In this document: positions 1 to 64,000 of the stretch, one piece after another
Layout: the number at the start of each line of letters is the position of its first letter
How positions within the stretch are numbered: the stretch's first letter is position 1
Assembly: GCA_028287235.1 (NCBI GenBank)
Contig: JAQBQB010000030.1
Location: forward strand, 434,001 to 498,000
DNA from: Gemmatimonadota bacterium
GTDB taxonomy: Bacteria > Gemmatimonadota > Gemmatimonadetes > Gemmatimonadales > Gemmatimonadaceae
Reading direction: 5' to 3'
DNA length: 64,000 nt
Notes under the pieces: model-generated
Database searches by the model: none
The model's input: only the letters and a program-made list of their open reading frames with translations
Told to the model about the DNA's origin: nothing
Program-made: the position numbers and the translations under genes

Positions 1-337
1 GGGCTTCGATGCCCAAGTCCGACGTGAAGACATCGAGCTTGGGGGTGTCAACGGAGGCGACGTCTCGGCTGCGCGCCCATCCGAACGTACCCGTGATGGC
101 GAGCGAGGGGCGTACGACCCAGGAGATCTGCGCCGCGGTCACCTGCGCGTCCTTGAGGAAGTGTCGCTGGTTTCCCGTGGGAACGAACGCGCCGCTGGTG
201 ACGCGGAACTCCCACGCGCTCGCCTGCGGGGCCTGCGTCTGCGCGGCCGACGTGTGCGGGGACGAGACGAGCAAACCAAGCGCGCCAACGGCGGCGAGCG
301 CGGCGCGGGTGACGGAGACGGCGGACGTGATGGACAT
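1..337 (-). CDS. Exported protein, probable outer-membrane beta-barrel (partial)
   Basis: Only the N-terminal 112 residues are in the window; the gene runs off the left edge. The ATG at 337 is preceded by an AAGG ribosome-binding site. The product opens with a Sec signal peptide (hydrophobic stretch AALAAVGALGLLVSS, likely cleavage near SAAQ-T at about residue 35) and continues as alternating hydrophobic and polar strands such as WEFRVTSGAFVPTG and SLAITGTFGWARS, the look of a small outer-membrane barrel. It diverges from the tetR gene and shares an upstream region with two palindromic operators, so it is a plausible regulatory target. The exact family is not recognised. Confidence 0.6.
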   Translation of the reverse strand, partial: MSITSAVSVTRAALAAVGALGLLVSSPHTSAAQTQAPQASAWEFRVTSGAFVPTGNQRHFLKDAQVTAAQISWVVRPSLAITGTFGWARSRDVASVDTPKLDVFTSDLGIEA

Positions 338-396
338 GGTGGGTACCTTGTGGGATGTGTGGCGAAAATCCTTTCGCGGATGACGCACGTGTATTA

Positions 397-411
397 GTGT
401 ATCACGTACAC
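397..411. promoter_or_regulatory. Candidate TetR operator 1
   Basis: GTGTATCACGTACAC is an imperfect palindrome with GTGTA/TACAC arms. It lies between the divergent exported-protein and tetR genes, 22 bp centre-to-centre from a second, better palindrome, i.e. about two helical turns on the same DNA face. Confidence 0.55.
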
Positions 412-418
412 AGTACGC

Positions 419-433
419 GTGTATCATATACAC
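419..433. promoter_or_regulatory. Candidate TetR operator 2
   Basis: GTGTATCATATACAC is a perfect inverted repeat (GTGTAT/ATACAC arms, 3-nt centre). It ends 39 bp before the chosen tetR start at 473. Because an in-frame GTG at 419 lies inside the palindrome, that upstream start is unlikely. Autoregulation by the adjacent TetR protein is inferred from position. Confidence 0.6.
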
Positions 434-472
434 AGTTTCAACGCCGTCAACAATTTTCTTCGACGGAACGAT

Positions 473-1354
473 ATGGCTGGAAAAAAGAAGCCGGCGCCTC
501 GGCCTCGGCCGGAGGGCCCCAAGAAGGCCTCGCGGCCACTGACCCACGACGACGTCATGCAGGCGTCCGTCCGGATCGATCCGGACCTTCGGCGCCGAAG
601 TCAGCTCCTCTGGGACGACCGCTCGCAGCCGACTCGCGGCCCGAAGCCGGGGCTGAGCCCCCACGACGTCGTGCAGGCGGCCATGCAGATCGCCGACGAA
701 GACGGCCTCGCGGCGGTGACGATGCATGCCGTGGCGGCACGACTCGGGTTCACCACGATGGCGATCTATCGATACTTCCCTAATAAAGAAACGCTCTTCG
801 ACGCGATCGTCGACGCCGGGATAGGGCGCCCGCCGCACCCGGCCGAGCCGCGCGGCAGCTGGCGCACCGAGGTGGCGCGATGGGCGCACGCCGAGCGGGC
901 GATGTTATGCGCGCGTCCATGGCTGGCTGAGCTGCCGTTCGTTGCCACCCCGCACGGGCCGAATTGGCTCAGTTGGCTGGAGGCCGTCGCGCTGCCGCTC
1001 TCGCGCACGGGCCTTGCGGCCGCCGACCTGGGCCAAATGATCAGCATCATCGACGGCTACACGCGCGGCGCGTCCGACACCTCGATCTCACTCGCGAGGG
1101 CCCGCGCCCGCGGCATCTCGGAGCGGGAATGGGCAGCGGCGGTCGGCGCGGACCTCGGGCGCGCCATCGGCGACCCGCGATTCCCGGCGTTTGCGGCTGT
1201 GCTCACCTCGCCGTCCGACGGGCGGCCGCGAACCATGGAGGAGTCCTTCGACTTCGGGCTGCAACGCGTGCTGGACGGAATCGAGCTCTATGTCAAGTCC
1301 GAGAAGGCACGGCGCGCGCGGACCACGCGGCGGGCACGGGACGCGAAATCCTGA
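473..1354 (+). CDS. TetR/AcrR-family transcriptional regulator
   Basis: The 293-residue product carries a TetR-type helix-turn-helix (residues about 65-110; key stretch VAARLGFTTMAIYRYFPNKE) and a C-terminal ligand-binding region of the TetR_C type. It has an unusual basic N-terminal extension of about 60 residues (MAGKKKPAPRPRPEG onward). The start is placed at the ATG at 473 rather than the in-frame GTG at 419, since the latter falls in a palindromic operator. It probably represses itself and the divergent exported-protein gene. The ligand is unknown. Confidence 0.88.
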   Translation: MAGKKKPAPRPRPEGPKKASRPLTHDDVMQASVRIDPDLRRRSQLLWDDRSQPTRGPKPGLSPHDVVQAAMQIADEDGLAAVTMHAVAARLGFTTMAIYRYFPNKETLFDAIVDAGIGRPPHPAEPRGSWRTEVARWAHAERAMLCARPWLAELPFVATPHGPNWLSWLEAVALPLSRTGLAAADLGQMISIIDGYTRGASDTSISLARARARGISEREWAAAVGADLGRAIGDPRFPAFAAVLTSPSDGRPRTMEESFDFGLQRVLDGIELYVKSEKARRARTTRRARDAKS

Positions 1355-1429
1355 AGGCACTGCTCGTGACACAGCCATGCAGGAATCCCCACCGGCCCAC
1401 CGCGCGACGAGCTCCTGAATCCGGTTGGC

Positions 1430-1858
1430 TCATTCGGCCAGCGTCAGCCGCGTGAGAATATCTCGGTACGCGGAGGCGATCAGCGCCTCGAGCGAGGGCG
1501 TGTCGAGGGCAAGCCCCGGTTTGACTTTCACGTGCCGCATGTATTTGCCCGTCCCCTGTAGCAATCCCGAGGGATCGGGCAGGGCAGTGCCGTGAAAAAA
1601 CCCGACGTTGACATGATCCTTGAAGACGCCGACATACGCAAACGGTGCGTCGTCGACGCACACTGTGGCATACCCATCGTGCATGAGCTCTCGAACCTCG
1701 GAGCCGCAACGGCGCACGAGCGCGAACCATGTCCGCGCAAGGGAGCCAAGTTCGTTGGGCTGCGCGTCGAGCCAGGTGCTGATCGTGGGAGATCGTTCGA
1801 CTGCTCCGGTGAACCGCAGAAGCGGCGGCAGGATGCGAACGTCGTTTAGTGACGACAT
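1430..1858 (-). CDS. DUF1801 family protein (cassette-like gene)
   Basis: The 142-residue product resembles the DUF1801/YdhG-like family: a small alpha-beta domain with the segments ELMHDGYATVCVDDAPFAYVGVFKDHVNVGFFHG (quoted in part: GVFKDHVNVGFF) and KYMRHVKV. Biochemical function of the family is not established. The start is placed at the ATG at 1858, only 6 nt from the end of an attC-like site; the TTG at 1870 lies inside that site. It is the most distal of a run of small minus-strand genes that look like integron cassettes. Confidence 0.72.
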   Translation of the reverse strand: MSSLNDVRILPPLLRFTGAVERSPTISTWLDAQPNELGSLARTWFALVRRCGSEVRELMHDGYATVCVDDAPFAYVGVFKDHVNVGFFHGTALPDPSGLLQGTGKYMRHVKVKPGLALDTPSLEALIASAYRDILTRLTLAE

Positions 1859-1864
1859 GTGTTC

Positions 1865-1985
1865 GGCCAATGCTCGAGTTAAGCGGCGAGCCGTACGGGC
1901 TCATTACCCAAAGACTACTTCGAGATCGCAACAGGCGCCACGACTCGACGCGGTTGGCCCTCGTCAGTGTCAGCGTTCGTTAGAC
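1865..1985 (-). repeat. attC-like recombination site (121 nt)
   Basis: Read on the minus strand it begins GTCTAAC (RYYYAAC-type R'' core, at 1979-1985, just before the stop codon of the upstream gene) and ends CGCCGCTTAACTCGAGCATTGGCC (core region 1865-1888), which resembles the conserved L'-R' end of attC sites; the R' box is degenerate (ATTGGCC rather than GTTRGRC). The size of 121 nt and the position, stop codon of one gene to start codon of the next, are those of a cassette junction. The L'' arm is not clearly recognisable. Confidence 0.55.
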
Positions 1986-2380
1986 GGCACCGGTGGCGAC
2001 GGCGAAATGACGATCGTCGTAGCATCGAGGGTGCCTCGAATGCGCGACGCTAGCTCGGACAGGAAGGAGAGGCGGGCCGAGGCCGGAATTGCCCGAAGCG
2101 ACACCCCGTTCGCCGACTCGCAGAGGACGAATTGATGGCCGAGGGCATCCTGGCCAAACGGTATGTCCGATGGAGTGGCCGCCGGAAAAGAGGCGATGTA
2201 TTGCCGACGGGCCATGCCACGCATCGCGAAGTGAGTGCCATGCCGGCTCGCGACATGAGCCACGAATATCGAGGCCGCCCTCGTACGCGACGCATCCATT
2301 CGTGCGCCGGAGTAGATGAGACATTCGCTCGGCCGCGATAACAGGAGTTCGGGGTCGTCGAGTGCTGGACCGCGGTACAT
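1970..2380 (-). CDS. Hypothetical protein (cassette-like gene)
   Basis: The 136-residue product is not recognised. It has no signal peptide or membrane segment, one short hydrophobic core (ASIFVAHVASRHGTHFAMRG) and a proline-rich tail. The ATG at 2380 follows a short remnant of an att-like junction, and the stop codon is next to the GTCTAAC box of the 121-nt attC-like site, so it has the boundaries of one integron cassette. Many cassette genes have no known relatives, which fits. Confidence 0.5.
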   Translation of the reverse strand: MYRGPALDDPELLLSRPSECLIYSGARMDASRTRAASIFVAHVASRHGTHFAMRGMARRQYIASFPAATPSDIPFGQDALGHQFVLCESANGVSLRAIPASARLSFLSELASRIRGTLDATTIVISPSPPVPSNER

Positions 2381-2411
2381 GACGTGGATGTGAAATGAGT
2401 ACGTGAGTGCT

Positions 2412-2437
2412 GTCTAGCGCCTCAGCTCCCGTCAGAC
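2412..2437 (-). repeat. Truncated att-like junction
   Basis: On the minus strand GTCTGAC (overlapping the TGA stop of the upstream gene) is followed 12 nt later by GCTAGAC. The outer bases are complementary, as R'' and R' boxes of attC would be, but the central arms are missing, so at most it is a deletion derivative of an attC. Weak evidence by itself; it counts because the other two junctions have similar boxes at the same relative place. Confidence 0.3.
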
Positions 2438-2809
2438 CGCGGCGCGACGAGCTCGAAGCGCGGTAATGGCGGCGGCTAGAGAGAGCACCACTAGCACAGG
2501 GTAAATCAAGAGCAGGTCGACGCGGATATTGCACTCGCCCGAGCACAGAATCCGCCGAGCCATCGCCAGCTCGTACGCCGCATAGAGCAGCCACGTCACT
2601 GCGGCTATCCACGGAAGCGCGCGACGGCTTCGATAGCCGAACACCGCGAATGTGAACGCCGGAAGAAGCGCTAACCATGGAAGCGCGACAAGGATGCCGA
2701 GAAAGCTCACGGGTCTTAGTGGGTTGATGGCGGTATGACACAACAGCCAAGCGGCAAGCGAAGCGAGCAATCTTTGCGATGCCAAAATCAATCGATCAGA
2801 AACCCGCAC
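2432..2809 (-). CDS. Small integral membrane protein, unknown
   Basis: About 125 residues with three to four predicted membrane segments (e.g. FLGILVALPWLALLPAFTFA, LPWIAAVTWLLYAAYELAM and VDLLLIYPVLVVLSLAAAI). No family recognised. The GTG at 2809 overlaps the end of the preceding zinc-ribbon gene by 22 nt, so the two are probably translated from one message and travelled as one unit; an internal TTG start just after the upstream stop is possible. Confidence 0.55.
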   Translation of the reverse strand: MRVSDRLILASQRLLASLAAWLLCHTAINPLRPVSFLGILVALPWLALLPAFTFAVFGYRSRRALPWIAAVTWLLYAAYELAMARRILCSGECNIRVDLLLIYPVLVVLSLAAAITALRARRAAV

Positions 2810-3093
2810 TCCGGACAGGTGGGCTCAAATTCCTCGGCCCAGCCTCGACCAGTCAGTAGGCGGGCGTCGCAGAGGGGACAGCGCTGTGCTTCGCCAACCA
2901 CGATGGCGGAGGCCTCCACGATGAAAAGCGCGAAGCCAAGGTAGAAGAACCACTGTCCCCAACGGCCTGCGTAGAACGCGGCAAGGAGTGTGGGCAGCGC
3001 GAGCCATTTGCTCCAGCGCGCCCGCAGCTGTCGTCGCGCGATCGTTCGACGCAGGCGGGTCGCGAGGGTTGAGCCGGCCGAAGAGCTGTTCAT
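2788..3093 (-). CDS. Small membrane protein with C-terminal zinc ribbon
   Basis: The 101-residue product has a basic N-terminus, two hydrophobic segments (about residues 30-62) and a C-terminal CxxC...CxxC pair (CPLCDARLL and CPECGFLID) that should bind zinc. The ATG at 3093 is preferred over the upstream in-frame start at 3159 because the intervening DNA contains the GTTAGGC att core. It overlaps the next membrane-protein gene by 22 nt. Function unknown. Confidence 0.55.
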   Translation of the reverse strand: MNSSSAGSTLATRLRRTIARRQLRARWSKWLALPTLLAAFYAGRWGQWFFYLGFALFIVEASAIVVGEAQRCPLCDARLLTGRGWAEEFEPTCPECGFLID

Positions 3094-3108
3094 CGGAGTT
3101 GCGTGTCC

Positions 3109-3115
3109 GCCTAAC
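3109..3115 (-). repeat. attI/attC core box GTTAGGC
   Basis: GCGTTAGGC on the minus strand matches the consensus GTTRRRY crossover box exactly. It lies 15 nt before the ATG of the first small gene and about 66 nt after the integrase remnant, the expected place of an attI site or first cassette junction. A 7-nt match alone can be chance; position and the neighbouring junctions support it. Confidence 0.45.
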
Positions 3116-3181
3116 GCAGAGTAGACAGCGATCTTACGCGACTTGCAGAACAAAGACAATCCATACGCATATATGAGTCTG

Positions 3182-3403
3182 CTAACACGCTCGTTGTCGA
3201 AAAATGGCTAACTGTCTCAACCCGCATCGGTTAGCTCGGTTCAATACAGGAGCGCAAATCATCGTCGTCCGAACATCTGTGTGCCCAAGGAGCTCCTGAA
3301 CCGTCCGAAAGTCCGCACCCTGCTCGAGCAGATGCGTGGTGAACGAATGGCGGCACGAATGGCCGGTGGCACGCTTCGCCATCGCCGCCGCACCCACCAT
3401 CAC
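3182..3403 (-). pseudogene. Integron-type tyrosine recombinase, C-terminal remnant
   Basis: The reading frame carries the last part of an integron integrase (IntI-like): an HxxRH box (HSCRHSF), [19 protein letters not shown] and TDVRTTMI. The catalytic tyrosine that should follow MI (MIYTHVLNR in the family) is changed to MICAPVLNR, so the fragment is inactive. Only about 60 residues remain; everything upstream is replaced by dnaE2, whose stop overlaps the fragment. The small genes downstream on the same strand with att-like junctions suggest it once served them, with integrase and cassettes in the same direction. Confidence 0.75.
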
Positions 3404-6400
3404 CGGAACTCATGCGCCCGATGCGTCAACGTCCCCACACCCACCTCCAACTCCTTGAACCGCTTGCCAAGGATCGATATCGACGCCCCATCGTTCTCCA
3501 CGCGCCCCTGCACGAGCACGAACGGCACTCGCTTCACGACTTCCTCATTCGGCGCCACCAACGGCATCGGCACCACGATGTTCATGTAGCCGTACTCGTC
3601 CTCCAACAATAGAAAGATCGTTCCGCCCGCCGTCGTCGGACGTTGCCGCACGGTCACCAATCCCCCCACGGTCACTACACGCCCGTTCGGCATCTCCATC
3701 AGCTGCTTGCTGTCGATCGCGCCGCCGTGCCGAAGCTGCTCGCGCACCGACTCCATGGGATGACCGTAGATGCTCATCCCCACGGCATGATAATCGAGAA
3801 AGACCAACTCTTCGCGGCTCACCGGCACCGGATCGTGCGTGCTCACCGTGGCCGGCGCCAACGGCAGCACATCGCCGCTCGCGCGCAGTCCCTCCCACGC
3901 CGCGTGCCGGCGGTCGGGCGCCCAGGCCTCGAACGCGCCGGCCTGCGCGAACGCGAGCACGTCGCCGCGGGTGAGTGACGCACGCTTGACGACGTCGGCA
4001 ATGGACGTGAACGGCGCCTCTGCATACGCCGCCTTGAGCGCGGCGATCACCTTGCTGCCGGCGCCGCGCACGAACTGCCAACCCACGCGCATCGCGGAGT
4101 CCTCGAGCGTGCACTCCCAACTGCCCGTCGCGAGACAGGGCGGCCGCACCTCGACACCGTGCCGCTTGGCGTCGTGGATCAACGTCGACACGGGATAGAA
4201 GCCCATCGGCTGCGCGTTGAGCAGGCCGATCGTGAACTCCGTGGGATGATGCGCCTTGAGATAGGCCGTCACGTAGGCGATCAGCGCGAAGCTCCACGCA
4301 TGCGACTCCGGAAACCCATAGTTCGCGAAGCTCACGAGGTCATGACAGATCTTGTCGGCGGTTTCCTCGGTCAGGCCTTGAATCTCATTCTTCGCCGCGC
4401 GATCGAGCATCGCCCTCTTGAGCTTGACCAGCGCCGCCTCGAGCCGGCCCTTCTTGCGAATGTTTCCCATCGTGCGCCGCAGCAGGTCCGCCTCGGTCGC
4501 ATCATATCCGCCGAGCTTCATGGCGATCGCCATTGCCTGCTCCTGGAAGATCGGAATGCCCTGCGTGCGCTTTAGAATGTCCTCGAGATCGGGATGCGGA
4601 TACGTCACCGGTTCTTTCCCCAACCGCCGGTTGGTGTACGGATTCACGAAGCTCGCCTGGATCGGCCCCGGCCGGATGAGCGCCACCTGCACCACGATGT
4701 CGTAGAGATGGTCGGGCTTCGTGTGCAGGATCGAGTTGATCTGCGCGCGGCTCTCGATCTGGAACATGCCGATCGTCTCGCCGCGCTGAATGAGATCGTA
4801 CGCCTTGGCGTCGCAATCCTTCACCTCGTACATGTTCGGCCGCATGCCCGTCCGCTGCTCGATCACGTCGTAGGCGATCCGCACCATCGACAGCGCGCCG
4901 AGTCCGAGAAAGTCGAACTTCGGCACGCTGATCATGTCGAGGTCGTCCTTGTCGAATTGCACGATCGTCCGGCCCATCGTGGTCTGCTCGACGGGGAGGT
5001 AGTTCCCCAACGGCTGCCCCGACAGCACGAATCCGCCCACGTGCGTCGAGCGCAAACGCGCCATGCCGTCGAAGCCGGGCAGGGCGTAGAGCAACGCATC
5101 GCCGCGCTTGCCGCCCAAGTCGATCGCGCGCGCCTCGGCCACCTCGCGAATCTGCTCGACACATCCGGAGGGATCGTCGCCATGCACGCGCTTCGAGATC
5201 TCTAATGCCGTAACGGCGGGATAGCCGAGCGCGCGCATGGCATCCTGTACGGCGGTGGGCGCGTGGAAGCACTGCGTGACCCCCGTGATCGCCGCGTGCT
5301 TGCGCGCGTAGTTCTCGTACATGTAGTCGAGCACTTCCTCGCGCCGGTTGTGCTCGAAGTCGACGTCGATGTCGGGCGGCTCGGTCTGCCCGCCCACGCG
5401 CGCAGCGGACAGAAAGCGCTCGAAGAGCAACCCGTGCTCCACCGGATCGACCGCCGTGATGCCCGTGCAGTAGGCGACCACCGAGTTCGCGGCGCTGCCG
5501 CGGCCCTGACAGAGAATGTTCTTGTGCTTGGCGAACCGCACGGCGTCGGCCATGACGAGAAAGAATCCGGCGAAGCCCAGGCGGCCGATCAACTCGAGCT
5601 CGTGGTCGATCTGCGCCTGTTGCTTCGGCGAGATGCTCCCCCACCGCACGATCGCGCCGTCCTCGGTCCAGGTCCGCAACGCCTGGATGTCCTCGACGTC
5701 GCTCATGCCCGCGCCCAGCTTTGCCTTGCGAAAGTCGGGCAGGGGAGGGCGCATCCAATCGAGCATGAACCCCGTACACTCTTCGGCAATGCGCACGCTT
5801 TCGCGCAGTCCCTCCTCGCGTCCCTTCCACCGCCGAGCCATCGCGTCGGGTCCGAGCAGCATCCACTCGTTGTTCGGATGCAACAGCCCGCGCTCCGCCG
5901 CGGTGTCGATCGTCAACCCGTATCGCAGCGCGGTGAGCATGTCGTGCACGAGCCGCCCGCGCTCGTCCACATATCGCGGATCCTGCGTCGCCACCCACGG
6001 CACGCCCTGCTCCTCGGCGAGCCGAATCAATTCCGCGGCGAGCACGGCCTCGTGCCCGCCGGTGTAGTGCAACTGCACTTCTATCGAAAGCGTGCCGGGC
6101 GAGAAGACCTCGCGCCACCGATCGAGCTTCCGCTTCGCTTCGCTGTTCTTGCCCGCTCGAACGAGCGACGCGAGCTCTCCCGACGCCGGGCCGGTCAACG
6201 CATGCAATCCACCCGCATGCGCGGCAACGTGTGCCCACGTCACCTTTGGCCGGCCACGACGCTTGCCCTGCGCTTTCTGATCCCAATCGTCCCACTGTCC
6301 CACGCGCGCCAACGTCACCAGCGCGGCGAGATGCTCGTATCCCTCCCGCGTCCGCGCGAGAAACGCGGCCGGATGCCCGTCGACCACGATCTCCGCGCCG

Positions 6401-6609
6401 ACGATCGGCCGTACAGGCGCTCCTCCATCTTCCACCGACATCGCCTCGACGGCGAACTTCGCGATGCCGCCCAGGTCGGCGGTATCAGTAATCCCTAAAT
6501 GCGTGTAGCCGAGCTCGCGCGCGCGCTTCGCCAGCGCGTCGGCCGCGACGGCACCGTCGGAAAACGAGTAGCAGCTGTGCGCGCGGAGCTCTACGTACTC
6601 ACGGCTCAA
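3400..6609 (-). CDS. dnaE2: Error-prone DNA polymerase DnaE2 (ImuC)
   Basis: The 1069-residue product is a full-length C-family polymerase of the DnaE2/ImuC branch, which performs damage-induced mutagenic lesion bypass with ImuA and ImuB. Visible are an N-terminal PHP domain ([10 protein letters not shown] near residue 10), the palm motif GRGSAANSV and the catalytic aspartates in PDIDVD (residues 412-417), a helix-hairpin-helix/OB part in the last 300 residues and the typical ending HEFR. It is the last gene of the imuA-imuB-DUF3224-dnaE2 operon; its ATG overlaps the preceding stop by 4 nt. Confidence 0.96.
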
Positions 6610-6995
6610 AAAGACACGTCCAGCAGATACGTCGCGCTGTCGCTCGCCGCGGCGAAATGTCCTTCGCCGCGAATGTTGCTCAGGTCACCCGTGCCGAGCC
6701 GCGGTACGATCGTCCAGCGTCCCCTGGCGATGCCGTTCTCGAACGTCCCGACGTCCTGCATCACGAAGCTGCCGTCGCGATCGCCGATTCTCCCGACCAC
6801 GCGCACGAGTCCGACGAACACCGCCGTCTCGTCGGGGCGATAGCCCATCAAGTACGTGATCGACGCTTCGCCCTCGATGTCTCCGTGCAGCTCCTGGCAC
6901 ACTTCGGCGTGTGTGAGCTTCGGTAATCCCTTCGCTTCGTCATACGGCTTCTCGTCCCAGCCCATGACGTCGAACGTGCCAGTCAACTGTGTCAT
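6606..6995 (-). CDS. DUF3224 domain protein
   Basis: The 129-residue product matches the DUF3224 type: an eight-stranded allene-oxide-cyclase-like barrel, with the conserved strands GTFDVMGWDEKPY, LTHAEVCQELHGDIEGEAS, GSFVMQDVGTFENGIARG and LSNIRGEG. The start at 6995 is chosen over three upstream residues. It sits 19 nt after imuB and overlaps dnaE2 by 4 nt, so it is co-translated with the mutasome polymerase. DUF3224 is not a usual member of this operon; a role in the damage response would be new. Confidence 0.85.
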   Translation of the reverse strand: MTQLTGTFDVMGWDEKPYDEAKGLPKLTHAEVCQELHGDIEGEASITYLMGYRPDETAVFVGLVRVVGRIGDRDGSFVMQDVGTFENGIARGRWTIVPRLGTGDLSNIRGEGHFAAASDSATYLLDVSF

Positions 6996-7014
6996 TGCTC
7001 CCAATCCTCTCGCG

Positions 7015-8313
7015 TTAGTCCCACCAGCCGTGGAGAAACCAGTCCGTCGTCTGCTGCTGCCCCTCGCGAAACAACCACATCATCATTCCGTCCTCCCGAA
7101 CGCAGCGGAAATACTCGCGCTCGTACTGCGACTGCCATTTCCCGCCCGACACCCGGTCCGGCCCCGCCGCTTCGACGATGTCGTGCCACTCGTTGCCGTC
7201 GAGATAGCGCACCGGCACGTCGTGGTCGCGGCGCGGCTCGGTGGACACCGTCACCACCTTGGGCGACGGCAGGAGCTGCAACGTGAGCGCCGCCTTGTCA
7301 CTCTGAGCGAAGCGAAGAGTCTTCTCTCGTTCCGCAGCCTTGCTCGCCACCCATCGCGTTCGTTCTTCCACCAACGGATGCAACGAGTTCACCGGCTCCA
7401 CGACCACGTCGCCTTGATCGTCCGTGAGCTGGATGATCGCGTCCTCCACCATCGGCGCGCTGGCGAAGCCGCGGTCGAACAGATCGCCCTGCGCGCCGTC
7501 GTTGCCCGTCACCGACTCCACGCGCAACGTCACACCCATCACGGCATCGGGCAGCGTGATCGTGTCGAGCGCCTCGCGCACCAGCCGCATCCACCGCTTC
7601 TGCTCCGAGCTCGGACGCGACGAACGAATGGTGTGCGTCCGCTGGGTGCGGTTGCCGAGCGCGAAGACCAGCGCCATCTCGCGCGCGCGCTCGCCGCGCG
7701 CGACGAGCGACGCGCACACCGTGCTCGCCAGCGAGTTGATGACGAAGAGCAACCGCTCCGGATCCTTCAACCCATACTCCACCCACTCCACCGACCCACT
7801 CGGCAACGCTCGTAAGGGAACTCTAAATAACCAACGCTCGTCTTCGGCGCGGGCGCGCTGCCAGAGCCGCACGCCGTCGATGCCGAGGCGGATCTCGATG
7901 GCCTCCGCGTCCAGGTCCGAGAGCGCGCCGCACGTCTCGATCCCCAGCCCGTGGATCAACGCCGCGAGATGCTCCGGCGGCGACAGCACGGCGAGCGTGT
8001 GCGGCGCGATGAACGCGCGGTCCTGCCCCGGCTTCACGAACACGAGCGGCGTCTCGCTCTGCGTTGCCGCGACCTCGGCGGCCACGGGCGTCGCCGCCAC
8101 GCCGGCGTGCGCGTCGTCGAAGCCGTAGTCGCTCGCCACGCGCAGCATCGCTTCGGCGAGCTGGCCGCCGTGCAACCCGCGCGCGTCGCCCCACACGAGC
8201 CCGCGCTCGCCCACGGCCACGCGCGGCGCTTCCCCCAACAGGCTGGCCACCAGATCAGCGGGGAAGTCCGCGCCGGTCGGCCAGCTCGGACTCCAGAGAC
8301 AGACGTAGCTCAT
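7015..8313 (-). CDS. imuB: ImuB, Y-family polymerase-like mutasome protein
   Basis: The 432-residue product is of the ImuB type (starts MSYVCLWSPSWPTG; little-finger region around RTHTIRSSRPS; C-terminal DRVSGGKW and YFRCVREDGMMMWLF). ImuB is a catalytically inactive Y-family relative that bridges DnaE2 and the beta clamp. Its start overlaps the imuA end by 59 nt. Oddity: 7296-7327 matches the dispersed repeat found elsewhere in the window and is read in frame, giving EKTLRFAQSDKA in a poorly conserved stretch. Confidence 0.9.
   Translation of the reverse strand: MSYVCLWSPSWPTGADFPADLVASLLGEAPRVAVGERGLVWGDARGLHGGQLAEAMLRVASDYGFDDAHAGVAATPVAAEVAATQSETPLVFVKPGQDRAFIAPHTLAVLSPPEHLAALIHGLGIETCGALSDLDAEAIEIRLGIDGVRLWQRARAEDERWLFRVPLRALPSGSVEWVEYGLKDPERLLFVINSLASTVCASLVARGERAREMALVFALGNRTQRTHTIRSSRPSSEQKRWMRLVREALDTITLPDAVMGVTLRVESVTGNDGAQGDLFDRGFASAPMVEDAIIQLTDDQGDVVVEPVNSLHPLVEERTRWVASKAAEREKTLRFAQSDKAALTLQLLPSPKVVTVSTEPRRDHDVPVRYLDGNEWHDIVEAAGPDRVSGGKWQSQYEREYFRCVREDGMMMWLFREGQQQTTDWFLHGWWD
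7296..7327 (+). repeat. Dispersed repeat inside imuB
   Basis: TGTCACTCTGAGCGAAGCGA followed by AGAGTCTTCTCT is a variant of the GTCATCCTGAGCGAAGCGAAGGATC repeat seen at five other loci here. It is read through in frame by imuB on the opposite strand. Confidence 0.7.
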
Positions 8314-8947
8314 GATGCATGACCGGAATGGGAAAATCTGTATGTGCGCTCCAGCCGACCGCTCGCGCGCTCACGCGCACGGTGGCGTCCTGCGCTTCCG
8401 CCGGATCGCCGAACGGCGTGCGACGCCAGCGATAGCGCAGCAGCCGCGACGTCAGCCGCAGACTCGCCATCGACGCCGATGTGCCGAGCGCGACCAGGGC
8501 GGTGCCTCCTTCACGCGCCGCGCGCGTGAGTCGGACCATCTCCGTTCCCTGCGGCTCGGCGCCGGCGATGACCAGCAGCGAGAAGCCGCCCGAGCGCAGC
8601 AGCTCCTCGCCGGCACGCAGCGCGTGCAGCCGCGACTTGGGCCGAACGAGATACGGACCGTCGCCCCAGAAAGCGCCGGCCACGGTGTTGTCACCGTCGA
8701 TCCACGCCGACCGCTCGCCCTTGGCAACCACCGAATGACAGGAGGCGCGGAGGATGGCGGTCGCTCCTCCCTGTGGCGCCCAGACCGACAACCGGCCCCG
8801 CGGCAGTCCGCCGTTCGGCAGCACCTTGTCCAGCTCGGCCATTCCTGTTGCCACGTGTTCCGTGGTCTGCGCCCCGCCCGTGAGCGGAGTCGCGTCCGGA
8901 AAACGCTGTTGGATCAGTGCGCGGAGCGCGGCAACGGAGGTCGACAT
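8255..8947 (-). CDS. imuA: ImuA, RecA-like protein
   Basis: The 230-residue product is the RecA/SulA-like first gene of the mutasome operon. GMAELDKVLPNGGLPRGRL marks the start of the RecA-like fold; the usual Walker A is degenerate (APQGGATAIL, no lysine). It ends with the tail RLSLESELADRRGLPR. The start at 8947 (MSTSVAALRALIQ) is chosen because an upstream in-frame ATG at 9004 falls inside a conserved regulatory motif. Gene order imuA-imuB-DUF3224-dnaE2 and the upstream motif indicate damage induction. Confidence 0.85.
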   Translation of the reverse strand: MSTSVAALRALIQQRFPDATPLTGGAQTTEHVATGMAELDKVLPNGGLPRGRLSVWAPQGGATAILRASCHSVVAKGERSAWIDGDNTVAGAFWGDGPYLVRPKSRLHALRAGEELLRSGGFSLLVIAGAEPQGTEMVRLTRAAREGGTALVALGTSASMASLRLTSRLLRYRWRRTPFGDPAEAQDATVRVSARAVGWSAHTDFPIPVMHHELRLSLESELADRRGLPR

Positions 8948-8996
8948 CAAAACCAAAACGGCTCGGGTCCAGTCCAGTCGGGGGAGAGAAGGTATC

Positions 8997-9013
8997 CCGA
9001 ACATAAACCGAAA
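8997..9013 (-). promoter_or_regulatory. Candidate SOS (LexA) box upstream of imuA
   Basis: Minus strand TTTCGGTTTATGTTCGG, i.e. TTTC-N7-GTTC, 50-66 nt before the imuA start. It is identical at 16 of 17 positions to the motif upstream of the radical SAM gene. The GTTC-N7-GTTC direct-repeat layout is the known alphaproteobacterial LexA box; its use here is inference. Confidence 0.6.
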
Positions 9014-9119
9014 GCAAGAAGAAAGCCTTGCCGTTTTCATAGGGGAATCGACGTAAGTGCTCACAAATGTGATGCACCGGAAAATTCCCACACGAGCTAA
9101 AGCAATGACCCGAAATGGA

Positions 9120-10226
9120 TTACAACCGATCCGGAGCGTCCAGCTCGAGGGTCAACTGCCCGTCGCCGAGAAATCGCTGCGCCACCGCCTCGGCCTGATC
9201 TTCTTCCTCGCCGCTCCGCCCGTTGTGGCCAAAGGGCACGCCGTACCGCGCGCACATCTCGCCCACGCGCGCCTTGAGCCGCTCGCTGTACGCGGCGCTC
9301 GTCTTGTCGCTGCGGCCGTACGTGGACCAGTACCGCTTGGCCAGATGCGGAAACTCCTGCTCGATGAACGGGAGGTAGCGCGCCCGCGCCGTTGCCCGCA
9401 GCCGCAACGAGCAGGTGTTGAGATACGACGCGCCGCGCTCGGCCACCGCCTTCACCAGCGCCTCGAGCGCTTCGTCGGAGTCGGTGATCGCCGGCAGCAC
9501 GGGCATGACGTTGATGCCCGTCTCGATGCCGTTGTCGCGCAGCCGCGCGAGCGCGCGCAGCCGGGCTTCAGGTGTAGGAGCGCGCGGCTCTATGCGGCGC
9601 GCGAGATCGCGATCGAGCGAGATGAGCGAGAGATGAACCGTGAGCCGCGAGTTTCGCGCGATGCGCTTCAGCACGTCGATGTCGCGCGTCACCAACGGAC
9701 TCTTCGTGATGATGCAGATCGACAACCCCGGATGCTCGGCGATCACCTCGAGCACGGAGCGCGTGATGCGAAAGCGCCGCTCGGCCGGCTGAAAGGGATC
9801 GGTCGCCGTGCCGATGACGATCGTGTCGCCATGCAGCAGCGCCTGGTGCCGCTCGGAGCCGTGGCGCAGCACTTTGCGCAGCACGTCGGCGGCGTTCTGC
9901 TTGACGAAGATCCGCCGCTCGAAGGCGAGCCAGAAGGGCATCGTGTCGCGCGCCGACTGCATCTCGTCGTGCTCGGGATTCGCCGTCGCCGTCCGATCGA
10001 GGACGTACCGGTGTGCGTAGCGCGCATAGCAATACGCACAACCGAACGCGCATCCCACGTAGGGATTGATCGACCAGAATCCCATGCCCGTGGTTTCGGG
10101 CCCGTTCAGTACCGACCGCGCGATCGTGCCGAAGTACTGAATGTCCTTCTGCTCGCCGACCATCGGGACTGGCTGGCCGAGCACACTCGCGTCGAACAAT
10201 GCGCCTTGCTGGAACTTCGTCGCCAT
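9120..10226 (-). CDS. Radical SAM protein, PA0069/Rv2578c-like (SplB-related)
   Basis: The 368-residue product has the radical SAM cluster C-x3-C-x2-C (GCAFGCAYCYARY, near residue 60) and further strands typical of the group (IVIGTATDPFQPAE, SICIITKSPLVTRDIDVL, INVMPVLPAITDS). These proteins are related in sequence to spore photoproduct lyase but their reaction is not established. It lies upstream of the mutasome operon, with its own copy of the same upstream motif 13-29 nt before the start codon, suggesting damage induction and a possible repair role. Confidence 0.9.
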   Translation of the reverse strand: MATKFQQGALFDASVLGQPVPMVGEQKDIQYFGTIARSVLNGPETTGMGFWSINPYVGCAFGCAYCYARYAHRYVLDRTATANPEHDEMQSARDTMPFWLAFERRIFVKQNAADVLRKVLRHGSERHQALLHGDTIVIGTATDPFQPAERRFRITRSVLEVIAEHPGLSICIITKSPLVTRDIDVLKRIARNSRLTVHLSLISLDRDLARRIEPRAPTPEARLRALARLRDNGIETGINVMPVLPAITDSDEALEALVKAVAERGASYLNTCSLRLRATARARYLPFIEQEFPHLAKRYWSTYGRSDKTSAAYSERLKARVGEMCARYGVPFGHNGRSGEEEDQAEAVAQRFLGDGQLTLELDAPDRL

Positions 10227-10238
10227 GCTCGGAGCATA

Positions 10239-10255
10239 CCGAACATATACCGAAA
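10239..10255 (-). promoter_or_regulatory. Candidate SOS (LexA) box upstream of the radical SAM gene
   Basis: Minus strand TTTCGGTATATGTTCGG (TTTC-N7-GTTC), one base different from the motif in front of imuA. It is close enough to the start codon to overlap the leader or promoter, a repressor-like position. Confidence 0.6.
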
Positions 10256-10307
10256 CAGCAAGCGAGCTGGTGGCACGTCCGGCAGTTTCACTCCCTTGGG
10301 ATGACTA

Positions 10308-10907
10308 TCAAAACGGCCCGAAGCTCATCCCCAGATCGGCGCGCCCATCCGCCTGCGGCCGAGCGAAAAAGTTGGCGTAGTGCTTATCGCGCGACATCCG
10401 AAACGCGTGAATCGCCGCGATTCCTCCGAACAGCGCCGTGATCTGCGTCTTGTTCATCGCGCGCGTCCGCGCCATGAAGTCCACGTCGCTCACCTTGCCC
10501 CAACGGCCGATCGTGAGATAGAACACCGTGGTGCCAAGCCCGCCGCCGAGTACCCCGCGCTCGAACGCGCTGCCGCGCGAGTGCGGGATGTCCAGAATCG
10601 CTTCGTCGATCGCCGACTGCATCGTGAGGCCGGCGGCCGAGAAGAGAAACTGCAGATGCGGCTCGGTATGGGAGTTGATGCCCGAGTACACGGTCGGCCG
10701 GTACTCGTCGAAGCCGAAGCTCGGATGGTGGCCGGCCGCGAGGCTGACCAGCACGTGCGCCGCCTCGTGCGCCAGGATGCTCGTCGTCACACCGTAGCCG
10801 AGCTTCTTCCAGTAGTTCGGCGAGAGCCGCGCCGAGGTGGAATCCTGCGCTGAAGCTGTTGCCGAGCTGACACTCAGGAGCAAAACAACCGTTCGAAGAA
10901 AACGCAC
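10308..10907 (-). CDS. Membrane/exported protein with HEAAH metalloprotease-like motif
   Basis: About 199 residues. The GTG at 10907 gives a clean signal peptide (RFLRTVVLLLSVSSATASAQ); an in-frame GTG at 10925 is an alternative. After it comes a hydrophobic helix with HEAAHVLVSLAAG, an HExxH zinc-binding signature, then GHHPSFGFDEYRP and two later hydrophobic helices (GVLGGGLGTTVFYLTIG, ITALFGGIAAIHAFRMS). The pattern recalls small site-2-protease-like or M50-like proteins, but no second metal ligand motif (NxxPxxxxD) is seen. Function unproven. Confidence 0.65.
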   Translation of the reverse strand: MRFLRTVVLLLSVSSATASAQDSTSARLSPNYWKKLGYGVTTSILAHEAAHVLVSLAAGHHPSFGFDEYRPTVYSGINSHTEPHLQFLFSAAGLTMQSAIDEAILDIPHSRGSAFERGVLGGGLGTTVFYLTIGRWGKVSDVDFMARTRAMNKTQITALFGGIAAIHAFRMSRDKHYANFFARPQADGRADLGMSFGPF

Positions 10908-10944
10908 AATGGCTCGCAGTGGCACGTCGTGGTAAACTGTTCCG

Positions 10945-11232
10945 ATGCGACAGAAACTGTCCGACCTGGAAATTCAGCGCGCGCTCGGCTCACTCGCCGG
11001 ATGGTCGCGCCGTGGTGAGACGTTGGTCAAGACCTACACCTTCGAAAAATTCGCGGACGGCATCGCCTTCGTCGATCGCGTGGCCGTCGCCGCCGACGCG
11101 ATGGACCACCATCCCGACATCGACATCCGCTACACCAAGATCGCGATCGCGCTGTCGACGCACGACGCGGGTGGGATCACGCAGTCGGATCTCACGCTGG
11201 CGGAGAAGATCGAAAAAGCATTGTCATCCTGA
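10945..11232 (+). CDS. phhB: 4a-hydroxytetrahydrobiopterin dehydratase (PCD/DCoH)
   Basis: The 95-residue product is of normal size for pterin-4a-carbinolamine dehydratase, which regenerates tetrahydrobiopterin after aromatic hydroxylation. The active-site region MDHHPDIDIRY and the strand KIAIALSTHDAGGIT are intact. Oddity: its last codons TTG TCA TCC TGA are the first bases of a dispersed repeat that follows. Confidence 0.94.
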   Translation: MRQKLSDLEIQRALGSLAGWSRRGETLVKTYTFEKFADGIAFVDRVAVAADAMDHHPDIDIRYTKIAIALSTHDAGGITQSDLTLAEKIEKALSS

Positions 11233-11341
11233 GCGCACCGTCATCCTGAGCGCGCTGTCATCCTGAGCGCGCTGTCATCCTGAGCGCAGCGAAGGATCGC
11301 TGTCCTCGGTACGAGATCCTTCGCTCCGCTCACGATGACAG
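11222..11341. repeat. Dispersed repeat cluster, four direct units and a large hairpin
   Basis: TCATCCTGAGCGC occurs four times at about 17-20 nt spacing; the last unit continues as GCAGCGAAGGATC and is followed by the inverted copy GATCCTTCGCTCCGCTCACG ATGACA. The inverted copies can fold into a hairpin of about 20 bp between the convergent phhB and PIG-L genes and may work as a bidirectional terminator. Both genes end inside it. Confidence 0.8.
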
Positions 11342-12028
11342 ACCCTCGAACAGCTCGTCGATCATTGCGCGCGGCTGGGGCACGCCGGCCGCGAACGCGA
11401 GCCGCTCGACGTCGACGAACGACGTCTCGAACGCGGCGGCCGAGAGCTGTTGCGTCGCGTGCGCTTCGAACGCGGCGCGCTTCGTCGCCTTCCACGCGCG
11501 AACGTCGATGCCGGCGGTGGGCGGAATCGGCTCGACGGTCAACCGCGGGTCGGGAAGCGGAAACTGCCACGAGTGGTAGAACAGCCGCGACGTGCGATGG
11601 AGCCCCGATAGAAAGAACGCCGCGGTCGTGGCGCGCGACATCGCGCGGTGATCGCGATGTCCCGGCGGTCCGCCGTCCGGTCCGAACGCCAGAACGATCG
11701 CCGGTGTGTGTCGCCGCAAGAACGCGATGATGTCGTCGATCAGCGGCGCGGGGTCGATCGTGTGGAGGGTTCCGTCGGGGTAGCCCGGCGTCTCGACCGA
11801 CTGAATGCCGAGGATCCGCGCCGCCGCCGCGAGCTCGCGTTTCCGAATTTCGGCAAGCTCCTCGCGCGACGAAACGGGGACGGCGGCACTCTTGCCGGCG
11901 TCCCCGTTCGTTGCACAAAAGAGATCGATGCGGTGTCCCGCGCTCGCGTTCTTGGCGATGATGCCGCCGACGCAGAACGTCTCGTCGTCGGGGTGCGCGA
12001 GGACGCACGCGATGTTGCGCGGCGTCAA
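11330..12028 (-). CDS. PIG-L family deacetylase
   Basis: The 232-residue product has the zinc-binding AHPDDE motif (residues 10-15), the second metal site region GHRDHRAMS and a GYPDGTL loop. PIG-L enzymes remove N-acetyl groups from sugar conjugates such as GlcNAc-malate (bacillithiol pathway, BshB) or GlcNAc-inositol; the substrate here cannot be assigned. The last residues LSS-stop are encoded by the dispersed repeat. It starts 1 nt after the stop of the upstream Bax-inhibitor gene, so the two are one transcript. Confidence 0.9.
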   Translation of the reverse strand: MTPRNIACVLAHPDDETFCVGGIIAKNASAGHRIDLFCATNGDAGKSAAVPVSSREELAEIRKRELAAAARILGIQSVETPGYPDGTLHTIDPAPLIDDIIAFLRRHTPAIVLAFGPDGGPPGHRDHRAMSRATTAAFFLSGLHRTSRLFYHSWQFPLPDPRLTVEPIPPTAGIDVRAWKATKRAAFEAHATQQLSAAAFETSFVDVERLAFAAGVPQPRAMIDELFEGLSS

Positions 12029-12029
12029 T

Positions 12030-12713
12030 CTACCGGCGCCGGTTTCCGCCGCCCACGATGCTGAGCATGAAGATGAACATGTTGAGCAGGTCGAGATAGA
12101 TCGACACCGCGGCCATGACGTAGTCGTCCTGCCCGTACGTTCCCGAGCGCACGATGCGCCAGGTGTCGAACACGAGCAGCCCCGACATCACGAGCAACCC
12201 GATGACGCTGATCCAGAGCGCGCCCGCGGCGCTGGCCACGAACATGTTGATGATCATCGCGACGAGCAGCACGCCGAGCCCGATGGCGAAGAAGCTGCCC
12301 CAAGCGCTGAAGTCGCGGCGGCTGAACACGGCGTACGCCGACAGCACGGTGAATGCACCGAGCGTGAGCATTGCCGCTTGGCTGACGGAGCCGGGCGCGC
12401 TGCGCTCGGCCATCTGCAGGAAGGGCGCGAGCCAGATGCCTTCGATGAACGTGAAGACACCGGTGAGGATCAAGTTCCTCGGAAAATCCCGCGCGGCGCG
12501 CTGCGCCATGATCAGCGGGATGAACATGCAGAAGAACGTGATGAACGGGTGCTGGATGACGGCGGTCATCAGCCCCGGTTGCGTGAACGCGAACGCCGCG
12601 CCGAACATGGTGACGATGACGCTTGCGAAGACCAGTCCGTAGGTGCGCCGCACGAGCGTTGCGCGCTCGGCGCCAGTCCGGACCTGAACTGCTGGTGCGT
12701 ATGAGAAGCCCAT
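12030..12713 (-). CDS. Bax inhibitor-1/YccA family membrane protein
   Basis: The 227-residue product has seven hydrophobic segments and the UPF0005/BI-1 pattern, e.g. IVTMFGAAFAFTQPGLM, LTLGAFTVLSAYAVFSRRDFS and the C-terminal DDYVMAAVSIYLDLLNMFIF. Members are inner-membrane channels or protease partners (YccA interacts with FtsH). It is the first gene of a two-gene operon with PIG-L. Confidence 0.93.
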   Translation of the reverse strand: MGFSYAPAVQVRTGAERATLVRRTYGLVFASVIVTMFGAAFAFTQPGLMTAVIQHPFITFFCMFIPLIMAQRAARDFPRNLILTGVFTFIEGIWLAPFLQMAERSAPGSVSQAAMLTLGAFTVLSAYAVFSRRDFSAWGSFFAIGLGVLLVAMIINMFVASAAGALWISVIGLLVMSGLLVFDTWRIVRSGTYGQDDYVMAAVSIYLDLLNMFIFMLSIVGGGNRRR

Positions 12714-12780
12714 GGTGAGCTCGAACTCCGTTGGGGAACGTTACGGTAAAGTATACCCCGGGCGGTGGTTCAGGTGCCAG

Positions 12781-12868
12781 TTGTCGTGCTGAGCGCAGGG
12801 CTGTCGTTCTGAGCGCAGCGAAGGATCGCTGTCATTCGAAGAGATCCTTCGCTTCGCTCAGGATGACA
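12781..12868. repeat. Dispersed repeat with hairpin
   Basis: GTCGTGCTGAGCGCAGGG, then CTGTCGTTCTGAGCGCAGCG AAGGATC, then the inverted copy GATCCTTCGCTTCGCTCAGG ATGACA. Same family as the 11222 cluster; forms a hairpin in the gap between the Bax-inhibitor promoter and the end of the DUF4097 operon. Confidence 0.8.
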
Positions 12869-12892
12869 CCCTGCTTCGCACGCCAAACTTTC

Positions 12893-13711
12893 TTAGTGCG
12901 TCGCGCCGCGGCTGACGACAGACACGGTTCCGTTGAGCGACCGCATCTTCACCACGCGAGTGGACGCACCGATCTGCCCGGTGAGGCGCCGGCCCGATCG
13001 GCCCCTCGGAGACTGCGGCACGGGGAAATCGCTCCGCACGACACCGTTCACCGTGGACAGATCGAAGGCGCCTTCCACACTCGACGGGAGCTCGGCGTGG
13101 ATCGAGCCGTTGTTCGTGGTGAGGTGGATGGAGTCCGACTGGGACAACGAGTCGGCGCTCAGGCGCACGTCGCCGTTCGTCGTCACCAGCGCGAGCGGTC
13201 CCGACACGTTCGACGCGGTGACGCCGCCGTTCGCCGTGCGCGCCGTGACTCCGGCCGAGACACCCTCGATCTGCAGCGAGCCGTTGGTCGTGCGCGCGTC
13301 CAGCACGACGTTCGCCGGAACCTCGGCGACGAGGTCGGCCGTCGCGTCGCTGACACGGTGGAAGAGGCTGAACATCGTGAGGAAACCGCCGGTCTGCTTG
13401 CCGCGATACCCACCGTCGCCGCACTTGCCGCTGCCGCTCCACATGGCGCAGACGTAGTAGTCGTTGCCAACCTGGTTGACGACGAAGCGAATGTCGTTCG
13501 CGCGGCCCTTGCGCCAACGCCGCGTTCCGTTGACCACCACCGATTGTCCGGTGGCCCGGCGCACGGTGATGTCGCCCGAGCCGTCGCGAAGGTGTACCAC
13601 GGCGCCGGCGGGCAGCTCGTTGGTCCAACGGAAGGCGTCGTCTTCGCCGGGACCCCGGCAGGCGGCCGCGGCGAGCAGCGCGGCGGCGGCGATGGCAAAG
13701 CGGTATTTCAC
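12893..13711 (-). CDS. DUF4097-like lipoprotein (paralogue 4)
   Basis: The 272-residue product starts with a lipoprotein signal (AAALLAAAACRGPG, lipobox AAAC) and is made of short repeated strands with the -NG- turn pattern (ARTTNGSLQIEG, ARTANGGVTASNVSGP, LVTTNGDVRLSAD, LSTVNGVVRSD) typical of DUF4097/DUF4098 right-handed beta-helix proteins. It is the last of four related genes behind an ECF sigma/anti-sigma pair. Exposed on the periplasmic face of a membrane by the lipid anchor (inferred). Molecular role unknown. Confidence 0.85.
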   Translation of the reverse strand: MKYRFAIAAAALLAAAACRGPGEDDAFRWTNELPAGAVVHLRDGSGDITVRRATGQSVVVNGTRRWRKGRANDIRFVVNQVGNDYYVCAMWSGSGKCGDGGYRGKQTGGFLTMFSLFHRVSDATADLVAEVPANVVLDARTTNGSLQIEGVSAGVTARTANGGVTASNVSGPLALVTTNGDVRLSADSLSQSDSIHLTTNNGSIHAELPSSVEGAFDLSTVNGVVRSDFPVPQSPRGRSGRRLTGQIGASTRVVKMRSLNGTVSVVSRGATH

Positions 13712-13775
13712 GAGCGTCTCCGAATCGGGCGGTTCAGCCGTCCCTGCAGGACATACGAGCCAGTGTCCGACAAAG

Positions 13776-14579
13776 TTACCGCTTTCTCAGCTCCACGCTG
13801 CCGTTGACGGTCTCCAGCCGGATGCGCGGCCCGCCCGGCCGGCCCACGTGAGTCCGCAGATGGTGCGGCTCCAGGCGGCCACGGACCGTCATCTCGAAGT
13901 TGGTGTTCAGCGAGCCGTTCACGGTCGCCATCTCGAGGTCGCCGTTGAAGTCCCCGCCGAATTCGACCGCCACACTTCCGTTCACCGTGGTGAATTCCAT
14001 GTTGGCGTCGGTGTCGACCCGGCCCAAGCGAGCCCGGATGCCGCCGTTCACGTTGCTGGCATTGACGCGGCCGCCGCCCGTGGTCACTTCGAGCTCGCCG
14101 TTCACCGTTCCGGCGTCGACGTCGGACGTCGTGCCGTCGACCATGACCGCGCCGTTCACTGTGTTCACGGCGACCTTCACGCCCTTCGGCACGAGCACGC
14201 GGAACTCGACGCTCACGTCGTTGTTGTTGTTCCGCGAACGGCGGTCGTCATGCGACCGATAGCCGCGCTCGTCGCACGACGAGGTGTCGCCCCAGAGCGC
14301 GCAGATCAGAACGCTCTCGGAGCCGGGTCCCACCTTCGTCGTCTCGAAGCGCACGGCCGACGGGTCGCCGCGGCGCCAGTGCTTCGTGGCTGTGACCTCG
14401 ACGTTGTCGCCGCTCGCCTGGCCCACGGTGATGGCGCCGTTGAGGTTCTGGATGCGAATCCAGCGGCCGGCGGGAATGCGTCCCGTCCAGTTGAACGTGT
14501 CGCCGGTCTGGCGCTGCTGCCCGGCGGCGGGCAGCGCGATGGTCGCGAGCAGCGCGATCGCGCGAAGAGTCGAAGGCAT
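13776..14579 (-). CDS. DUF4097-like exported protein (paralogue 3)
   Basis: The 267-residue product has a signal peptide (LRAIALLATIALPAAGQQ) and the same beta-helix pattern with VNG turns (AVNTVNGAVMVDGTTS, AGTVNGELEVTTGG, FTTVNGSVAVEFGG, LETVNGSVELRKR). The start is set at the ATG at 14579; the frame is open far upstream but that part lies over paralogue 2 and has no signal peptide. A pair of cysteines in CALWGDTSSCDERGY is shared with the neighbouring paralogues and may form a disulphide. Confidence 0.87.
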   Translation of the reverse strand: MPSTLRAIALLATIALPAAGQQRQTGDTFNWTGRIPAGRWIRIQNLNGAITVGQASGDNVEVTATKHWRRGDPSAVRFETTKVGPGSESVLICALWGDTSSCDERGYRSHDDRRSRNNNNDVSVEFRVLVPKGVKVAVNTVNGAVMVDGTTSDVDAGTVNGELEVTTGGGRVNASNVNGGIRARLGRVDTDANMEFTTVNGSVAVEFGGDFNGDLEMATVNGSLNTNFEMTVRGRLEPHHLRTHVGRPGGPRIRLETVNGSVELRKR

Positions 14580-14590
14580 GGAGGCTCGTC

Positions 14591-15388
14591 TCAATTGATC
14601 TTGCGAATTCTCACATCGCCGCTGACGGTGGTCAAGTCGAGGCGGCGGCCACCGTTGCCGATGCGCGCCTCGATCCGCCGGCGGCTCATGCGTCCGTTGC
14701 CCAGCGTGATCGGATAGTCGCTGTCCAAGCCGCCGCTCACCGTGGACATCGAGATGTCGGCGTCGAGCTGCTTGGGCAGCTCGAGCGTCACGTCGCCGCT
14801 CACCGTGCGGAACGACAGATCGCCACGTCCGGTGAGCTCGTCGACGTGCACGTCGACATTGCCGCTCACGCTGTGCGCGCTGACCGACGTCGCGCGAATG
14901 CGGTCGAGCCGCACGTCGCCACTCACGCTGCTGGCCGTGACGTCGCCCTGCGCGCCGGTCACGCTCACGCTGCCGCTCACCGAGCTCGCCGAGACGATGA
15001 GATTCGCCGGCACGGCGACCTCGAGATTCATGCTGGCGTTGCTCCAGTCGTTGTTCCGGCCCCAGCGGTCGCCGCGCGAGTGGTAGCCATTGTCGTCGCA
15101 TGACGAGTTGGAGTCGTCGTACAACACGCAGATGACGACGCCGCGCGAGGTCTGCTGCACGTCGGCCTTGATCAGGTCGATGTTGCGGCCGCTGCCGTGC
15201 TTGATGCCCACGACCTCGACGCGTCCGGTGGTGGACGGCACGACCTTCACGTCGCCGTTCACGTTGTGGATCGAGACCTCGTTGCCAGCGGGGAGCGCCT
15301 TTTCCCAGCGGAAGTCGCCGCGCTGCTGCGCGGCCAACGGAGCGGCGAACGCGGCGAGAAACGCCAGAGGAACCAGTCGACGAATCAT
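14591..15388 (-). CDS. DUF4097-like exported protein (paralogue 2)
   Basis: The 265-residue product has a signal peptide (LVPLAFLAAFAAPLAAQQ) and repeated VSG-turn strands (VSASSVSGSVSVTGAQG, ASSVSGDVRLDRI, AHSVSGNVDVHVD, FRTVSGDVTLEL, LTTVSGDVRIRKIN) of the DUF4097 beta-helix type. The CVLYDDSNSSCDDNGYHS segment corresponds to the cysteine pair in paralogues 3 and 4. It lies 11 nt before paralogue 3 in the same operon. Confidence 0.88.
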   Translation of the reverse strand: MIRRLVPLAFLAAFAAPLAAQQRGDFRWEKALPAGNEVSIHNVNGDVKVVPSTTGRVEVVGIKHGSGRNIDLIKADVQQTSRGVVICVLYDDSNSSCDDNGYHSRGDRWGRNNDWSNASMNLEVAVPANLIVSASSVSGSVSVTGAQGDVTASSVSGDVRLDRIRATSVSAHSVSGNVDVHVDELTGRGDLSFRTVSGDVTLELPKQLDADISMSTVSGGLDSDYPITLGNGRMSRRRIEARIGNGGRRLDLTTVSGDVRIRKIN

Positions 15389-15429
15389 TCGTGCACCCTG
15401 ATGGTGGAGGGGATTACCGACCTAGCGGC

Positions 15430-16398
15430 TTACCGGCGGTCGCTCGCGCCCCGTCCGTTCGACGAGATCGTGATGTCGCCGCTGAACGTCTCGGCGGTGA
15501 TGCGCGCCGCACCGGCGCCGATCTCGAAGGTGAAGCGCTTCGAGCTCGACCGGCCGATGCCGTGCTCGCCCGGCTTGAGCGTGATGGGGAAATCGCTGTT
15601 GATGCCGCCGCTCCAGGTGGAGACGGTGAGCTGCGCGCTGGCCTCGCGCGGGATGTGCATCCGCACGTCGCCCGAATGCGTGACCATCTCGTAGCGGCCC
15701 GCGGGGTCGACGATGCCGTCGTAGGTGACGTCGCCGCTCGTCGTCTTGACGCGCACCAGCTTGGCGGTGACGCCGCGCATCTCGATGTCGCCGCTCACCG
15801 TGCCCACGTCCACGTTGCCGCGCACGTCGGTGAGCTTCACGTCGCCGCTCACCGTGACCACCTCGGCGTCGCCGCTGATGTTCGTCGCCGAGAGCTCGCC
15901 CGACAGCGTGTTGACGTCGAGCCGCGTCGTGGCGTCTTCCACCTGGATGTCGCCGCTCTGCGAATGCGTCTCCACCTGCCCGCGCGTTCCGCGCACCGAG
16001 ATGTCGCCGGAGCGCGCCGTGGCCAGCACGCGCACGCCGTAAGGCACCGAGACCTCGAAGCGCGTGTCGCTGCCGCGATTGCTGCCGCCCACCTCGAGGG
16101 TCATGCGCGACGACGTCGCGCTCAAGCGGATGTTGTCGTCGTCGCTCACCGCGCGCACGTGCACCTGGTCGCGCGACCAGCCGGTGACGATGATGTCCCC
16201 GCTCGTCGCGTTCACGGTGACCGTGCCGTTCTTGTCGAAGGCGAAGGTCGTGTCGATGCGCGACTGGTAGTCGGCGTTGCGGCTGTATCGCCGCGTCTGA
16301 GCGCCGGCGGTACGAGCGCTGCTCGCGACGCTCGCGGCCAGGGACATTCCGGCGGCCGCCGTCAGCGCGAGCGCCCGGATCGTACGAATGCGAATCAT
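15430..16398 (-). CDS. DUF4097-like exported protein (paralogue 1)
   Basis: The 322-residue product has a signal peptide (RALALTAAAGMSLAASVASS...AGAQ) and a long series of SGD-turn strands (VNATSGDIIVTGWSRDQ, ATARSGDISVRGTRGQ, THSQSGDIQVED, VNTLSGELSATNISGD, VTVSGDVKLTD, GTVSGDIEMRG), the clearest DUF4097 beta-helix of the four. The ATG at 16398 is used; a GTG at 16413 overlapping the anti-sigma stop is possible. First DUF4097 gene after the anti-sigma factor. Confidence 0.87.
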   Translation of the reverse strand: MIRIRTIRALALTAAAGMSLAASVASSARTAGAQTRRYSRNADYQSRIDTTFAFDKNGTVTVNATSGDIIVTGWSRDQVHVRAVSDDDNIRLSATSSRMTLEVGGSNRGSDTRFEVSVPYGVRVLATARSGDISVRGTRGQVETHSQSGDIQVEDATTRLDVNTLSGELSATNISGDAEVVTVSGDVKLTDVRGNVDVGTVSGDIEMRGVTAKLVRVKTTSGDVTYDGIVDPAGRYEMVTHSGDVRMHIPREASAQLTVSTWSGGINSDFPITLKPGEHGIGRSSSKRFTFEIGAGAARITAETFSGDITISSNGRGASDRR

Positions 16399-16409
16399 TG
16401 AGTATTTGC

Positions 16410-17195
16410 TCACATCTTCGTCGGCAGCACCGCCGCCGTCCGAAGCAGTTGAACCTTGTTGTCCATCGCGTCGTTGAGCGACTCCATGAGGAATCGGCTC
16501 GCGGGATCCTTCTTGAGCGCCTGCTTGCACTGCGCGATGGCGTCGTCGATGACCTTGAGGTTGTGCTCGATCACCGACACCGTGGCCGAGTCGAGCTGCG
16601 GCCGGCGGCGGTTGACGACGACGCGCAGGCGGGCGATCTCGTCGTCGTAGGTTTGCAGCGCGGTCGGCTGCGCCGGCCGGTTGCTCGCCAGCGCGCGTTC
16701 GGGCGTCGGAGCAGGGGCCGCGCGGCGAGCCGGCGTTTCGATTTTGGAAGTGACGGTGTCACGAAGCGCTGGACCGGTGACGGGTACGACTGGCTGCACG
16801 GCGACCCGCGCCGGCGCGGCCACGACCAGCGTCCGCTTCGTGAGCTCGTGCGTCACGGTCGCCGTGATCGCGACGAGACCCGCCGCGGCGAGTCCAATCC
16901 ACACTCCGCGCAGGTTGCGGCGCGCGGCAACGGTTGAGCCGCGGGCCGGTAATTCCATCACCGGCGTTTCGATTCGCGCCGCGATGCCGGCCCACAGATC
17001 GCGCGACGGCACGAGCGGTTCGAGATTCGCCGCGCTCACGTGCAGTGCGCGCAGGTCGGCGAGGAGCGCGCCGCAGTCGGCGCACGACAGCGCGTGCGCC
17101 TCCATGCCGGCTCGCGTCGACTCGTCGGTGTCCCGCTCGAGATAGTCCGCCAGACGATCGGCGAACAGCTCGCAGCTCACGATGGGATTCGTCAT
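16410..17195 (-). CDS. Zinc-type anti-sigma factor, membrane bound
   Basis: The 261-residue product starts MTNPIVSCELFADRLADYLE and has the zinc anti-sigma signature H-x3-C-x2-C (MEAHALSCADCGALLADLRAL, near residue 35), one membrane helix (GVWIGLAAAGLVAITATVT, about residue 105) and a C-terminal periplasmic helical part rich in charged residues. It should hold the adjacent ECF sigma factor at the membrane until a signal arrives. The ATG overlaps the sigma stop (ATGA), the usual coupling for such pairs. Confidence 0.88.
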   Translation of the reverse strand: MTNPIVSCELFADRLADYLERDTDESTRAGMEAHALSCADCGALLADLRALHVSAANLEPLVPSRDLWAGIAARIETPVMELPARGSTVAARRNLRGVWIGLAAAGLVAITATVTHELTKRTLVVAAPARVAVQPVVPVTGPALRDTVTSKIETPARRAAPAPTPERALASNRPAQPTALQTYDDEIARLRVVVNRRRPQLDSATVSVIEHNLKVIDDAIAQCKQALKKDPASRFLMESLNDAMDNKVQLLRTAAVLPTKM

Positions 17196-17785
17196 CGGTT
17201 CAGTGCCTCTCGCAAAAGGAGCCGCGCCCGGTGCAATTGCGCCTTCGTGGCTCCAGACGTCACGCCGAGCATCTCGGCGATCTCTTCGTGTTTGTACCCT
17301 TCCACGTCGTGCAAAACGAACACGCGCCTGGCGCCGGGCGGAAGACGCGTGAGGGCGTCGTCCAGGTCGAGCATGTCGCCGGGTGCCAACGGCATTCCGA
17401 CGACACCCGGCAGCGCGTCCATTCCAACGTCCTCGTCGTTCTCTTCGAAGCGCGTGCGCTGCCGGCTGTCGCTCTTTCGCGCGTTGAGCACCACGTTCAC
17501 CGTGAGCCGGTGCAGCCACGTGGCGAACGAGCTCTCGGCGCGGAACAGATGCAGCTTTTCCCATGCGCGGACAAAGACGTCCTGCGTGAGCTCCTCGGCC
17601 CGCGCCCGGTCGTTGACCATGCGGGCGCAGAGCGAGAAGACCCGGTTCAGGTGCTGCCGGTACAGCCGCTCGAAGGCACTCCGATCCCCGGCCGCGGCTC
17701 GCGCCACGTCCGAATCGCCATTCCCTGCATGAGGGGGAGATGCTTCAAAGACAGCCACAGCAGCCATAGATCCCGGGTTCTCCAT
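17192..17785 (-). CDS. ECF RNA polymerase sigma factor
   Basis: The 197-residue product has sigma region 2 (AFERLYRQHLNRVFSLCARM, ELTQDVFVRAWEKLHLF, TWLHRLTVNVVLNARKS) and region 4 with the helix-turn-helix (LPPGARRVFVLHDVEGYKHE, EIAEMLGVTSGATKAQLHRA). It heads an operon with its anti-sigma factor and four DUF4097 genes, which are therefore likely targets of an envelope-type stress signal. An internal ATG six residues later is an alternative start. Confidence 0.95.
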   Translation of the reverse strand: MENPGSMAAVAVFEASPPHAGNGDSDVARAAAGDRSAFERLYRQHLNRVFSLCARMVNDRARAEELTQDVFVRAWEKLHLFRAESSFATWLHRLTVNVVLNARKSDSRQRTRFEENDEDVGMDALPGVVGMPLAPGDMLDLDDALTRLPPGARRVFVLHDVEGYKHEEIAEMLGVTSGATKAQLHRARLLLREALNR

Positions 17786-17838
17786 CCGCGCACTTACTTG
17801 GATGGTTCCACGGGTCGGAAGGTTTGAACTGGGTTGAG

Positions 17839-18498
17839 CTACTCGCTGATCAGGGCCAGGACGTCCGAAATCGTTGCCGCGTAGGCGCTTGGCGCGCCCG
17901 GCTCCATCTCCTCGCGCCGGCCGGCGCCCCAGAGGGCCGCGACCGTCCTGACCCCGGCGGCGTTGCCCGCCAGAATGTCGTGCACGGAGTCGCCCACGAA
18001 GATCGCGTCTTCGGGGCGGCAGCCGAGGCGGTGAAGCGCTATCCGTACGGGCTCGGGGTCCGGCTTGTGTCGGGTGGAGGCGTCGCAGCCGACGATGGTG
18101 TCCATGTAGCGGGCGAGTCCGACGTGGACGAGGCCGCGCATGGCGAGCGCTTCGGACTTGCTGGTGACGATCGCGATCTCATGGCCGCGGGCGGCCAGCG
18201 TTTTGACGGTGTCCACGACGTCGTCGTAGCAGCGGATGAGCCGGTCGTGGTTGGCGAGCTGGTACTCGCGGTAGCCGGCGATGAGCGCGGCGTGGTCGGT
18301 TTCGTCCTTCGCGTATTTCCCGAAGGCGGTGAAGAGCGGAATGCCGATGCCCGCCGACCAGACTTCGTCGGTGATCCACTCGCGGTTCAGCTTCTCGAAG
18401 GAGTAGCGCGCCGATCGGAGGATCAGCTCGATGGAATCGAGCAGCGTTCCGTCGAGGTCGAAGAGGACGGTGGGATACGCGGGGGCGGGCATGGCCAT
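17839..18498 (-). CDS. HAD-superfamily hydrolase, phosphoglycolate phosphatase-like
   Basis: The 219-residue product shows all HAD motifs: FDLDGTLLDS (nucleophile and acid aspartates), the threonine of IVTSKSE, the lysine of TRHKPDPEPV and the acidic VGDSVHDI. The four-helix cap is of the Gph/PpaX type, so a small phosphomonoester such as phosphoglycolate or pyrophosphate is likely. It stands alone. Confidence 0.9.
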   Translation of the reverse strand: MAMPAPAYPTVLFDLDGTLLDSIELILRSARYSFEKLNREWITDEVWSAGIGIPLFTAFGKYAKDETDHAALIAGYREYQLANHDRLIRCYDDVVDTVKTLAARGHEIAIVTSKSEALAMRGLVHVGLARYMDTIVGCDASTRHKPDPEPVRIALHRLGCRPEDAIFVGDSVHDILAGNAAGVRTVAALWGAGRREEMEPGAPSAYAATISDVLALISE

Positions 18499-18518
18499 CC
18501 ACGAAAATAGCGGCTACC

Positions 18519-18749
18519 ATGCACCGCATGCCTGCACCCGTGACTCCGGAGCATAGAAAGCTCCTCATGCAGTTGATCGTGTCGGTGGTGGTGCTCGACG
18601 CGACCATCATTGGGCTCTACTATGCCTTCCACATCGCGGACCGCCCGGTCAAGACGCAGCAGACGTACGTGGCGACGTGGGTTGTGCTGACGCTCATCGT
18701 CGTGACGACGATGTTGAAGCGCATCCGCGTGGCGAGACGCGGACGGTAG
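18519..18749 (+). CDS. Small two-helix membrane protein
   Basis: The 76-residue product has two membrane helices (LLMQLIVSVVVLDATIIGLYYAF and TYVATWVVLTLIVVTTML) and a basic C-terminus (KRIRVARRGR). No family recognised; conserved hypothetical type. It diverges from the HAD gene with 20 nt between starts, so both promoters must lie within the genes' 5' ends. Confidence 0.6.
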   Translation: MHRMPAPVTPEHRKLLMQLIVSVVVLDATIIGLYYAFHIADRPVKTQQTYVATWVVLTLIVVTTMLKRIRVARRGR

Positions 18750-18768
18750 CGCGAGTGACTCGCGCTAC

Positions 18769-18966
18769 TTAGTCGCGCTTGCTGCCGCGGGGCGAGGTAA
18801 CGCGACGGCGAGCCGCCGCAGCCTTGCGCTGACGGACTTCGCTCGGCTTCTCGTAGTGGCGCTTCTTGCGAAGGTCCTTGAGCACACCGGCCTTCTGGAC
18901 TTTGCGCTTGAACTGCTTGAGCGCCCAGTCGAGGCGATCGGCTTCGTCGAGAATTACTTCAATCAT
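18769..18966 (-). CDS. rpsU: 30S ribosomal protein bS21
   Basis: The 65-residue product is a normal S21: acidic start IEVILDEADRLDWALKQFKR, then the basic helix KVQKAGVLKDLRKKRHYEKP and a lysine/arginine-rich tail. It binds the 16S rRNA 3' end region on the platform of the small subunit and helps initiation. It lies downstream of the cold-shock gene, separated by a strong terminator. Confidence 0.96.
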   Translation of the reverse strand: MIEVILDEADRLDWALKQFKRKVQKAGVLKDLRKKRHYEKPSEVRQRKAAAARRRVTSPRGSKRD

Positions 18967-19007
18967 TGCAAACTCGGTAAAGAGGGAATGTCTGTAGTGG
19001 AACGAAA

Positions 19008-19035
19008 GAGCCGGGCCGATGGTTCGGCCCGGCTC
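19008..19035 (-). terminator. Intrinsic terminator after the cold-shock gene
   Basis: GAGCCGGGCCG and CGGCCCGGCTC form a perfect 11-bp stem with a 6-nt loop; on the minus strand it is followed by CTTTCGTT. It separates csp from rpsU. Confidence 0.8.
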
Positions 19036-19071
19036 CTCGATTTACGGGCAGTGAATCGCTAGAAACCGAGC

Positions 19072-19284
19072 TTAGCGCCCGAGCTTCGTGACGTTCTCAG
19101 CCGCCGGACCCTTCTGGCCCTGGACGATGTCGAATTCAACGCGCTCACCTTCGGCCAGCGTCTTGAAGCCGCTGCCCTGGATGGCCGAGTGATGGACGAA
19201 GCAGTCCTTCTGACCGCCTTCGGGGGTGATGAAACCAAAGCCCTTGGCGTCGTTGAACCACTTCACAGTGCCGGTCGTACGCAT
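19072..19284 (-). CDS. csp: Cold-shock protein (CspA family)
   Basis: The 70-residue product is a standard single cold-shock domain with RNP1 (KGFGFITP) and RNP2 (CFVHHSAI) RNA-binding motifs and the start [10 protein letters not shown]. It acts as an RNA chaperone. The ATG at 19284 has an AGGAG ribosome-binding site; the frame is open upstream but no start there is needed. A terminator-like hairpin lies 138 nt upstream on the same strand, either ending another transcript or acting in a long leader. Confidence 0.95.
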
Positions 19285-19421
19285 GATGGAACTCCTAATT
19301 GTTTGTTGTGTCGTCGGAGTACCGGAACATGCCGTACGCACCGACCCACAGTCACTCGTGATCACCCTCACGATGGGAACGTTCACTCGATGACCGGCTG
19401 CGGTCACCGCGACGCGGTATT

Positions 19422-19453
19422 AAAAAAGAGGCCCTGCGATTGCGAAGGCCCCT
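19422..19453 (-). terminator. Terminator-like hairpin with T6 upstream of csp
   Basis: On the minus strand AGGGGCCTT and AGGGCCTCT pair over 9 bp (two G-U wobbles) around the loop CGCAATCGC and are followed directly by TTTTTT. The U-tract gives the direction. No convincing gene ends here: the region to the right has only a 64-codon frame of atypical codon use, so it terminates either a small RNA or an early csp leader transcript. Confidence 0.65.
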
Positions 19454-19454
19454 A

Positions 19455-19868
19455 GGTCAACACCGGAACGTGTTCGCGCGATGGTACCTGCGTCGCTGCA
19501 CCAATGTATAACACGTTGGGTTTTTGTGCAATGCAAACTCTTTCAAAAACCTGTTGCCAGGCCAATAGCGGGCTGTAGGTTGGATCCCAGAGCCCCGTTT
19601 TCGAGGAAAAATGCCAGAAAAGACCGATTTTGGCGCGGTTTTCCATGGGCTCCGGTCAATTTTGGACGAGTATGCTCCACAATTGAAGGTCGTCCACGAC
19701 CGGCCGGGCTACTTCTACCTCGATACATACACCCTTACATACACCCTTGGGCCCAATAAGAAGCCAATCGCGTAGGGGTAGGCGTGCTTCAACTTCAAGT
19801 CGGCCGGCGCTGTTCGAGGAGCTCGAGGCCCCGACCAAGCACGGATATCAATCCTGGAAGAAAATGGA
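19455..19868. other. Gene-poor, comparatively AT-rich interval; candidate sRNA or leader
   Basis: About 410 nt without a convincing gene. A minus-strand frame (19452-19646) lacks a well-spaced ribosome-binding site and does not have the GC-rich third positions of its neighbours. The interval contains a perfect 12-bp tandem repeat ACATACACCCTT (two copies, about 19727-19750) and is more AT-rich than its surroundings. With the terminator at its left edge it could encode a small RNA read leftward, or the beginning of a long csp leader. Confidence 0.4.
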
Positions 19869-19881
19869 GTGGGTGGACTAG

Positions 19882-20283
19882 ATGATCCCATCGATCGCCG
19901 TCATCGCCGAGCGGGCCACCGTGCGCGACGACGGCAAGCTCGACATATCCGGCGTGTACAACTGTCGCTACTCGCCGGAGCTTCCTGCCAAGCTCGACGT
20001 TCTGCTGGCGATGCGCTTCGACGTGGAGCCGCTCGACTACGGGGTGCACCAGAACATCTCCGTCCACATCATGGATGAGGACGGTGGAGAGATGGTGAAC
20101 CTCCGCGCCAGCCCGGTGAGCTTCGACGCGCCGGCCAGGGCGGGTCTGCCGCTCGCGTACGATCTCATCCTGCCGCTCACGGTTGGGTTTCCGCGTGAAG
20201 GGACCTGGACGTTCGACGTGCGGGTGAACGAGGCCACGGTGGGGCGCGTGCCGTTGCGGGTGGAGCAGCGGGCGTCAGCCTGA
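19882..20283 (+). CDS. Conserved hypothetical protein, DUF6941-like
   Basis: The 133-residue product is a small all-beta protein: PSIAVIAERATVRDDGKLDI SGVY at the start, then NISVHIMDEDGGEMV and LPLTVGFPREGTWTFDVRVN. The arrangement resembles the DUF6941 group, often found as short stand-alone proteins with a first strand naming an active-state descriptor; the family's role is not known. It stands alone, followed by a dispersed repeat. Confidence 0.65.
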   Translation: MIPSIAVIAERATVRDDGKLDISGVYNCRYSPELPAKLDVLLAMRFDVEPLDYGVHQNISVHIMDEDGGEMVNLRASPVSFDAPARAGLPLAYDLILPLTVGFPREGTWTFDVRVNEATVGRVPLRVEQRASA

Positions 20284-20303
20284 AATAAGACTCCGCCGGG
20301 ACG

Positions 20304-20352
20304 GGGATCCTTCGACGTCCCTTCGCTGCGCTCACGGCCGTTCAGGATGACA
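20304..20352. repeat. Dispersed repeat, degenerate copy
   Basis: GATCCTTCGACGTCCCTTCG then CTGCGCTCACGGCCGTTCAG GATGACA is a rearranged inverted-orientation copy of the GTCATCCTGAGC repeat, between the DUF6941-like gene and padR. Confidence 0.65.
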
Positions 20353-20418
20353 TCTATTTTGACATTCTGATCGGCGCCTCGTATCCTCTCCCTCAGTCAT
20401 CCTAAGGGAGAGCGATTC

Positions 20419-20763
20419 GTGGCGCGCACCACCGTCGACTTGCTGCAAGGCACGCTCGATCTCATCGTCCTCAAGACGCTGTCGTGGGGACCGATGCACG
20501 GCTTCGGCATCGCGCGGTGGATCCAGCACACCACTGAAGACGTGCTGCAGGTGGAGGAAGGCTCGCTCTATCCGGCGCTCTATCGCATGGAGAACCGCGC
20601 CTGGATCAAGGCGCAGTGGGCCCTCACCGAGAACGGCCGCCGCGCCAAGTACTACAAGCTCACCGCCCTCGGCCGCCGGCAGCTCGCGGCCGAGTCGAAG
20701 ACGTGGGCGCAGTTGAGCGGCGCGATCGGGAAGATCATGACGGCGAAGCGGCAGCCCGCGTGA
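20419..20763 (+). CDS. PadR-family transcriptional regulator
   Basis: The 114-residue product is a compact PadR winged helix: LLQGTLDLIVLKTLSWGPMHG, then GFGIARWIQ and the wing VEEGSLYPALYRMENRAWI. The GTG start follows a good AGGGAGAG site. It lies 7 nt before the large ADOP-type permease gene, the usual partner in Acidobacteriota and Gemmatimonadota, and presumably controls it. Confidence 0.93.
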   Translation: MARTTVDLLQGTLDLIVLKTLSWGPMHGFGIARWIQHTTEDVLQVEEGSLYPALYRMENRAWIKAQWALTENGRRAKYYKLTALGRRQLAAESKTWAQLSGAIGKIMTAKRQPA

Positions 20764-20770
20764 GCTGACG

Positions 20771-23449
20771 ATGCCCATCGGCTCCGGCGGCGACGGCGAC
20801 GACCCGCGGCTTCCAGCCTGGCGACGGTACCTCCGCTTCTGGCGCGCCAACCCGCCTGGCGACGTGAACGACGAGCTGGCGTTCCACATCGAGGCCACGA
20901 CCGACGAGCTGATGGCCGCCGGCATGTCCTACGACGACGCGCGCGCCGCGGCGCGGCGTAAGTTCGGCGACGTCGACCGCATCAGTGCCACGCTGTACAC
21001 GCTGAGCCAACAACGGGAGCGCACCATGGAACGCAGAGAGCGGTGGCAGACGATCAAGCAGGACGTGGTCTTCGCGTTGCGCCAACTGCGGAAGAGCCCC
21101 GCCTTCACGGCCATCGCGGTGACGACGCTGGCACTCGGCATCGGCGCGAACAGCGCGATCTTCAGCGTCGTCTATAGCGTTCTCTTACAACCGTTGCCGT
21201 ACGCGAACGCCGACCGCGTGCTCTCGCTGTCGCAGTCGAACGGCGGCGAGAAGATCTGGTCGATCCCCTTCGGCAACTACGACACCTGGCGCCGCGAGGC
21301 GACGGGGTTCGCGGCCATCGGGGCGTCGTGGGGAAATCCGCCGCAAACGCTCACGGGGCAGGGCGACCCCGTGCCGATCGCCACGGCGGTCGCCTCGGCG
21401 GGATACTGGAAGGCGATGTTCATTCCGCCGGTCGCGGGCCGCTACTTCACCGAGGCGGAGGATCGCGAGGGCGGGCCGCTCGTCACGGTGCTTTCGTACG
21501 CGCTGTGGAAGAACCGGTTCAGCGGCGATCGCGCGGTCGTGGGACGGGTCATCACGATGAACGGGCAGCCGTACACCGTGGTCGGCGTGGCGCCTCCTGA
21601 CTATGCGGTGTTTGCCCCGGCGGAGCGGGTGTGGATTCCTCTCGCTCCGTCCGCGCGGCGGCTCGCGGACTTCAGCGATCACGAGCTCAGCGTGTATGGT
21701 CTGCTCAAGCCCGGCGTTTCGGCGGCGTCGGCAGTGCGGCAGCTCACGCAGATCGAGACGGCGCTGGCACAGGAGCACCCGCATTCCCGCTATGACGGCG
21801 GGATCATTGCCGAATCTCTCATCGACCGAATCGCCGGCGCGCAGCGGTCGACGCTCTACATGTTGCTCGGCGCCGTGGCGCTCGTGCTGCTCATCGCGTG
21901 CGGCAACATCGCCAACCTTCTCTTGGCGCGCGCCAACGCGCGGCGCGGCGAGATCGCGATTCGCGGCGCGCTCGGCGCCACGCGCGGGCGCATCATCGGC
22001 CAGCTGTTGGTCGAGAGCTTGATCCTCGCGCTGGCCGGCGGCGTGTTGGGGCTCGGTGTCGCGGCCGCGGGCGTGAAGTTTCTCGTCAGCAGCCCGGCGC
22101 AGATTCCGCGGCTGCAGAACGCCAGTCTCAATGCGCCGGTGGTGGCGTTCACGCTGCTGGTCGCGATCGCGTGCGCCGTCGTCTTCGGCCTCGTTCCGGC
22201 GCTGCGGGCCGCGCGTCTCGACCTGCAGCAGACGCTGCGCGACGGCGGCCGCGATTCGCGCGCCGCGGGGCGCGAGCAACTGCGCCGGGCGCTCGTGGTG
22301 ACGGAGCTGTGCGTCGCACAAATTCTGTTGATCGGCGCCGGGCTGCTCATTCGGAGCTCGCTTCTGGAACAGGCGGTGCCGCCCGGCTTCGACACGCACA
22401 ACCTGCTCGTGGTCCATCTCTCGCTTCCCGACGCGCGCTACCCGGGCGGTGCACGACAGGAGGCGGTGTTTCAACAGATCGAGAGCGCGATCGCGGCGAT
22501 TCCCGGCGTGCAGTCGGCGGCCCGCACTCAAGTGGCGCCGATCGTCCGCACCGGATACAACTGGACGGCGTTCCGCGAAGGGAGCGACGGCAACGACGAA
22601 GGCGCTGTCACGGCCGACATGCGCTTCGTGAGCCCCAACTATTTTTCGACGCTCCGGCTGCCGCTGCTGCGCGGCCGCGCGTTCAACAGCGGCGACGCCG
22701 CGGATGCGCCGCGCGTCGCGATCGTGTCGCGCGGCTTGGGGAAGCGGCTGTGGGGCGACGCCGATCCGCTCGGCAAGCGCATCGGCTACGGCAGCGGAGC
22801 GAAAATTCAGTGGAAGGAGATAGTCGGCGTGGTGGACGACATGCATGCCGACGGACTTCGCGAAGATCCGCCCATGGAGCTGTACCAGCCGAGCACACAG
22901 TTCGTGAACGGCGCGCAGTCGATCCTCGTGCGCGGCGCGGTACCGGTGACGACGCTCGTGCCGGCGGTTCGCCGCGCCGTGTCGAGCGTCGATCCGCAGC
23001 TCGCGCTGTCGGGGTTGGGGACCATGGACGACGCGGTCGACGATTCGTTGGCGTATTCACGGTTCACGACGTGGCTCCTCACGCTGCTCGGCGCAACGGG
23101 GTTGATCCTCGCGGCGGTGGGCGTGTACGGCGTGATCGGCTACGTCGTGGCGCAGCGCACGCACGAATTCGGCGTGCGCATCGCGCTCGGCTCCACGAGC
23201 GGCGGACTGCAGTGGCTGGTCGTGCGCCAGGGGCTCGCGCTCGCGGTAGTGGGGGTTGGGATCGGGTTGCTCGTGTCGCTGGCGGCGGCGCGGCTGCTGC
23301 GGAATCTCGTGTTCGGCATCACGCCGCACGACCCGGTGACGTTCGGCGTCGTCGCCGCGGCGCTGCTCGCGATCGCGGTGTTCGCGAGCTATGTCCCGGC
23401 GCGGCGCGCCACGCGGATCGATCCGCTGGAGGCGTTGCGGGGAGCGTGA
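20771..23449 (+). CDS. ADOP-type ABC transporter permease (MacB-like)
   Basis: The 892-residue product has a cytoplasmic N-terminal part (about 95 residues, ELAFHIEATTDELMAAGMSY DDARAAARRKFGD) characteristic of the acidobacterial duplicated orphan permease (ADOP) group, then two FtsX/MacB-type permease halves, each with a periplasmic MacB_PCD domain. Membrane groups include FTAIAVTTLALGIGANSAIF and YMLLGAVALVLLIACGNIANL; the last is near the C-terminus (GVVAAALLAIAVFASYVPA). No ATPase gene is next to it, as is usual for orphan permeases. Export of antibiotics or lipoprotein-like substrates is a guess. Confidence 0.92.
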   Translation: MPIGSGGDGDDPRLPAWRRYLRFWRANPPGDVNDELAFHIEATTDELMAAGMSYDDARAAARRKFGDVDRISATLYTLSQQRERTMERRERWQTIKQDVVFALRQLRKSPAFTAIAVTTLALGIGANSAIFSVVYSVLLQPLPYANADRVLSLSQSNGGEKIWSIPFGNYDTWRREATGFAAIGASWGNPPQTLTGQGDPVPIATAVASAGYWKAMFIPPVAGRYFTEAEDREGGPLVTVLSYALWKNRFSGDRAVVGRVITMNGQPYTVVGVAPPDYAVFAPAERVWIPLAPSARRLADFSDHELSVYGLLKPGVSAASAVRQLTQIETALAQEHPHSRYDGGIIAESLIDRIAGAQRSTLYMLLGAVALVLLIACGNIANLLLARANARRGEIAIRGALGATRGRIIGQLLVESLILALAGGVLGLGVAAAGVKFLVSSPAQIPRLQNASLNAPVVAFTLLVAIACAVVFGLVPALRAARLDLQQTLRDGGRDSRAAGREQLRRALVVTELCVAQILLIGAGLLIRSSLLEQAVPPGFDTHNLLVVHLSLPDARYPGGARQEAVFQQIESAIAAIPGVQSAARTQVAPIVRTGYNWTAFREGSDGNDEGAVTADMRFVSPNYFSTLRLPLLRGRAFNSGDAADAPRVAIVSRGLGKRLWGDADPLGKRIGYGSGAKIQWKEIVGVVDDMHADGLREDPPMELYQPSTQFVNGAQSILVRGAVPVTTLVPAVRRAVSSVDPQLALSGLGTMDDAVDDSLAYSRFTTWLLTLLGATGLILAAVGVYGVIGYVVAQRTHEFGVRIALGSTSGGLQWLVVRQGLALAVVGVGIGLLVSLAAARLLRNLVFGITPHDPVTFGVVAAALLAIAVFASYVPARRATRIDPLEALRGA

Positions 23450-23474
23450 CGCCATCCGCGGCGGTCGCGAGGCG

Positions 23475-26400
23475 CTACCGCCCCGCGACCGACCCGTTGT
23501 CCCCCATTGTCGACGAGCGCAGAAACTCGAGCACGCGCCGGTCGAGGAAGTTCGAGATCTGCAACGGCAGCCGGCGGCGTTGCGAGGCCGTCAAGAGACC
23601 GTTCGCGTGGGGCACGAGCGTGAGCAGGTAGTCCACGGTGCGCTCTCGCGCCGAAACGTACCGGCCGTAGGCGTCCCCATGGTTGTAGCCGGCGGGGAGC
23701 GCGGCGAAATACGTTGCCACCGGCGTCCAGACCGAATCGGCGAACACCGAGAACTTGTGACTGAGATTTGCCAGGCTGTCGGCCTGCACGCGGTTCAGCT
23801 CCAGCTCGTGCTCCTGCGACAGCAGCATCGCCATCGGATTCGGGATCGCGCTCGTGCCGAGCGATTTCATGGTCTCCGTGTTCGCGCGGTCGCCGGCGCG
23901 CCCGCGTCCCGCGTCGAGTCGCTGCGTGAGCAGCTGTCGCTCGCGCGGAACGCCCACGTCGAGGCTCACGCTGAGGCTGACGTAGGGCAGCGTATGTGTC
24001 GCCGACTCGCTTGGCCGCGTCGACCCGAAACGCTGGTTCACCTCGTACTTGAACTCGCGCGTCGCAGCGTCGAAGCCGCGGACGAAGAGGAGATTCTGAT
24101 CGGGGGCGATGTTCTGTCCCCACCCGCGCACGCCGTTGGCGCCGTGCAGCGCAAGATCGGCGAGACCGAGCGGGTTCAACACCTGTAGACTCACGGTCGC
24201 GCGCTTTGGCAGGCCGATCTTTCGCGGGTTGAACTTGATGGCGATCACGTTGTTCGCCGTCCATGGCGCCTGACAGCTTCCGCGGTCCGCGAGGTGATTG
24301 AATTGACCCGCCAGGCACGCGCGCGCCGACGATGATCCGTTCGCGAGGAGCGACCGCATTGCCGCGGCCGCGGCGGCATCGGCCGTCGTGGCCGGGTCGG
24401 GAATGAACGCCCGATCGTTAGCCGCGCCGTCGCCGTTCACGTCGGTCGCGATCATCGGTGTGTACTTCTGGCCCGACGCCAGAACAACCGCGGCCGTGAC
24501 GTACACGACGTCGAAGATGGGGAAATCGCTCCAGCGGACGCTCAGCGCGTGTCGCGACGTCTGTAGATGCGGCCCCCATTGCGTGTCGAACGGATCGCCC
24601 GCCGTGCTCGTAAATCCGAAATACTGTTCGCGCACGTCGAGCAGCGTGTACGTCGCATCCCACCGCAGCTTCGCGTTCGCCGTGACCGGCTTGACGTTGA
24701 CGGTGAGCTGGCGAGAGCGCGTGGCGAGATCCGACCGCTGCACCCAGACACTCTGGAAGTCCGGCGAGACGCGGCTGGCGCCCGCGCCGATGCTGCCGGT
24801 GCCGACGACGATGGAACCTGGGTCGGCGAAGACTGGCCGCCCGGCTTCCTTCGGCAGCGTGAAGCGGGGTGTACGCTGCACGTTGACGTCCACGGCTCCC
24901 TGCTGGTCCAGTCCCGACGACACGATGCCCTGCACTCCGAGCACGAACCGATTGTCGAGTACCGGACCGGACCAATCTCCCGCCGCGCGGACCGACCGCG
25001 GTTGTCTGAAACGCGAATCGAACAACGACACGCTCGGCGCTCCGGTCCCGAGCGCAGTGCTCGCGGCGCCGCCGGCACACTCCGCCGGGATCGATCCCGG
25101 ATCCGTCAGGAACGAATCCCAGCGCGGAAACGGCACCGCGGCGCCCACGCAGGCGATCGACTGCGTCGAAGCGGGCAACCCGGTCGCGCTCATGCTCGGC
25201 GCCACGAACAGCGCCGGCGCGATGTTCTGAAAGACTCCCACGCCGGCGTGAATGACCGCTTGCGGCGGCCGCGCCGAGCCGGGGGCATAAGCAATTTGTG
25301 ATGACTGGCCGTAGGCCCACTGCACGCCGAGGCGCGGACTCACGTACGCCCGATCGGGCAGGCGGTCGTTGCGGAGGCCGAACGTAGCGCTGACCGCCGG
25401 GTTGAACGCGGGCTCCGTCAAGAACCTGTTGGCGTCGACGCGCGCGCCGTATTGCACCTGCACGCTCGGGGAGGGACGCCAGTAGTCGCCGAGCGCCATG
25501 CTGCCGGCGAGCTGGTGGCCCGATTGTGCCGCCGACGAGAGCGTTCGCGCAAAGCTCGCCGGCGTTCCCGCCGCGAGATCGGTGAGCGAGTTGAACGTGT
25601 ACGATCCGAACAGGCGTTGGCCCACGTCGCTCGTGAATGCGTCGTGAGCGAGGCTGGATGTCAGACGGATGGTGTGCGCGTTGTCGAGACTGTACCAGCT
25701 CAACTGGTTGTTGATCTGCACGGTCTGGTTCGCCGACGACGAGCGCAACGCGTTCCCACCGAAGGACAAGGACTTCACCGACGACCCTCCGCCGGGAAGC
25801 AGCGACGTCACTCGGACGATTCCTTCGGGGATCTGCTCGAATGGGTCGGTGGCAATCGCCTGCGCAGCGAGACCCACGGTTGTCTTCGACAGGACGCCAA
25901 ACCAGAAATAGTTCATGTGCACGAGCGAGGCATTGGCTCCCCAGAAGCTGGTCGCGTCGGAGTGACTTGGCGTCGAGAAGAGCAGGCCGGAGCGGTCCAC
26001 GGGTTGCGAGCGCTGATAGTTCCCCGCGATGCCAAACGTGAACGAGTGGCCGGTGCCCGACGCGCTCGGCATGACGTCGAAGTTGATCAGGCCTTGCACG
26101 ATGTCCTGCGACTGAACGCCCGGTGTGCCACCGACACTCAGCGGGATGCGCTGCTGCCCGAGAATGTTCACGAGGCGCGCGACCGAATCCGCGGACACGC
26201 CTGCCGCCGTGAGACCCAGCGCGTTCGCGTTGAGAAGCGATTGCGTGTCGTTGAACCGCCGGCCGACGTTGTACGCCGCGTTGTAGAAGATCTCGTCCAT
26301 CGTGATTGGCCCGGCGGCGTTTCCGCCGATGCGCGCGTTGGTGTACTTCTGTCCCTGCGCGGCGGCGGTCGCGTCGGCCCACTCGAGCGGCGGCGTGATG

Positions 26401-27134
26401 TCGGCGTTGGTGACCGAGCGGCGCGAGAAGTTTGACCCCGGAATGGTCTGGATCGAGATCTGCGCGCCGCTGAATCCTCCTTTCGACACGTCGAACGGGT
26501 AGGGATTGATCGACGTCGTGGCCAACACGTCGGGAGGCAGCGCGCTGATGCCGGAGCCGAGTCCGTTGAACGTGACGTTGTTCTGATCGCCGGACAGTCC
26601 GAGCACCGAGTACATGTCGGGCGCTCCGCCGAGCCCTGGGATCAATTGAAAGCCGGCGACTGCCGCGGCCATTGCCGCGAGATTTCCGGCCTGGTCGGTG
26701 GGCAGGCCGTTGTTGCCGAGCGGACGATCCCCACCGCCTACGTCCGCCGCGGCGCCGTTGCGATTCGGCAGCGCGCGATTGCGCTCACCCACCGTCGTCA
26801 CGGCGTCGAGCGCCGCGATGGTGGACGACAACCGCGCGTCGGCGAGCATCACTTCTTCGTCGCCGACTTTCCTGATCTCGAACCGCTTGGGCGCGAAACC
26901 GAGCTTCCTGAAGGCGAGCCAGTAGTCGCCCTCGCCGTTGATGAAGATGATCGTGAACCGTCCACTCTTGTCCGTGGTCGCCGTCTTGGTGACCTGGCCT
27001 TGGTACGAGGTCGCCCTGACTTCGACGCCCTGCACCGGATGGGCGTCCGGGTCGGTCACACGTCCGCGAATGACGTCTGTGGATACTTGAGCGGATGCTT
27101 TCGTCGCCACCACAAGGATGACGACCGCCGTCAT
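23475..27134 (-). CDS. TonB-dependent-receptor-like protein with carboxypeptidase-regulatory domain
   Basis: About 1219 residues. Signal peptide TAVVILVVATKASAQ, then a CarboxypepD_reg (DUF4480-like) domain (VIRGRVTDPDAHPVQGVEVR ATSYQGQ), a plug-like region (GNNGLPTDQAGNLAAMAAAV; SVLGLSGDQNNVTFNGLGSG) and a long beta-rich barrel, as in the Bacteroidota/Acidobacteriota/Gemmatimonadota OAR-like receptors. The last about 120 residues are helical (LLSQEHELELNRVQADSLAN). The ATG at 27134 is used; the frame continues upstream through dispersed-repeat DNA, and the start codon itself is part of a repeat unit. Substrate unknown. Confidence 0.87.
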   Translation of the reverse strand: MTAVVILVVATKASAQVSTDVIRGRVTDPDAHPVQGVEVRATSYQGQVTKTATTDKSGRFTIIFINGEGDYWLAFRKLGFAPKRFEIRKVGDEEVMLADARLSSTIAALDAVTTVGERNRALPNRNGAAADVGGGDRPLGNNGLPTDQAGNLAAMAAAVAGFQLIPGLGGAPDMYSVLGLSGDQNNVTFNGLGSGISALPPDVLATTSINPYPFDVSKGGFSGAQISIQTIPGSNFSRRSVTNADITPPLEWADATAAAQGQKYTNARIGGNAAGPITMDEIFYNAAYNVGRRFNDTQSLLNANALGLTAAGVSADSVARLVNILGQQRIPLSVGGTPGVQSQDIVQGLINFDVMPSASGTGHSFTFGIAGNYQRSQPVDRSGLLFSTPSHSDATSFWGANASLVHMNYFWFGVLSKTTVGLAAQAIATDPFEQIPEGIVRVTSLLPGGGSSVKSLSFGGNALRSSSANQTVQINNQLSWYSLDNAHTIRLTSSLAHDAFTSDVGQRLFGSYTFNSLTDLAAGTPASFARTLSSAAQSGHQLAGSMALGDYWRPSPSVQVQYGARVDANRFLTEPAFNPAVSATFGLRNDRLPDRAYVSPRLGVQWAYGQSSQIAYAPGSARPPQAVIHAGVGVFQNIAPALFVAPSMSATGLPASTQSIACVGAAVPFPRWDSFLTDPGSIPAECAGGAASTALGTGAPSVSLFDSRFRQPRSVRAAGDWSGPVLDNRFVLGVQGIVSSGLDQQGAVDVNVQRTPRFTLPKEAGRPVFADPGSIVVGTGSIGAGASRVSPDFQSVWVQRSDLATRSRQLTVNVKPVTANAKLRWDATYTLLDVREQYFGFTSTAGDPFDTQWGPHLQTSRHALSVRWSDFPIFDVVYVTAAVVLASGQKYTPMIATDVNGDGAANDRAFIPDPATTADAAAAAAMRSLLANGSSSARACLAGQFNHLADRGSCQAPWTANNVIAIKFNPRKIGLPKRATVSLQVLNPLGLADLALHGANGVRGWGQNIAPDQNLLFVRGFDAATREFKYEVNQRFGSTRPSESATHTLPYVSLSVSLDVGVPRERQLLTQRLDAGRGRAGDRANTETMKSLGTSAIPNPMAMLLSQEHELELNRVQADSLANLSHKFSVFADSVWTPVATYFAALPAGYNHGDAYGRYVSARERTVDYLLTLVPHANGLLTASQRRRLPLQISNFLDRRVLEFLRSSTMGDNGSVAGR

Positions 27135-27215
27135 CCTGAGGAGCCCTCCTTTTGTCATCCTGAGGAGCCCTCCTCTTGTCATCCTGAGGAGCGAAGTGAC
27201 GAAGGATCTCTTCCA
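27113..27215. repeat. Dispersed repeat, three tandem units at the receptor start
   Basis: GTCATCCTGAGGAGCCCTCC followed by TTTT or TCTT occurs twice in tandem and a third unit continues as GTCATCCTGAGGAGCGAAGT GACGAAGGATC. Each unit, read on the minus strand, carries AGGAGGGC and an ATGAC; the innermost ATG is the start codon of the TonB-type receptor and AGGAGG its likely ribosome-binding site. Confidence 0.8.
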
Positions 27216-27263
27216 CCCACCCCCTACACGCCTATCGGCTCCCTTCGCCCGGAATGACATGCG

Positions 27264-29045
27264 TTACTTCTGAATCTTCGCGCGCTCGAGATAGAACCCG
27301 TTCGTCCGGTCGCCGGCCTGCAGGTACACGACACCGCCCTTGCCGAATCCGGCGATCGAGCGGCCGAGCGGCATGCGCACGCGCTCGAACAATCCCTTTT
27401 TCGGATTGACGACGTCGTACACCAACTCTCCGTGTTGTGACTGCGCCGACGTGGTCGGCAGAATCCACAGGTTGCCGTCGGCATCGGGCATCGATGCGTT
27501 GCGATGGATCGGAGGGTAGTAGTCCGGAATCTCCGACAGCGGAACGAACTCCATGCGTTGGATGCTGCCCTGCTGGCCGGAAGCCGGATCGGCGCCGCCT
27601 CCGGAGCGGGCGCGGCCCGCGGCGTCGCTGCCAACGTCAGCTCGGTTGGGAGTCGTGGGCCCAGCGTACCGCTTGTTCCTGATGCTCATCAGCGAGTCGT
27701 ACACGACCCGCGCCGAGTCGACGAGCTTCTGCTTGTCCTCGTCGGTGAGCCGCTTCCAGTCGAATGCGAGCTTTTCGGTCGAGCTCTTCGTGCCGTCGGG
27801 GAATATCCAGTCGACGTGATAGTCACGCCCGCGCACGAACGCGACGGTTCCATCGGACAGCACGGACCAGGAGTCTTCGGTCGGCACCGGCTGAATGATC
27901 GAGGTGACGACGCGTTTTCCGTTTTCCGGCGGGTCGGATCTATTCGCGCTTCCCGCCGTGTGCTTCGCGCCGATCACGTCGACCTGGCGCGAATCGAGAT
28001 CGGCGCGGAGGATCAGCGTCGAGTCGGCCACCCGCGCAACGTGCGTCACCGGATCGCCGCGGACGCTGAACCCGCTCTCGGTGAGCAGGCGTCCCTTGCT
28101 GTCGGCTGCGTGCGGCATGGGGAAGTTCCGCGCGAACGGCGTCACGCCGTCCTGAAAGGTCGGGAGCGCGAGCGCGCGGGCGACCTGTCCGTTGCGATCG
28201 AGCACGAGCACCGTGCTCTCGGCGTTGTTGGAGAAGAGCGTCGAGTCGGCGAGGTACGGCGTGATGGTCGACGGCGTCGCGAAGTAGCTCGACGACGAAC
28301 CTGCCGCCGAGTCGATGGGCACGGTCGCGTTGGCGAGCGTGGAGTCGTAGATCCTGATCTGACGCCGGCCCGCGTCGTTCACGAGCAGGCGGCCGCCAGG
28401 AAGCTCCCGAACACCGAGCACGGCGCCGAGCGTCGTGGCGGTTCTCGCCGCGGTGGTCGCCAGGCTGACGACGGGAATGCCCTGCTGCGCGGGCGCGCTT
28501 TGGGGCGCGAGCGACGCCGCGCCGCACGTGAGCGCGGCGATGGCGGTCCGCATCGGAAACGCCCGCAGGATCGTGAAGCCCGACGGCGTTGCCGGCGCGT
28601 TCGCGCCGTTCGCCTCGAGATCGAATTCGACTCGTGAGACGTTTGCTTCCATGCTGTCCACCTCCGCTTTGGCGAGTTGAAGTGAGGCCGGAGTGGCCGA
28701 GCCGGCATCGACCTCGTGCCGCACCGTTTCGTAGTTCGATCGTGCCAGGTCGAGCCGCAGCTGGGCGAGCTGGCGCTTCGTCGCGAGGTTCGTGGCCGCC
28801 ACTTCGCGTTGCCGCGCGTCGAGCACTTCGGCTGATGCGTATCCGGTGCTCGCGCCGAGCACGAGCCCGATGGTGAGCGTGACGACGGCGCCGGCGGCGA
28901 TGCCCATCACCAAGCCGAGCCGGCGAGCTCGCGCGGAGCGCGGCGTCTCGAACTGGCGGTCGGCGCGATAGGCGCGGCGCACCTCGTGTTTGAGCGACGC
29001 CAGAAACTCCGGCGTGGGCGTGTGCGGGTCGTTGAAGTCGTTCAT
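27264..29045 (-). CDS. Membrane protein fused to a secreted beta-propeller-like domain, sigma-linked
   Basis: The 593-residue product overlaps the preceding ECF sigma gene by 4 nt (ATGA). Residues 1-45 are cytoplasmic and basic, 46-70 a membrane helix (LGLVMGIAAGAVVTLTIGLV), 72-145 a coiled-coil resembling TolC-type heptads. Residues 165-188 (MRTAIAALTCGAASLAPQSA PAQQ) look like a second, complete signal peptide in mid-protein, followed by a repeated-strand region resembling an NHL/6-bladed propeller (GAVLGVRELPGGRLLVNDAG RRQIRIYD). The N-terminal part is in the place of an anti-sigma factor but shows no zinc motif. Confidence 0.75.
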   Translation of the reverse strand: MNDFNDPHTPTPEFLASLKHEVRRAYRADRQFETPRSARARRLGLVMGIAAGAVVTLTIGLVLGASTGYASAEVLDARQREVAATNLATKRQLAQLRLDLARSNYETVRHEVDAGSATPASLQLAKAEVDSMEANVSRVEFDLEANGANAPATPSGFTILRAFPMRTAIAALTCGAASLAPQSAPAQQGIPVVSLATTAARTATTLGAVLGVRELPGGRLLVNDAGRRQIRIYDSTLANATVPIDSAAGSSSSYFATPSTITPYLADSTLFSNNAESTVLVLDRNGQVARALALPTFQDGVTPFARNFPMPHAADSKGRLLTESGFSVRGDPVTHVARVADSTLILRADLDSRQVDVIGAKHTAGSANRSDPPENGKRVVTSIIQPVPTEDSWSVLSDGTVAFVRGRDYHVDWIFPDGTKSSTEKLAFDWKRLTDEDKQKLVDSARVVYDSLMSIRNKRYAGPTTPNRADVGSDAAGRARSGGGADPASGQQGSIQRMEFVPLSEIPDYYPPIHRNASMPDADGNLWILPTTSAQSQHGELVYDVVNPKKGLFERVRMPLGRSIAGFGKGGVVYLQAGDRTNGFYLERAKIQK

Positions 29046-29572
29046 GCGAGTCCTCGGTCCGTCTTCAGTGTGATCTCGAGCTCGCGCCGGAGCCGTTCGC
29101 GGGCGCGGCGGAGCCGTCCTTCGACCGCGCGCTCGGAGATTCCGTACACCTCGGCGAGTTGCGACATCTTCAATCGATCGTAGTGGAACGTCTCGAGCAG
29201 TCGTGCTTCGGCGTCCGGAATGCGCGCGAGCGCGTGGCCGACGAGCGACGCCACCTCCTCCGAGTCGCTGACCGCGTTCGCATCGACCGCGGCGAGCACC
29301 TCGGCGGCCGACATCAAGTCGAGCGGGACGCCCTCGCGCTTCCTGAAGTGGCTGACGATGAGATTGCGCGCGACGGTCGTGAGCCAGCCGATGGGGTTGT
29401 CGGGCGCTCCGTGCATGCGCCAATGGCGCAGCGCCCGCATCCACACCTCTTGCGTGACATCTTCGGCGAGCTCGCGCCGCCCCCCGCACCGTCTCGAGGC
29501 ATAGCCATAGAGCTCGGTGATGGTGTCATCGTAGATCCGTTCGAGCTCGGTTTCGGTGATGCTGTCGGCCAT
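29042..29572 (-). CDS. ECF RNA polymerase sigma factor
   Basis: The 176-residue product has region 2 (ELAEDVTQEVWMRALRHWRM, PIGWLTTVARNLIVSHFRKR) and region 4 (LLETFHYDRLKMSQLAEVYG, ISERAVEGRLRRARERLRRE). It is coupled to the membrane/beta-propeller gene by an ATGA overlap, suggesting that the latter's N-terminal part regulates it. Target genes are unknown; the TonB-type receptor downstream is a candidate. Confidence 0.93.
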   Translation of the reverse strand: MADSITETELERIYDDTITELYGYASRRCGGRRELAEDVTQEVWMRALRHWRMHGAPDNPIGWLTTVARNLIVSHFRKREGVPLDLMSAAEVLAAVDANAVSDSEEVASLVGHALARIPDAEARLLETFHYDRLKMSQLAEVYGISERAVEGRLRRARERLRRELEITLKTDRGLA

Positions 29573-29711
29573 CGGTCCGGGTGGGTGACACTACAATGAC
29601 GCGGGAGGAGGCAAAAACCCACGCGGAGTGTCGCGCCGCATCTCTTGGAGGCGTTGCGGACGGTGTGACGCTAGCTTCCACGTTCCCTCCAACTATCGAC
29701 CCAAACCAACC

Positions 29712-29909
29712 GTGAATCGCTGGAAAATCTCGCTGGTGCTGGGCGTGGTGTTGTTCGGGCTCGGGCTGTTCATCGCCGTGAGGCCGATCTGGACGCACAA
29801 CGGCGTGCTCACCGGCACGCGTTGGCTGGACATGGCATTTGCGGTCGTGTTCATGCTGCGCGGGGCGATCAACGTGCGCACGGCGTTGCGGAGGCGAGCG
29901 GGTTTGTAA
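29712..29909 (+). CDS. Small two-helix membrane protein
   Basis: The 66-residue product (GTG start at 29712) has two membrane helices (KISLVLGVVLFGLGLFIAV and RWLDMAFAVVFMLRGAI). An in-frame ATG at 29628 would add 28 residues that do not look like protein (cysteine and arginine rich), so the later GTG is preferred. No family recognised. Confidence 0.5.
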   Translation: MNRWKISLVLGVVLFGLGLFIAVRPIWTHNGVLTGTRWLDMAFAVVFMLRGAINVRTALRRRAGL

Positions 29910-29956
29910 CTGCAGCGAACGCGGACACCTGCGGACACGCGCTCTACTGTCGACTC

Positions 29957-30505
29957 ATGCCCTCTCTCATGGCGTTCTTCAAGCGAAAAGAGAAAGCTCC
30001 CGAGGAAACGCAGCGCCTCGACTGGAAGCTGCTCGAGCGGAGCGCCATCGCGCTCTATCACAAGGGCAGCGTTCTGTCGCAGGACGTCGCGTGGTTCCGG
30101 CAGCACGGCTACGCGATCCACGAGCTCGACGGCGCCAAATGGACGACGCCCGCAGACTTTCACGCGGACGCCCAGCGCGCCCTGAACTTTCCCGACTACT
30201 ATGGAAAGAACCTCGCGTCGTGGGTGGACTGCGTGGCCGAGCTGGCGGTGCCCGACGAGGGCGGCACGCTGATCGTGTTTCGGAGGTACGACGTGTTCGC
30301 GCACGCGCAGCCGCAGTTGGCGCAGACGATCCTCGACAGCATCGAGTCCACATCGCGGCGCTTTCTGCTCACCGGACGTCGGCTCGTTGCGCTCGTCCAG
30401 TCCGACGACCCGCGGATTCGGTTCGAGCGCGTTGGCGCGCTGCCGGTCACGTGGAATCCGCGCGAGTGGACCGACGCGGACCGAGGCATGGCGCGCGGCG
30501 AGTAG
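29957..30505 (+). CDS. Barstar-family protein
   Basis: The 182-residue product has a barstar-like domain: YAIHELDGAKWTTPADFHAD, AQRALNFPDYYGKNLASWVD CVAEL, the last stretch being the signature that in barstar faces the RNase active site. Barstar inhibits barnase-type ribonucleases; stand-alone relatives are widespread and may be immunity or unknown regulators. No barnase-like gene is nearby. The start at 29957 (PSLMAFFKRKEK) is chosen because the sequence upstream is not protein-like. Confidence 0.8.
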   Translation: MPSLMAFFKRKEKAPEETQRLDWKLLERSAIALYHKGSVLSQDVAWFRQHGYAIHELDGAKWTTPADFHADAQRALNFPDYYGKNLASWVDCVAELAVPDEGGTLIVFRRYDVFAHAQPQLAQTILDSIESTSRRFLLTGRRLVALVQSDDPRIRFERVGALPVTWNPREWTDADRGMARGE

Positions 30506-30546
30506 CCGGCTCTAGCCCCTGCGGCTGAAGGCGCCATGTTTCAGGG

Positions 30547-31080
30547 ATGCCAGCCACCAGCGACGCATCCGTCAAGAAGGCTACCGGCAAGGCGTGGAAC
30601 GAGTGGTTTCCGCTGCTCGACAAGGCGGGAGCCAAGAAATTGTCTCACGCCGAGATTGTGGGTGTCGTCGGCAAAGAGCCCAATGTGGGCCCGTGGTGGC
30701 AGCAGATGGTCACGGTGGAATACGAGCGGGCGCGCGGGCTGCGCGTGAAGCACCAGACGGCGACCGGATTCTCGGTGTCGGCGAGCAAGACCTTCGCGGC
30801 GCCGGTGCGCCGTGTGTATAGTGCGTGGACCACCGCGCGCGCACGGCGGCGGTGGCTCGCCGATTCCGACGTCGTGATCCGGGTGCCGCGGCCCAACAAG
30901 TCGCTCCGCATCACGTGGAAGGATGGAAGCGCGGTCGACGTCGGCTTCGTCGACAAGGGCGAGAACAAGTGCCAGGTGGCCGTGGGTCACGGCCGGCTGA
31001 AGAGCGCCGCAAGCGCGGCACGCATGAAGCGCTATTGGCAGCAACAGTTGGCATCTCTGCAGGATGCAGTCGAGCGGTAG
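30547..31080 (+). CDS. DUF4287-like plus SRPBCC/AHSA1-like protein
   Basis: The 177-residue product has an N-terminal helical domain (GKAWNEWFPLLDKAGAKKLS, HAEIVGVVG, WWQQMVTVEYERARGLR) like DUF4287, which recurs in proteins that carry a C-terminal SRPBCC fold. The second part (FSVSASKTFAAPVRRVYSAW, RRRWLADSDVVIRV, RITWKDGSAVDVGFVDKG) has the alternating strands of an AHSA1-type ligand-binding barrel. Ligand unknown. Confidence 0.75.
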   Translation: MPATSDASVKKATGKAWNEWFPLLDKAGAKKLSHAEIVGVVGKEPNVGPWWQQMVTVEYERARGLRVKHQTATGFSVSASKTFAAPVRRVYSAWTTARARRRWLADSDVVIRVPRPNKSLRITWKDGSAVDVGFVDKGENKCQVAVGHGRLKSAASAARMKRYWQQQLASLQDAVER

Positions 31081-31110
31081 ACACGTCAGACACGTCAGAC
31101 ACGAGGAGCA

Positions 31111-31527
31111 ATGCGTCACGCCTACATGTACAACGGCGCGTTCGAGAAGAACTATCCCGCGCTGCGCCCGGGCAATACGAGCTACGTCAGCACCGAAGGC
31201 GACGAGCGGCCGCTGCCCGACTGGCCGGAGAAGATCGACGGCATTCGCGTGGCGTACATGGAGAAGTCGGGGAAGAAGTTCTACGCGGTGCGCGTGCAGT
31301 ACGACGAGCACGACATCGTGTTGGAGAACCCCGTCTACGTCGATCCGCTCAAGCACATGGGCAACCGCCGCTTTTCGGCGGAGCCCACGGTCGTGACCGA
31401 CGATGAAGCGTCGGTGCTGCTCGACGACATCATTCGCGACAACCCGGAGAAGCAGCCGGAGCTGGCGATGATGATCAATCGGATCAATCAGATCCGGCGC
31501 GACGCGCGGACGAAGAGCGAGTCGTAA
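31111..31527 (+). CDS. Hypothetical protein
   Basis: The 138-residue product is soluble and acidic (YNGAFEKNYPALRPGNTSYV, KIDGIRVAYMEKSGKKFYAV), ending in a helical tail (ELAMMINRINQIRRDARTKS). It has no signal peptide or known motif that I recognise. Its 3' end overlaps the convergent amine oxidase gene by 44 nt. It follows the DUF4287-like gene by 30 nt and may be in the same transcript. Confidence 0.6.
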   Translation: MRHAYMYNGAFEKNYPALRPGNTSYVSTEGDERPLPDWPEKIDGIRVAYMEKSGKKFYAVRVQYDEHDIVLENPVYVDPLKHMGNRRFSAEPTVVTDDEASVLLDDIIRDNPEKQPELAMMINRINQIRRDARTKSES

Positions 31528-32857
31528 GCGAGCGCATCACCTCGTCGGCGGCGCGGCGTCCGGTGGCGATGGCGCCATGGACGGTGCCGGTGCGGCCTTC
31601 GGAGTCGGCCGCCTCGCCGCCGAAGAACAGCGTGCCGCGCAGCGGACGCGCCAACGCCGCCGGCGCGTCGGAGCCGCCCACGGTCTGATAGCTGTACACG
31701 CCGCGCGAAAACGGGTCGTGCTCCCAGTCGTGCATCCACGCGGCTTCGACCATGTCGCGCATCTTCTTCGGCGAAATGGCGAACTGCCGTGCGAGCGACG
31801 CGATGGCGAGCGCTTCGATCTCCTCGAGCGCAAGCTGCGCGATGGCGGCGGCCGTGGGCCCGCCGTGCCAGCCGACGAGCACCGGCGCGCGGACGGGATA
31901 CGCGCTCCACCAGATTGGAAAATGCTCATCCTGGGTGTGCAGGAAGCTCAGCGTGTCGAGGTTCTGTTTTCCGATCTGTTTCGCGTACCACTCCGACGCC
32001 CAGAACGCCTCGCTCAGCTTCAACACGATACGGACCACCGACCCCATGGCCACGTGGTCGAGCACCTGCCGCTTCGCGCGGATGTCGGGGTCGAACTCGA
32101 TCGCGCCGGTGTCGCCCGGCGGCGCCTTGAGCACACCGACCGGCACGGTGATCACGGCGGCGCGCGCAAGCACCGACGGGCGCGCGCGGCCGTCGGGATG
32201 GCGGATCTCCACCTCGACGTTCCCCGGCGCCCAGCGCACGCGCGTCGCAATCGCCGACAGCCGAATGCGGTCGCCGAGCGGCGCCGCGAGCCATTCGATG
32301 ACGCGGTCGTAGCCGTCGATCACGCGGCCGATGCGGCGTTCGCGCACGTCGTCGCCCGGACTGCCGCCGTCTGCCAACGCACGCTCGCTGACGCGCGCCG
32401 GGTCGGCGGCGTGGAAACCTTCGACATACTGGAGCGCGAGCGTCCGGTTCTGCGCCAGCCGCCGGCCGCCGGGCTTCGTCTTTAGAAAATCCTCAAACGA
32501 TCGGTCGGGGGTGCGCTTCTCGTCGAGCCGGCGCATGACGCTGTCGATGCGTTCCCAGAGGTCGTCGGCCATCCGGAACTGGCTGCCCATCACCTGCCAT
32601 CGCGTGCCGCTGATGTCGGCGCTGGCGATCGCCCCGTCGCGCAGGATCTCGTCGAGCTCCGGGGCACTTCCGTGAATGAACTCGGCGCCGAGCTCGATGG
32701 GGACTACGGTGTCGCGGTCGCGGTGGGTGAACACGCGTCCGCCAATGCGTTCGCGCGCCTCGAGGACGATTACCTCGAGGCCGCGAGCTTGCAGCTCGCG
32801 CGCGGCGGACAATCCAGCGGCGCCGGCGCCGATGATGACGACGTCTGTATTGGTCAT
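31484..32857 (-). CDS. FAD-dependent amine oxidase
   Basis: The 457-residue product starts with an FAD-binding Rossmann motif (VVIIGAGAAGLSAARELQAR GLEV and ARERIGGRVFTHRD) and contains the flavin amine-oxidase C-terminal motif (GTLFFGGEAADSEGRTGTVHGAI). It may oxidise monoamines or polyamines; substrate not inferable. The ATG at 32857 is preferred to a TTG two codons earlier. Its end overlaps the convergent hypothetical gene. Confidence 0.9.
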   Translation of the reverse strand: MTNTDVVIIGAGAAGLSAARELQARGLEVIVLEARERIGGRVFTHRDRDTVVPIELGAEFIHGSAPELDEILRDGAIASADISGTRWQVMGSQFRMADDLWERIDSVMRRLDEKRTPDRSFEDFLKTKPGGRRLAQNRTLALQYVEGFHAADPARVSERALADGGSPGDDVRERRIGRVIDGYDRVIEWLAAPLGDRIRLSAIATRVRWAPGNVEVEIRHPDGRARPSVLARAAVITVPVGVLKAPPGDTGAIEFDPDIRAKRQVLDHVAMGSVVRIVLKLSEAFWASEWYAKQIGKQNLDTLSFLHTQDEHFPIWWSAYPVRAPVLVGWHGGPTAAAIAQLALEEIEALAIASLARQFAISPKKMRDMVEAAWMHDWEHDPFSRGVYSYQTVGGSDAPAALARPLRGTLFFGGEAADSEGRTGTVHGAIATGRRAADEVMRSLTTRSSSARRAGSD

Positions 32858-32877
32858 TTCCAATTCTAGTCATCCCG

Positions 32878-32910
32878 AGCGAAGCCGACGGATCTCCATT
32901 CGTGGTACGC
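32878..32910. repeat. Dispersed repeat, single copy
   Basis: TAGTCATCCCGAGCGAAGCC GACGGATC between the divergent amine oxidase and ThDP-enzyme genes; a variant of the GTCATCCTGAGC family. It lies in a shared promoter region. Confidence 0.6.
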
Positions 32911-32929
32911 GCAATTCTCGGAACAATTC

Positions 32930-34732
32930 ATGCCCCGACCTCGGCCCATGACATTTTCGGTGAGCGACGCGCTGGTTGCGCGGCTGGTCGAGTGGGGCAT
33001 CGCGCGCATCTATGGATTCCCCGGCGACGGAGTGAACGGCGTCATGGGCGCGATGAACCGCGCCAAGAGCGAGATCGAGTTCGTCCAGGTGGCGCACGAA
33101 GAGCTCGCCGGGCTCGCGGCAACGGCGCACGCGAAGTTCACCGGCGAGCTCGGCGTGTGTATCTCCACCGGCGGACCGGGGGCGATCCATCTATTGAATG
33201 GGCTCTACGACGCCAAGCTCGACCATCAACCGGTGCTGGCGATCGTCGGCCAGCAGGCACTCGCCGGCGCGGGCGGCAGCGAACAGCAGGAGATCAATCT
33301 CCTGCCGCTGCTGCAGGACGTCAGCGAATACGCCGAGATGATCATGAAGCCCGAGCAACTCCGCCACGTCATCGACCGCGCCATCCGCATCGCGCTCGGT
33401 AATCATTGTGTTGCGTGCATCATCATTCCGCACGACGTGCAGCGCGAGGAGTACGAGACGCCGAAGCACGAGAGCTCGATGCAGCATTCGTCGGTCGGCT
33501 ACACGGCGCCGCGCGTGGTGCCGCACCGCGAGGACTTGCGACGTGCCGCCGACGTGCTCAACGCGGGAAAGAAGGTCGCGATTATCGTGGGCGCCGGCGC
33601 GCTCGGCGCCACCGACGAGGTGATCGCCGTGGCAGACATGCTGGGTGCCGGGGTGGCGAAGAGCCTGCTCGGCAAAGCCGCGGTGCCCGACGACCTGCCG
33701 TTCGTCACCGGCTCGGTGGGATGGCTCGGCACGCGCGCGAGCAATGAAATGATGAAAGAGTGCGACACGCTGTTCATGATCGGGTCGTCGTTCCCGTACA
33801 CCGAGTTTCTTCCTGAAGAAGGACAGGCCCGCGGCGTACAAATCGACATCGCGCCGCGAAACCTCGCGCTTCGCCATCCCATGGAAGTCGCGCTCGTGGG
33901 CGACAGCGCCGAGACGTTGACCGAGCTGCTGCCGCTGTTGAACGCGAAGCGCGAGCGCGACCAGAGCTGGCGGGAGCACATCGAAGCGAGCGTGATTGCA
34001 TCGCGCGCCGAGGAGGTGCGGAAGGCGCGCGCGAGCGCGCCGCCGCTGAATCCGCAGCTCCCGTTGTACGAGCTGTCCGCGCGGCTGCCCGACGGCTGCA
34101 TCATCACGAGCGATTCGAGCTCCGTGGTGATGTGGGCGGCGCGCCACCTCCAGCTCAAGCGCGGCATGAAGATGTCGGTGTCGGGCGGCTTGGCGACGAT
34201 GGGCTCGGCCGTGCCGTACGCGCTCGCGGCCAAGTTCGCGTATCCAGACCGCGTCGTGATCGCGACCTCGGGCGACGGGTGCATGCAGATGAGCGGGAAC
34301 AGCGCGCTGCTCGACGTCGTGAAGCACTGGAGGAAGTGGAGCGACCCGCGGCTCATCGTGCTCGTGCTGAACAACCGCGACCTCAACTACGTGACGTGGG
34401 AGCAGCGCGTCATGGAAGGCGAGCCCAAGTTCGAGGAGTCGCAGAGGCTCCCCGATTTCCCCTTTGCGCGGTACGCCGAGCTGTTGGGCTTGCGCGGCAT
34501 CAGGGTGGATTCGCCCGAGGGTGTGGGGCCGGCGTGGGACGAGGCGCTCGCGTCGGACCGGCCGGTGGTGATCGAGGCGTGGGTCAACGCGGACGTGCCG
34601 ACGGTTCCGCCAACCCTCACGAAGAAGCTGGCGGAGCAGCTCGCGCGCGCGTTGGACGAGGGAGATCCCGACGCCGACGCCGTGCGCGCTCAACTGGCTC
34701 AGCAGGAGATCGAGGAGGAAGTAGGGGCCTGA
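32930..34732 (+). CDS. Thiamine-diphosphate enzyme, pyruvate oxidase/acetolactate synthase-like
   Basis: The 600-residue product has the three ThDP-enzyme domains: N-terminal PYR domain with the glutamate region (AHEELAGLAATAHAKFTGEL, then CISTGGPGAIHLLNGLYDAK), a middle FAD/NAD-like domain (KKVAIIVGAGALGATDEV), and the ThDP motif GDGCMQMSGN ... LIVLVLNN in the PP domain. The gross match is to PoxB-type pyruvate oxidases, which make acetate, H2O2 or a reduced quinone from pyruvate. An in-frame ATG at 32948 is an alternative start. Confidence 0.85.
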   Translation: MPRPRPMTFSVSDALVARLVEWGIARIYGFPGDGVNGVMGAMNRAKSEIEFVQVAHEELAGLAATAHAKFTGELGVCISTGGPGAIHLLNGLYDAKLDHQPVLAIVGQQALAGAGGSEQQEINLLPLLQDVSEYAEMIMKPEQLRHVIDRAIRIALGNHCVACIIIPHDVQREEYETPKHESSMQHSSVGYTAPRVVPHREDLRRAADVLNAGKKVAIIVGAGALGATDEVIAVADMLGAGVAKSLLGKAAVPDDLPFVTGSVGWLGTRASNEMMKECDTLFMIGSSFPYTEFLPEEGQARGVQIDIAPRNLALRHPMEVALVGDSAETLTELLPLLNAKRERDQSWREHIEASVIASRAEEVRKARASAPPLNPQLPLYELSARLPDGCIITSDSSSVVMWAARHLQLKRGMKMSVSGGLATMGSAVPYALAAKFAYPDRVVIATSGDGCMQMSGNSALLDVVKHWRKWSDPRLIVLVLNNRDLNYVTWEQRVMEGEPKFEESQRLPDFPFARYAELLGLRGIRVDSPEGVGPAWDEALASDRPVVIEAWVNADVPTVPPTLTKKLAEQLARALDEGDPDADAVRAQLAQQEIEEEVGA

Positions 34733-34830
34733 GGGGCCGGAATCGCGCCGTAAGCTCCCGAGTAACCGTCCATTGCGGTAGATTACAGGGCTTCGAAGAA
34801 TGACTCGTTTTTACTTCGGTCCCGTGAAAC

Positions 34831-35325
34831 ATGGACGGCTCGACAGCGCTGTCGATCTATCGTGAAGAAAAGGCTCGTGCGATGCAGGAACGTCGCATCT
34901 CGCACGCGCAGCTGATGGCTGAAGCGAAGGAGGCATTCGCTAAGATGTTGGCGGATGCGCAGTTAGCTCGCAAGGGCGGACGGCCCAAGAGCAACCCTGG
35001 GGCACCCAGCCCGGCCGCACTCGCCGCCGCGCGTGCCAAGGCCGCCGCCGACGCTGCAGCCGCCGAGGCTGCTTCGGCGTCGGCGAAGAAGGCGGCGCCA
35101 GTGAAGGCCGCGCCAGCCAAGCCCGCCGCGAAAGCTGCCCCGGCCAAAGTCGTCTCCGCCAAGGCGGCGCCGGCAAAGAAGGTCGCCGACAAGAAGAAAG
35201 TCGCCGCCAAGCCGGCGCATCCCGTGAAGGCGAAGGCCCCCGCGCCGAAGAAAGCCGTGGCGAAAAAGGCACCGGCTCGCGCCTCGAAACCAGCTGCACG
35301 TAGCAAGACGGCCAAGAAGCGGTAG
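34831..35325 (+). CDS. Lysine/alanine-rich histone H1-like protein
   Basis: The 164-residue product has an N-terminal helical segment of about 50 residues (RAMQERRISHAQLMAEAKEA FAKMLADAQLARKGGRP) and then a low-complexity tail of Ala, Lys and Pro repeats (AAPVKAAPAKPAAKAAPAK), as in bacterial histone H1-like nucleoid proteins. Such tails bind DNA non-specifically; chromatin condensation is a likely role but unproven for this one. Confidence 0.7.
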   Translation: MDGSTALSIYREEKARAMQERRISHAQLMAEAKEAFAKMLADAQLARKGGRPKSNPGAPSPAALAAARAKAAADAAAAEAASASAKKAAPVKAAPAKPAAKAAPAKVVSAKAAPAKKVADKKKVAAKPAHPVKAKAPAPKKAVAKKAPARASKPAARSKTAKKR

Positions 35326-35359
35326 GTTAAGCGGCATTCTCCCTCGCTCGGAGGCCGTC

Positions 35360-36514
35360 GTGTCTGTTTCGCGCCGTTCGTTCATGAAGGTCGTAGGCGC
35401 CGGCGGTGTCGGCGCGTTTGCAATGCCTCTGCTGTCGGCGCGCGGCGCCGAGGCGGCGATCGCGATGCGCGGCAGGGTGCCGCTCGAAGCGCCGCTCGGA
35501 TCGCCCTCGGGCATTCGGCTCGACAGCAACGAGAATCCGAACGGTCCCGGCAAGGCAGTGCTCGACGCCGTGCACTCGGCGTTCGACGTCGCGAACCGCT
35601 ATCCGGGCGGTCCGACCGCGGCGCTGGTCGCGCAGATCGCGAAGGCGCGCGGCGTCGCGCCCGAGAACGTGATCATGGGCTGCGGCTCCACGGAGATTCT
35701 GCATCTCGCCGTGCGCGCGTTCACGTCGCCGGCGAAAGCGCTCGTCGTGGCGTCGCCCACGTTCGAGGATCCCGCCCACGTCGCCGAAGCGATCGGCAGC
35801 CCCGTGCGCTCGGTGCCAGTGACCGGCGCGCTCAAGCTCGATCTCGACGCGATGGCTGAAGCCGCGCGCGGTGCGGGGCTCGTGTATCTCTGCAATCCGA
35901 ACAACCCCACCGCCACGGTGCACGGCGCGCAGGCGGTGAACGACTTCATTCGCACCCTCGGCCGCACTTCGCCCGCCACGACCATTCTCGTGGACGAAGC
36001 GTATCACGAGTTCGTGGAAGATCCGTCGTACGCCACGGCGATTCCAGTCGCCATGGAGAATCCGCGCGTCTTCGTGGCGCGCACGTTCTCGAAGATCTAC
36101 GGCCTCGCGGGCATGCGCATCGGCTACGCGATCGGGCGCGCCGAGACGATCAAGGCGATGGCACCGATGAAGATCGTGAACTCGACGAACATGCTCGCCG
36201 TGGCGGGCGCGATGGCCGCACTCGGCGACACGGCGCACATCGAGCGCGAGCGGAAGCTCAATCACGACTCGAAGGTGTTCACGCAGCAGTTCTTCGAGAA
36301 GGCGGGCTACAAGGTGATTCCGTCGGACGCGAACTTCATGATGGTGGACATCCGCCAGGACAGCACGAAGTTCCAGGAGGCCTGCAAGGCCCGCGGCGTG
36401 TTGGTCGGCCGTCCGTTCCCGCCGCTCACGACGCACGCGCGCATCTCCGTGGGAACGATGGACGAGATGCAGCGTGCCACCGAGATCTTCAAGCGAGTTC
36501 TGGTGACGGCCTGA
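35360..36514 (+). CDS. Tat-exported PLP aminotransferase, HisC-like
   Basis: The 384-residue product has a twin-arginine signal (SRRSFMKVVGAGGVGAFAMP, residues 4-23) and then a complete class I/II aminotransferase of the HisC type: IRLDSNENPNGPGKAVLD, NRYPGG, GCGSTEIL, YLCNPNNPTA, VDEAYHEFVED and the PLP-lysine region RTFSKIYGLAGMRIGYAIG. Transamination outside the cytoplasm is unusual because PLP must be folded in before export, which is what the Tat route allows. It is followed 4 nt later by a dicarboxylate/amino-acid symporter gene. Confidence 0.9.
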   Translation: MSVSRRSFMKVVGAGGVGAFAMPLLSARGAEAAIAMRGRVPLEAPLGSPSGIRLDSNENPNGPGKAVLDAVHSAFDVANRYPGGPTAALVAQIAKARGVAPENVIMGCGSTEILHLAVRAFTSPAKALVVASPTFEDPAHVAEAIGSPVRSVPVTGALKLDLDAMAEAARGAGLVYLCNPNNPTATVHGAQAVNDFIRTLGRTSPATTILVDEAYHEFVEDPSYATAIPVAMENPRVFVARTFSKIYGLAGMRIGYAIGRAETIKAMAPMKIVNSTNMLAVAGAMAALGDTAHIERERKLNHDSKVFTQQFFEKAGYKVIPSDANFMMVDIRQDSTKFQEACKARGVLVGRPFPPLTTHARISVGTMDEMQRATEIFKRVLVTA

Positions 36515-36518
36515 TCGA

Positions 36519-37787
36519 GTGCGTGTTCACCGTGTCGTCCTAGGGCTCATCGCAGGGTTGATCGTCGGGAGTGTCATCGGTGCTTCGCACAGCGCCGGGG
36601 CACTCCGCGCGGCGTCCTGGCTGGCGCCGGTGGGGCAGCTGTGGGTGAACGCGATCCGTATGACGATCGTGCCGCTCGTGGTGTCGCTGTTGTTCGTGAG
36701 CATCGCGTCGCGCGAGACGGGCGAAGGACTCGGCACGCTGACCGGCGTGACCGTCGCGACGTTTTTCGGATTGCTCGCGTTCGCCGCCGTCGTCGCGCTG
36801 CTGCTCGGTCCTCCGTTGATCGGCGACATGAAGCTGGCGGGCGACGTCGCGGCGTCGCTGCGCTCCACGGCCACCGCGGGCGCCAGCGGCACCGTGGCGC
36901 TGGTGACGCAGTTGCCCGGGTTCGGCGCGTGGCTCACGGGGCTCGTGCCGGCGAACGTCATCAAGGCCGCGGCCGACGGCGCGATGCTGCCGCTGATCGT
37001 GTTCACGCTGCTGATGGCGCTCGCGTCGCGGCACATCGAGCCCGCGCTGCGGCAGGCGCTGATCGACTTCTTCGCGGCGATCGCCGCGGCGATGACGCGC
37101 GTGGTGGAGTGGATCATCGCGGCGGCGCCGATCGGCATCTTCGCCCTCGTGGTGTCGGCCGCGGCGCGCGTGGGCGTGGCGCTGGCCGGCGCGATGGCGT
37201 ACTACATCCTCGCCATCTCGGCGGCGCTCGTGCTGTTCGCCTTCCTCATGTATCCGCTGGCGTCGATGATCGGGCGCATTCCGCTCGGCTGGTTCGTGCG
37301 GGCGGCGGTGCCGGCGCAGGCGGTGGCGCTGAGCTCGAGCTCTTCACTCGCGTCGCTGCCGGCGTTGATCGAAGGTGCGCGCGCGCTGGGACTGCCGCCG
37401 CAGGTGACCGGCTTCGTGTTGCCGCTGTCGGTGTCCACGTTCAAGGTGGCGACGCCCATCACCTGGCTCATGGGCACGTTGTTTCTCGCGAAGCTGTATG
37501 GGGTGACGCTCGGAATCACGTCGCTGGTGACGATCGCGATCACCGCCGTGGCGTTGAGCCTCACGATTCCCGGAGTGCCGCAGGGCGCGCAGCTCCTGCT
37601 CGCACCGCTGCTCGTGACGTATGGCATTCCGCCCGAGGGCGTGGCGCTGTTGATCGCCGTGGACACGATTCCCGACCTGGTGGGGACGATGACGAACGTG
37701 ACGGGCGACCTGGTGGTGGCGGTGATCACGGCGCGGCTGGGCGTTGCGGAAGTGCCACCTCAGGCCGCATTGTCTGCGGATGCGTGA
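36519..37787 (+). CDS. Dicarboxylate/amino acid:cation symporter (DAACS family)
   Basis: The 422-residue product has the eight-helix DAACS fold (HRVVLGLIAGLIVGSVIGAS; LWVNAIRMTIVPLVVSLLFV), the serine-rich hairpin (ALSSSSSLASLPALIEGAR) and the helix TNVTGDLVVAVI near the C-terminus. Members import glutamate, aspartate or dicarboxylates with protons or sodium. Start GTG at 36519. Placed 4 nt after the exported aminotransferase gene, it may import that enzyme's product or substrate. Confidence 0.93.
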   Translation: MRVHRVVLGLIAGLIVGSVIGASHSAGALRAASWLAPVGQLWVNAIRMTIVPLVVSLLFVSIASRETGEGLGTLTGVTVATFFGLLAFAAVVALLLGPPLIGDMKLAGDVAASLRSTATAGASGTVALVTQLPGFGAWLTGLVPANVIKAAADGAMLPLIVFTLLMALASRHIEPALRQALIDFFAAIAAAMTRVVEWIIAAAPIGIFALVVSAAARVGVALAGAMAYYILAISAALVLFAFLMYPLASMIGRIPLGWFVRAAVPAQAVALSSSSSLASLPALIEGARALGLPPQVTGFVLPLSVSTFKVATPITWLMGTLFLAKLYGVTLGITSLVTIAITAVALSLTIPGVPQGAQLLLAPLLVTYGIPPEGVALLIAVDTIPDLVGTMTNVTGDLVVAVITARLGVAEVPPQAALSADA

Positions 37788-38514
37788 AGGCGACTTTCGG
37801 CTGAGGGGCAAGGAGATCTCGCGCGTCGAGGGGTTGAGCGACGCGGTGTTCGGATTCGCGATCACGCTGCTGGTGGTCTCGCTCGACGTGCCGCACACCG
37901 CCGCCGAAGTGCTGCACGTGATGCGCGGGTTCTTCGCGTTCGCGGTGACCTTCGCCGCGCTGTTCGGCGTGTGGCGCATGCAGTTCAACTTCTTTCGCCG
38001 GTACGGGCTCGAGGACAACACCACGGTGGCGCTCACGGGCGTGCTGCTGTTCGTGATTCTCTTCTTCATCTATCCGCTCAAGTTCGTGATCGGCACGATC
38101 ATCGAACGGCTGATGTTCCACGCGGGGTGGTCGGCGGCGGCGGAGCCGATCAGCGGGCCGGGGTTCAACCTCATGTATCTCGCGCTCGCCCTCGGCTGGG
38201 CCGCGGTGCTCGGTGTCTTCACGCTGTTGCACCGCCATGCGTACCGCATGCGCGAGCAGCTGCAGCTCACGCCGATCGAGATCTTCGACACCCAGGCGCG
38301 GATGTGGCGCTACGGCGCGTCGGCGGTGCCCGGGGTGCTGGGCGCAGCGATGGCGCTGGCGCTCGTGCTGTTTCCCGGAAGAGAGGAAGTCGTGGTCTAT
38401 CCCTTCGTCGCGGTCATGGTGCTCTTCTCGGTGGGGTTGCGGCGATTCAGGGGCGAGCACAAGCGCCGGCGGAACATGATTCTGGCGCGCGAAAACTCGG
38501 CGGTGGAAGCATGA
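37780..38514 (+). CDS. TMEM175-family potassium channel-like protein
   Basis: The 244-residue product has the DUF1211/TMEM175 signature (EGLSDAVFGFAITLLVVSL) and six hydrophobic helices (e.g. TGVLLFVILFFIYPLKFVIG). TMEM175 proteins form potassium leak channels as tetramers of a 6-helix unit. The ATG at 37780 overlaps the symporter stop by 8 nt. The last helices are followed by a basic tail. Confidence 0.88.
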   Translation: MREGDFRLRGKEISRVEGLSDAVFGFAITLLVVSLDVPHTAAEVLHVMRGFFAFAVTFAALFGVWRMQFNFFRRYGLEDNTTVALTGVLLFVILFFIYPLKFVIGTIIERLMFHAGWSAAAEPISGPGFNLMYLALALGWAAVLGVFTLLHRHAYRMREQLQLTPIEIFDTQARMWRYGASAVPGVLGAAMALALVLFPGREEVVVYPFVAVMVLFSVGLRRFRGEHKRRRNMILARENSAVEA

Positions 38515-39008
38515 GACTTTCAGCATTGTTGCTGGCGGCGGCGATCGTGGGGTGCTCCAAGCGCGATGCGCCGCCTCCCGCCGCGACGTCGCAAGCCGCC
38601 GCCGCGCCCGTACAGCCCACGACGCCCGGCTGTCCCGCCACCGGCCAATGGGAAGTGTGCTCGGTGCTCTACCGGCTCGGCCGCGCGGGGCTCGCCCCGC
38701 GCGTGGACTCGAGCGCCAAGCCGTCGGAGAAGGAGCTCACGGGCAAGCCGCTCGTCATCAAGATCGGGATCAACGCGCAGCTCGAGCTCTATCTCTATCC
38801 CGACACGGCGGCCCGCGCGGCCGACGCGAAGAAGCTCGACCGCACGCAGCTCGTGACCGACACCGCGACGCAGACGATCAAGCGCGAGCGCACGCTGATC
38901 GAGTCGTCGAACGCGATCGGGTTGTTGACGAGCATCAACACGCACCAGCGCGAGCGCGTGGCCGACGCATTGCTGGCGGGTCCGCCGCAACCCGCAACCA
39001 AGCCTTAG
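38511..39008 (+). CDS. Small lipoprotein, unknown
   Basis: The 165-residue product has a lipoprotein signal peptide (RLSALLLAAAIVGCSKRD, lipobox IVGC) followed by a short Ala/Pro linker and a folded domain (CPATGQWEVCSVLYRLGRAG, LVIKIGINAQLELYLYPDTA). The ATG overlaps the preceding stop (ATGA). No family recognised; surface or periplasmic location inferred. Confidence 0.7.
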   Translation: MRLSALLLAAAIVGCSKRDAPPPAATSQAAAAPVQPTTPGCPATGQWEVCSVLYRLGRAGLAPRVDSSAKPSEKELTGKPLVIKIGINAQLELYLYPDTAARAADAKKLDRTQLVTDTATQTIKRERTLIESSNAIGLLTSINTHQRERVADALLAGPPQPATKP

Positions 39009-39027
39009 CGTGAGGGATTCTGAAACG

Positions 39028-39738
39028 ATGGCACGCGCCCGCCGGTTGATCCTCATCGCAGTGGCAGCCGTCAGCGCCACGTCGTGTCTGCCCGCGGCGT
39101 TGCGCGGATGCAAGCAGGAAGCGCCAAATCCCAATACGGCGGTTCCCGACAGCTTCGTCGTGGCGTTCGAGACAACGCGCGGGCGGTTCGACGTCATGGC
39201 GCGCAAGCAGTGGGCGCCGATCGGCACCGACCGCTTCTACACGCTCGTGCGCGCCAAGCATTACGACGACGCCAGGTTCTTTCGCGTCGTGAAGGATTTC
39301 GTGGCGCAGTTCGGGCTGTCGGGCGATCCGGCGGTGAACGATGCGTGGCGGGTGCGGTGCATCGCCGACGAGCCGGTGAAGCACTCGAACACGCGCGGCA
39401 CCATCGCGTACGCGCGCGGCGGACCGGGCACGCGGTCGGTGCAGCTCTTCGTCAATCTCAAGGACAACCCCAAGCTCGACACGCTGAGCGGGTTCGGCTT
39501 TCCCCCCATCGCCGAAGTGGTGGCGGGAATGCCGGTGGTGGATTCGTTGTATTCGGGGTATGGCGAGTCGTCGGCGCGCAGCGGGCCGCAGCCCGGCCGC
39601 GAAGGCCCGTCACAGGATACGATCAACACCAAGGGCAATGCGTACTTGAAGGCCGGCTGGCCCAAGCTCGACTACATCAAGACCGCGCGCGTGGTGCAGG
39701 AATGGCGCTCGCCGGCTCGGGATACGGCGCGCCGGTGA
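39028..39738 (+). CDS. Exported peptidyl-prolyl cis-trans isomerase (cyclophilin type)
   Basis: The product has a lipoprotein-like signal (RLILIAVAAVSATSC) and then a cyclophilin domain (VVAFETTRGRFDVMARKQWA, RFYTLVRAKHYDDARFFRVV, GGPGTRSVQLFVNL). Such enzymes assist folding of periplasmic or outer-membrane proteins. The ATG at 39028 is used; a GTG at 39010 would add six residues. Its stop overlaps the GTG of the next gene. Confidence 0.87.
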   Translation: MARARRLILIAVAAVSATSCLPAALRGCKQEAPNPNTAVPDSFVVAFETTRGRFDVMARKQWAPIGTDRFYTLVRAKHYDDARFFRVVKDFVAQFGLSGDPAVNDAWRVRCIADEPVKHSNTRGTIAYARGGPGTRSVQLFVNLKDNPKLDTLSGFGFPPIAEVVAGMPVVDSLYSGYGESSARSGPQPGREGPSQDTINTKGNAYLKAGWPKLDYIKTARVVQEWRSPARDTARR

Positions 39739-41159
39739 CGGCCGTGGAGGAGCAGCGCGTCGAGGATCATAGCGCCGCCCTCAAGAAGGAGCTGGGCATG
39801 CGCGACCTGGTGCTGCAACAGATCGTGTACGTGGTCGGCACGATCTGGGTGGGCACGGCGGCGAAGCTCGGGCACCAGCAGATCATCTTCTGGCTGGCGG
39901 CGATGCTGTTCTTCTACGCCCCGCAGGCCGCGGTGGTGATTCACCTGGTGGGGCGCATGCCGCTCGAGGGCGGCTTGTACCAGTGGGCGCGGCTGGGCTT
40001 GAGCGAATTGATGGGATTCATGGTGGCGTGGAATCTCTGGATCTACGCGGTGACGTACATCGCGACGATCGGGCTCGTCGTGGGCACCAATCTCTCGTAC
40101 GTCGCGGGCCCGGGCGGCTCGTGGATGGCGAGCAACAAGCCGTTCATCATGTTCCTGAACGCGTTTCTGCTCGCGGCGCTGGCAGTGCTCGCGGCGCGCG
40201 GGCTGGGCGTGAGCAAGTGGCTGCACAACGGCGGCAGCGTGATGCTGATGCTGGCGTTTCTCGCGTTGATCCTGCTGCCCTTCTATCACATGGCGCGCGG
40301 CACGCTGCCCAACTATCACCCGTTCGCCATCGCGATGCCGGCGCTGTCGCTGTTCAGCCTCAACGTGTTCGGCAAGATGGGTATGGGCGCGCTGAGCGGC
40401 TTCGAGTACGTCGCGGTGTTGGCGGGCGAGACGAAGGATCCGGAGCGAACGATCGGCCGCGCGACGCTCATCGCGGCGCCCATCATCGCGGTGATGTTCA
40501 TCCTCGGCACCAGCGCGGTGCTGGCGTTCGTTCCGGTGGACAAGATCGACCTGATCGGCCCCATTCCGCAGGTGTTCCGCATCGGCTTCGGCTTGACGGG
40601 CGCGGGGGCGGCGGCCGCGGGCATCGCGATCCTGCTGATCACCGGCCGCACGATCGCCAACTCGAGCATCGTGTTCACGGGTACGACGCGCATGCCGATG
40701 GTGGCGGGGTGGGACAACCTGCTGCCGCGGTGGTTCACGACGCTGCATCCGCGCTACAAGACGCCGGTGAACTCGATCCTGTTCGTGGGCCTGGTCGCGC
40801 TGGCGTTCGGCGCGGCCGGCATCGTGGGCGTCGGCGAGCAGGAAGCGTTTCAACTGCTCGAGAATGCCGCCGGCATCTTCTACGGGCTCACCTACCTCGT
40901 GATGTTCGCCATTCCGCTCGTGGGGATGCAGCGAATGGAGCCGAGGCCGCCGAGGTGGCTGCGCGTGGTGGCGCTGTCGGGGTTTCTCACGACGCTGTTG
41001 TACGTGGTGCTGTCGATCTTTCCGATCATCGACGTCGCCAGTTGGTGGGCGTTCTCGACGAAGATCTCCGGAGTGGTGATCGGGCTGAACCTCGTGGGGT
41101 TTGCGCTGTACTGGAATGCGGCGCGGCAGCGCGGACACGTGAGGGCGGGCGCGGACTAA
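39735..41159 (+). CDS. Amino-acid permease, APC superfamily
   Basis: The 474-residue product has about twelve membrane segments with the APC pattern (LVLQQIVYVVGTIWVG; LGLSELMGFMVAWNLWIYAV; FGKMGMGALSGFEYVAVLAG ETKDPERTIGRATLI). It transports amino acids or polyamines by proton or sodium symport; the substrate is not inferable. The GTG at 39735 overlaps the preceding stop (GTGA), so the two genes form an operon. No recognised terminator between this gene and the RHS gene. Confidence 0.9.
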   Translation: MTAVEEQRVEDHSAALKKELGMRDLVLQQIVYVVGTIWVGTAAKLGHQQIIFWLAAMLFFYAPQAAVVIHLVGRMPLEGGLYQWARLGLSELMGFMVAWNLWIYAVTYIATIGLVVGTNLSYVAGPGGSWMASNKPFIMFLNAFLLAALAVLAARGLGVSKWLHNGGSVMLMLAFLALILLPFYHMARGTLPNYHPFAIAMPALSLFSLNVFGKMGMGALSGFEYVAVLAGETKDPERTIGRATLIAAPIIAVMFILGTSAVLAFVPVDKIDLIGPIPQVFRIGFGLTGAGAAAAGIAILLITGRTIANSSIVFTGTTRMPMVAGWDNLLPRWFTTLHPRYKTPVNSILFVGLVALAFGAAGIVGVGEQEAFQLLENAAGIFYGLTYLVMFAIPLVGMQRMEPRPPRWLRVVALSGFLTTLLYVVLSIFPIIDVASWWAFSTKISGVVIGLNLVGFALYWNAARQRGHVRAGAD

Positions 41160-41355
41160 CTGCGGCCCGCGCAAAGTTAGTCGCGGGCGTTCGCGCGAAT
41201 GCGCGCGAACGGAACGCGAACCGGGCTCCGGCCGATCCAGCGCAGATCTTAGTAAACTGGTATGAGCAAACGAGATACGAGCGCGGCCGCGGCTGGACTG
41301 CGGCTTGCTTTTCCGTCGGGCGAACTCCCCTCCTCCCGCCCTCCGGAGAGCGCCC

Positions 41356-44300
41356 GTGTCCGTTCGTCTCCTCTCAGTGCTGTGCCGCTCTGCGCGCACC
41401 GTCGTTGTCCTTGCGCTGTGCATTCTGGCGCTTGCGCACTCACGGGCTGATGCCCAGAAGCCGCTCCTGGCCACCAGCGCAGCGCGCTTCACCAATGGGA
41501 ATGACGCGCGTGGGGTTCCCTACCTCCAGGTGCGGCTGAGCCTCAAGAACAACAGCACGGCGGTGTTGGGGCCACGCGTTCTCTCCTTCGACTGCCGTAG
41601 CTACGTCGCGTACGTCTACGACGCGGATGAAGGTTGGATCGCGACCGGCTGTCTCACATCCCTGGTCGGTCCAAACATCAACGCCGGCCAAACGGGGTGG
41701 TTGGACATCCGGCTCGCGCAATCCGATTTCATGAATGGCCAGGATACCGTCAAGGTGATTTTCGACGGTACGTGGGCGTCGCCTCCGGACACGGCCTACG
41801 TGGGCATCAACATGAACATTCAGTCCGCGGTCCTCCTTCGGCCGCCGATGCCCACGGTGACACCGAAACAGACCGCGATCACGGTGCCGTCATTGACCTC
41901 GCGGACCGAAACGTTCACGATCGCGAATCCGGGCAACGCGGCCGCCAGCTATTCGCTCGTCCCGAGCTGCGGGGCGTTCAGCGCGGCAGGATGCACCGCC
42001 TCCCCAACAACGATCACTATCGGGGCGAACAGCTCCGCGACCGCAACGGTCTCGTACCGAACGCCGGCGCTGAACGCGAGCACCGCGACGATCGGTCTCA
42101 GCGCGACGTATACGGCATCGGCGGCGCTCACCGACGCTGGAAGTATCGTCGTCACGACGGCCGATCAGATCGCGCCGACGATCGGCTTCGCACCGGGAGG
42201 CCCCCTCACGTCGTACGCCAGGGGATTCTCCGTCAGTTTCTGCGATGCCGACGGATCGTTGGGAACTCCCACCGTGACGTTGAACGGCGGCACTCTAGCG
42301 CCGTCCGCATACTATGCCGTTTCGTCGGCCGGCTGCGCCACCGCCACGCAGGCCGACTTTCCAAACGCGCCGATCCGTCCCGGCTCCAACAGCATCACCG
42401 CCGCCATCGGCGACGGCGTTCATACGACGTCGACGCCGTGGACGGTGGCCTATGACGAATCGACTGATTTCACGCCTCGGCTCACCGCACCGGCATCGAA
42501 GAACCTTTCGCCAGGCGGCAATTTCGCCGACGACTTCGTCGTTCAGAATCCGGGCACGACGACCGTCCTGTACCAGCTGACGCTGAGCTGCGGCAACTCG
42601 GGCGTCAGCGTCGTCGCGACCTGCTCCATGCCGGCGGGATCGATGTACGTGGCAGCCGGGCAGAGCGCGCCGGTGCACGTCTCGTACTCGACGGACGGCT
42701 TTGCCGGCACGAATGCGATACAGCTCACCGCTCGATATGCCACGTCGACGGGTGCCACGGTGTCCGGGTCCGCGGCCATGAACGTGACCGTTCAGCCGAC
42801 GTACACACCGTCGGTTTCACCGAAGACGAGTCAGACGGTAGGCGCGCTCTCGAGCCCATCGGTGAGCTTCTCGATCGTCAACAGCGGTACCGCGACGGGC
42901 ACGTTCACGCTCGCGGCGTCATGCGCGGGCGCGGTGAGCAACTGCGCGATGACCGGCCCCACCACGGAGACGATCACGGCCGGCGCCAGCGCATCCCGTG
43001 TGGTGAGCTTCACCGCGGGCGCTGCCGGCACTACGGGTACGATCAAGCTCGTGATGACGGCACCGCCGCGCACCTCGGGACTCGTCGAGGCCGACACCGG
43101 GCGCGTCGCGATTTCGTCGGTTGACCTCAATCCGCCTGGCGTCGCGTTCGTCCGCTCGGGCGCATCTCCCGACCCCGGCGATGGGACGTTCATCACGGTC
43201 TCGGCGCATTCAGTCGACATGAGAGTGGATGTCTGGGACTCCGACGGTGCGGTTGCCGCGCCAAGCGTGACGCTCAACGGCGCGACCCTGTCGCCGAGCT
43301 CCGTCGTGGTGACCAACGCGGGCTACAATAGCTCGAAATCGGCGTACTACACCCTCGTGTTCGCGCCAGGGAACAATCTTCTCGGGATTACCGCGTCGGA
43401 CGGTGTGCACTCGACCTACGTCGAGCAGCGCTACACCTACAACGAGGCGCCCGATCACAACGCCGCGATCACGCCGGCGCACGCAACGTCGACGTTCGCG
43501 ATCAACACAACCGCGACCGATTCGTTCTTCGTTCGAAATCCCGGGTGGAAAACGGTTCAATACTCACTCGGCCTCTCGTGCACGAGCGACTCCGGCGCCT
43601 GCACGGCGACCAGTCCGTCGGGCACGGCGATCTCCGTCGGCGCTGGCGCCACGGCCGTCGTGCGCGTGTCCTTTCCGATGGGCGGCACCGTCGGACAGAA
43701 TACGCGAGTATCGCTGAGCGCGACGTACGCCGGCGCGATGACGAGCGTGTCGTCGTCGAACGGCCTCGTGGCGTCAGTTGGTGCGCTCCTTCCCCCGTCG
43801 GTGACGCTGACCGCGTCTCCCGGCACGGCGGTCACGGCGTCGCCAATCAGCTTGGTGGCTGTCTGGTGCGATCCCGACGACGGTCTCACGCAGCACACAG
43901 TCACGTGGCAGGGAAGCGCGTTGGCCGACACCTACGTCGCGGAGACACGGGCCGGGTGCAAAACCGCCGGACGGTCGACATGGAACAACGTGTCGATCAA
44001 CCCGGGCGCGCAAACCGCGGTGGCAACCGTCGTCGACGCAGCCGGGCACACGGCAACGGCATCGACGACCGTGACGTTCACACCGCCGGTGACCGCGTAC
44101 AAGCCCGCCGTGACGCCCAAGTCAGCGCTCAGGAACGTGAACCGCGGCGCGGCGGAGTCCGAGACCTTCACCGTGCAAAACGCCGGCGTGTACTCCGCAG
44201 CGTACACGCTCACCGGTTCCTGCGGTTCGCTTCCGAACTGCGCGGTCAGCCCCGGGACGGTTTCGCTGGCACCAGGCGCGAGCGCGTCTGCAACCGTGAG

Positions 44301-47300
44301 CTTCACGGCGCCGAGCGTCTCCGGGGAGCTGGACACGATTCGGGTCATCGCGCGCTATACGGCGGCCTCGGGGGCCACGATCGCTGACACGGGTACGAAG
44401 TCGGTGCAGTACATCGAGACGACGTACACGCCGCTGGTCACTCCCAAGACGACGCAGACGATCGATGCATTGGGGAATGGCTCTCAGTATTTCTCGATCT
44501 ATAACAATGGAAACGCGGCTGCGACGTTCACGGTCGCCGCGAGTTGTGCGGGAAGCATCTCTGCCTGCACGTTGTCGGGCGGAACAACCGTCACCATCGA
44601 TCCCGGCCAGGTCGACGGACGCCTGGTGACGTTCACGGCCGGAGCGGCCGGCACTACGGGCACGGTCAGCCTCGTGGTCACCGCACCGCCGCGTGTGTCG
44701 CAGCTCGTGGAGGCTGATACCGGACACGTCGCGATCATCGCGGCCGATCTGTACGCGCCCGCCATCGCGATCACTCCTACCAACGATCCCGATCCCTCGA
44801 CGGGTGTCGCTGCGCCGGTATCGCTCACGGTACGCAATACCACGGTGACCGTCGACGTCTCCGACGTCGACGGCGTCGTGGGCAACCCGACGCTCACGAT
44901 GGCCGGCGCGACGATCGCGCCGAATTCCGTCGTCGCGACGAGCCTGAGCTACGCCAGCTCGAAGCGGGCCGTCTACACGCTGCCGTTCCAGCCAGGCAAC
45001 AACGACGTGACGGTCACCGTCTCCGACGGCGTACACACGTCGACCCTACAACAGCGATACGTCTACGACGACGGCATCGAGCACGCACCGCACATCGTGC
45101 CGCTTCACACCACCCCTGTGGTGCCGGTGGGCCGCACGGTCGTCGACACGTTCCTGGTTACGAATCAAGGATCGCACAGCGCGGCCTATACGGTGAGCGC
45201 CGGCTGCACATTTGACTTTCCTCATACGCCCGCGTGCGTGGCCAACACGTCTGCGCCGACGATCACCGTCGGCGCCGGTGCGACCGTGTCCGTGCCGGTC
45301 TCCTACACGACCGACCCGTTCGTGGGTCACCATCTCGACGTCGCTCTGACTGCGACCTACGCCGGATCGCTAAGCACGTGGCCTGCCACGCAGCAGTTCA
45401 CCGCGACCGTCGGCTCGATGTTGCCGCCGCAAGTCACGATCGCACCCGCCGGCGGCAGCACGGTCACATCATCGACGATCAACCTCGTAGTGTCGTGGTG
45501 CGACCCGGACGACGGATTGTCGCTGCGAACCGTCACCTGGCAGGGCCGGGTTCTCGACGACAACTGGCATCCGACCACGGTTGTGGGTTGCTTGACGTCC
45601 GGGCAATCGATCTGGAACAATCTCCCGATCGACCCGTGGGCACAGACCGCCGTCGTAAACGTCGTCGACGACGGGGGGCATGCGACCACGAGCACCGCGA
45701 CGATCACACGCGTCGCGCCGCTCAGTGTGCAACAGCCGAGCGTAACGCCGAAGAGCGGATCGCACAGTGTCCTGCCGAATGTGACCGCGACCGACACGTT
45801 CAGCGTGACGAACGCCGGTTCGTATGCGGCCGGCTATACGCTCACGCCGTCGTGCCGCGGAGTCGCGAACTGCGTGGCCAGTCCGAGCGTCTTGACGCTT
45901 GCAGCCGGTGCGAGTGCGCCGGTCGTCGTCAGCTATACAAGTCCGAGCGTGACCGGCGAGCGGGACACGATCCAGCTCATCGCGCAATTCACAGCGCCTA
46001 CGGGTGCGGTGATCGCCGATACGGGCAAGAAGACTGTGGTGGTACCGGCCCTAGAAGCGGCGCCGAACGTGACGACGCCCTCTACACCCGTGGTGCTCCC
46101 GCCGTCTTACCGAAGCACGGCTGGATTCAGCATCACGAATCCCGGAAGCGAATCGGTCACGTATGCGATCCACACCAACTCCACGGGCGGTTTCGCATTT
46201 CCCGACTGGTTCACTCCGCCACAGAGCGTGACGGTCGACGCCGGCCAGACCGCGTTCGTGACGTTATCCTTCGCGGCGCCGAACGTAGACGGGGTCCTCG
46301 GGTCGTTCACACTGACGGCCGACTACGTCTCTACCTCGGGCGTCACGCTGTCCGGCTCGGCGACGGCCATTCTCCAAACGCAATCGCCGCAGCCAAGAAT
46401 CGCCGTGACGCCGAAGACGAGCACGAAGGTCGTAGATGCCGGATTGACCACGACGCAGGTTGGGTTGTCCGTGACGAATACGGGCAACGTCTGGGTCGGG
46501 GGCCGGGCGACGGTCGCCTGTTCCTCCGCGTCCAGCGGAGTCATCGTACGCTGCGATCCGAGTCCGCTCCCCGGCGCGATCTCGCCATCGGATACGGGTA
46601 CCACCGTGTCACTCGGGGTGGGGCAGTCGGCAACCTTCCTGGTCGACGTGCAACTGCGCGCCGGTTTCCCGGGGCGCGTTCAACTCGCCTTTGACGGCGC
46701 GTCCGACGGCGCGCCCGGGATTGCCGTGCACGACACCGGCACGATCACGATTCGGCGCGCCGGGGACTATGTCGCGGTTGCCGTCTCGCCAAAGGCGGAA
46801 TCGCTGACCGTTCGCCCGGGGGGCACCGTCCTCCGGCGCTTCACGATCACGAACACGGGTACGATACCGGCCACGTTCTACTACGCAGCCGAGTGTACGG
46901 GCGCGGCAGTCTCCTGCGCGACGGTCACCGGATCGACCGGCGAGTTGCCGCCGAGTCTGGGATATCTCGTGAACGTCACGGCCGCCTCGCTGGGGATCGG
47001 TCAGGCCGGCGCGATCAGCGTGAGAGCGACGGACAGCACGGTCGCGGATACCGGCCGGGTCGCCGTCGTAACGGCGACGGTCGTGAATCTCGCCGTCGAC
47101 TCGCGCAGCACCAATCCGGGAACGAGCGTCGATCGAGGTTCGTGTCTGACGATCGCCGCCGGCGACGCTGCCGCGTACGAGTGCGGCGATCTGCGGCTCG
47201 TGCATCCGCTTCCCGCCACGACGACGATGAACAAGTCGCGGGCGCTGACGCTGGTGTACAACAGCCGGCACCATTCCGGCATCGCGCTCTTTGCCGCGGA

Positions 47301-50300
47301 TGTCACGGTCGGGGGAGGAAACGATGCAACGTCGCTGACCGCGCACGTCATCGTCGACGGCAAGGCGTCGGTCGATTCCACCTTCGCCTGGGATCCGCAG
47401 TGGAGCGATGGACACCCGCGACGCATCGTCGTGCCGGTGAACATTCGCGCCCTTGGACTACAGACCGGCGCGTACCACTACACGTTGGCGGTGGACGCGG
47501 TGTCGGGGCATTCGACGATCTCGCAGCAGGATACCGGGACGGTCGCGATCGTGAATCGCGCGACGAGTCCGTTTGGGCCGGGATGGTGGCTGGATGGGTT
47601 GGAGCAATTGGTGCCGTATTCGACAACGCAAATGCTGTGGGTGGGTGGAGATGGGAGCACGCGTCTGTACACTCGTTCGGTGACGGACACCATCTGGACG
47701 GTGACGCCGAGCGTGGACCGGCCGGATACTCTCATCGTCAACGCTGGAGTGGAATACCGCCGCCTGTTGCGCAACGGTGGTTTCGTCCGATTCAACAGCG
47801 GTCTGCAGCATACGGCGACCGTGAACGCTCATGGGGACTCGACGACCTTCGGGTACGCGGGTCCGGCCGGAATCGATCTGCGGACGATCATGCTTCCGGT
47901 TCCGGTGTCGGCGGGACGGACGGTCTCCTACAATTTCATTCACGACGGTCCGGCGAACAGCTTGAGCCAGGTCGTTGCACCCGCAGGCCCGTCGGGCCAG
48001 GTGCGACAGACGTGGTTGAAATATTCGACCACGCAAGCAAACGAGATCGCCCTTTTTCGCATTGTCGATCCCGACAGCTCGATCGTCGCCTTTGGATATG
48101 ACCTGCACGGACGGCTCGCGTCCCGGACGAATCGACGCCTACACCAGACGACGTACGAGTATGATGACGCCGGAGGCTTTCGTCGGAGCACGCTCGACAT
48201 GGCGGGAACGGCCACTACTTCGATCGTGCGGACCTTCTGTCCCGCCGAAACCGCGAGCTTGACCTCCTGCGCGTCCACTCCGTTCAGAAGTGATAGCCTG
48301 CGCACGTGGTACGACGGGCCGCGCGCCGACGGCGACACAACCTGGTTCTATCTCACGCGGTTCGGTTCTCCGCGAACGATCGTCGACGCGCTGCGCCACA
48401 CGACGCGCATCGAGCGGATGGACGCCAACTGGCCGGCGCTCGTCACGGCGGTCATCGACCCAATTGGCCACGAGATCCGGACCGCGTACGACTCGCGGCG
48501 CGGCCTCGCCGATTCCGTTACGGATGTCAACGGAAACAGCACCACTACCACGACCCAACCACCAAGCGTCACGCGCTACGAGTGGCATGCGAAGTGGGAT
48601 CGCGCAATCACGGTGACCTCGCCGGAGAGTGTCATCACGCATCGGGAGTACGATGTCGCGACCGGCGACCTGTCTAAGGAATATGTCGGGCCGAACCACG
48701 CGCGCCTCGTGAGGTACACCTACGATCCTGTCACGCGCCTTGTTCAAACGGTCACGACATTGCAGTCGGTGAATCCGACCGAGTATGGCTACGACGCCAT
48801 TGGAAATCTCAGTCGTACCACGACCCCGCGCGGATCCATCTCGACCATCGTCCGCGACGTGCTCGGACGTGACTCAGTTTCCAAAACGCCCATCGCCGGT
48901 GTGCCGGCTACGAGCTGGCGCTATCGAACCACCACCTACGACCTCATGGATCGTGTGCTGGTGTCCACCGATTCCGCGCGCACCACGGAGGCTGATCCGA
49001 CTCCCCAAACACTTCGCGTAGCCAACCTGTACGACGCGGAGGGCAATGTCGTTCAAGTCACGCGCACGGCATCTCCCGACTCGTTGCATCTCGGAGATCT
49101 GGTCCTCGGGGCGGAATACGATGCGGCCCACCGCAAGACCAGCGAATTCGATCCAAACCGGGCCACTTCACATGAGTGGAAGTACGATCCGGCAGGAAAC
49201 GCACTGACCACCAATCGAGGTGGCGACGTTGTCATCGCCGAATACAACGTGCTCAATCGGGTCTTCCACCGCACCGTTCGGGGGTCGATCAACCCGTTCA
49301 CGCCGCAGGCGGCGTCGGACGATCAGCGGTTCTGGTACGACGACGGCGGCCGCCTGGTTGTCGCGACCAACAACTTCGCTCAGGTCGGCCGTTCCTACTC
49401 GATCGGCGGACGCATGCTGACCGACACGCTGCGGATCGCGAACGCCGATCTCTCGACGCCGACGTTCAACCAGCACGTCTACGTCAATGGATATCGGTAC
49501 GATGCGGAGGGGCGCCGGATCGCGCTCACGCCACCGCCGGGGCTGAGTGTCCTGGGACCCGTCTCGTACGTGTACGACAACGTCACTGGCGACCTTAGTC
49601 AGCTCATCGTTCAAGGAGGCGGGACGTATCGGTACTTCTACAACGTTGCGGGACTGCTCGATTCCTTGGTGCAGGGGGACGGGAGCGTCGAGCGCCACAA
49701 GTACGATGAGGACGGCAGGGAGGTCGCTCGGTTCGAATTCAGCCCGGCGCTGAACAGTTACTTGCATGCAGACACCGTCGCGCTCGACGAGCGCGGAAAG
49801 CGACTGTCCGTCTCTCTCAGCAGCCTCGGTCGCACCTCGAACGAGTCGTACACCTACGACGGGATGGGCGGTGCGATCGCGACTACTGGCAAGACCATCG
49901 AAGGCACGCCGCGCGACGCTTTGGGTAACGCGCTGTTCCGAAGCAAGGTGGGAGACGATTTTACCGAGCATTATCAGTACGAGCCGCATTCCACGCGGTT
50001 GCATTATACCGCGCATCAACTCGGCGACGGAACAACGGTGGATTCGTTGTCGCAGTCTTACAACCTCGCGGGAGATCTCGCGAGATCGATCGAGCAGATC
50101 ACTGGCCCGCAGGTGTGCACGGCGAACCACGACGGACTCTCGGAGTGTCCGCCTGAGTTGCGGCGGGTTATCGCCTGGTCGCATCTCTTCAACCAGTACG
50201 ACGGCGACGGCCATCTCGTGCTGGCGACCAAAGAAACGACGAACGACGGCAGTCCAAACTGGTATCCGAGCGCCGTTCGCGATCCGAATGGGTTCGCGGT

Positions 50301-51486
50301 CTACGCGCCGTTCGAGCGCGGAGTGCTCGAGGAGTATCGCTACGACGCCTTGGGCCGTCGCGTCTGGGTGCGTGCCCATCGCAACGCGTATTGCCCGGGA
50401 GCCCGCGACCGCGATAGCACGACAGTGTGCATCAGCACCATCGAGCGCACGATCTACGACGGCGATCAGGTTCTCGCCGAGATCCGGCAGCCCGGCGACG
50501 ATACCACCTCTGTGGCCGTGCTCGAGTCAGACGGTCAGGCCGCGGGCCGGCCGATTCAGCACTTCGGTCAGGTTGGGTACGTACATGGCGAAGGAATCGA
50601 CCACCCGCTCGAGCTCGCGCGCAACTACGCTGGCGACGTCACACGGCTGGTGCTGCACTACCAGTGGCAGGGCGCGCTCGAGATCGGGACGACCCTGGGC
50701 GGCGCGTTGGTCCAGTGCGGACTAGTGGCGCCGGGGGCTGACTGTGAGGACATTGAGTGGCCGGGCGCGAAGATGACGTTCGGGATGGTGATTCAGCATC
50801 CGGCACTCGGACCTGCGAGCTGGTGGGGGACGATGGCTGGGAAGTCTGAGAATGCGACAGGGATGTTGGATATGCGGAACCGGCAGTACGACCCGCGGAC
50901 GGGGCGGTTTACGCAGGAAGATCCAATTGGGCTGGCCGGCGGGATGAATCTGTATGGGTTTGCCAGCGGAGATCCCGTTAACCATACCGATCCGTTTGGG
51001 CTAGCCCCTGAGGGCAAATGTCCGCCCGACTGTCGAGATATCACCGCTGACGAAGGCAATCGCATCGCCAACGCGGCGGAAGCGCAGGCAGCAGATTTCC
51101 AGTTGGCGAAGACGCCATACGTACTCGGGGGGTCAGGGAGCGGCGGCTCTGATTGCATTCATTTCTGCAAATCGGCCCAAGATCGAGCGGGCCTCACGGA
51201 GATACCGCTAACACAGAGTGGCACCTATGAGGGCAACCCGCACTTCAGGCCGATTTCCGTTGGAGAGGCTCGGCGCGGTGACATCCTCTGGCAGCCACGA
51301 GGTCGCAGTAACGGTCACGTGGGCATCTTTCTCGGTGATCGGAGTTCCAAAGGTGGGTTGCTTGGTGCCGCGATGGGAGACAATGGAGCGCGAACAACCA
51401 GCGTGTGGGGGCCGAAGTCCGCAGGTGGATGGTTCGCTGGGGGTGACAAACTGAAGGTCTATCGCCCGCTTATGTCTACGCCATAA
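41356..51486 (+). CDS. Giant RHS-repeat polymorphic toxin with NlpC/P60-like C-terminus
   Basis: The 3376-residue product begins at a GTG with a good GGAGAG site and has a Sec signal peptide (RTVVVLALCILALAHSRADA). Residues about 155-1900 hold roughly eleven Ig-like repeats that begin TPK/SPK... and contain NPG/NTG turns (e.g. TPKTSTKVVDAGLTTTQVGL); two of the larger blocks are tandem duplications about 1.6 kb apart. From about 1910 come YD repeats (YGYDAIGNLSRTTTPRGS) and the RHS end motif QYDPRTGRFTQEDPIGLAGG ... TDPFGL at 3216. The remaining 160 residues are a peptidase-like domain. Sec export plus RHS shell and variable C-terminus define a polymorphic-toxin design. Confidence 0.9.
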   Translation: MSVRLLSVLCRSARTVVVLALCILALAHSRADAQKPLLATSAARFTNGNDARGVPYLQVRLSLKNNSTAVLGPRVLSFDCRSYVAYVYDADEGWIATGCLTSLVGPNINAGQTGWLDIRLAQSDFMNGQDTVKVIFDGTWASPPDTAYVGINMNIQSAVLLRPPMPTVTPKQTAITVPSLTSRTETFTIANPGNAAASYSLVPSCGAFSAAGCTASPTTITIGANSSATATVSYRTPALNASTATIGLSATYTASAALTDAGSIVVTTADQIAPTIGFAPGGPLTSYARGFSVSFCDADGSLGTPTVTLNGGTLAPSAYYAVSSAGCATATQADFPNAPIRPGSNSITAAIGDGVHTTSTPWTVAYDESTDFTPRLTAPASKNLSPGGNFADDFVVQNPGTTTVLYQLTLSCGNSGVSVVATCSMPAGSMYVAAGQSAPVHVSYSTDGFAGTNAIQLTARYATSTGATVSGSAAMNVTVQPTYTPSVSPKTSQTVGALSSPSVSFSIVNSGTATGTFTLAASCAGAVSNCAMTGPTTETITAGASASRVVSFTAGAAGTTGTIKLVMTAPPRTSGLVEADTGRVAISSVDLNPPGVAFVRSGASPDPGDGTFITVSAHSVDMRVDVWDSDGAVAAPSVTLNGATLSPSSVVVTNAGYNSSKSAYYTLVFAPGNNLLGITASDGVHSTYVEQRYTYNEAPDHNAAITPAHATSTFAINTTATDSFFVRNPGWKTVQYSLGLSCTSDSGACTATSPSGTAISVGAGATAVVRVSFPMGGTVGQNTRVSLSATYAGAMTSVSSSNGLVASVGALLPPSVTLTASPGTAVTASPISLVAVWCDPDDGLTQHTVTWQGSALADTYVAETRAGCKTAGRSTWNNVSINPGAQTAVATVVDAAGHTATASTTVTFTPPVTAYKPAVTPKSALRNVNRGAAESETFTVQNAGVYSAAYTLTGSCGSLPNCAVSPGTVSLAPGASASATVSFTAPSVSGELDTIRVIARYTAASGATIADTGTKSVQYIETTYTPLVTPKTTQTIDALGNGSQYFSIYNNGNAAATFTVAASCAGSISACTLSGGTTVTIDPGQVDGRLVTFTAGAAGTTGTVSLVVTAPPRVSQLVEADTGHVAIIAADLYAPAIAITPTNDPDPSTGVAAPVSLTVRNTTVTVDVSDVDGVVGNPTLTMAGATIAPNSVVATSLSYASSKRAVYTLPFQPGNNDVTVTVSDGVHTSTLQQRYVYDDGIEHAPHIVPLHTTPVVPVGRTVVDTFLVTNQGSHSAAYTVSAGCTFDFPHTPACVANTSAPTITVGAGATVSVPVSYTTDPFVGHHLDVALTATYAGSLSTWPATQQFTATVGSMLPPQVTIAPAGGSTVTSSTINLVVSWCDPDDGLSLRTVTWQGRVLDDNWHPTTVVGCLTSGQSIWNNLPIDPWAQTAVVNVVDDGGHATTSTATITRVAPLSVQQPSVTPKSGSHSVLPNVTATDTFSVTNAGSYAAGYTLTPSCRGVANCVASPSVLTLAAGASAPVVVSYTSPSVTGERDTIQLIAQFTAPTGAVIADTGKKTVVVPALEAAPNVTTPSTPVVLPPSYRSTAGFSITNPGSESVTYAIHTNSTGGFAFPDWFTPPQSVTVDAGQTAFVTLSFAAPNVDGVLGSFTLTADYVSTSGVTLSGSATAILQTQSPQPRIAVTPKTSTKVVDAGLTTTQVGLSVTNTGNVWVGGRATVACSSASSGVIVRCDPSPLPGAISPSDTGTTVSLGVGQSATFLVDVQLRAGFPGRVQLAFDGASDGAPGIAVHDTGTITIRRAGDYVAVAVSPKAESLTVRPGGTVLRRFTITNTGTIPATFYYAAECTGAAVSCATVTGSTGELPPSLGYLVNVTAASLGIGQAGAISVRATDSTVADTGRVAVVTATVVNLAVDSRSTNPGTSVDRGSCLTIAAGDAAAYECGDLRLVHPLPATTTMNKSRALTLVYNSRHHSGIALFAADVTVGGGNDATSLTAHVIVDGKASVDSTFAWDPQWSDGHPRRIVVPVNIRALGLQTGAYHYTLAVDAVSGHSTISQQDTGTVAIVNRATSPFGPGWWLDGLEQLVPYSTTQMLWVGGDGSTRLYTRSVTDTIWTVTPSVDRPDTLIVNAGVEYRRLLRNGGFVRFNSGLQHTATVNAHGDSTTFGYAGPAGIDLRTIMLPVPVSAGRTVSYNFIHDGPANSLSQVVAPAGPSGQVRQTWLKYSTTQANEIALFRIVDPDSSIVAFGYDLHGRLASRTNRRLHQTTYEYDDAGGFRRSTLDMAGTATTSIVRTFCPAETASLTSCASTPFRSDSLRTWYDGPRADGDTTWFYLTRFGSPRTIVDALRHTTRIERMDANWPALVTAVIDPIGHEIRTAYDSRRGLADSVTDVNGNSTTTTTQPPSVTRYEWHAKWDRAITVTSPESVITHREYDVATGDLSKEYVGPNHARLVRYTYDPVTRLVQTVTTLQSVNPTEYGYDAIGNLSRTTTPRGSISTIVRDVLGRDSVSKTPIAGVPATSWRYRTTTYDLMDRVLVSTDSARTTEADPTPQTLRVANLYDAEGNVVQVTRTASPDSLHLGDLVLGAEYDAAHRKTSEFDPNRATSHEWKYDPAGNALTTNRGGDVVIAEYNVLNRVFHRTVRGSINPFTPQAASDDQRFWYDDGGRLVVATNNFAQVGRSYSIGGRMLTDTLRIANADLSTPTFNQHVYVNGYRYDAEGRRIALTPPPGLSVLGPVSYVYDNVTGDLSQLIVQGGGTYRYFYNVAGLLDSLVQGDGSVERHKYDEDGREVARFEFSPALNSYLHADTVALDERGKRLSVSLSSLGRTSNESYTYDGMGGAIATTGKTIEGTPRDALGNALFRSKVGDDFTEHYQYEPHSTRLHYTAHQLGDGTTVDSLSQSYNLAGDLARSIEQITGPQVCTANHDGLSECPPELRRVIAWSHLFNQYDGDGHLVLATKETTNDGSPNWYPSAVRDPNGFAVYAPFERGVLEEYRYDALGRRVWVRAHRNAYCPGARDRDSTTVCISTIERTIYDGDQVLAEIRQPGDDTTSVAVLESDGQAAGRPIQHFGQVGYVHGEGIDHPLELARNYAGDVTRLVLHYQWQGALEIGTTLGGALVQCGLVAPGADCEDIEWPGAKMTFGMVIQHPALGPASWWGTMAGKSENATGMLDMRNRQYDPRTGRFTQEDPIGLAGGMNLYGFASGDPVNHTDPFGLAPEGKCPPDCRDITADEGNRIANAAEAQAADFQLAKTPYVLGGSGSGGSDCIHFCKSAQDRAGLTEIPLTQSGTYEGNPHFRPISVGEARRGDILWQPRGRSNGHVGIFLGDRSSKGGLLGAAMGDNGARTTSVWGPKSAGGWFAGGDKLKVYRPLMSTP
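51004..51486 (+). other. C-terminal NlpC/P60-like toxin domain of the RHS protein
   Basis: After the DPFGL boundary the domain has YVLGGSGSGGSDCIHFCKSA and, 54 residues later, RRGDILWQPRGRSNGHVGIF. The catalytic cysteine would be C3267 and histidine H3321, the order and spacing of NlpC/P60 (CHAP-like) peptidases that cut peptide bonds of peptidoglycan. A third polar residue is not obvious. The short N-terminal sequence CPPDCRDITADEGNRI is a linker. Domain identification from motif spacing only. Confidence 0.7.
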
Positions 51487-51515
51487 CCGATGTCGCAAAG
51501 GCTAGGTTCAAGAAC

Positions 51516-52103
51516 ATGAAGACAAAATTTCTAATACTTCTGTTGGCAGTCGCTTGCGCTCGTAGTCGCGATCGCGCTGACACATCGCAGGCTGCTCGCG
51601 GCTCGGATAGCGTGCTTCCGAAAACGAACGTATCGGCCACGCCTTCGGGGATAGACAGCGCAGCCGCTGTACGCCTCGTGGAGGAATATGCTCAACGCGA
51701 TGCCAGTGGGGAGCGTCTTGCCTCAAGTGACTGGTTCAAGGACGCGATTACGGAGCCTGACCACGAGCCTGGCTACGATAGCTTCACTGCGATAAGTCGA
51801 TACCAGGTTCAGCCGGGGCGTCGAACGGGTGACACGCTTGAGGTGCCGGTCGTTTACGACGTTATCGGCGAGTTGGAGCAGGTCGTGGTGCAGGACAAGA
51901 CGACTGGATTGCGGCTCGTCTCTCGCGGTACGACGGAACGGACGGTATTCCCCGTCATCCGTTCGCCGGATGGGAAGCTCCGAATTGTGTCGCCGCAAAT
52001 CGACCAACATGTGTTGGCGGCGGCGATCCTCACGAACCAACGCTTGCCTGCGTTACGAGAGCCGGATCGAGAGAAGCTCAAAGCCTCTGCCAAGTCACGC
52101 TAG
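51516..52103 (+). CDS. Small lipoprotein, candidate immunity protein
   Basis: The 195-residue product has a lipoprotein signal (MKTKFLILLLAVACARSR, lipobox AVAC) and a folded domain that may be NTF2-like (DSAAAVRLVEEYAQRDASGE RL, then ISRYQVQPGRRTGDTLEVPV VYDVIGELEQVVVQ). It starts 29 nt after the RHS toxin gene on the same strand and is followed by a terminator, so both form one unit. A lipid-anchored immunity protein facing the periplasm is the right location for protection against a peptidoglycan-cutting toxin. This role is inferred from position. Confidence 0.65.
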   Translation: MKTKFLILLLAVACARSRDRADTSQAARGSDSVLPKTNVSATPSGIDSAAAVRLVEEYAQRDASGERLASSDWFKDAITEPDHEPGYDSFTAISRYQVQPGRRTGDTLEVPVVYDVIGELEQVVVQDKTTGLRLVSRGTTERTVFPVIRSPDGKLRIVSPQIDQHVLAAAILTNQRLPALREPDREKLKASAKSR

Positions 52104-52285
52104 TGGTGGCGGCAGAGCCGAAGCTGGGTACAATATTTGGCCTCTACGAGGGCCAACCCGCGTAGCTGATATCGGTATCGTGGATTGAGAAGGTGGCTGG
52201 GAGTGCCGGTGTGCTCGATTCTCAGGTGGAAGGTCATCGGCTGGCGACGCCTCCTCCGGATCATGCGGGAGCTCCACCAACGCCT

Positions 52286-52327
52286 CAAACCCGAGAACGC
52301 CAATGCGCGCTCTCGGGTTTGTCTTTT
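52286..52327 (+). terminator. Intrinsic terminator of the RHS/immunity unit
   Basis: CAAACCCGAGA and TCTCGGGTTTG are a perfect 11-bp inverted repeat with a 14-nt loop, followed by TCTTTT. It lies about 180 nt after the lipoprotein gene and is strong. Confidence 0.85.
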
Positions 52328-53135
52328 CGCTGAAGAGAAGAGGCAACGGCGGGGTCGACTTTCAACTGCGAGATCAGGGCGATCGAGCCGCCCACGTCTC
52401 ATCGGGATCTTGTCGGTCTTACGCATCGGCATGCCTCCGTGTAAGGCACCGCCGAAAGTCTACTTCTGACTGTTCGTCGGCCCAGGGGAGCTTACCGGGT
52501 GTTGAAAGAATCTGGCGCACTCGGGGGGGTCGTCGCTGACCGAAGTACGACCGGACGGCGTTGGAGAGCTCGGGTTTCGTGTGCGGCTTCAGCGTCGCGC
52601 CGATCGCGGCTGCGGTACCTCGCGTGAGGCGCAAGTGGCGGTGACGCACGCACCGGATCACGTAGGCGCCGAGGCGCGCGGCATCTCGTCAGGTCTGAGA
52701 TAGAGCGGAACAGGAATGCATGGCGGAGATGACTCCAGCGTGAGCAAAGGAGAGAGCTACGGTGGAGTGGTGAGGCGCCGGAGGAGACATCCACGCGGCC
52801 GGCTACAGGGCCCAGAGCTTCCGGCATCGCGGTCGACCGCAACGACTAAGCTCTAATATCCCCGAATTCAAGGTGCTGCTAACCGTGCGCTGGGCGCTAA
52901 GTCAAGTCGCAAACTGACCGCGCTCACGCTTCGCGTGACCCGCGCTCACGCCGCGCTCACGCCGCGCGTTATACATGACAAGGTGTCGGCGGCACTGAGT
53001 CATAGCCAACGGATCAGCAGCATTATTAGAAACTCTTAATAAATCCCCATCAGCCGATGGCGGCGGCGCCCTCCCCGGGCTCGATCGGACGCCGTAATTC
53101 GAGAACCCACAAGAAGAAAACGCTTAAATCCCGGC

Positions 53136-53159
53136 GACACATGCAGATACGCATGTGTC
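53136..53159. promoter_or_regulatory. Perfect inverted repeat upstream of the T2SS operon
   Basis: GACACATGC-N6-GCATGTGTC, perfect 9-bp arms, about 110 nt before the first T2SS-operon start codon. Form of an operator or small hairpin; no following U-tract, so a terminator is unlikely. Confidence 0.5.
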
Positions 53160-53165
53160 ACCAAC

Positions 53166-53177
53166 GCGTGCGCACGC
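53166..53177. promoter_or_regulatory. 12-bp palindrome upstream of the T2SS operon
   Basis: GCGTGCGCACGC is a perfect palindrome 6 nt after the previous inverted repeat. Short GC palindromes are not rare at high GC, so this is weak evidence for a regulatory site. Confidence 0.3.
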
Positions 53178-53267
53178 AACGGACACGTTACGCGATCGAT
53201 AGCGCGGTCCCGATGTCCGCACCAAGTGCCTATTGCTAGGCAGCACCCACCTCAACGCTCCCGCACA

Positions 53268-53807
53268 ATGAAAATGCCTCTTGCGGTTTTTACCGCTATA
53301 TCGGCGGCTGCATCGCCTGGTCGAGTAAGCGGCGCGATCGTGTTGCCGGAGCCGTGCTATGCCGCCGTCACGGTGATTCGTGCCGAGGCAAAGCCGTACG
53401 CGATCAAGCGAGTCGTCACGACCGGTGTACGCCGGTACGACGATGCTGGCGGCGGGTCGATATCGGTTTGCACGCCGGCCAACGGCAAACAATTTGATGC
53501 GGCGCGTGCAGAGGTCGAAAAGCGTGTTCAAACGCCCGCGATCACCGGCGAGATCGAACACGTCATCGTGAAGAGCACATCGGCTGTGATCGTAATGGAT
53601 CACATCCGCGCCATCGTTGCAAAGGCCGAAACGACGCCCGGCGACTTCCGCGCCGTTGAGGTAGTGATCCTCAAGGCGCCCGATGGGAAGGAGCTCGACG
53701 AGACCGCGCTCCCGCGTTTGCTGAAGTCGGAAAGCGCGCGGGCATCTTGCTTGGCCGACAACGCAGCGCTGAAACAAACCAATGCGCCGTTCCACTGGGC
53801 ATGCTAA
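53268..53807 (+). CDS. Exported protein, first gene of the T2SS operon
   Basis: The 179-residue product starts KMPLAVFTAISAAASPGRVS, a possible weak signal peptide, and then a soluble domain (VIRAEAKPYAIKRVVTTGVR, EIEHVIVKSTSAVIVMDHIR) not recognised. The ATG at 53268 follows no clear ribosome-binding site. Its stop overlaps the sigma-like gene by 7 nt (ATGCTAA), so it is coupled to the operon. Confidence 0.55.
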   Translation: MKMPLAVFTAISAAASPGRVSGAIVLPEPCYAAVTVIRAEAKPYAIKRVVTTGVRRYDDAGGGSISVCTPANGKQFDAARAEVEKRVQTPAITGEIEHVIVKSTSAVIVMDHIRAIVAKAETTPGDFRAVEVVILKAPDGKELDETALPRLLKSESARASCLADNAALKQTNAPFHWAC

Positions 53808-54520
53808 GTCTCGCAGCATTGCGCCCGGTCTCGGACGCCGATCTGATTGTTGCCATGCGAGAAGGAAGTAGCGACGCGTGCAACGAGTTCGTGACGCGAT
53901 TCCGTCCGATTCTCGAGAGCTATGCGCGGCGCGTCCGTATTCCTCCTTGGGACGCAACGGGCTGTATCCAAGACATCCTCAGCGATGAAGCACTCCGATT
54001 CGCGAACAATGGCATCACCATCCCAGCCAGCCTGCCGGCATACCTCATCCGCGCTCTGCGAAACCGATATCTCAACGTCAAGCGGGCGGCGAGCTGCCGC
54101 GAGCGTCACCACGCGGCAGCGTCCGACAGGTGGACTGGCGAGTGGGTCGTGACCTCCTTGTGCTCGGAGGCCGCGTTGCGCTCGAGCGCAGGACTGGAGG
54201 AGTCTGCGGTGCGGCAGTTGTCAGTTCTCGAGCGTCTAGCCACAGAGTTGCGTGCCGGCCTCACCGATGAGGAGCACTCAATCCTGATGTGGATTAGCCA
54301 AGGCGCCTCGCATCGTGAAATCAGCGCCTGGCTCGCCGTATCATACGAAGCAACGTCGAAGCGAATTTGGCGCCTGTGCCGCCGGTTGCGGGCCCAGGCC
54401 ACGGATCGGGCTGAGTCGTACGAGGTTTCCGAGCGCGCGGAAGTAGAGCGCTTCTTACGGCGGGTAAGCGTGCCGTTGGTTACGGAGGGGAAGGCAGTTG
54501 CGAGTGGGGGAGCGCGATGA
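53801..54520 (+). CDS. ECF-like RNA polymerase sigma factor
   Basis: The 239-residue product has a region 2-like segment (ADLIVAMREGSSDACNEFVT RFRPILESYARR, DATGCIQDILSDEALRFAN, LPAYLIRALRNRYLNVKRA) and a region 4-like helix-turn-helix (LTDEEHSILMWISQGASHRE ISAWLAVSYEATSKRIWRL). It is divergent from standard ECF factors. It overlaps the gene before it and the gspE start (ATGA), so it is translated with the secretion genes and may drive them. Confidence 0.75.
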   Translation: MLSLAALRPVSDADLIVAMREGSSDACNEFVTRFRPILESYARRVRIPPWDATGCIQDILSDEALRFANNGITIPASLPAYLIRALRNRYLNVKRAASCRERHHAAASDRWTGEWVVTSLCSEAALRSSAGLEESAVRQLSVLERLATELRAGLTDEEHSILMWISQGASHREISAWLAVSYEATSKRIWRLCRRLRAQATDRAESYEVSERAEVERFLRRVSVPLVTEGKAVASGGAR

Positions 54521-55995
54521 CTGCCGCGTTCGTGGCCGAGCCGCTAGTAACGTTGGCCGCGGGACTCACTCGCGATTTCCTTCTTCACCATCGGGTGTGT
54601 CCGAAAGCATTTGCCGCTGACGGGACGCTTATCGTCGCCGTTACGGAGGATGCGCTGATCGCTGGCGCGGACGACGTCGCCTTTGCGTATCAACGCGCGA
54701 TTTCCTTAGAAGTAGTATCGCGCGACGAGGTCGAGCGCTTGGTCGAGCGACTGACGACCAGGGCAGAGCGAACCGTCGAGTTGGCCCGCATCGATTCCAG
54801 TATAGACGACCTGGCCACTGACGTGCGCGATCTGGCAAATCAGCCGCCGGTAATCAGATACGTGAATTTGCTCGTGCGGGACGCGTACGACGCGGGAGCG
54901 AGCGACATTCACCTGGAGGCGACGCGCACTGGGCTCGCAGCGCGGTTTCGAGTCGACGGAGTTCTCGTCCCAGCGCCTGAGCCTCCGAGTCAGCTGCACC
55001 ACGCCGTCGTTTCACGGATCAAGCTCTTAGCCGAACTGGATATTGCCGAGCGCCGCCGACCGCAAGATGGTCGGATACGCGTCCGTCTCGAAGCGCGAGA
55101 GCTAGACCTTCGCGTATCAACGATTCCAACAATGTTCGGCGAAAGCGTGGTACTCCGCCTTCTCGATCATGGGGGCCGCGCCGTCACGCTCGATGAGCTC
55201 GGGATGTCGGCGCGCGTGCTCAATATCATGGCACAGTTGTCGGCTCGCCCGGACGGAATGTTGCTCGTGACCGGCCCCACCGGAAGCGGCAAGACTACAA
55301 CGCTGTATGGAGCGCTTCAGCGGCGCGATGCACACACCGAGAAGATCATTACAGTCGAAGATCCGATCGAGTACCAGTTGCCCGGTATTACGCAGATGCC
55401 GGTGCACCGTCAGGCGGGAGTGACATTCGGTGGTGCGTTGCGAGCGATTCTGCGCCAGGACCCCGACGTGGTCATGATCGGTGAAATGCGGGATCAGGAG
55501 ACGGCAGAGATTTCCGTGCAAGCGGCGATGACCGGCCACTTAGTCTTTAGCACTCTACATACGAACGACGCCGTCAGCGCCATTCCGCGACTGCTCGACT
55601 TAGGCATTCCCGACTATCTCGTCTCGGCGACGCTCGAGGGCGTACTTGCTCAGCGCTTGGTTCGGCGGATCTGCGACGATTGCCGCGTCGAATACGAGCC
55701 GAGCCCGGAGACAGTTGCCGCTGTGGCGGGCCGGCCGATTGGACGCCTGACGCTCCTGAGGGGCACCGGATGTCCGGCGTGCCGTGGCACCGGCTTCCGT
55801 GGGAGGCTCGGAATTTTCGAGTTGCTGGCCGTTACCGATGATCTCCGCGATGCGATCGCCGCCCGAGCGTCGCGGGCGCAACTGAGAATGTTGGCCGTGG
55901 AGGCCGGGCTCGTTCCGCTCCGCTCTGACGGCTGGCAAAAGGTGGAATCTGGCCTCACAACCGTAGAGGAGGTCGCTCGTGTCGTCCAGAACTAG
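54517..55995 (+). CDS. gspE: Type II secretion ATPase GspE
   Basis: The 492-residue product is a secretion ATPase of normal length: Walker A GPTGSGKT (residues 253-260), the Asp box EDPIEYQLPGITQ, Walker B DPDVVMIGEMRD, and the zinc-binding pair CDDC (386-389) and CPAC (419-422) of GspE/PilB. It drives pseudopilus assembly from the cytoplasm. GspG starts inside its last 17 nt. Confidence 0.96.
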   Translation: MTAAFVAEPLVTLAAGLTRDFLLHHRVCPKAFAADGTLIVAVTEDALIAGADDVAFAYQRAISLEVVSRDEVERLVERLTTRAERTVELARIDSSIDDLATDVRDLANQPPVIRYVNLLVRDAYDAGASDIHLEATRTGLAARFRVDGVLVPAPEPPSQLHHAVVSRIKLLAELDIAERRRPQDGRIRVRLEARELDLRVSTIPTMFGESVVLRLLDHGGRAVTLDELGMSARVLNIMAQLSARPDGMLLVTGPTGSGKTTTLYGALQRRDAHTEKIITVEDPIEYQLPGITQMPVHRQAGVTFGGALRAILRQDPDVVMIGEMRDQETAEISVQAAMTGHLVFSTLHTNDAVSAIPRLLDLGIPDYLVSATLEGVLAQRLVRRICDDCRVEYEPSPETVAAVAGRPIGRLTLLRGTGCPACRGTGFRGRLGIFELLAVTDDLRDAIAARASRAQLRMLAVEAGLVPLRSDGWQKVESGLTTVEEVARVVQN

Positions 55996-56458
55996 CTATC
56001 GCCGGCGCATCAGGCGCGCAGAGATACCGCGCGGTTTCACGCTCATCGAGTTGCTCGTAACAATTGCGATCATCGCGACTCTCGCCGCCATCGTGGCCCC
56101 ATCGCTGTTCGGGAATATCGGAGACGCGCGACACAACACCGCCAAGAGCCAGATTCAAATCCTCTCGCTTGCGCTGGATGCCTATCGTCTCGATAACGAG
56201 GCATTCCCGACGACGGAGCAAGGGATTGAGTCGTTGCGCACGGTGCCCATTACCGGCAATCCGCCGCCGAACTGGAAGGGACCGTACCTACGCCAACTCG
56301 TGCCGCTTGACCCTTGGGGCAGGCCATACGTGTACGTCGCGCCCGGGCTGTCCAACCCGAACTCGTACGACCTGTACTCGCTTGGCAAGGACGGTCGCCC
56401 TGGCGGAGATGGCGAGGATGCGGACATCACCTCCTGGAACGGACCCGTCCGTCAATAG
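55979..56458 (+). CDS. gspG: Major pseudopilin GspG
   Basis: The 159-residue product has the prepilin peptidase site RGFTLIELLVTIAIIATLAA (cleavage after G; F+1, E+5) and the GspG C-terminal features: PTTEQGIESLRTVP, YLRQLVPLDPWGRPYVYVAP and the calcium-binding end YDLYSLGKDGRPGGDGEDAD I. It is the main component of the pseudopilus. GTG start, overlapping gspE. Confidence 0.96.
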   Translation: MSSRTSYRRRIRRAEIPRGFTLIELLVTIAIIATLAAIVAPSLFGNIGDARHNTAKSQIQILSLALDAYRLDNEAFPTTEQGIESLRTVPITGNPPPNWKGPYLRQLVPLDPWGRPYVYVAPGLSNPNSYDLYSLGKDGRPGGDGEDADITSWNGPVRQ

Positions 56459-56467
56459 CAGAGCCTC

Positions 56468-57658
56468 ATGCAATCGGTATTTGCCTTTCGCGCCGCGGAC
56501 GGGAGCGGACGTATCAACGAAGGTCTCGTCGATGCCGAGACGAGCGAGCAAGCGCGCGTGATTCTGGTCACGCGAGGACTTTACGTGCTTGCGCTCGAGG
56601 ACAAAGGACCCCGACGTTCGCGCCGGGAGCCCCTGTCTGCCGCGGATCTGGCGCTCGGCCTGCGGATACTCGGGGATCTGCTGGAGTCTGGCCTCCCAGT
56701 CGGCCGTGCACTTCATGCGTTCGAGGATCTCGCACCGAAGGGTTGGCGCATCGCCCTTCCACAGATCAGGCAATCAATTCGAGAAGGCCAAGGCCTCGCT
56801 GCAGCACTGGCCGATGCTCCAATCGAAATCTCCCCGCTGGTAATTGGGATTGCCCAGGCTGGTGAGGCCGGCGGTGCCATCGCGCCGGCGATTCGTCGCG
56901 CTGCCGATCTTACCGAAGCCTCGGCAGAAACTCAGGCCGCCGTCCGCGCCGCTCTCGCGTACCCCGCTGTGGTTGCGCTGGCCGGTGTCCTGGCCATTAC
57001 CGTGCTCATTACGGTAGTGCTTCCGCGCTTCGCCAAGATTCTATTAGATCTTGGTCAAACACTACCTGCTTCGACGCGTTTGGTGATCCAACTGTCGACA
57101 GGCGCGCGCGCGCTGTTGATCCCCACCTTGGTTGCCGGAAGCGCCGCAATGCTGGCTTGGCGCTCGTGGACAACCACCGCGAACGGCCGACGGCAGTGGC
57201 ATCGGACACTGTTGTCGATTCCTGTAGTCGGATCAGTCCGTCGTTCGTTCGCGATCGCCCGGATGGCGCACTCCCTCGGTGCACTTCTCGAGAGCGGGAT
57301 TACGATCGCAGCCGCACTCCTTTTCGCCGCCCGAGCGACGGCCGACGGAGAACTCGAATCCCGGATTCTGGACGCGCGCTCGAGCGTGATGGCTGGTCAA
57401 AGCCTTTCGCACGCGTTGGAGGCTACCGCCGCCACGACGCAAACGACCGTTCGGCTCATTCGCGCCGGTGAAGAATCGGGTAGGCTGCCCTCGATGTTGT
57501 CACATGCCGCGAGAATCGAGCAGCAGCGGGCCGACCGAATCGTGCGCGCGGCCGTTCGCATGCTCGAGCCAACCCTTCTGTTGACATTTGCCTCGGTCGT
57601 TGCGCTCGTTGCGGCTGCGCTCCTCCAAGCGATCTACAGCGTTCGACCCACGACGTGA
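56468..57658 (+). CDS. gspF: Type II secretion inner-membrane protein GspF
   Basis: The 396-residue product has the two T2SSF repeats (DLALGLRILGDLLESGLPVG RALHAF; MAHSLGALLESGITIAAALL FAARA) and three membrane helices (VVALAGVLAITVLITVVLPR; the last LLLTFASVVALVAAALLQAI Y). It is the polytopic platform protein under the pseudopilus. Its stop overlaps the next gene (ATGA-type, GTGATC). Confidence 0.95.
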   Translation: MQSVFAFRAADGSGRINEGLVDAETSEQARVILVTRGLYVLALEDKGPRRSRREPLSAADLALGLRILGDLLESGLPVGRALHAFEDLAPKGWRIALPQIRQSIREGQGLAAALADAPIEISPLVIGIAQAGEAGGAIAPAIRRAADLTEASAETQAAVRAALAYPAVVALAGVLAITVLITVVLPRFAKILLDLGQTLPASTRLVIQLSTGARALLIPTLVAGSAAMLAWRSWTTTANGRRQWHRTLLSIPVVGSVRRSFAIARMAHSLGALLESGITIAAALLFAARATADGELESRILDARSSVMAGQSLSHALEATAATTQTTVRLIRAGEESGRLPSMLSHAARIEQQRADRIVRAAVRMLEPTLLLTFASVVALVAAALLQAIYSVRPTT

Positions 57659-57957
57659 TCAAATCGCGCCGCGGAGCTACGCTCGTCGAGCTACTCGTAA
57701 CGCTCGTCGTGTTATCAGTCATCACCGCAGTGACAACTCTCGGCATTCGCAGAATTCAACAGCCGCGCAGCGACGATCCGAACAACGCTGTCTCAGAGTC
57801 GCTAAAGGTTGCGATCACAGAGAGTCGAACGATCACAGTAGTCATTCCAGTGGGCGGAACGCCTGCAGTTGCGACTGTCTTTCCTGACGGAGGCGTGATT
57901 GCCGACACGGCGTTCCACTTCGACCGGTTCACGGGTCGACGCTTTGATGCGCGCTAG
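57655..57957 (+). CDS. Minor pseudopilin, GspH-like
   Basis: The 100-residue product has the prepilin site GATLVELLVTLVVLSVITAV and a short C-terminal domain. Position after gspF and the variable C-terminal part indicate GspH, though it is shorter than typical GspH. It starts within the stop of gspF. Confidence 0.8.
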   Translation: MIKSRRGATLVELLVTLVVLSVITAVTTLGIRRIQQPRSDDPNNAVSESLKVAITESRTITVVIPVGGTPAVATVFPDGGVIADTAFHFDRFTGRRFDAR

Positions 57958-58309
57958 TACCCCACGACGGGGAGCGGCGATCATCGAAGCTCTGATAGCA
58001 ACCGTGATTCTCGCGACCACCGGCACGGCATTGATCACGTTGCTCGGTCAAACCCGCCATTCGATCCGTACTGTCCGCAGCACCGAACGTTTGACACGTG
58101 AGGCAGCATTGCATCTGGACCGGGTTGTGTTGCTCGGCCGAGGCGAGCTACTCGCGCGACAAGGACAGTCGTCCTTCGGAGGCTGGAGCCTGACGGTAGC
58201 ACAGGTCGGCACGAGCTTGTTCGATGTAGGCGTCTCGCCGACGGACACGAATGCGTTACTTCTGCGGACAACCGTCTACCGACCCGATACGACCGATGCG
58301 AATCGATAG
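57947..58309 (+). CDS. Minor pseudopilin, GspI-like
   Basis: The 120-residue product has the prepilin-type N-terminus RGAAIIEALIATVILATTGT (E+5 present) and a beta-rich remainder (SSFGGWSLTVAQVGTSLFDV). Its place in the cluster, size and helix suggest GspI. The ATG overlaps the previous stop by 11 nt. Confidence 0.78.
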   Translation: MRASTPRRGAAIIEALIATVILATTGTALITLLGQTRHSIRTVRSTERLTREAALHLDRVVLLGRGELLARQGQSSFGGWSLTVAQVGTSLFDVGVSPTDTNALLLRTTVYRPDTTDANR

Positions 58310-58838
58310 CCGTCGGTCCGGTATGACGCTCTTGGAAGTCATCGCTGCACTCGGAATCTCGTCGATCGCGCTCCTCGGGGGTGCGTTACTCCTCGATCAA
58401 GTCAATGACAGCGGCATAGGGATATCCAGAGATGGTCGAGCGATCGCAAATGAAGGCAATGGCGCTCGAACACTCCGTCAGTTATTCCACGAAGCCCAGC
58501 CGTCGTTCGACTCGACAAGGCGCTTCCGCGGCGACGGGCGAAGCGTCGATTACATGACACGGTGTGAGAAGCCGGCAGGGTGGACAGAGGTCTGCCACGT
58601 GACCATAGCCATCGATTCAACACGCGATAGCAGCTCCGTGACCGCTCAATTTGACAATGGCGACCAGTTCGTTCTCGAGCGCCATGCCGGCGCGATTGCG
58701 ATCCGCTATTTCGAGCCCATATCCAGAGATTCGTCGTGGGCCTCGCGATGGGAGACCAGCGCTACGCTGCCGATGGCGATCGGACTGATCACCGGTCGCG
58801 ACACGCTTGTGTTCTCGGTGGGACCCTCGCGTGAGTAG
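58296..58838 (+). CDS. Minor pseudopilin, GspJ-like
   Basis: The 180-residue product has the prepilin site SGMTLLEVIAALGISSIALL, a size and C-terminal domain typical of GspJ (RDTLVFSVGPSRE end). It caps the pseudopilus tip together with GspI and GspK in other systems. The ATG overlaps the gspI-like stop by 14 nt. Confidence 0.8.
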   Translation: MRIDSRRSGMTLLEVIAALGISSIALLGGALLLDQVNDSGIGISRDGRAIANEGNGARTLRQLFHEAQPSFDSTRRFRGDGRSVDYMTRCEKPAGWTEVCHVTIAIDSTRDSSSVTAQFDNGDQFVLERHAGAIAIRYFEPISRDSSWASRWETSATLPMAIGLITGRDTLVFSVGPSRE

Positions 58839-59760
58839 CACACGAGTACGCGAACGCCGCGGCTTCACGATGCTCACGATGCTATGGATTATGAGCGTTG
58901 CCTCAGTGGCGGCAATGACCGCCGCGCTAGCGGGGCGCAACACTGTTGATGCTGGACGCAATCGCGTGGAGCTCGAGCGTGCATATTGGAAAGCGACTGG
59001 TTGTGCGCGCCGCGCCCAGGCCGCGATCGACGAAGAGCTCACCGCATCGCCCTCCATCGAGGGTGTCAACGCAGCCTGGCGAACGTTGCAATCGTCCGTG
59101 CCCGCATCGACGCTCCTTACAGGCTGTGATGTCGCTCTCGAGGCGGCCGGCACGCGTATCGATCTCAATGCGGCGACGGACGAAATGATCACGAACCTTG
59201 CCACAATGCTCGGGTACGGAGCTGGCGCCGCCGAAATGGCCGCTGCGCTCCACGACTGGATCGACCCCGACGACAGTCTGAGCGCAGGCGGTGCAGAACA
59301 GGCCTGGTACCAGCAGGCCCGGAGGTTACTACCACGAAACGCGCCGCTCGCCGATTCGCGCGAGCTCTCGCGGGTTCGCGGATTCGAAGATTTTTCGCCG
59401 TTCGATTCACTCGTCTCAGTTGAACCCGGCCGCGTGTCGCTCGCCACCGCGTCCGCTACCGTGCTGACGGCCTTGCCTGGAATCACATCCGAGCTCGCAG
59501 ACGCGATCGTTGTACGCCAGCAGGCGGGGGCGCCGGTGGCGGAACTGTCCGACGTTCTCGGGAGCGTGTCCCGCGCCTCCGCGGATGCTTTGGCCTCCCG
59601 GTATCCGGACGCCGTTCGCTTGACGACGCCGGACCCAGACGCGTGGGTCGTTCGGTCGACCGCAGTGTCCGGATTGCGCCCGAGTAAAGTTGTCTTGCAG
59701 TGGCGTCTTGCGCGTCTCGGTCGGCGGGCGATAGTGGTTCAAACGAGGACCATTCAGTGA
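58831..59760 (+). CDS. Minor pseudopilin GspK-like
   Basis: The 309-residue product has the prepilin helix RGFTMLTMLWIMSVASVAAM, but without the usual E+5 (L/T there), as in GspK proteins, and a long C-terminal part with helix-hairpin-helix-like turns (VLTALPGITSELADAIVVRQ QAGAPV). GspK forms the tip and this size is right. GTG start, overlapping the gspJ-like stop by 8 nt. Confidence 0.85.
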   Translation: MSSTRVRERRGFTMLTMLWIMSVASVAAMTAALAGRNTVDAGRNRVELERAYWKATGCARRAQAAIDEELTASPSIEGVNAAWRTLQSSVPASTLLTGCDVALEAAGTRIDLNAATDEMITNLATMLGYGAGAAEMAAALHDWIDPDDSLSAGGAEQAWYQQARRLLPRNAPLADSRELSRVRGFEDFSPFDSLVSVEPGRVSLATASATVLTALPGITSELADAIVVRQQAGAPVAELSDVLGSVSRASADALASRYPDAVRLTTPDPDAWVVRSTAVSGLRPSKVVLQWRLARLGRRAIVVQTRTIQ

Positions 59761-60959
59761 GGGCTCGTTTCGGTATCGAAATCGGCTCAACGGCCGTCCG
59801 GGCCGTCATGATCCGCTCGGGAGCAGTACTTTGGCATACGGAAGTAGGTATTTCGGGCGCGGTTCCGCTTCGCGACATCGTGGAATCGCTTCTCGCCGCC
59901 GCTCCACGACACGGCTTCTTGCCGCCGATAGTCGGGATCGCACTCGGACCCTCGAGAACGCAGATCAAGCGGCTAGACGGCTTGCCGCAACTCGAGTCGT
60001 TGAGTGTCATGACGCAGTTGCTGCGAGAGCATGCCAGTGCCGTATTCCTGCGCACGGCTGGCACTCTGGTGATTCCCGAAGTTTACCGTTCCGGTGACGG
60101 AACACTGTGGGGAGCAGCCCTCGATCGCGCGATCGCGGACGACGCGGTATTCGCAGTTCAGCGCGCACGACTCCGCGTGACAACGGTGGTTCCAACCATC
60201 TCCGCTGTCGCGCAACTATATCCATCTGCCGTCGTTTGCGTGTCCGACGAAGCGGACCACTTTGAGCTGACGACCGAGCGAAGTGCGCCGCAGTCAATTC
60301 GGCGATTGGCGCTTCAAGGCGCCGCGCCGGCGATTCCCGCTCAGCTGAGGGGAATCGACGGCGACGCGGGCGCGTTCATCGGTGCGTACGCCGCAGCGAT
60401 CGCGACACGAAAGTCTCCATTTAGTTGGAGGCCTGAGGTGACAGCAGCACATGCGGCAATGGCACGTCGGGCGCAAGTCGCCGGAATCGCTGTGTCGCTA
60501 GGGCTTGCATGCGTCGCTGCCGTGACCGCCCCGGCCGCTCGGGCAGCAGTATTCGTCCGTCAAGCCAGAGGTGTGGCCGTCAGCACTCGCGAAATGGAGT
60601 TGGAAGCGGCGCGAGCCGAGGCGGAGCTCCGACGTACCACCCAACTCCTCGAGACGGTTCGTATCTTTGACGCAAATCGAGGACAGATCACTCAACTCCT
60701 CGGACAGCTCAGCCGCTCCATTCCTGAGTCAACGGCGATAGTGACGTTCCGCGTCGACTCTATAGAAGGCAGCTTCGTTGCGATCGCGCCGCATGTGACC
60801 GATTTGCTTCCTGAGATTGGCGCGGTCGAGGAAGTGGCCGGCGCACGGATCGTCGGTTCCGTCACCCGTGAAACGGTGGCTGGCGTCCGCCTAGAACGCG
60901 CGGCATTTCGGTTCCGGCGATCACGCCCGTCCGTCGCTCCATTAGGCGGGCACCGATGA
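59757..60959 (+). CDS. GspL/PilM-like inner-membrane platform protein
   Basis: The 400-residue product has an actin-like fold at the N-terminus (FGIEIGSTAVRAVMI) and one membrane helix near residue 250 (VAGIAVSLGLACVAAVTAPA), followed by a periplasmic part with a coiled-coil (LEAARAEAELRRTTQLLETV). This is GspL, or the PilM/PilN pair fused. It links GspE to the inner-membrane complex. GTG start coupled to the gspK-like stop. Confidence 0.82.
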   Translation: MRARFGIEIGSTAVRAVMIRSGAVLWHTEVGISGAVPLRDIVESLLAAAPRHGFLPPIVGIALGPSRTQIKRLDGLPQLESLSVMTQLLREHASAVFLRTAGTLVIPEVYRSGDGTLWGAALDRAIADDAVFAVQRARLRVTTVVPTISAVAQLYPSAVVCVSDEADHFELTTERSAPQSIRRLALQGAAPAIPAQLRGIDGDAGAFIGAYAAAIATRKSPFSWRPEVTAAHAAMARRAQVAGIAVSLGLACVAAVTAPAARAAVFVRQARGVAVSTREMELEAARAEAELRRTTQLLETVRIFDANRGQITQLLGQLSRSIPESTAIVTFRVDSIEGSFVAIAPHVTDLLPEIGAVEEVAGARIVGSVTRETVAGVRLERAAFRFRRSRPSVAPLGGHR

Positions 60960-61549
60960 ACGGCGGACTCGGGCTACGTTCGCGAGACAGACGCACTCTC
61001 ATCGTCGGCACGGTTGCAGTTGGGACGCTCATGCTGATATCGCGAGGCGGTCCAGCATATCGCGCGTGGGAAGACGTGCGGCGGACCGAGGCTTCGGTGC
61101 TCACCGATCGAATCGCCTTCGCGAATCGATCGTCGCGCGAATTGCCTGCGCTTCGCGACAGTCTCCGTGTGAGGCGCATGCGTTTTGCCGCCATAGACTC
61201 GTCGCTGATCGGAGGCAATTCGCCCGCGGCTGCCGCGGCGAACCTGGCGTCCGCGGTGGAGGATTTCGCCGACGACGCACCAATGAGGATCAGCGCGTTG
61301 CAGATTCACGCCGACACTGCGGCGCGCCCGGGTCTGTCACGAGTCGCGGTTCGAATGACGGCGGTTGCAGACGTGGCGGGGCTGGCAGCGTTTCTACGCG
61401 CGGTCGACGGCGGAGTGCGGCACCTCGCGGTTCGAGAGCTTGCCATCTCGCAAGCCGAGCCGGCAGCTCCGGACTCGAAGCCGGAGATGCTGCGCATCGA
61501 CGTGTTGATCGAGGGCCTTGCTCAAATTGTGCCGAGCGTTGTGCGATGA
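60956..61549 (+). CDS. GspM-like (PilO-like) protein
   Basis: The 197-residue product has one N-terminal membrane helix (RTLIVGTVAVGTLMLISRGG) and a periplasmic domain with a ferredoxin-like alternation (LSRVAVRMTAVADVAGLAAF LRAVDGGVRHLAVRELAIS). Size, topology and position mark GspM. ATG overlaps the gspL-like stop. Confidence 0.78.
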   Translation: MNGGLGLRSRDRRTLIVGTVAVGTLMLISRGGPAYRAWEDVRRTEASVLTDRIAFANRSSRELPALRDSLRVRRMRFAAIDSSLIGGNSPAAAAANLASAVEDFADDAPMRISALQIHADTAARPGLSRVAVRMTAVADVAGLAAFLRAVDGGVRHLAVRELAISQAEPAAPDSKPEMLRIDVLIEGLAQIVPSVVR

Positions 61550-62037
61550 TGACCCGTTCATCGATGGTATTACTCGCGTGCGCATTCTTTGTGCTCAGCG
61601 CAGTCGCCGCGCAGAGGTGGCGGACTGCGCTGCCAGAACCGGTCGCGCACGATCTCACGGTTCGAGCGTCGGCCGTCGTGCGCGCCGCAGCGACCGATTC
61701 TGCACTCGCAGAAGCCGAGGAAGCCCTAGTGTCAAACGACCCATTCCGTCTGGCTAACACTCCCGCTTCCGTCCCCTATGTCCCCACCGTAGAAGGCACC
61801 TCCAGTCTTCCAAGTTCAATTGCAGCACCGCTTCGTCCAGTGATGACGCTCAAGGCGATAGTCGGCGGTCCGCCCTGGGAGGCGATCGTCGACGGCATTC
61901 CGGGACAACCTCCGGGCACTGTCGTGCGCTCGGGGAGCACCCTCGACAAACTCGCGGTCCGCAGCGTCACGCGTGACAGTGTCGTCATCCAAGGGCCGGA
62001 CACCACGTGGGTTCTCAGCTTTCGGAGGCACCCCTGA
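61546..62037 (+). CDS. GspC/PilP-like inner-membrane protein
   Basis: The 163-residue product has a membrane helix near the N-terminus (SMVLLACAFFVLSAVAAQRW) and a C-terminal HR-type domain (MTLKAIVGGPPWEAIVDGIP GQPPGTVVRSGSTLDKLAVR). The position before the secretin and this domain suggest GspC, or PilP-like. It is expected to bridge the inner platform and the secretin. Confidence 0.75.
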   Translation: MMTRSSMVLLACAFFVLSAVAAQRWRTALPEPVAHDLTVRASAVVRAAATDSALAEAEEALVSNDPFRLANTPASVPYVPTVEGTSSLPSSIAAPLRPVMTLKAIVGGPPWEAIVDGIPGQPPGTVVRSGSTLDKLAVRSVTRDSVVIQGPDTTWVLSFRRHP

Positions 62038-62045
62038 AGCTCTCA

Positions 62046-63605
62046 ATGGTCGCCAGCGTGATCGCAATGGTCGCTGTGGCGCCGCAGGTTACCCTGGGCC
62101 AATCACCGTCCCGGGCAGCGAAACCCATCGCGTCAACAGCAACGGACCGCGGCGTTTCGGTGCCCACGGCGCGCGCGCCGGATAGCGTCACGCTCCGTAT
62201 CGTCGCGACCGAGTTGCGATCGGCGATTCAAATCATTCAGCAGTATCTCGACAAACCCGTGATCTTCAGCGGCGCGACCGCGGGACCACAGGTCAGCATC
62301 GAGACCCCACGGCCGGTGCCCCGGGCCGATGTGCCCAAACTCCTCCGGGGGCTTCTGGATTCGCAGGGCTACGAGTTGATCGAGGACACGGCAACCGCCA
62401 CTTACCGCGCGCGCCTCAAGGAACAGCCGCGTCCCACTTCGCCCATTCAATTCCCAGCGAGCAACCAGCCCGCCGCAGATGCCGCACGACGACAGGCTTT
62501 GGCACCCGAGCTTTTCGTCATCGCATTGCGACATGCGCGGGCGAGCAACGTCGCTACCACCATCAATTCGTTGTTTGGCCGCACGACGCCAGGATCGCCT
62601 AACGGACTGAATGCGGGGCGCGGGTTGACTCTCGGCGACGAACTCCGCGCCAGCCAAATCCCGCCGATCGATGCGCCGCTCGCGCAAAACGTTCCCGGAA
62701 CTGGGGGGCGCGCAGCGACGCTCTCCGGGGAACTGACGATCGTTGCCGACACGCGTGTGAATAGTTTGCTGGTTCGAGCCAACCGCGCCGACTTCGAGCT
62801 GATTCAAGCCGCCATACAGCAAATCGACGTGCGTCCGCCACAGGTACTCATCGAGGTGTTGATCGTCGAAGCGAGGCGCGACCGGAATTTCAGCCTCGGC
62901 GTTGACGCTTCGATCGCCGATCAGCACGTCACGAACACGCAAAATACGACGGCAGGCGGATCATTTTCCCCGGGAACCGCCGGCCTAGCCGACTTCACTC
63001 TCAGGATAATGGGTGCCGGCGGCTTCGATCTCGGTGCGACTATAACGGCGGCCGCTGGGCGCGGCGATGTGAAGATCGTCAGCCGTCCGGTGGTTCTCGC
63101 AGCAAACGACGAACAGGCTGAAGTCGTGGTGGGCAGCCAGCGTCCGTTCGTCCAGGTATCGCGTGCCTTGCCGACGGACGGGGCCGTGCGCGATCAGGTC
63201 GTTCAGTACAAAGACGTCGGCACGAAGTTGAACGTAAAACCGACGATCAGCGTCGACGGCACGGTCCAGTTGAGCGTGACTCAGGAGGTGAGCAGCGCGA
63301 CGACCGAAACAGCGTTCAATGCCCCGGTGATCTCGACACGATCGGTGAAGACCGATCTGCTGGTGAAGGACGGGCAGACGATCGTGCTGGGAGGGTTGAC
63401 CGATAAGCAGCGCGACACCCAAGCGCGAGGAATCCCGATATTGTCGAGCATTCCGTTCATCGGTGGTTTGTTCGGCAGCCAATCGAGAGCCACGACGGAG
63501 ACTGAATTGTTCATCTTCCTAACGCCGCACGTCATTCGAAGCGATGACGATGCCAAACGACTCACCGACCCATTGCACGACCGAGCGAACCGAAACATCC
63601 CATGA
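62046..63605 (+). CDS. gspD: Type II secretin GspD
   Basis: The 519-residue product has a signal peptide (MVASVIAMVAVAPQVTLGQ), an N-domain (RIVATELRSAIQIIQQYLDK PV), KH-like repeats (ELFVIALRHARASNVATTIN SLFG; LTIVADTRVNSLLVRANRAD) and the secretin domain (PPQVLIEVLIVEARRDRNF; GGLTDKQRDTQARGIPILSS IPFIGGLFG). It forms the outer-membrane channel. It is on the short side, and no S-domain or pilotin gene is seen. The ATG at 62046 is used; a CTG at 62034 coupled to the previous stop is possible. Confidence 0.95.
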   Translation: MVASVIAMVAVAPQVTLGQSPSRAAKPIASTATDRGVSVPTARAPDSVTLRIVATELRSAIQIIQQYLDKPVIFSGATAGPQVSIETPRPVPRADVPKLLRGLLDSQGYELIEDTATATYRARLKEQPRPTSPIQFPASNQPAADAARRQALAPELFVIALRHARASNVATTINSLFGRTTPGSPNGLNAGRGLTLGDELRASQIPPIDAPLAQNVPGTGGRAATLSGELTIVADTRVNSLLVRANRADFELIQAAIQQIDVRPPQVLIEVLIVEARRDRNFSLGVDASIADQHVTNTQNTTAGGSFSPGTAGLADFTLRIMGAGGFDLGATITAAAGRGDVKIVSRPVVLAANDEQAEVVVGSQRPFVQVSRALPTDGAVRDQVVQYKDVGTKLNVKPTISVDGTVQLSVTQEVSSATTETAFNAPVISTRSVKTDLLVKDGQTIVLGGLTDKQRDTQARGIPILSSIPFIGGLFGSQSRATTETELFIFLTPHVIRSDDDAKRLTDPLHDRANRNIP

Positions 63606-64000
63606 TGCCAACGCAAGCCATGATGATTGGCGAGTCCGAGCCGATTCGCCGGCTTCGCCGGATGATCACTGCAGTGGCGCCGGCGCGGCTGCCCGTAGTG
63701 ATCGAAGGGGAAACCGGAACCGGGAAGGAGTTGGTCGCGGCGATGCTACATCGCGAGAGCGGCAGAGACGGGTCGTTGATCGCCTTCAATGTGTGTGCGG
63801 TTGGCGAGACGATGTTCGAAGACGCCCTCTTTGGACATGCTCGGGGTGCCTTCACCGGCGCTGTCGGTGAGACGCTTGGTTTCCTGCGAGAAGCGAACGG
63901 AGGCTCTGCTTTTTTCGATGAGATCGGGGGGCTCGCTGCACCGATGCAAGCGAAGCTGCTGCGCGCGCTGGAGAGCGGGGTATTCCGTCCAATTGGAGCG
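63602..64000 (+). CDS. Sigma-54 enhancer-binding AAA+ regulator (partial)
   Basis: The first 133 residues are present and the gene runs off the right edge. It shows the AAA+ core of a sigma-54 activator: Walker A GETGTGKE, the sigma-54 contact loop GAFTGA and Walker B FFDEIGGL. There is hardly any N-terminal sensor domain (MMPTQAMMIGESEPIRRLRR), so the input signal must come from elsewhere or from the C-terminus. ATG overlaps the gspD stop (ATGA). Confidence 0.93.
   Translation, partial: MMPTQAMMIGESEPIRRLRRMITAVAPARLPVVIEGETGTGKELVAAMLHRESGRDGSLIAFNVCAVGETMFEDALFGHARGAFTGAVGETLGFLREANGGSAFFDEIGGLAAPMQAKLLRALESGVFRPIGA

Follow-up and report, generated by a model that had tools for sequence, protein, structure and literature searches.

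We found a palindromic interspersed repeat inside the reading frame of an outer-membrane-receptor-type gene of a Gemmatimonadaceae bacterium (genome G000, 5.73 Mb), at the front of its signal peptide. The repeat belongs to a genome-wide family, the frame is open through it, receptor orthologues in related genomes lack it, and similar layouts recur at other exported genes of G000. We consider it likely that a mobile-type palindrome entered the receptor gene in frame, behind the native start codon and ahead of the hydrophobic core of the signal peptide, that it then grew in tandem, and that it is translated from the native ATG (27260) as an extended n-region. The inner end of the inserted element would have been copied in 24-bp (8-codon) steps, and translation would most likely begin at this ATG, beside the stop codon of the upstream ORF, and run through the element. 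The Arg/Lys-rich residues encoded by the element would form a long basic n-region ahead of the native core, and the ATGs of the units would be possible additional starts, all feeding that one core. The choice of start, translation across the element and working export are our inference.

The features of this locus within the window –the whole stretch of 64,000 nucleotides that was analysed– are the following:

23475..27260, minus strand: outer-membrane-receptor-type ORF, with a CarboxypepD_reg domain at residues 64-130
27087..27131, minus strand: hydrophobic core and ASAQ cleavage-like site, TAVVILVVATKASAQ
27130..27192, minus strand: tandem array with a period of 24 bp, or 8 codons (TRF and exact matches)
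27130..27259, minus strand: palindromic interspersed element with its inner end tandemly copied, within the receptor frame (outer limit placed by eye)
27132..27134, minus strand: innermost ATG, the start chosen by the first-pass annotation; would give a 16-aa signal peptide with n-charge 0
27143..27150, minus strand: AGGAGGGC ahead of the innermost ATG
27156..27158, minus strand: middle-unit ATG; would give a 24-aa signal peptide with n-charge +2
27167..27174, minus strand: AGGAGGGC ahead of the middle ATG
27180..27182, minus strand: outer-unit ATG, preceded by the element core and without AGGAGGGC before it
27258..27260, minus strand: outermost in-frame ATG, favoured as start from orthologue comparison (TAACGC-ATG here, TAACG-ATG in G001)
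27264..29489, minus strand: upstream ORF, its stop codon 3 bases ahead of the outermost ATG
29042..29572, minus strand: ECF-type sigma factor ORF, overlapping the mechanical start of ORF 27264..29489

At the level of the array, TRF detected a 24-bp tandem unit at 27130-27192 (2.6 copies, 97% match), and GTCATCCTGAGGAGC occurs exactly at 27130, 27154, and 27178 on the plus strand, at a spacing of 24 bp. The array is made of two full 24-bp units; beyond them lies the core of a longer element reaching out towards 27259 (outer limit by eye). The inner end CTCAGGATGAC is present three times, next comes the core GAGATCCTTC, and the outer end TGTCATTCCGGGCGAAG adjoins the outermost ATG; the outer arm is diverged. 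On the minus strand, no stop interrupts the frame from 27260 through every unit into the 1261-aa ORF, and in-frame ATGs lie at 27260, 27182, 27158, and 27134. Thus, the tandem repeat that the first-pass annotation had described at the receptor 5' end is real, repeat DNA does form the 5' end of the gene in an open frame, and several start sites are possible, as it had proposed. It had also placed AGGAGGGC in each unit; we found this motif only at the two positions listed above, a count that is not above chance for the window (at least two in 36 of 100 shuffles). For GTCATCCTGAG, allowing up to one mismatch, the window holds 12 matches, against a mean of 1.09 and a largest value of 4 in shuffles. 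A second array of the same family lies at 11218-11288, with about four 17-bp units, a length not divisible by 3.

The units had been read as a device of the receptor gene. They are instead the end of a genome-wide palindromic element: the 11-mer GTCATCCTGAG has 356 matches in G000 and 2 for a reversed-pattern control. Within the genus, we counted 108 matches in G001, 163 in G003, 4 in G005, and 1 each in G002 and G004. Among 59 genomes of the family, five outside the genus had 132, 98, 72, 71, and 46 matches, another had 19, and the rest fewer than 10, so that the distribution across relatives is patchy. The idealised palindrome has the form TGTCATCCTGAGCGAAGCGAAGGATCT...AGATCCTTCGCTTCGCTCAGGATGACA, and the element ends are TGTCATCC...GGATGACA. 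The 20 copies taken from G065, G051, and G040 are palindromes with inverted arms and 66-142 bp between the outer 11-mers. Element copies carry terminal inverted repeats, as MITEs do, and no target-site duplication is evident by eye in these 20 copies, which come without a close empty-site pair at the DNA level. Tandem copying of element ends is frequent in G000, with a locus-specific unit length of 14-56 bp in a tally of spacings up to 61. One 68-nt query gave no PLSDB match that would indicate plasmid carriage. Element clusters seem far more crowded on C3 (18-56 kb) and C9 (140-280 kb), two contigs of G000, than on most of the contigs listed. In G065 (L089, L091, L097-L099, L101), the element is nested in a second, longer inverted repeat, ...ATAGTTATCAGGGA...TCCCTGATAACTAT...

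For the receptor itself, the TonB label is presumptive, because no plug or barrel model passed and a solved-structure search gave no match. The upstream ORF had no Pfam match; its 3' end has, by eye, a counterpart upstream of the two closest receptor orthologues. The ECF-type sigma factor ORF, the receptor and the ORF between them lie on the same strand, and a sigma/receptor operon is possible.

The receptor orthologues of G001 and G004 share 68% identity with it and have similar upstream gene ends (by eye), and no match to the element was found upstream of either. In G001, two bases separate the upstream gene's stop from the likely start (TAACG-ATG), after which comes MRRKWVYAAVFAAAARAACAQ. 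This likely native start corresponds in place to the outermost ATG of G000. From there to the AQ site we counted 58 codons in G000 and 21 in G001, hence 37 extra codons in G000, with a protein identity too distant for fixing the insertion edges. A wider comparison covered 20 loci, of which 3 without a readable site were dropped. In the 16 homologues with a readable site, the signal peptide has 21-34 residues and an n-charge of at least +1 when the start is chosen by eye, and several of them also offer shorter uncharged alternative starts.

Similar layouts were found elsewhere in G000, where the loci fetched comprised 110 clusters (332 of the 356 exact matches). We read 170 outward-reading element ends in three frames each, and a pass was an uncharged hydrophobic stretch starting within 10 residues and leading to an AXAQ-like site or a lipobox. 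Nine of the 170 ends passed in the LRMT frame, none of 170 in either of the other two, and 6 of 4053 far-control reads (150-450 bp away) did so. The Fisher p-values for this excess (4.4e-5 against the other frames, 9.2e-10 against far controls) are post hoc, because the test was designed after examples had been seen in G000. A looser criterion for the core gave 10/170 ends against 7/4053 controls, and other control distances gave nine in the LRMT frame against 5/4017 control reads. The passing genes encode the receptor, an M23 peptidase, a CarboxypepD/plug protein, a DUF4249-like lipoprotein (below Pfam's cut-off), a trypsin/PDZ lipoprotein, a sortilin-type protein, and an M28 peptidase/PDZ protein; two have no family name, one of which (L173) was outside the Pfam search. 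The by-eye cases L131, L135, L052, and L065 are left out of the nine. In eight of the nine the frame is open upstream through the detected cluster; at L173 it is open for 17 codons only, and therefore translation there would begin within the element.

Unit lengths were all divisible by 3 in 5 of the 5 signal-peptide clusters with arrays and in 18 of 60 others (p 0.004), and counting by array in 7/7 against 27/78 (p 0.001), a test that is also post hoc. This bias is not circular, because the class of each cluster was set from downstream sequence alone; any one unit length, such as the 24 bp of the receptor, keeps the frame by chance one time in three. A tally of ORF-spanning arrays (19/19 against 15/66 divisible by 3) was set aside as circular, because units not divisible by 3 tend to meet a stop.

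We ran the same test in other genomes, sampled in part (40, 40, 20, and 20 regions). The LRMT frame passed at 1/81 ends in G001 (Fisher against other frames 0.33; far controls 2/1695), 0/68 in G003 (Fisher 1; 11/1629), 1/25 in G014 (Fisher 0.56; 2/600), and 0/40 in G065, G051, and G040 together (Fisher 1; 1/480). The G001 count leaves out L182, reached via the orthologue search; with it, the count is 2/83. Passes in another frame were seen once each in G003, G014, and G051. With no significant excess outside G000, the enrichment is a G000 finding, supported elsewhere by single cases.

Apart from the receptor, an open frame runs through the element into unrelated genes, for an amidohydrolase, lipoproteins, peptidases, a PAP2 protein, and a glycosyltransferase, and orthologues without the element were found for four genes, the receptor included. 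The amidohydrolase (L131 in G000) has orthologues at 85-88% identity, and the element lies within its signal peptide in G000, G001, and G003 and is absent in G004. With the element in brackets, and with brackets and starts assigned by us, the leader reads MSPTV[CHPEGAKRPRDL...NRSFASLRMT]AASRRMTAAAGAVILLASTAHAQ in G001 and MSEFNNCYAW[CSHPERSEGS...RSLRFLGMT]AAFALAPIAASAQ in G003, where the element is diverged, lacks the exact 11-mer, and was recognised by eye; the leader without it is MTDRIGGRARCMALAALAAAALPAAAHAQ in G004. A Met (MRN, MSP, MSE) stands ahead of the element in all three carriers, and several other cases likewise keep one (by eye). For a DUF7790 lipoprotein, the G000 leader is MKLAAF[element]MLLAGC, and those of G001 and G004 are the uninterrupted MNVARLIVSIALLPLAAC and MNAARRIVSIALPFLTLTAC.

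The element was also found away from signal peptides. A PAP2-family gene on contig C9 of G000 (about 162.0-163.1 kb; L109, L178:2491-3588) carries an in-frame composite element with units of 30, 27, and 42 bp before the main domain, and a 60%-identical homologue in G005 is without it; tried as a case of a start within the repeat, this gene proved to hold an internal in-frame insertion. In an 868-codon ORF (L119:195-2798, plus strand), an in-frame array of the element with units of 21 and 24 bp is flanked on either side by Pfam matches to a family-2 glycosyltransferase.

Which start codon is used at the receptor separates two other accounts from a start at 27260. The first-pass annotation had taken the innermost ATG (27134), with the upstream units untranslated and their number tuning translation. 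AGGAGGGC and ATGAC are present there, and a good hydrophobic core and the ASAQ site follow; however, the signal peptide it had called clean is only 16 residues long and has no positive charge in the n-region. From the sequence, this ATG looks the least likely start, because its signal peptide is an outlier among the homologues, its codon is predicted paired, and the likely start of the closest orthologue falls at 27260. Unit lengths that keep the frame at signal-peptide sites also argue against untranslated units, and we regard this account as improbable. A second option is that the element supplies the start, most plausibly the middle ATG (27158). This start would yield MTKGGLLRMTAVVILVVATKASAQ, and AGGAGGG would be its ribosome-binding site. 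Its signal peptide is typical of the homologues in length and charge, and AGGAGGGC stands ahead of it. In the predicted folding, the unpaired fraction was 0.96-0.97 for the middle start codon, 0.00 for the innermost, and 0.65-0.78 for the outermost. Both AGGAGG sites were predicted mostly paired (0.14-0.21 unpaired; 0.14-0.17 at the middle ATG), and AGGAGG ends 10 nt ahead of the middle ATG (by inspection), which count against this option. This folding evidence on starts is weak, because the receptor 5' region does not exceed shuffles in stability (z -1.38); no Rfam match was found in 26800-27600 up to E 1. The proposal that the repeat supplies ribosome-binding sites loses ground on the same data, with AGGAGGGC missing before one unit ATG and predicted mostly paired elsewhere. 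A likely native start is kept upstream in frame, and in several other cases, too, a Met precedes the element (by eye); a start at the middle ATG seems unlikely to us, if worth keeping in view.

The repeat could also be a chance neighbour, intergenic and beside the gene, its frame being open because the element is GC-rich and poor in stops. In line with this, ORFs of at least 200 aa in an early sample of 42 ends were found at 7/42 in the ATG frame and 5/42 in the usable control frame; ORFs of at least 100 aa numbered 13 in either frame. On this sample we rejected a general rule that genes start at repeat ATGs, as long ORFs were not enriched in the ATG frame. The lack of a significant signal-peptide excess in the other genomes fits a chance neighbour as well. 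The frame and place specificity at G000 signal peptides, the unit-length bias and the three-species amidohydrolase case all speak against it, and we judge it unlikely. Regarding its spread, a short palindromic interspersed repeat with hundreds of copies resembles REP sequences, which would imply mobilisation by a RAYT (Y1) transposase. PF01797 (RAYT, Y1 transposase) had no match in G000, G003, G014, G040, G045, G051, and G065, the genomes with at least 46 element matches in the family survey (G001 being outside it), though G013, with 19 element matches, had two. A further difference from REP elements lies in the ends, here GTCATCC...GGATGAC. Mobilisation by a RAYT is, in our view, very improbable.

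We return to the in-frame insertion read as an extended n-region. In one frame, the element arm encodes (I)LRSLRSLRMT, and a precursor translated through the element would contain ...LLRMTKGGLLRMT... The repeat is probably of the protein-coding palindromic type and probably became the n-region of signal peptides repeatedly in G000. Export signals may in this way have gained their front end from stray repeat DNA, given the similar layouts at several exported proteins that are unrelated to each other. More tentatively, and with more doubt than belief, signal peptides might be a niche for the family. Because the arm encodes a ready-made basic n-region, insertions at the n/h border would be tolerated or useful; they would persist across species and grow by whole codons, giving length-variable n-regions that could tune export or synthesis. 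We also considered the receptor hydrophobic core as an inverted element copy, since the array leads into GTCATCCT. This found no support, as 181 of the 4336 background segments in the window reach as high a score.

Two reviews (PMC10969869, PMC2229807), as far as their excerpts go, describe in-frame palindromic repeats in unrelated genes above all for Rickettsia. There, the Rickettsia palindromic elements (RPE) are about 100-150 bp long, present in many copies and in frame in genes unrelated to each other, with translation in at least one instance; Wolbachia protein-coding palindromes are named there by a reference title only. The likeness to ours is claimed at the level of kind: multi-copy palindromes in frame in unrelated genes. 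What differs is the recurrent site in G000 –the border between n-region and h-region of signal peptides–, the tandemly copied ends, and the Gemmatimonadaceae host. In an excerpt on Yersinia, the MITE RU-2/YPAL forms part of the signal peptide predicted for YPO1552, a putative exported protein (PMC2229807). There, the emphasis is on a hydrophobic cluster of the element and on one locus, whereas here a basic arm stands before native cores in several unrelated genes. The same paper presents Correia/NEMIS and other MITEs as non-autonomous inverted-repeat elements with ORFs that can fuse to host ORFs (PMC2229807); in contrast, neither TA ends nor target duplications were seen by eye in our 20 copies. 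Searches of the open-access literature found no element peptides, and for the repeat sequence strings, the titles among the matches listed point to unrelated work. Within that literature, such recurrent placement of a repeat at the front of signal peptides has apparently not been described before.

These findings place a repeat in frame, repeatedly, at the same functional site in one Gemmatimonadaceae genome, the front of signal peptides, with one such case in three species and tandem growth that keeps the frame. If the element is translated, these genes would be a natural series for how selfish DNA becomes protein. They would also bear on the extent of n-region change that is tolerated by the export machinery, and on whether export varies with repeat number. 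For annotation, start codons picked inside such repeats may be wrong.

Finally, two element clusters in L066, at about 8740 and 14664, each precede a near-identical gene start (MISL-TGGAGF), and perhaps represent duplicated genes carrying the element.

What the first reader, a model, noticed from the sequence alone, without database searches (positions are those of the whole stretch)
41356..52103. RHS toxin with NlpC/P60-like tip and a lipid-anchored immunity candidate
Seen: a 3376-residue frame with a Sec signal peptide, about eleven Ig-like repeats, YD repeats, a closing DPFGL motif, then a 160-residue domain with a Cys (3267) and His (3321) at NlpC/P60 spacing, followed 29 nt later by a small lipoprotein and a strong terminator. 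Known: RHS shells end in variable toxins, and immunity genes lie directly downstream. Inference: Sec-exported, peptidoglycan-cutting weapon with immunity on the periplasmic side. A Sec-dependent RHS design with a long adhesin-like Ig stalk differs from the common T6SS-PAAR-RHS layout.
Basis: partly seen in the sequence, partly recalled or inferred. Interest (0 to 1): 0.78.

Follow-up and report, generated by a model that had tools for sequence, protein, structure and literature searches.

The report
Secreted wall-cutting toxin, immunity gene, exporter
A bacterium of the phylum Gemmatimonadota carries a giant secreted toxin that probably cuts the cell wall of rival bacteria, a lipid-anchored protein beside it that probably protects the owner, and a complete secretion machine next door; the pairing with that machine recurs across the phylum and is not described in the papers I could search.

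Summary
A 3376-codon RHS gene (41356-51486) has a signal-peptide-like N terminus, eleven Ig-like repeats, an RHS core and a 159-residue tip. A small lipoprotein gene follows 29 nt later. One detail fails: there is no intrinsic terminator.

Evidence for a toxin-immunity pair: shells in the same genus carry unrelated tips. A homologous tip in another genus is followed 14 nt later by a distant homologue of this lipoprotein. A third NlpC tip is followed by an unrelated lipoprotein. Another homologue sits in a lipoprotein array behind an RHS gene; one has no RHS beside it.

The main addition: a complete type II secretion system (T2SS) lies directly downstream. Of 27 related RHS loci in Gemmatimonadota, 11 lie beside such an operon (about 0.4 expected), often in the order gspD, sigma-54 activator, RHS.

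Best reading: a Sec/T2SS-exported, peptidoglycan-cutting antibacterial toxin with periplasm-facing immunity. Each part is a known kind; the recurrent T2SS-RHS locus appears to be a new variant. Function and secretion are inferred, not tested.

The parts
41356..51486 (+). RHS polymorphic toxin gene, 3376 aa, GTG start with GGAG upstream
   Evidence: open frame, Pfam and NCBIfam hits
41356..41454 (+). Sec signal peptide (TVVVLALCILALAHSRADA|QK)
   Evidence: read from sequence; related shells also begin with signal-peptide-like segments
41848..47000 (+). stalk of eleven HYDIN/CFA65-type Ig-like repeats (boundaries approximate)
   Evidence: PF22544 E=7e-25; motif count
47100..51006 (+). YD/RHS shell ending in the DPFGL core motif (start approximate)
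   Evidence: PF05593, TIGR03696; 36-44% identical shells in sister species
51007..51483 (+). variable tip: NlpC/P60 peptidase domain; Cys at 51154-51156, His at 51316-51318
   Evidence: PF00877 over cut-off; AlphaFold model matches MepS/Spr; G+C 60% against 65% for the shell
51516..52103 (+). 195-aa lipoprotein, proposed immunity protein, possibly NTF2-like fold
   Evidence: lipobox; homologue behind a homologous tip in another genus; weak NTF2-like fold matches
53340..53807 (+). small protein of unknown family (may start at 53226); 50% identical copy precedes the genome's second T2SS
53801..54520 (+). sigma-factor-like regulator, overlaps gspE by 4 nt
   Evidence: weak PF04542 E=0.002, below cut-off; 55% identical gene in the same place in G003
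54517..55995 (+). gspE, T2SS ATPase
   Evidence: PF00437 E=8e-127
55979..56458 (+). gspG, major pseudopilin
   Evidence: PF08334 E=1e-36
56468..57658 (+). gspF
   Evidence: PF00482 E=1e-37
57655..58838 (+). minor pseudopilins H, I, J (57655-57957, 57947-58309, 58323-58838)
   Evidence: N_methyl PF07963 on H and J; I by position
58870..59760 (+). gspK
   Evidence: PF21687 E=1e-10
59808..60959 (+). gspL-like, assigned by position only
60956..61549 (+). gspM
   Evidence: PF10741 E=1e-9
61843..62037 (+). gspC-like small gene, assigned by position only; orthologues are longer (about 161 aa)
62046..63605 (+). gspD secretin
   Evidence: PF00263 E=5e-45
63602..64000 (+). sigma-54 activator (347 aa, continues past the window end)
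   Evidence: PF00158 E=6e-38

Best explanation
An antibacterial RHS polymorphic toxin with its immunity gene. The giant shell is made with a Sec signal peptide, crosses the inner membrane by Sec, and is carried across the outer membrane by a type II secretion system encoded in the same locus. The Ig stalk holds the RHS shell on or away from the surface, and the RHS shell shields the tip. In a neighbour the NlpC/P60 tip, released or presented in the periplasm, cuts peptidoglycan with its Cys3267-His3321 pair. The producer and its kin survive because the lipoprotein, anchored in the periplasm, binds and blocks the tip. Shown: the domains, the variable tip on a conserved shell, the tip-lipoprotein pairing in another genus, and the RHS-T2SS linkage. 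Inferred: killing, peptidoglycan as substrate, immunity by binding, T2SS as exporter.
For: Tip is canonical NlpC/P60 by sequence, with Cys before His, and by fold: MepS/Spr first, the Tse1 amidase effector at E=0.013. Cys and His are kept in the tips of G083 and G029. Same-genus shells 36-44% identical to this one end in unrelated tips with different downstream genes. Tip and lipoprotein have lower G+C than the shell (60% and 59% against 65%), as expected of a swapped cassette. All three NlpC tips found are followed within 30 nt by a lipoprotein; in G029 it is homologous to this one (profile 20.1 bits, best of 429 scored shuffles 6.0). A tandem-duplicated homologue lies in a lipoprotein array behind an RHS gene in G366. 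Complete T2SS operon downstream. 11 of 27 related RHS loci lie within about 20 kb of such an operon, 0.37 expected. The best-matching gspG places (at least 62% identical) all lie in RHS-carrying genomes. An RHS bacteriocin of Xanthomonas, Bcn-A, loses activity without the T2SS secretin xpsD (PMC7259588).
Against: No experiment. 16 of the 27 RHS loci are not beside a T2SS, so linkage is not obligatory, and related loci are not independent samples. The genome has a second T2SS (GspE 84% identical) with no RHS beside it, so the window's T2SS could serve other cargo. The third catalytic residue of the tip was not identified. One lipoprotein homologue (G245) has no RHS beside it. The G029 lipoprotein match is weak pairwise: BLASTP finds nothing, phmmer E=0.002-0.007 at Z=10,000. 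The tip model is moderate (pLDDT 66).
Confidence: 0.62

Rival explanations
1. Toxin and immunity as above, but the neighbouring T2SS is not the exporter: RHS and T2SS share a genomic island or a regulator, and the RHS protein leaves by the other T2SS, by another route, or stays surface-bound after Sec.
For: Linkage is 11 of 27, not universal. A second T2SS exists in the genome. The locus lies at a synteny break: in four sister genomes the upstream amino acid permease is followed by other genes, and the closest homologue of one of those lies on another contig here.
Against: Linkage spans several genera in three families, in several arrangements including RHS directly behind gspD and the sigma-54 activator, which argues for function rather than hitch-hiking.
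Confidence: 0.2
2. RHS protein delivered by a type VI secretion system, as in PAAR-RHS effectors.
For: The genome has a strong VipB/TssC homologue on another contig.
Against: No PAAR domain found, a Sec-signal-like N terminus instead, no T6SS gene seen beside the RHS gene, and the VipB gene is on a different contig.
Confidence: 0.05
3. Not a weapon: a giant surface protein whose NlpC/P60 end remodels the cell's own wall, with the lipoprotein as its regulator or adaptor, as NlpI is for MepS.
For: Closest solved folds are housekeeping wall hydrolases, one of them in complex with a lipoprotein adaptor.
Against: Tips on related shells are unrelated to each other and vary between sister species; a housekeeping enzyme would be conserved. 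The tip family is found in 3 of 395 phylum genomes.
Confidence: 0.08
4. The lipoprotein is an unrelated neighbour and immunity is provided by something else.
For: A homologue in G245 is not next to an RHS gene; it has no Pfam or NCBIfam family.
Against: Direct adjacency recurs with a homologous tip in another genus, and a homologue sits in an RHS-linked lipoprotein array.
Confidence: 0.1

Closest known systems
Sec/T2SS-dependent RHS polymorphic toxins (Zhang et al. 2012, PMC3482391), including the predicted Tox-NLPC/P60 toxin domain
   Same: RHS repeats, variable C-terminal toxin, NlpC/P60 as a listed toxin type predicted to degrade cell walls, immunity gene downstream, signal peptide; the survey also records RHS repeats next to bacterial Ig domains
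   Different: For Tox-NLPC/P60 the survey lists no immunity protein and gives T6SS, PVC and TcdB/TcaC as its routes; for Sec/T2SS toxins it lists no signature neighbourhood genes. Here a lipoprotein partner and a linked T2SS operon are present
Bcn-A, RHS bacteriocin of Xanthomonas perforans (PMC7259588)
   Same: RHS toxin with an immunity gene; activity requires the T2SS secretin
   Different: 1398 aa, no Ig stalk described in the passages read, and no T2SS genes reported beside the toxin there
Imm65 lipoprotein immunity paired with Tox-JAB-1 (PMC3482391)
   Same: lipobox-anchored immunity protein; described as the only lipoprotein in that survey
   Different: Different toxin; relationship between the two lipoproteins not tested
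Tse1/Tsi1 (T6SS NlpC/P60-type amidase and its immunity protein, PDB 4fgi)
   Same: NlpC/P60-like peptidoglycan amidase used against rivals; fold match
   Different: Small stand-alone T6SS effector without RHS shell or signal peptide (own knowledge)

Membership tests
RHS polymorphic toxins | YD/RHS repeats ending in the conserved RHS core motif | tested here: met
   TIGR03696 E=1e-16 and PF05593, both over cut-off
RHS polymorphic toxins | variable C-terminal domain on a conserved shell | tested here: met
   unrelated tips on 36-44% identical shells in the same genus
RHS polymorphic toxins | immunity gene directly downstream | tested here: inconclusive
   position and recurrence met; protection not testable here
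NlpC/P60 canonical peptidases | profile match over curated cut-off | tested here: met
   34.3 bits against 23
NlpC/P60 canonical peptidases | catalytic Cys before His (not permuted) | tested here: met
   Cys3267, His3321, conserved in three homologues
NlpC/P60 canonical peptidases | third polar catalytic residue | tested here: inconclusive
   profile alignment ends before it; no His at the usual spacing
NlpC/P60 canonical peptidases | cleaves peptidoglycan | not testable with these tools
   needs an enzyme assay
T2SS substrates | Sec signal peptide | tested here: inconclusive
   clear by eye, no predictor run
T2SS substrates | export depends on GspD | not testable with these tools
   only genomic linkage shown
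T2SS (the operon itself) | gspD, E, F, G, K, M with pseudopilins in one operon | tested here: met
   Pfam hits for each
T6SS PAAR-RHS effectors | N-terminal PAAR domain | tested here: not met
   no PAAR hit at E<=0.1; signal-peptide-like N terminus
Known immunity families in Pfam/NCBIfam | profile match | tested here: not met
   no hits at E<=0.1 (Pfam) and 0.01 (NCBIfam)

The most novel reading that the evidence does not exclude
Gemmatimonadota carry a dedicated weapons locus in which a specific T2SS subtype, a sigma-54 activator and RHS toxins form one unit, so that a T2SS, usually seen as an enzyme exporter, is here devoted to antibacterial polymorphic toxins, with lipoprotein immunity for tips that act in the periplasm.
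Probability: 0.45. Interest if true: 0.75.

Novelty: new variant of a known kind. Interest (0 to 1): 0.62.

Why it matters
How Sec-dependent RHS toxins of two-membrane bacteria cross the outer membrane is mostly assumed rather than shown; the large survey assigns them to 'T2SS/Sec' with the signal peptide as the only signature. A locus where the T2SS is physically linked to RHS toxins, repeated across a phylum, makes that question directly testable. It also offers an immunity candidate for the Tox-NLPC/P60 class, for which none was listed, and a simple rule to test: tips that act in the periplasm travel with lipoprotein immunity.

Tried and rejected
Intrinsic terminator after the lipoprotein: not found. 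Sigma-54-type promoter: the single match to the pattern in the window, at 38959, is no more than chance predicts and lies far upstream. Lipoprotein as an ordinary named family: no Pfam or NCBIfam hit. Lipoprotein in 98 relatives by single sequence: only itself; a two-row profile over 395 genomes then found G245 and G366. A relation between the window lipoprotein and the one behind the G083 tip was rejected (0.2 bits): they are unrelated. Most other NlpC/P60 hits in relatives look like ordinary wall hydrolases and were set aside. Presence of gspG in general tracks RHS only modestly (13 of 19 against 9 of 30 genomes, p=0.017), because other T2SS subtypes exist. Prediction of the tip-lipoprotein complex was not possible: the tool takes one natural chain and the genes lie in different frames. 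One genome-contig scan for the tip returned only the two homologues already known.

Full report
What was checked. The frame from 41305 (TTG) to 51486 is open without interruption. Its N terminus reads as a signal peptide (RLLSVLCRSARTVVVLALCILALAHSRADA|Q). Eleven Ig-like repeats follow, ten of them found by a strict motif; the family match is HYDIN/CFA65-type Ig (E=7e-25). The RHS core is above cut-off in TIGR03696. The lipoprotein gene starts 29 nt after the RHS stop. The terminator is not there.

The tip. Sequence matches among solved structures are wall hydrolases such as CwlO, Spr and MepS. An AlphaFold model from only three sequences (pLDDT 66, pTM 0.68) finds MepS and Spr first, and the T6SS amidase effector Tse1 further down. 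The order Cys then His is the canonical, peptidase-type order, not the permuted, lipid-acting order described for Tox-Act1 and TseH (PMC12994826). The third catalytic residue could not be placed. Two homologous tips exist in the phylum sample of 395 genomes: G029, in the same family and at the end of an RHS frame cut off near a contig end; and G083, in the same order, on a 1427-residue RHS frame. Matching records are titled Gemmatimonadetes metagenome-assembled genomes, which places the window in Gemmatimonadota.

Variable tips on a constant shell. In sister species G003 and G004, shells 36-44% identical to this one end in unrelated tips, with other downstream genes where these could be read. 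Tip and lipoprotein have lower G+C (60% and 59%) than the shell (65%). This is the signature of exchangeable toxin-immunity cassettes.

The lipoprotein. In G029 the gene 14 nt or less behind the homologous tip encodes a lipoprotein related to this one. The relation is weak pairwise (no BLASTP alignment; phmmer E=0.002-0.007 at Z=10,000) but clear with a profile built without it (20.1 bits, best of 429 scored shuffles 6.0). A profile search of 395 genomes found two more relatives. In G366 a tandem-duplicated version sits in a row of four lipoprotein genes, three of another family, directly behind an RHS gene with a metallopeptidase-like tip: it looks like an immunity array. In G245 the relative has no RHS beside it. 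The G083 tip is followed 24 nt later by an unrelated lipoprotein. So all three NlpC tips carry a lipoprotein directly downstream, of two unrelated families. Some tips of JAB and metallopeptidase type also do, whereas most other tips are followed by proteins without an evident lipobox. A low-confidence model of the lipoprotein (pLDDT 55) resembles NTF2-like folds, best E=0.003; I treat this as a hint only. An NTF2-like immunity family is listed in the 2012 survey.

The secretion system. From 53.3 kb to the window end lies a complete T2SS operon: gspE, G, F, H-J, K, L, M, C-like and D, preceded by a sigma-factor-like gene and followed by a sigma-54 activator. In sister species G003 a closely related operon (GspE 84%) is followed about 140 nt later by an RHS gene of 3287 codons. 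Looking at 27 related RHS loci with flanking DNA, 11 lie within about 20 kb of such an operon; a random-position estimate gives 0.37. Arrangements differ. gspD, sigma-54 activator, RHS in one direction: G003, G018, G025, G034, G066. RHS divergent from the operon: G021, G027, G066, G070, G245. Here, RHS and lipoprotein lie upstream of it. The linkage spans several genera in three families. The loci are related to each other, so the probability value should not be read literally, but repeated conservation in several arrangements argues for function. The gspG genes most similar to this one (at least 62% identical) all occur in genomes that also carry an RHS shell.

Local history. The upstream amino acid permease is followed in G002, G003, G004 and G005 by a different gene; its closest homologue in this genome lies on another contig. 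The window's locus therefore lies at a rearrangement or insertion. A second T2SS in the same genome (GspE 84% identical) sits in a neighbourhood shared with G004 and has no RHS beside it.

Known and new. Sec-dependent RHS toxins are the most prevalent kind in the Zhang et al. survey (PMC3482391), which lists Tox-NLPC/P60 without an immunity partner, gives no neighbourhood genes for the Sec/T2SS route, and names one lipoprotein immunity family, Imm65. An RHS bacteriocin of Xanthomonas needs the T2SS (PMC7259588). I found no paper linking RHS toxins to T2SS operons in Gemmatimonadota, within a library that lacks most subscription journals. So every part is of a known kind; the linked T2SS-RHS locus and the lipoprotein partner for an NlpC tip are the new elements.

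Certainty (judgement). NlpC/P60 tip: near certain. Polymorphic toxin: about 0.85. Lipoprotein as immunity: about 0.8. Peptidoglycan cutting in rivals: about 0.75, by family. T2SS as exporter: about 0.65.

Noticed in passing
53226-64000: Complete T2SS operon with a sigma-factor-like gene and a sigma-54 activator, not mentioned in the finding.
   Followed up: yes
genome contig C1:254613-265101 (L087, L088): Second T2SS, GspE 84% identical to the window's, with no RHS beside it and a neighbourhood shared with sister species G004.
   Followed up: partly
L148 5759-9311 (G366:C23): Row of four lipoprotein genes, three of one family and one of the window lipoprotein's family, directly behind an RHS gene; looks like an immunity array.
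   Followed up: partly
L116 and L124 (G027:C2): Series of short RHS-tip cassettes, most with a small gene behind them, around T2SS operons; looks like a store of exchangeable tips.
   Followed up: no
L116 near 15944; L131 near 16956: JAB-like tips followed by small lipoproteins, recalling the Tox-JAB-1 with Imm65 pairing.
   Followed up: no
L156 (genome contig C8:23991-24890): Strong VipB/TssC homologue, so the genome may also hold a T6SS or a related contractile system.
   Followed up: no
53340-53807: Small protein of unknown family whose 50% identical copy precedes the other T2SS; possibly a T2SS accessory protein.
   Followed up: no
20771-23449 and 20419-20763: Large 892-aa protein and a small 114-aa gene before it; the pair recurs several times around one RHS locus of sister species G003 (C29).
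   Followed up: no
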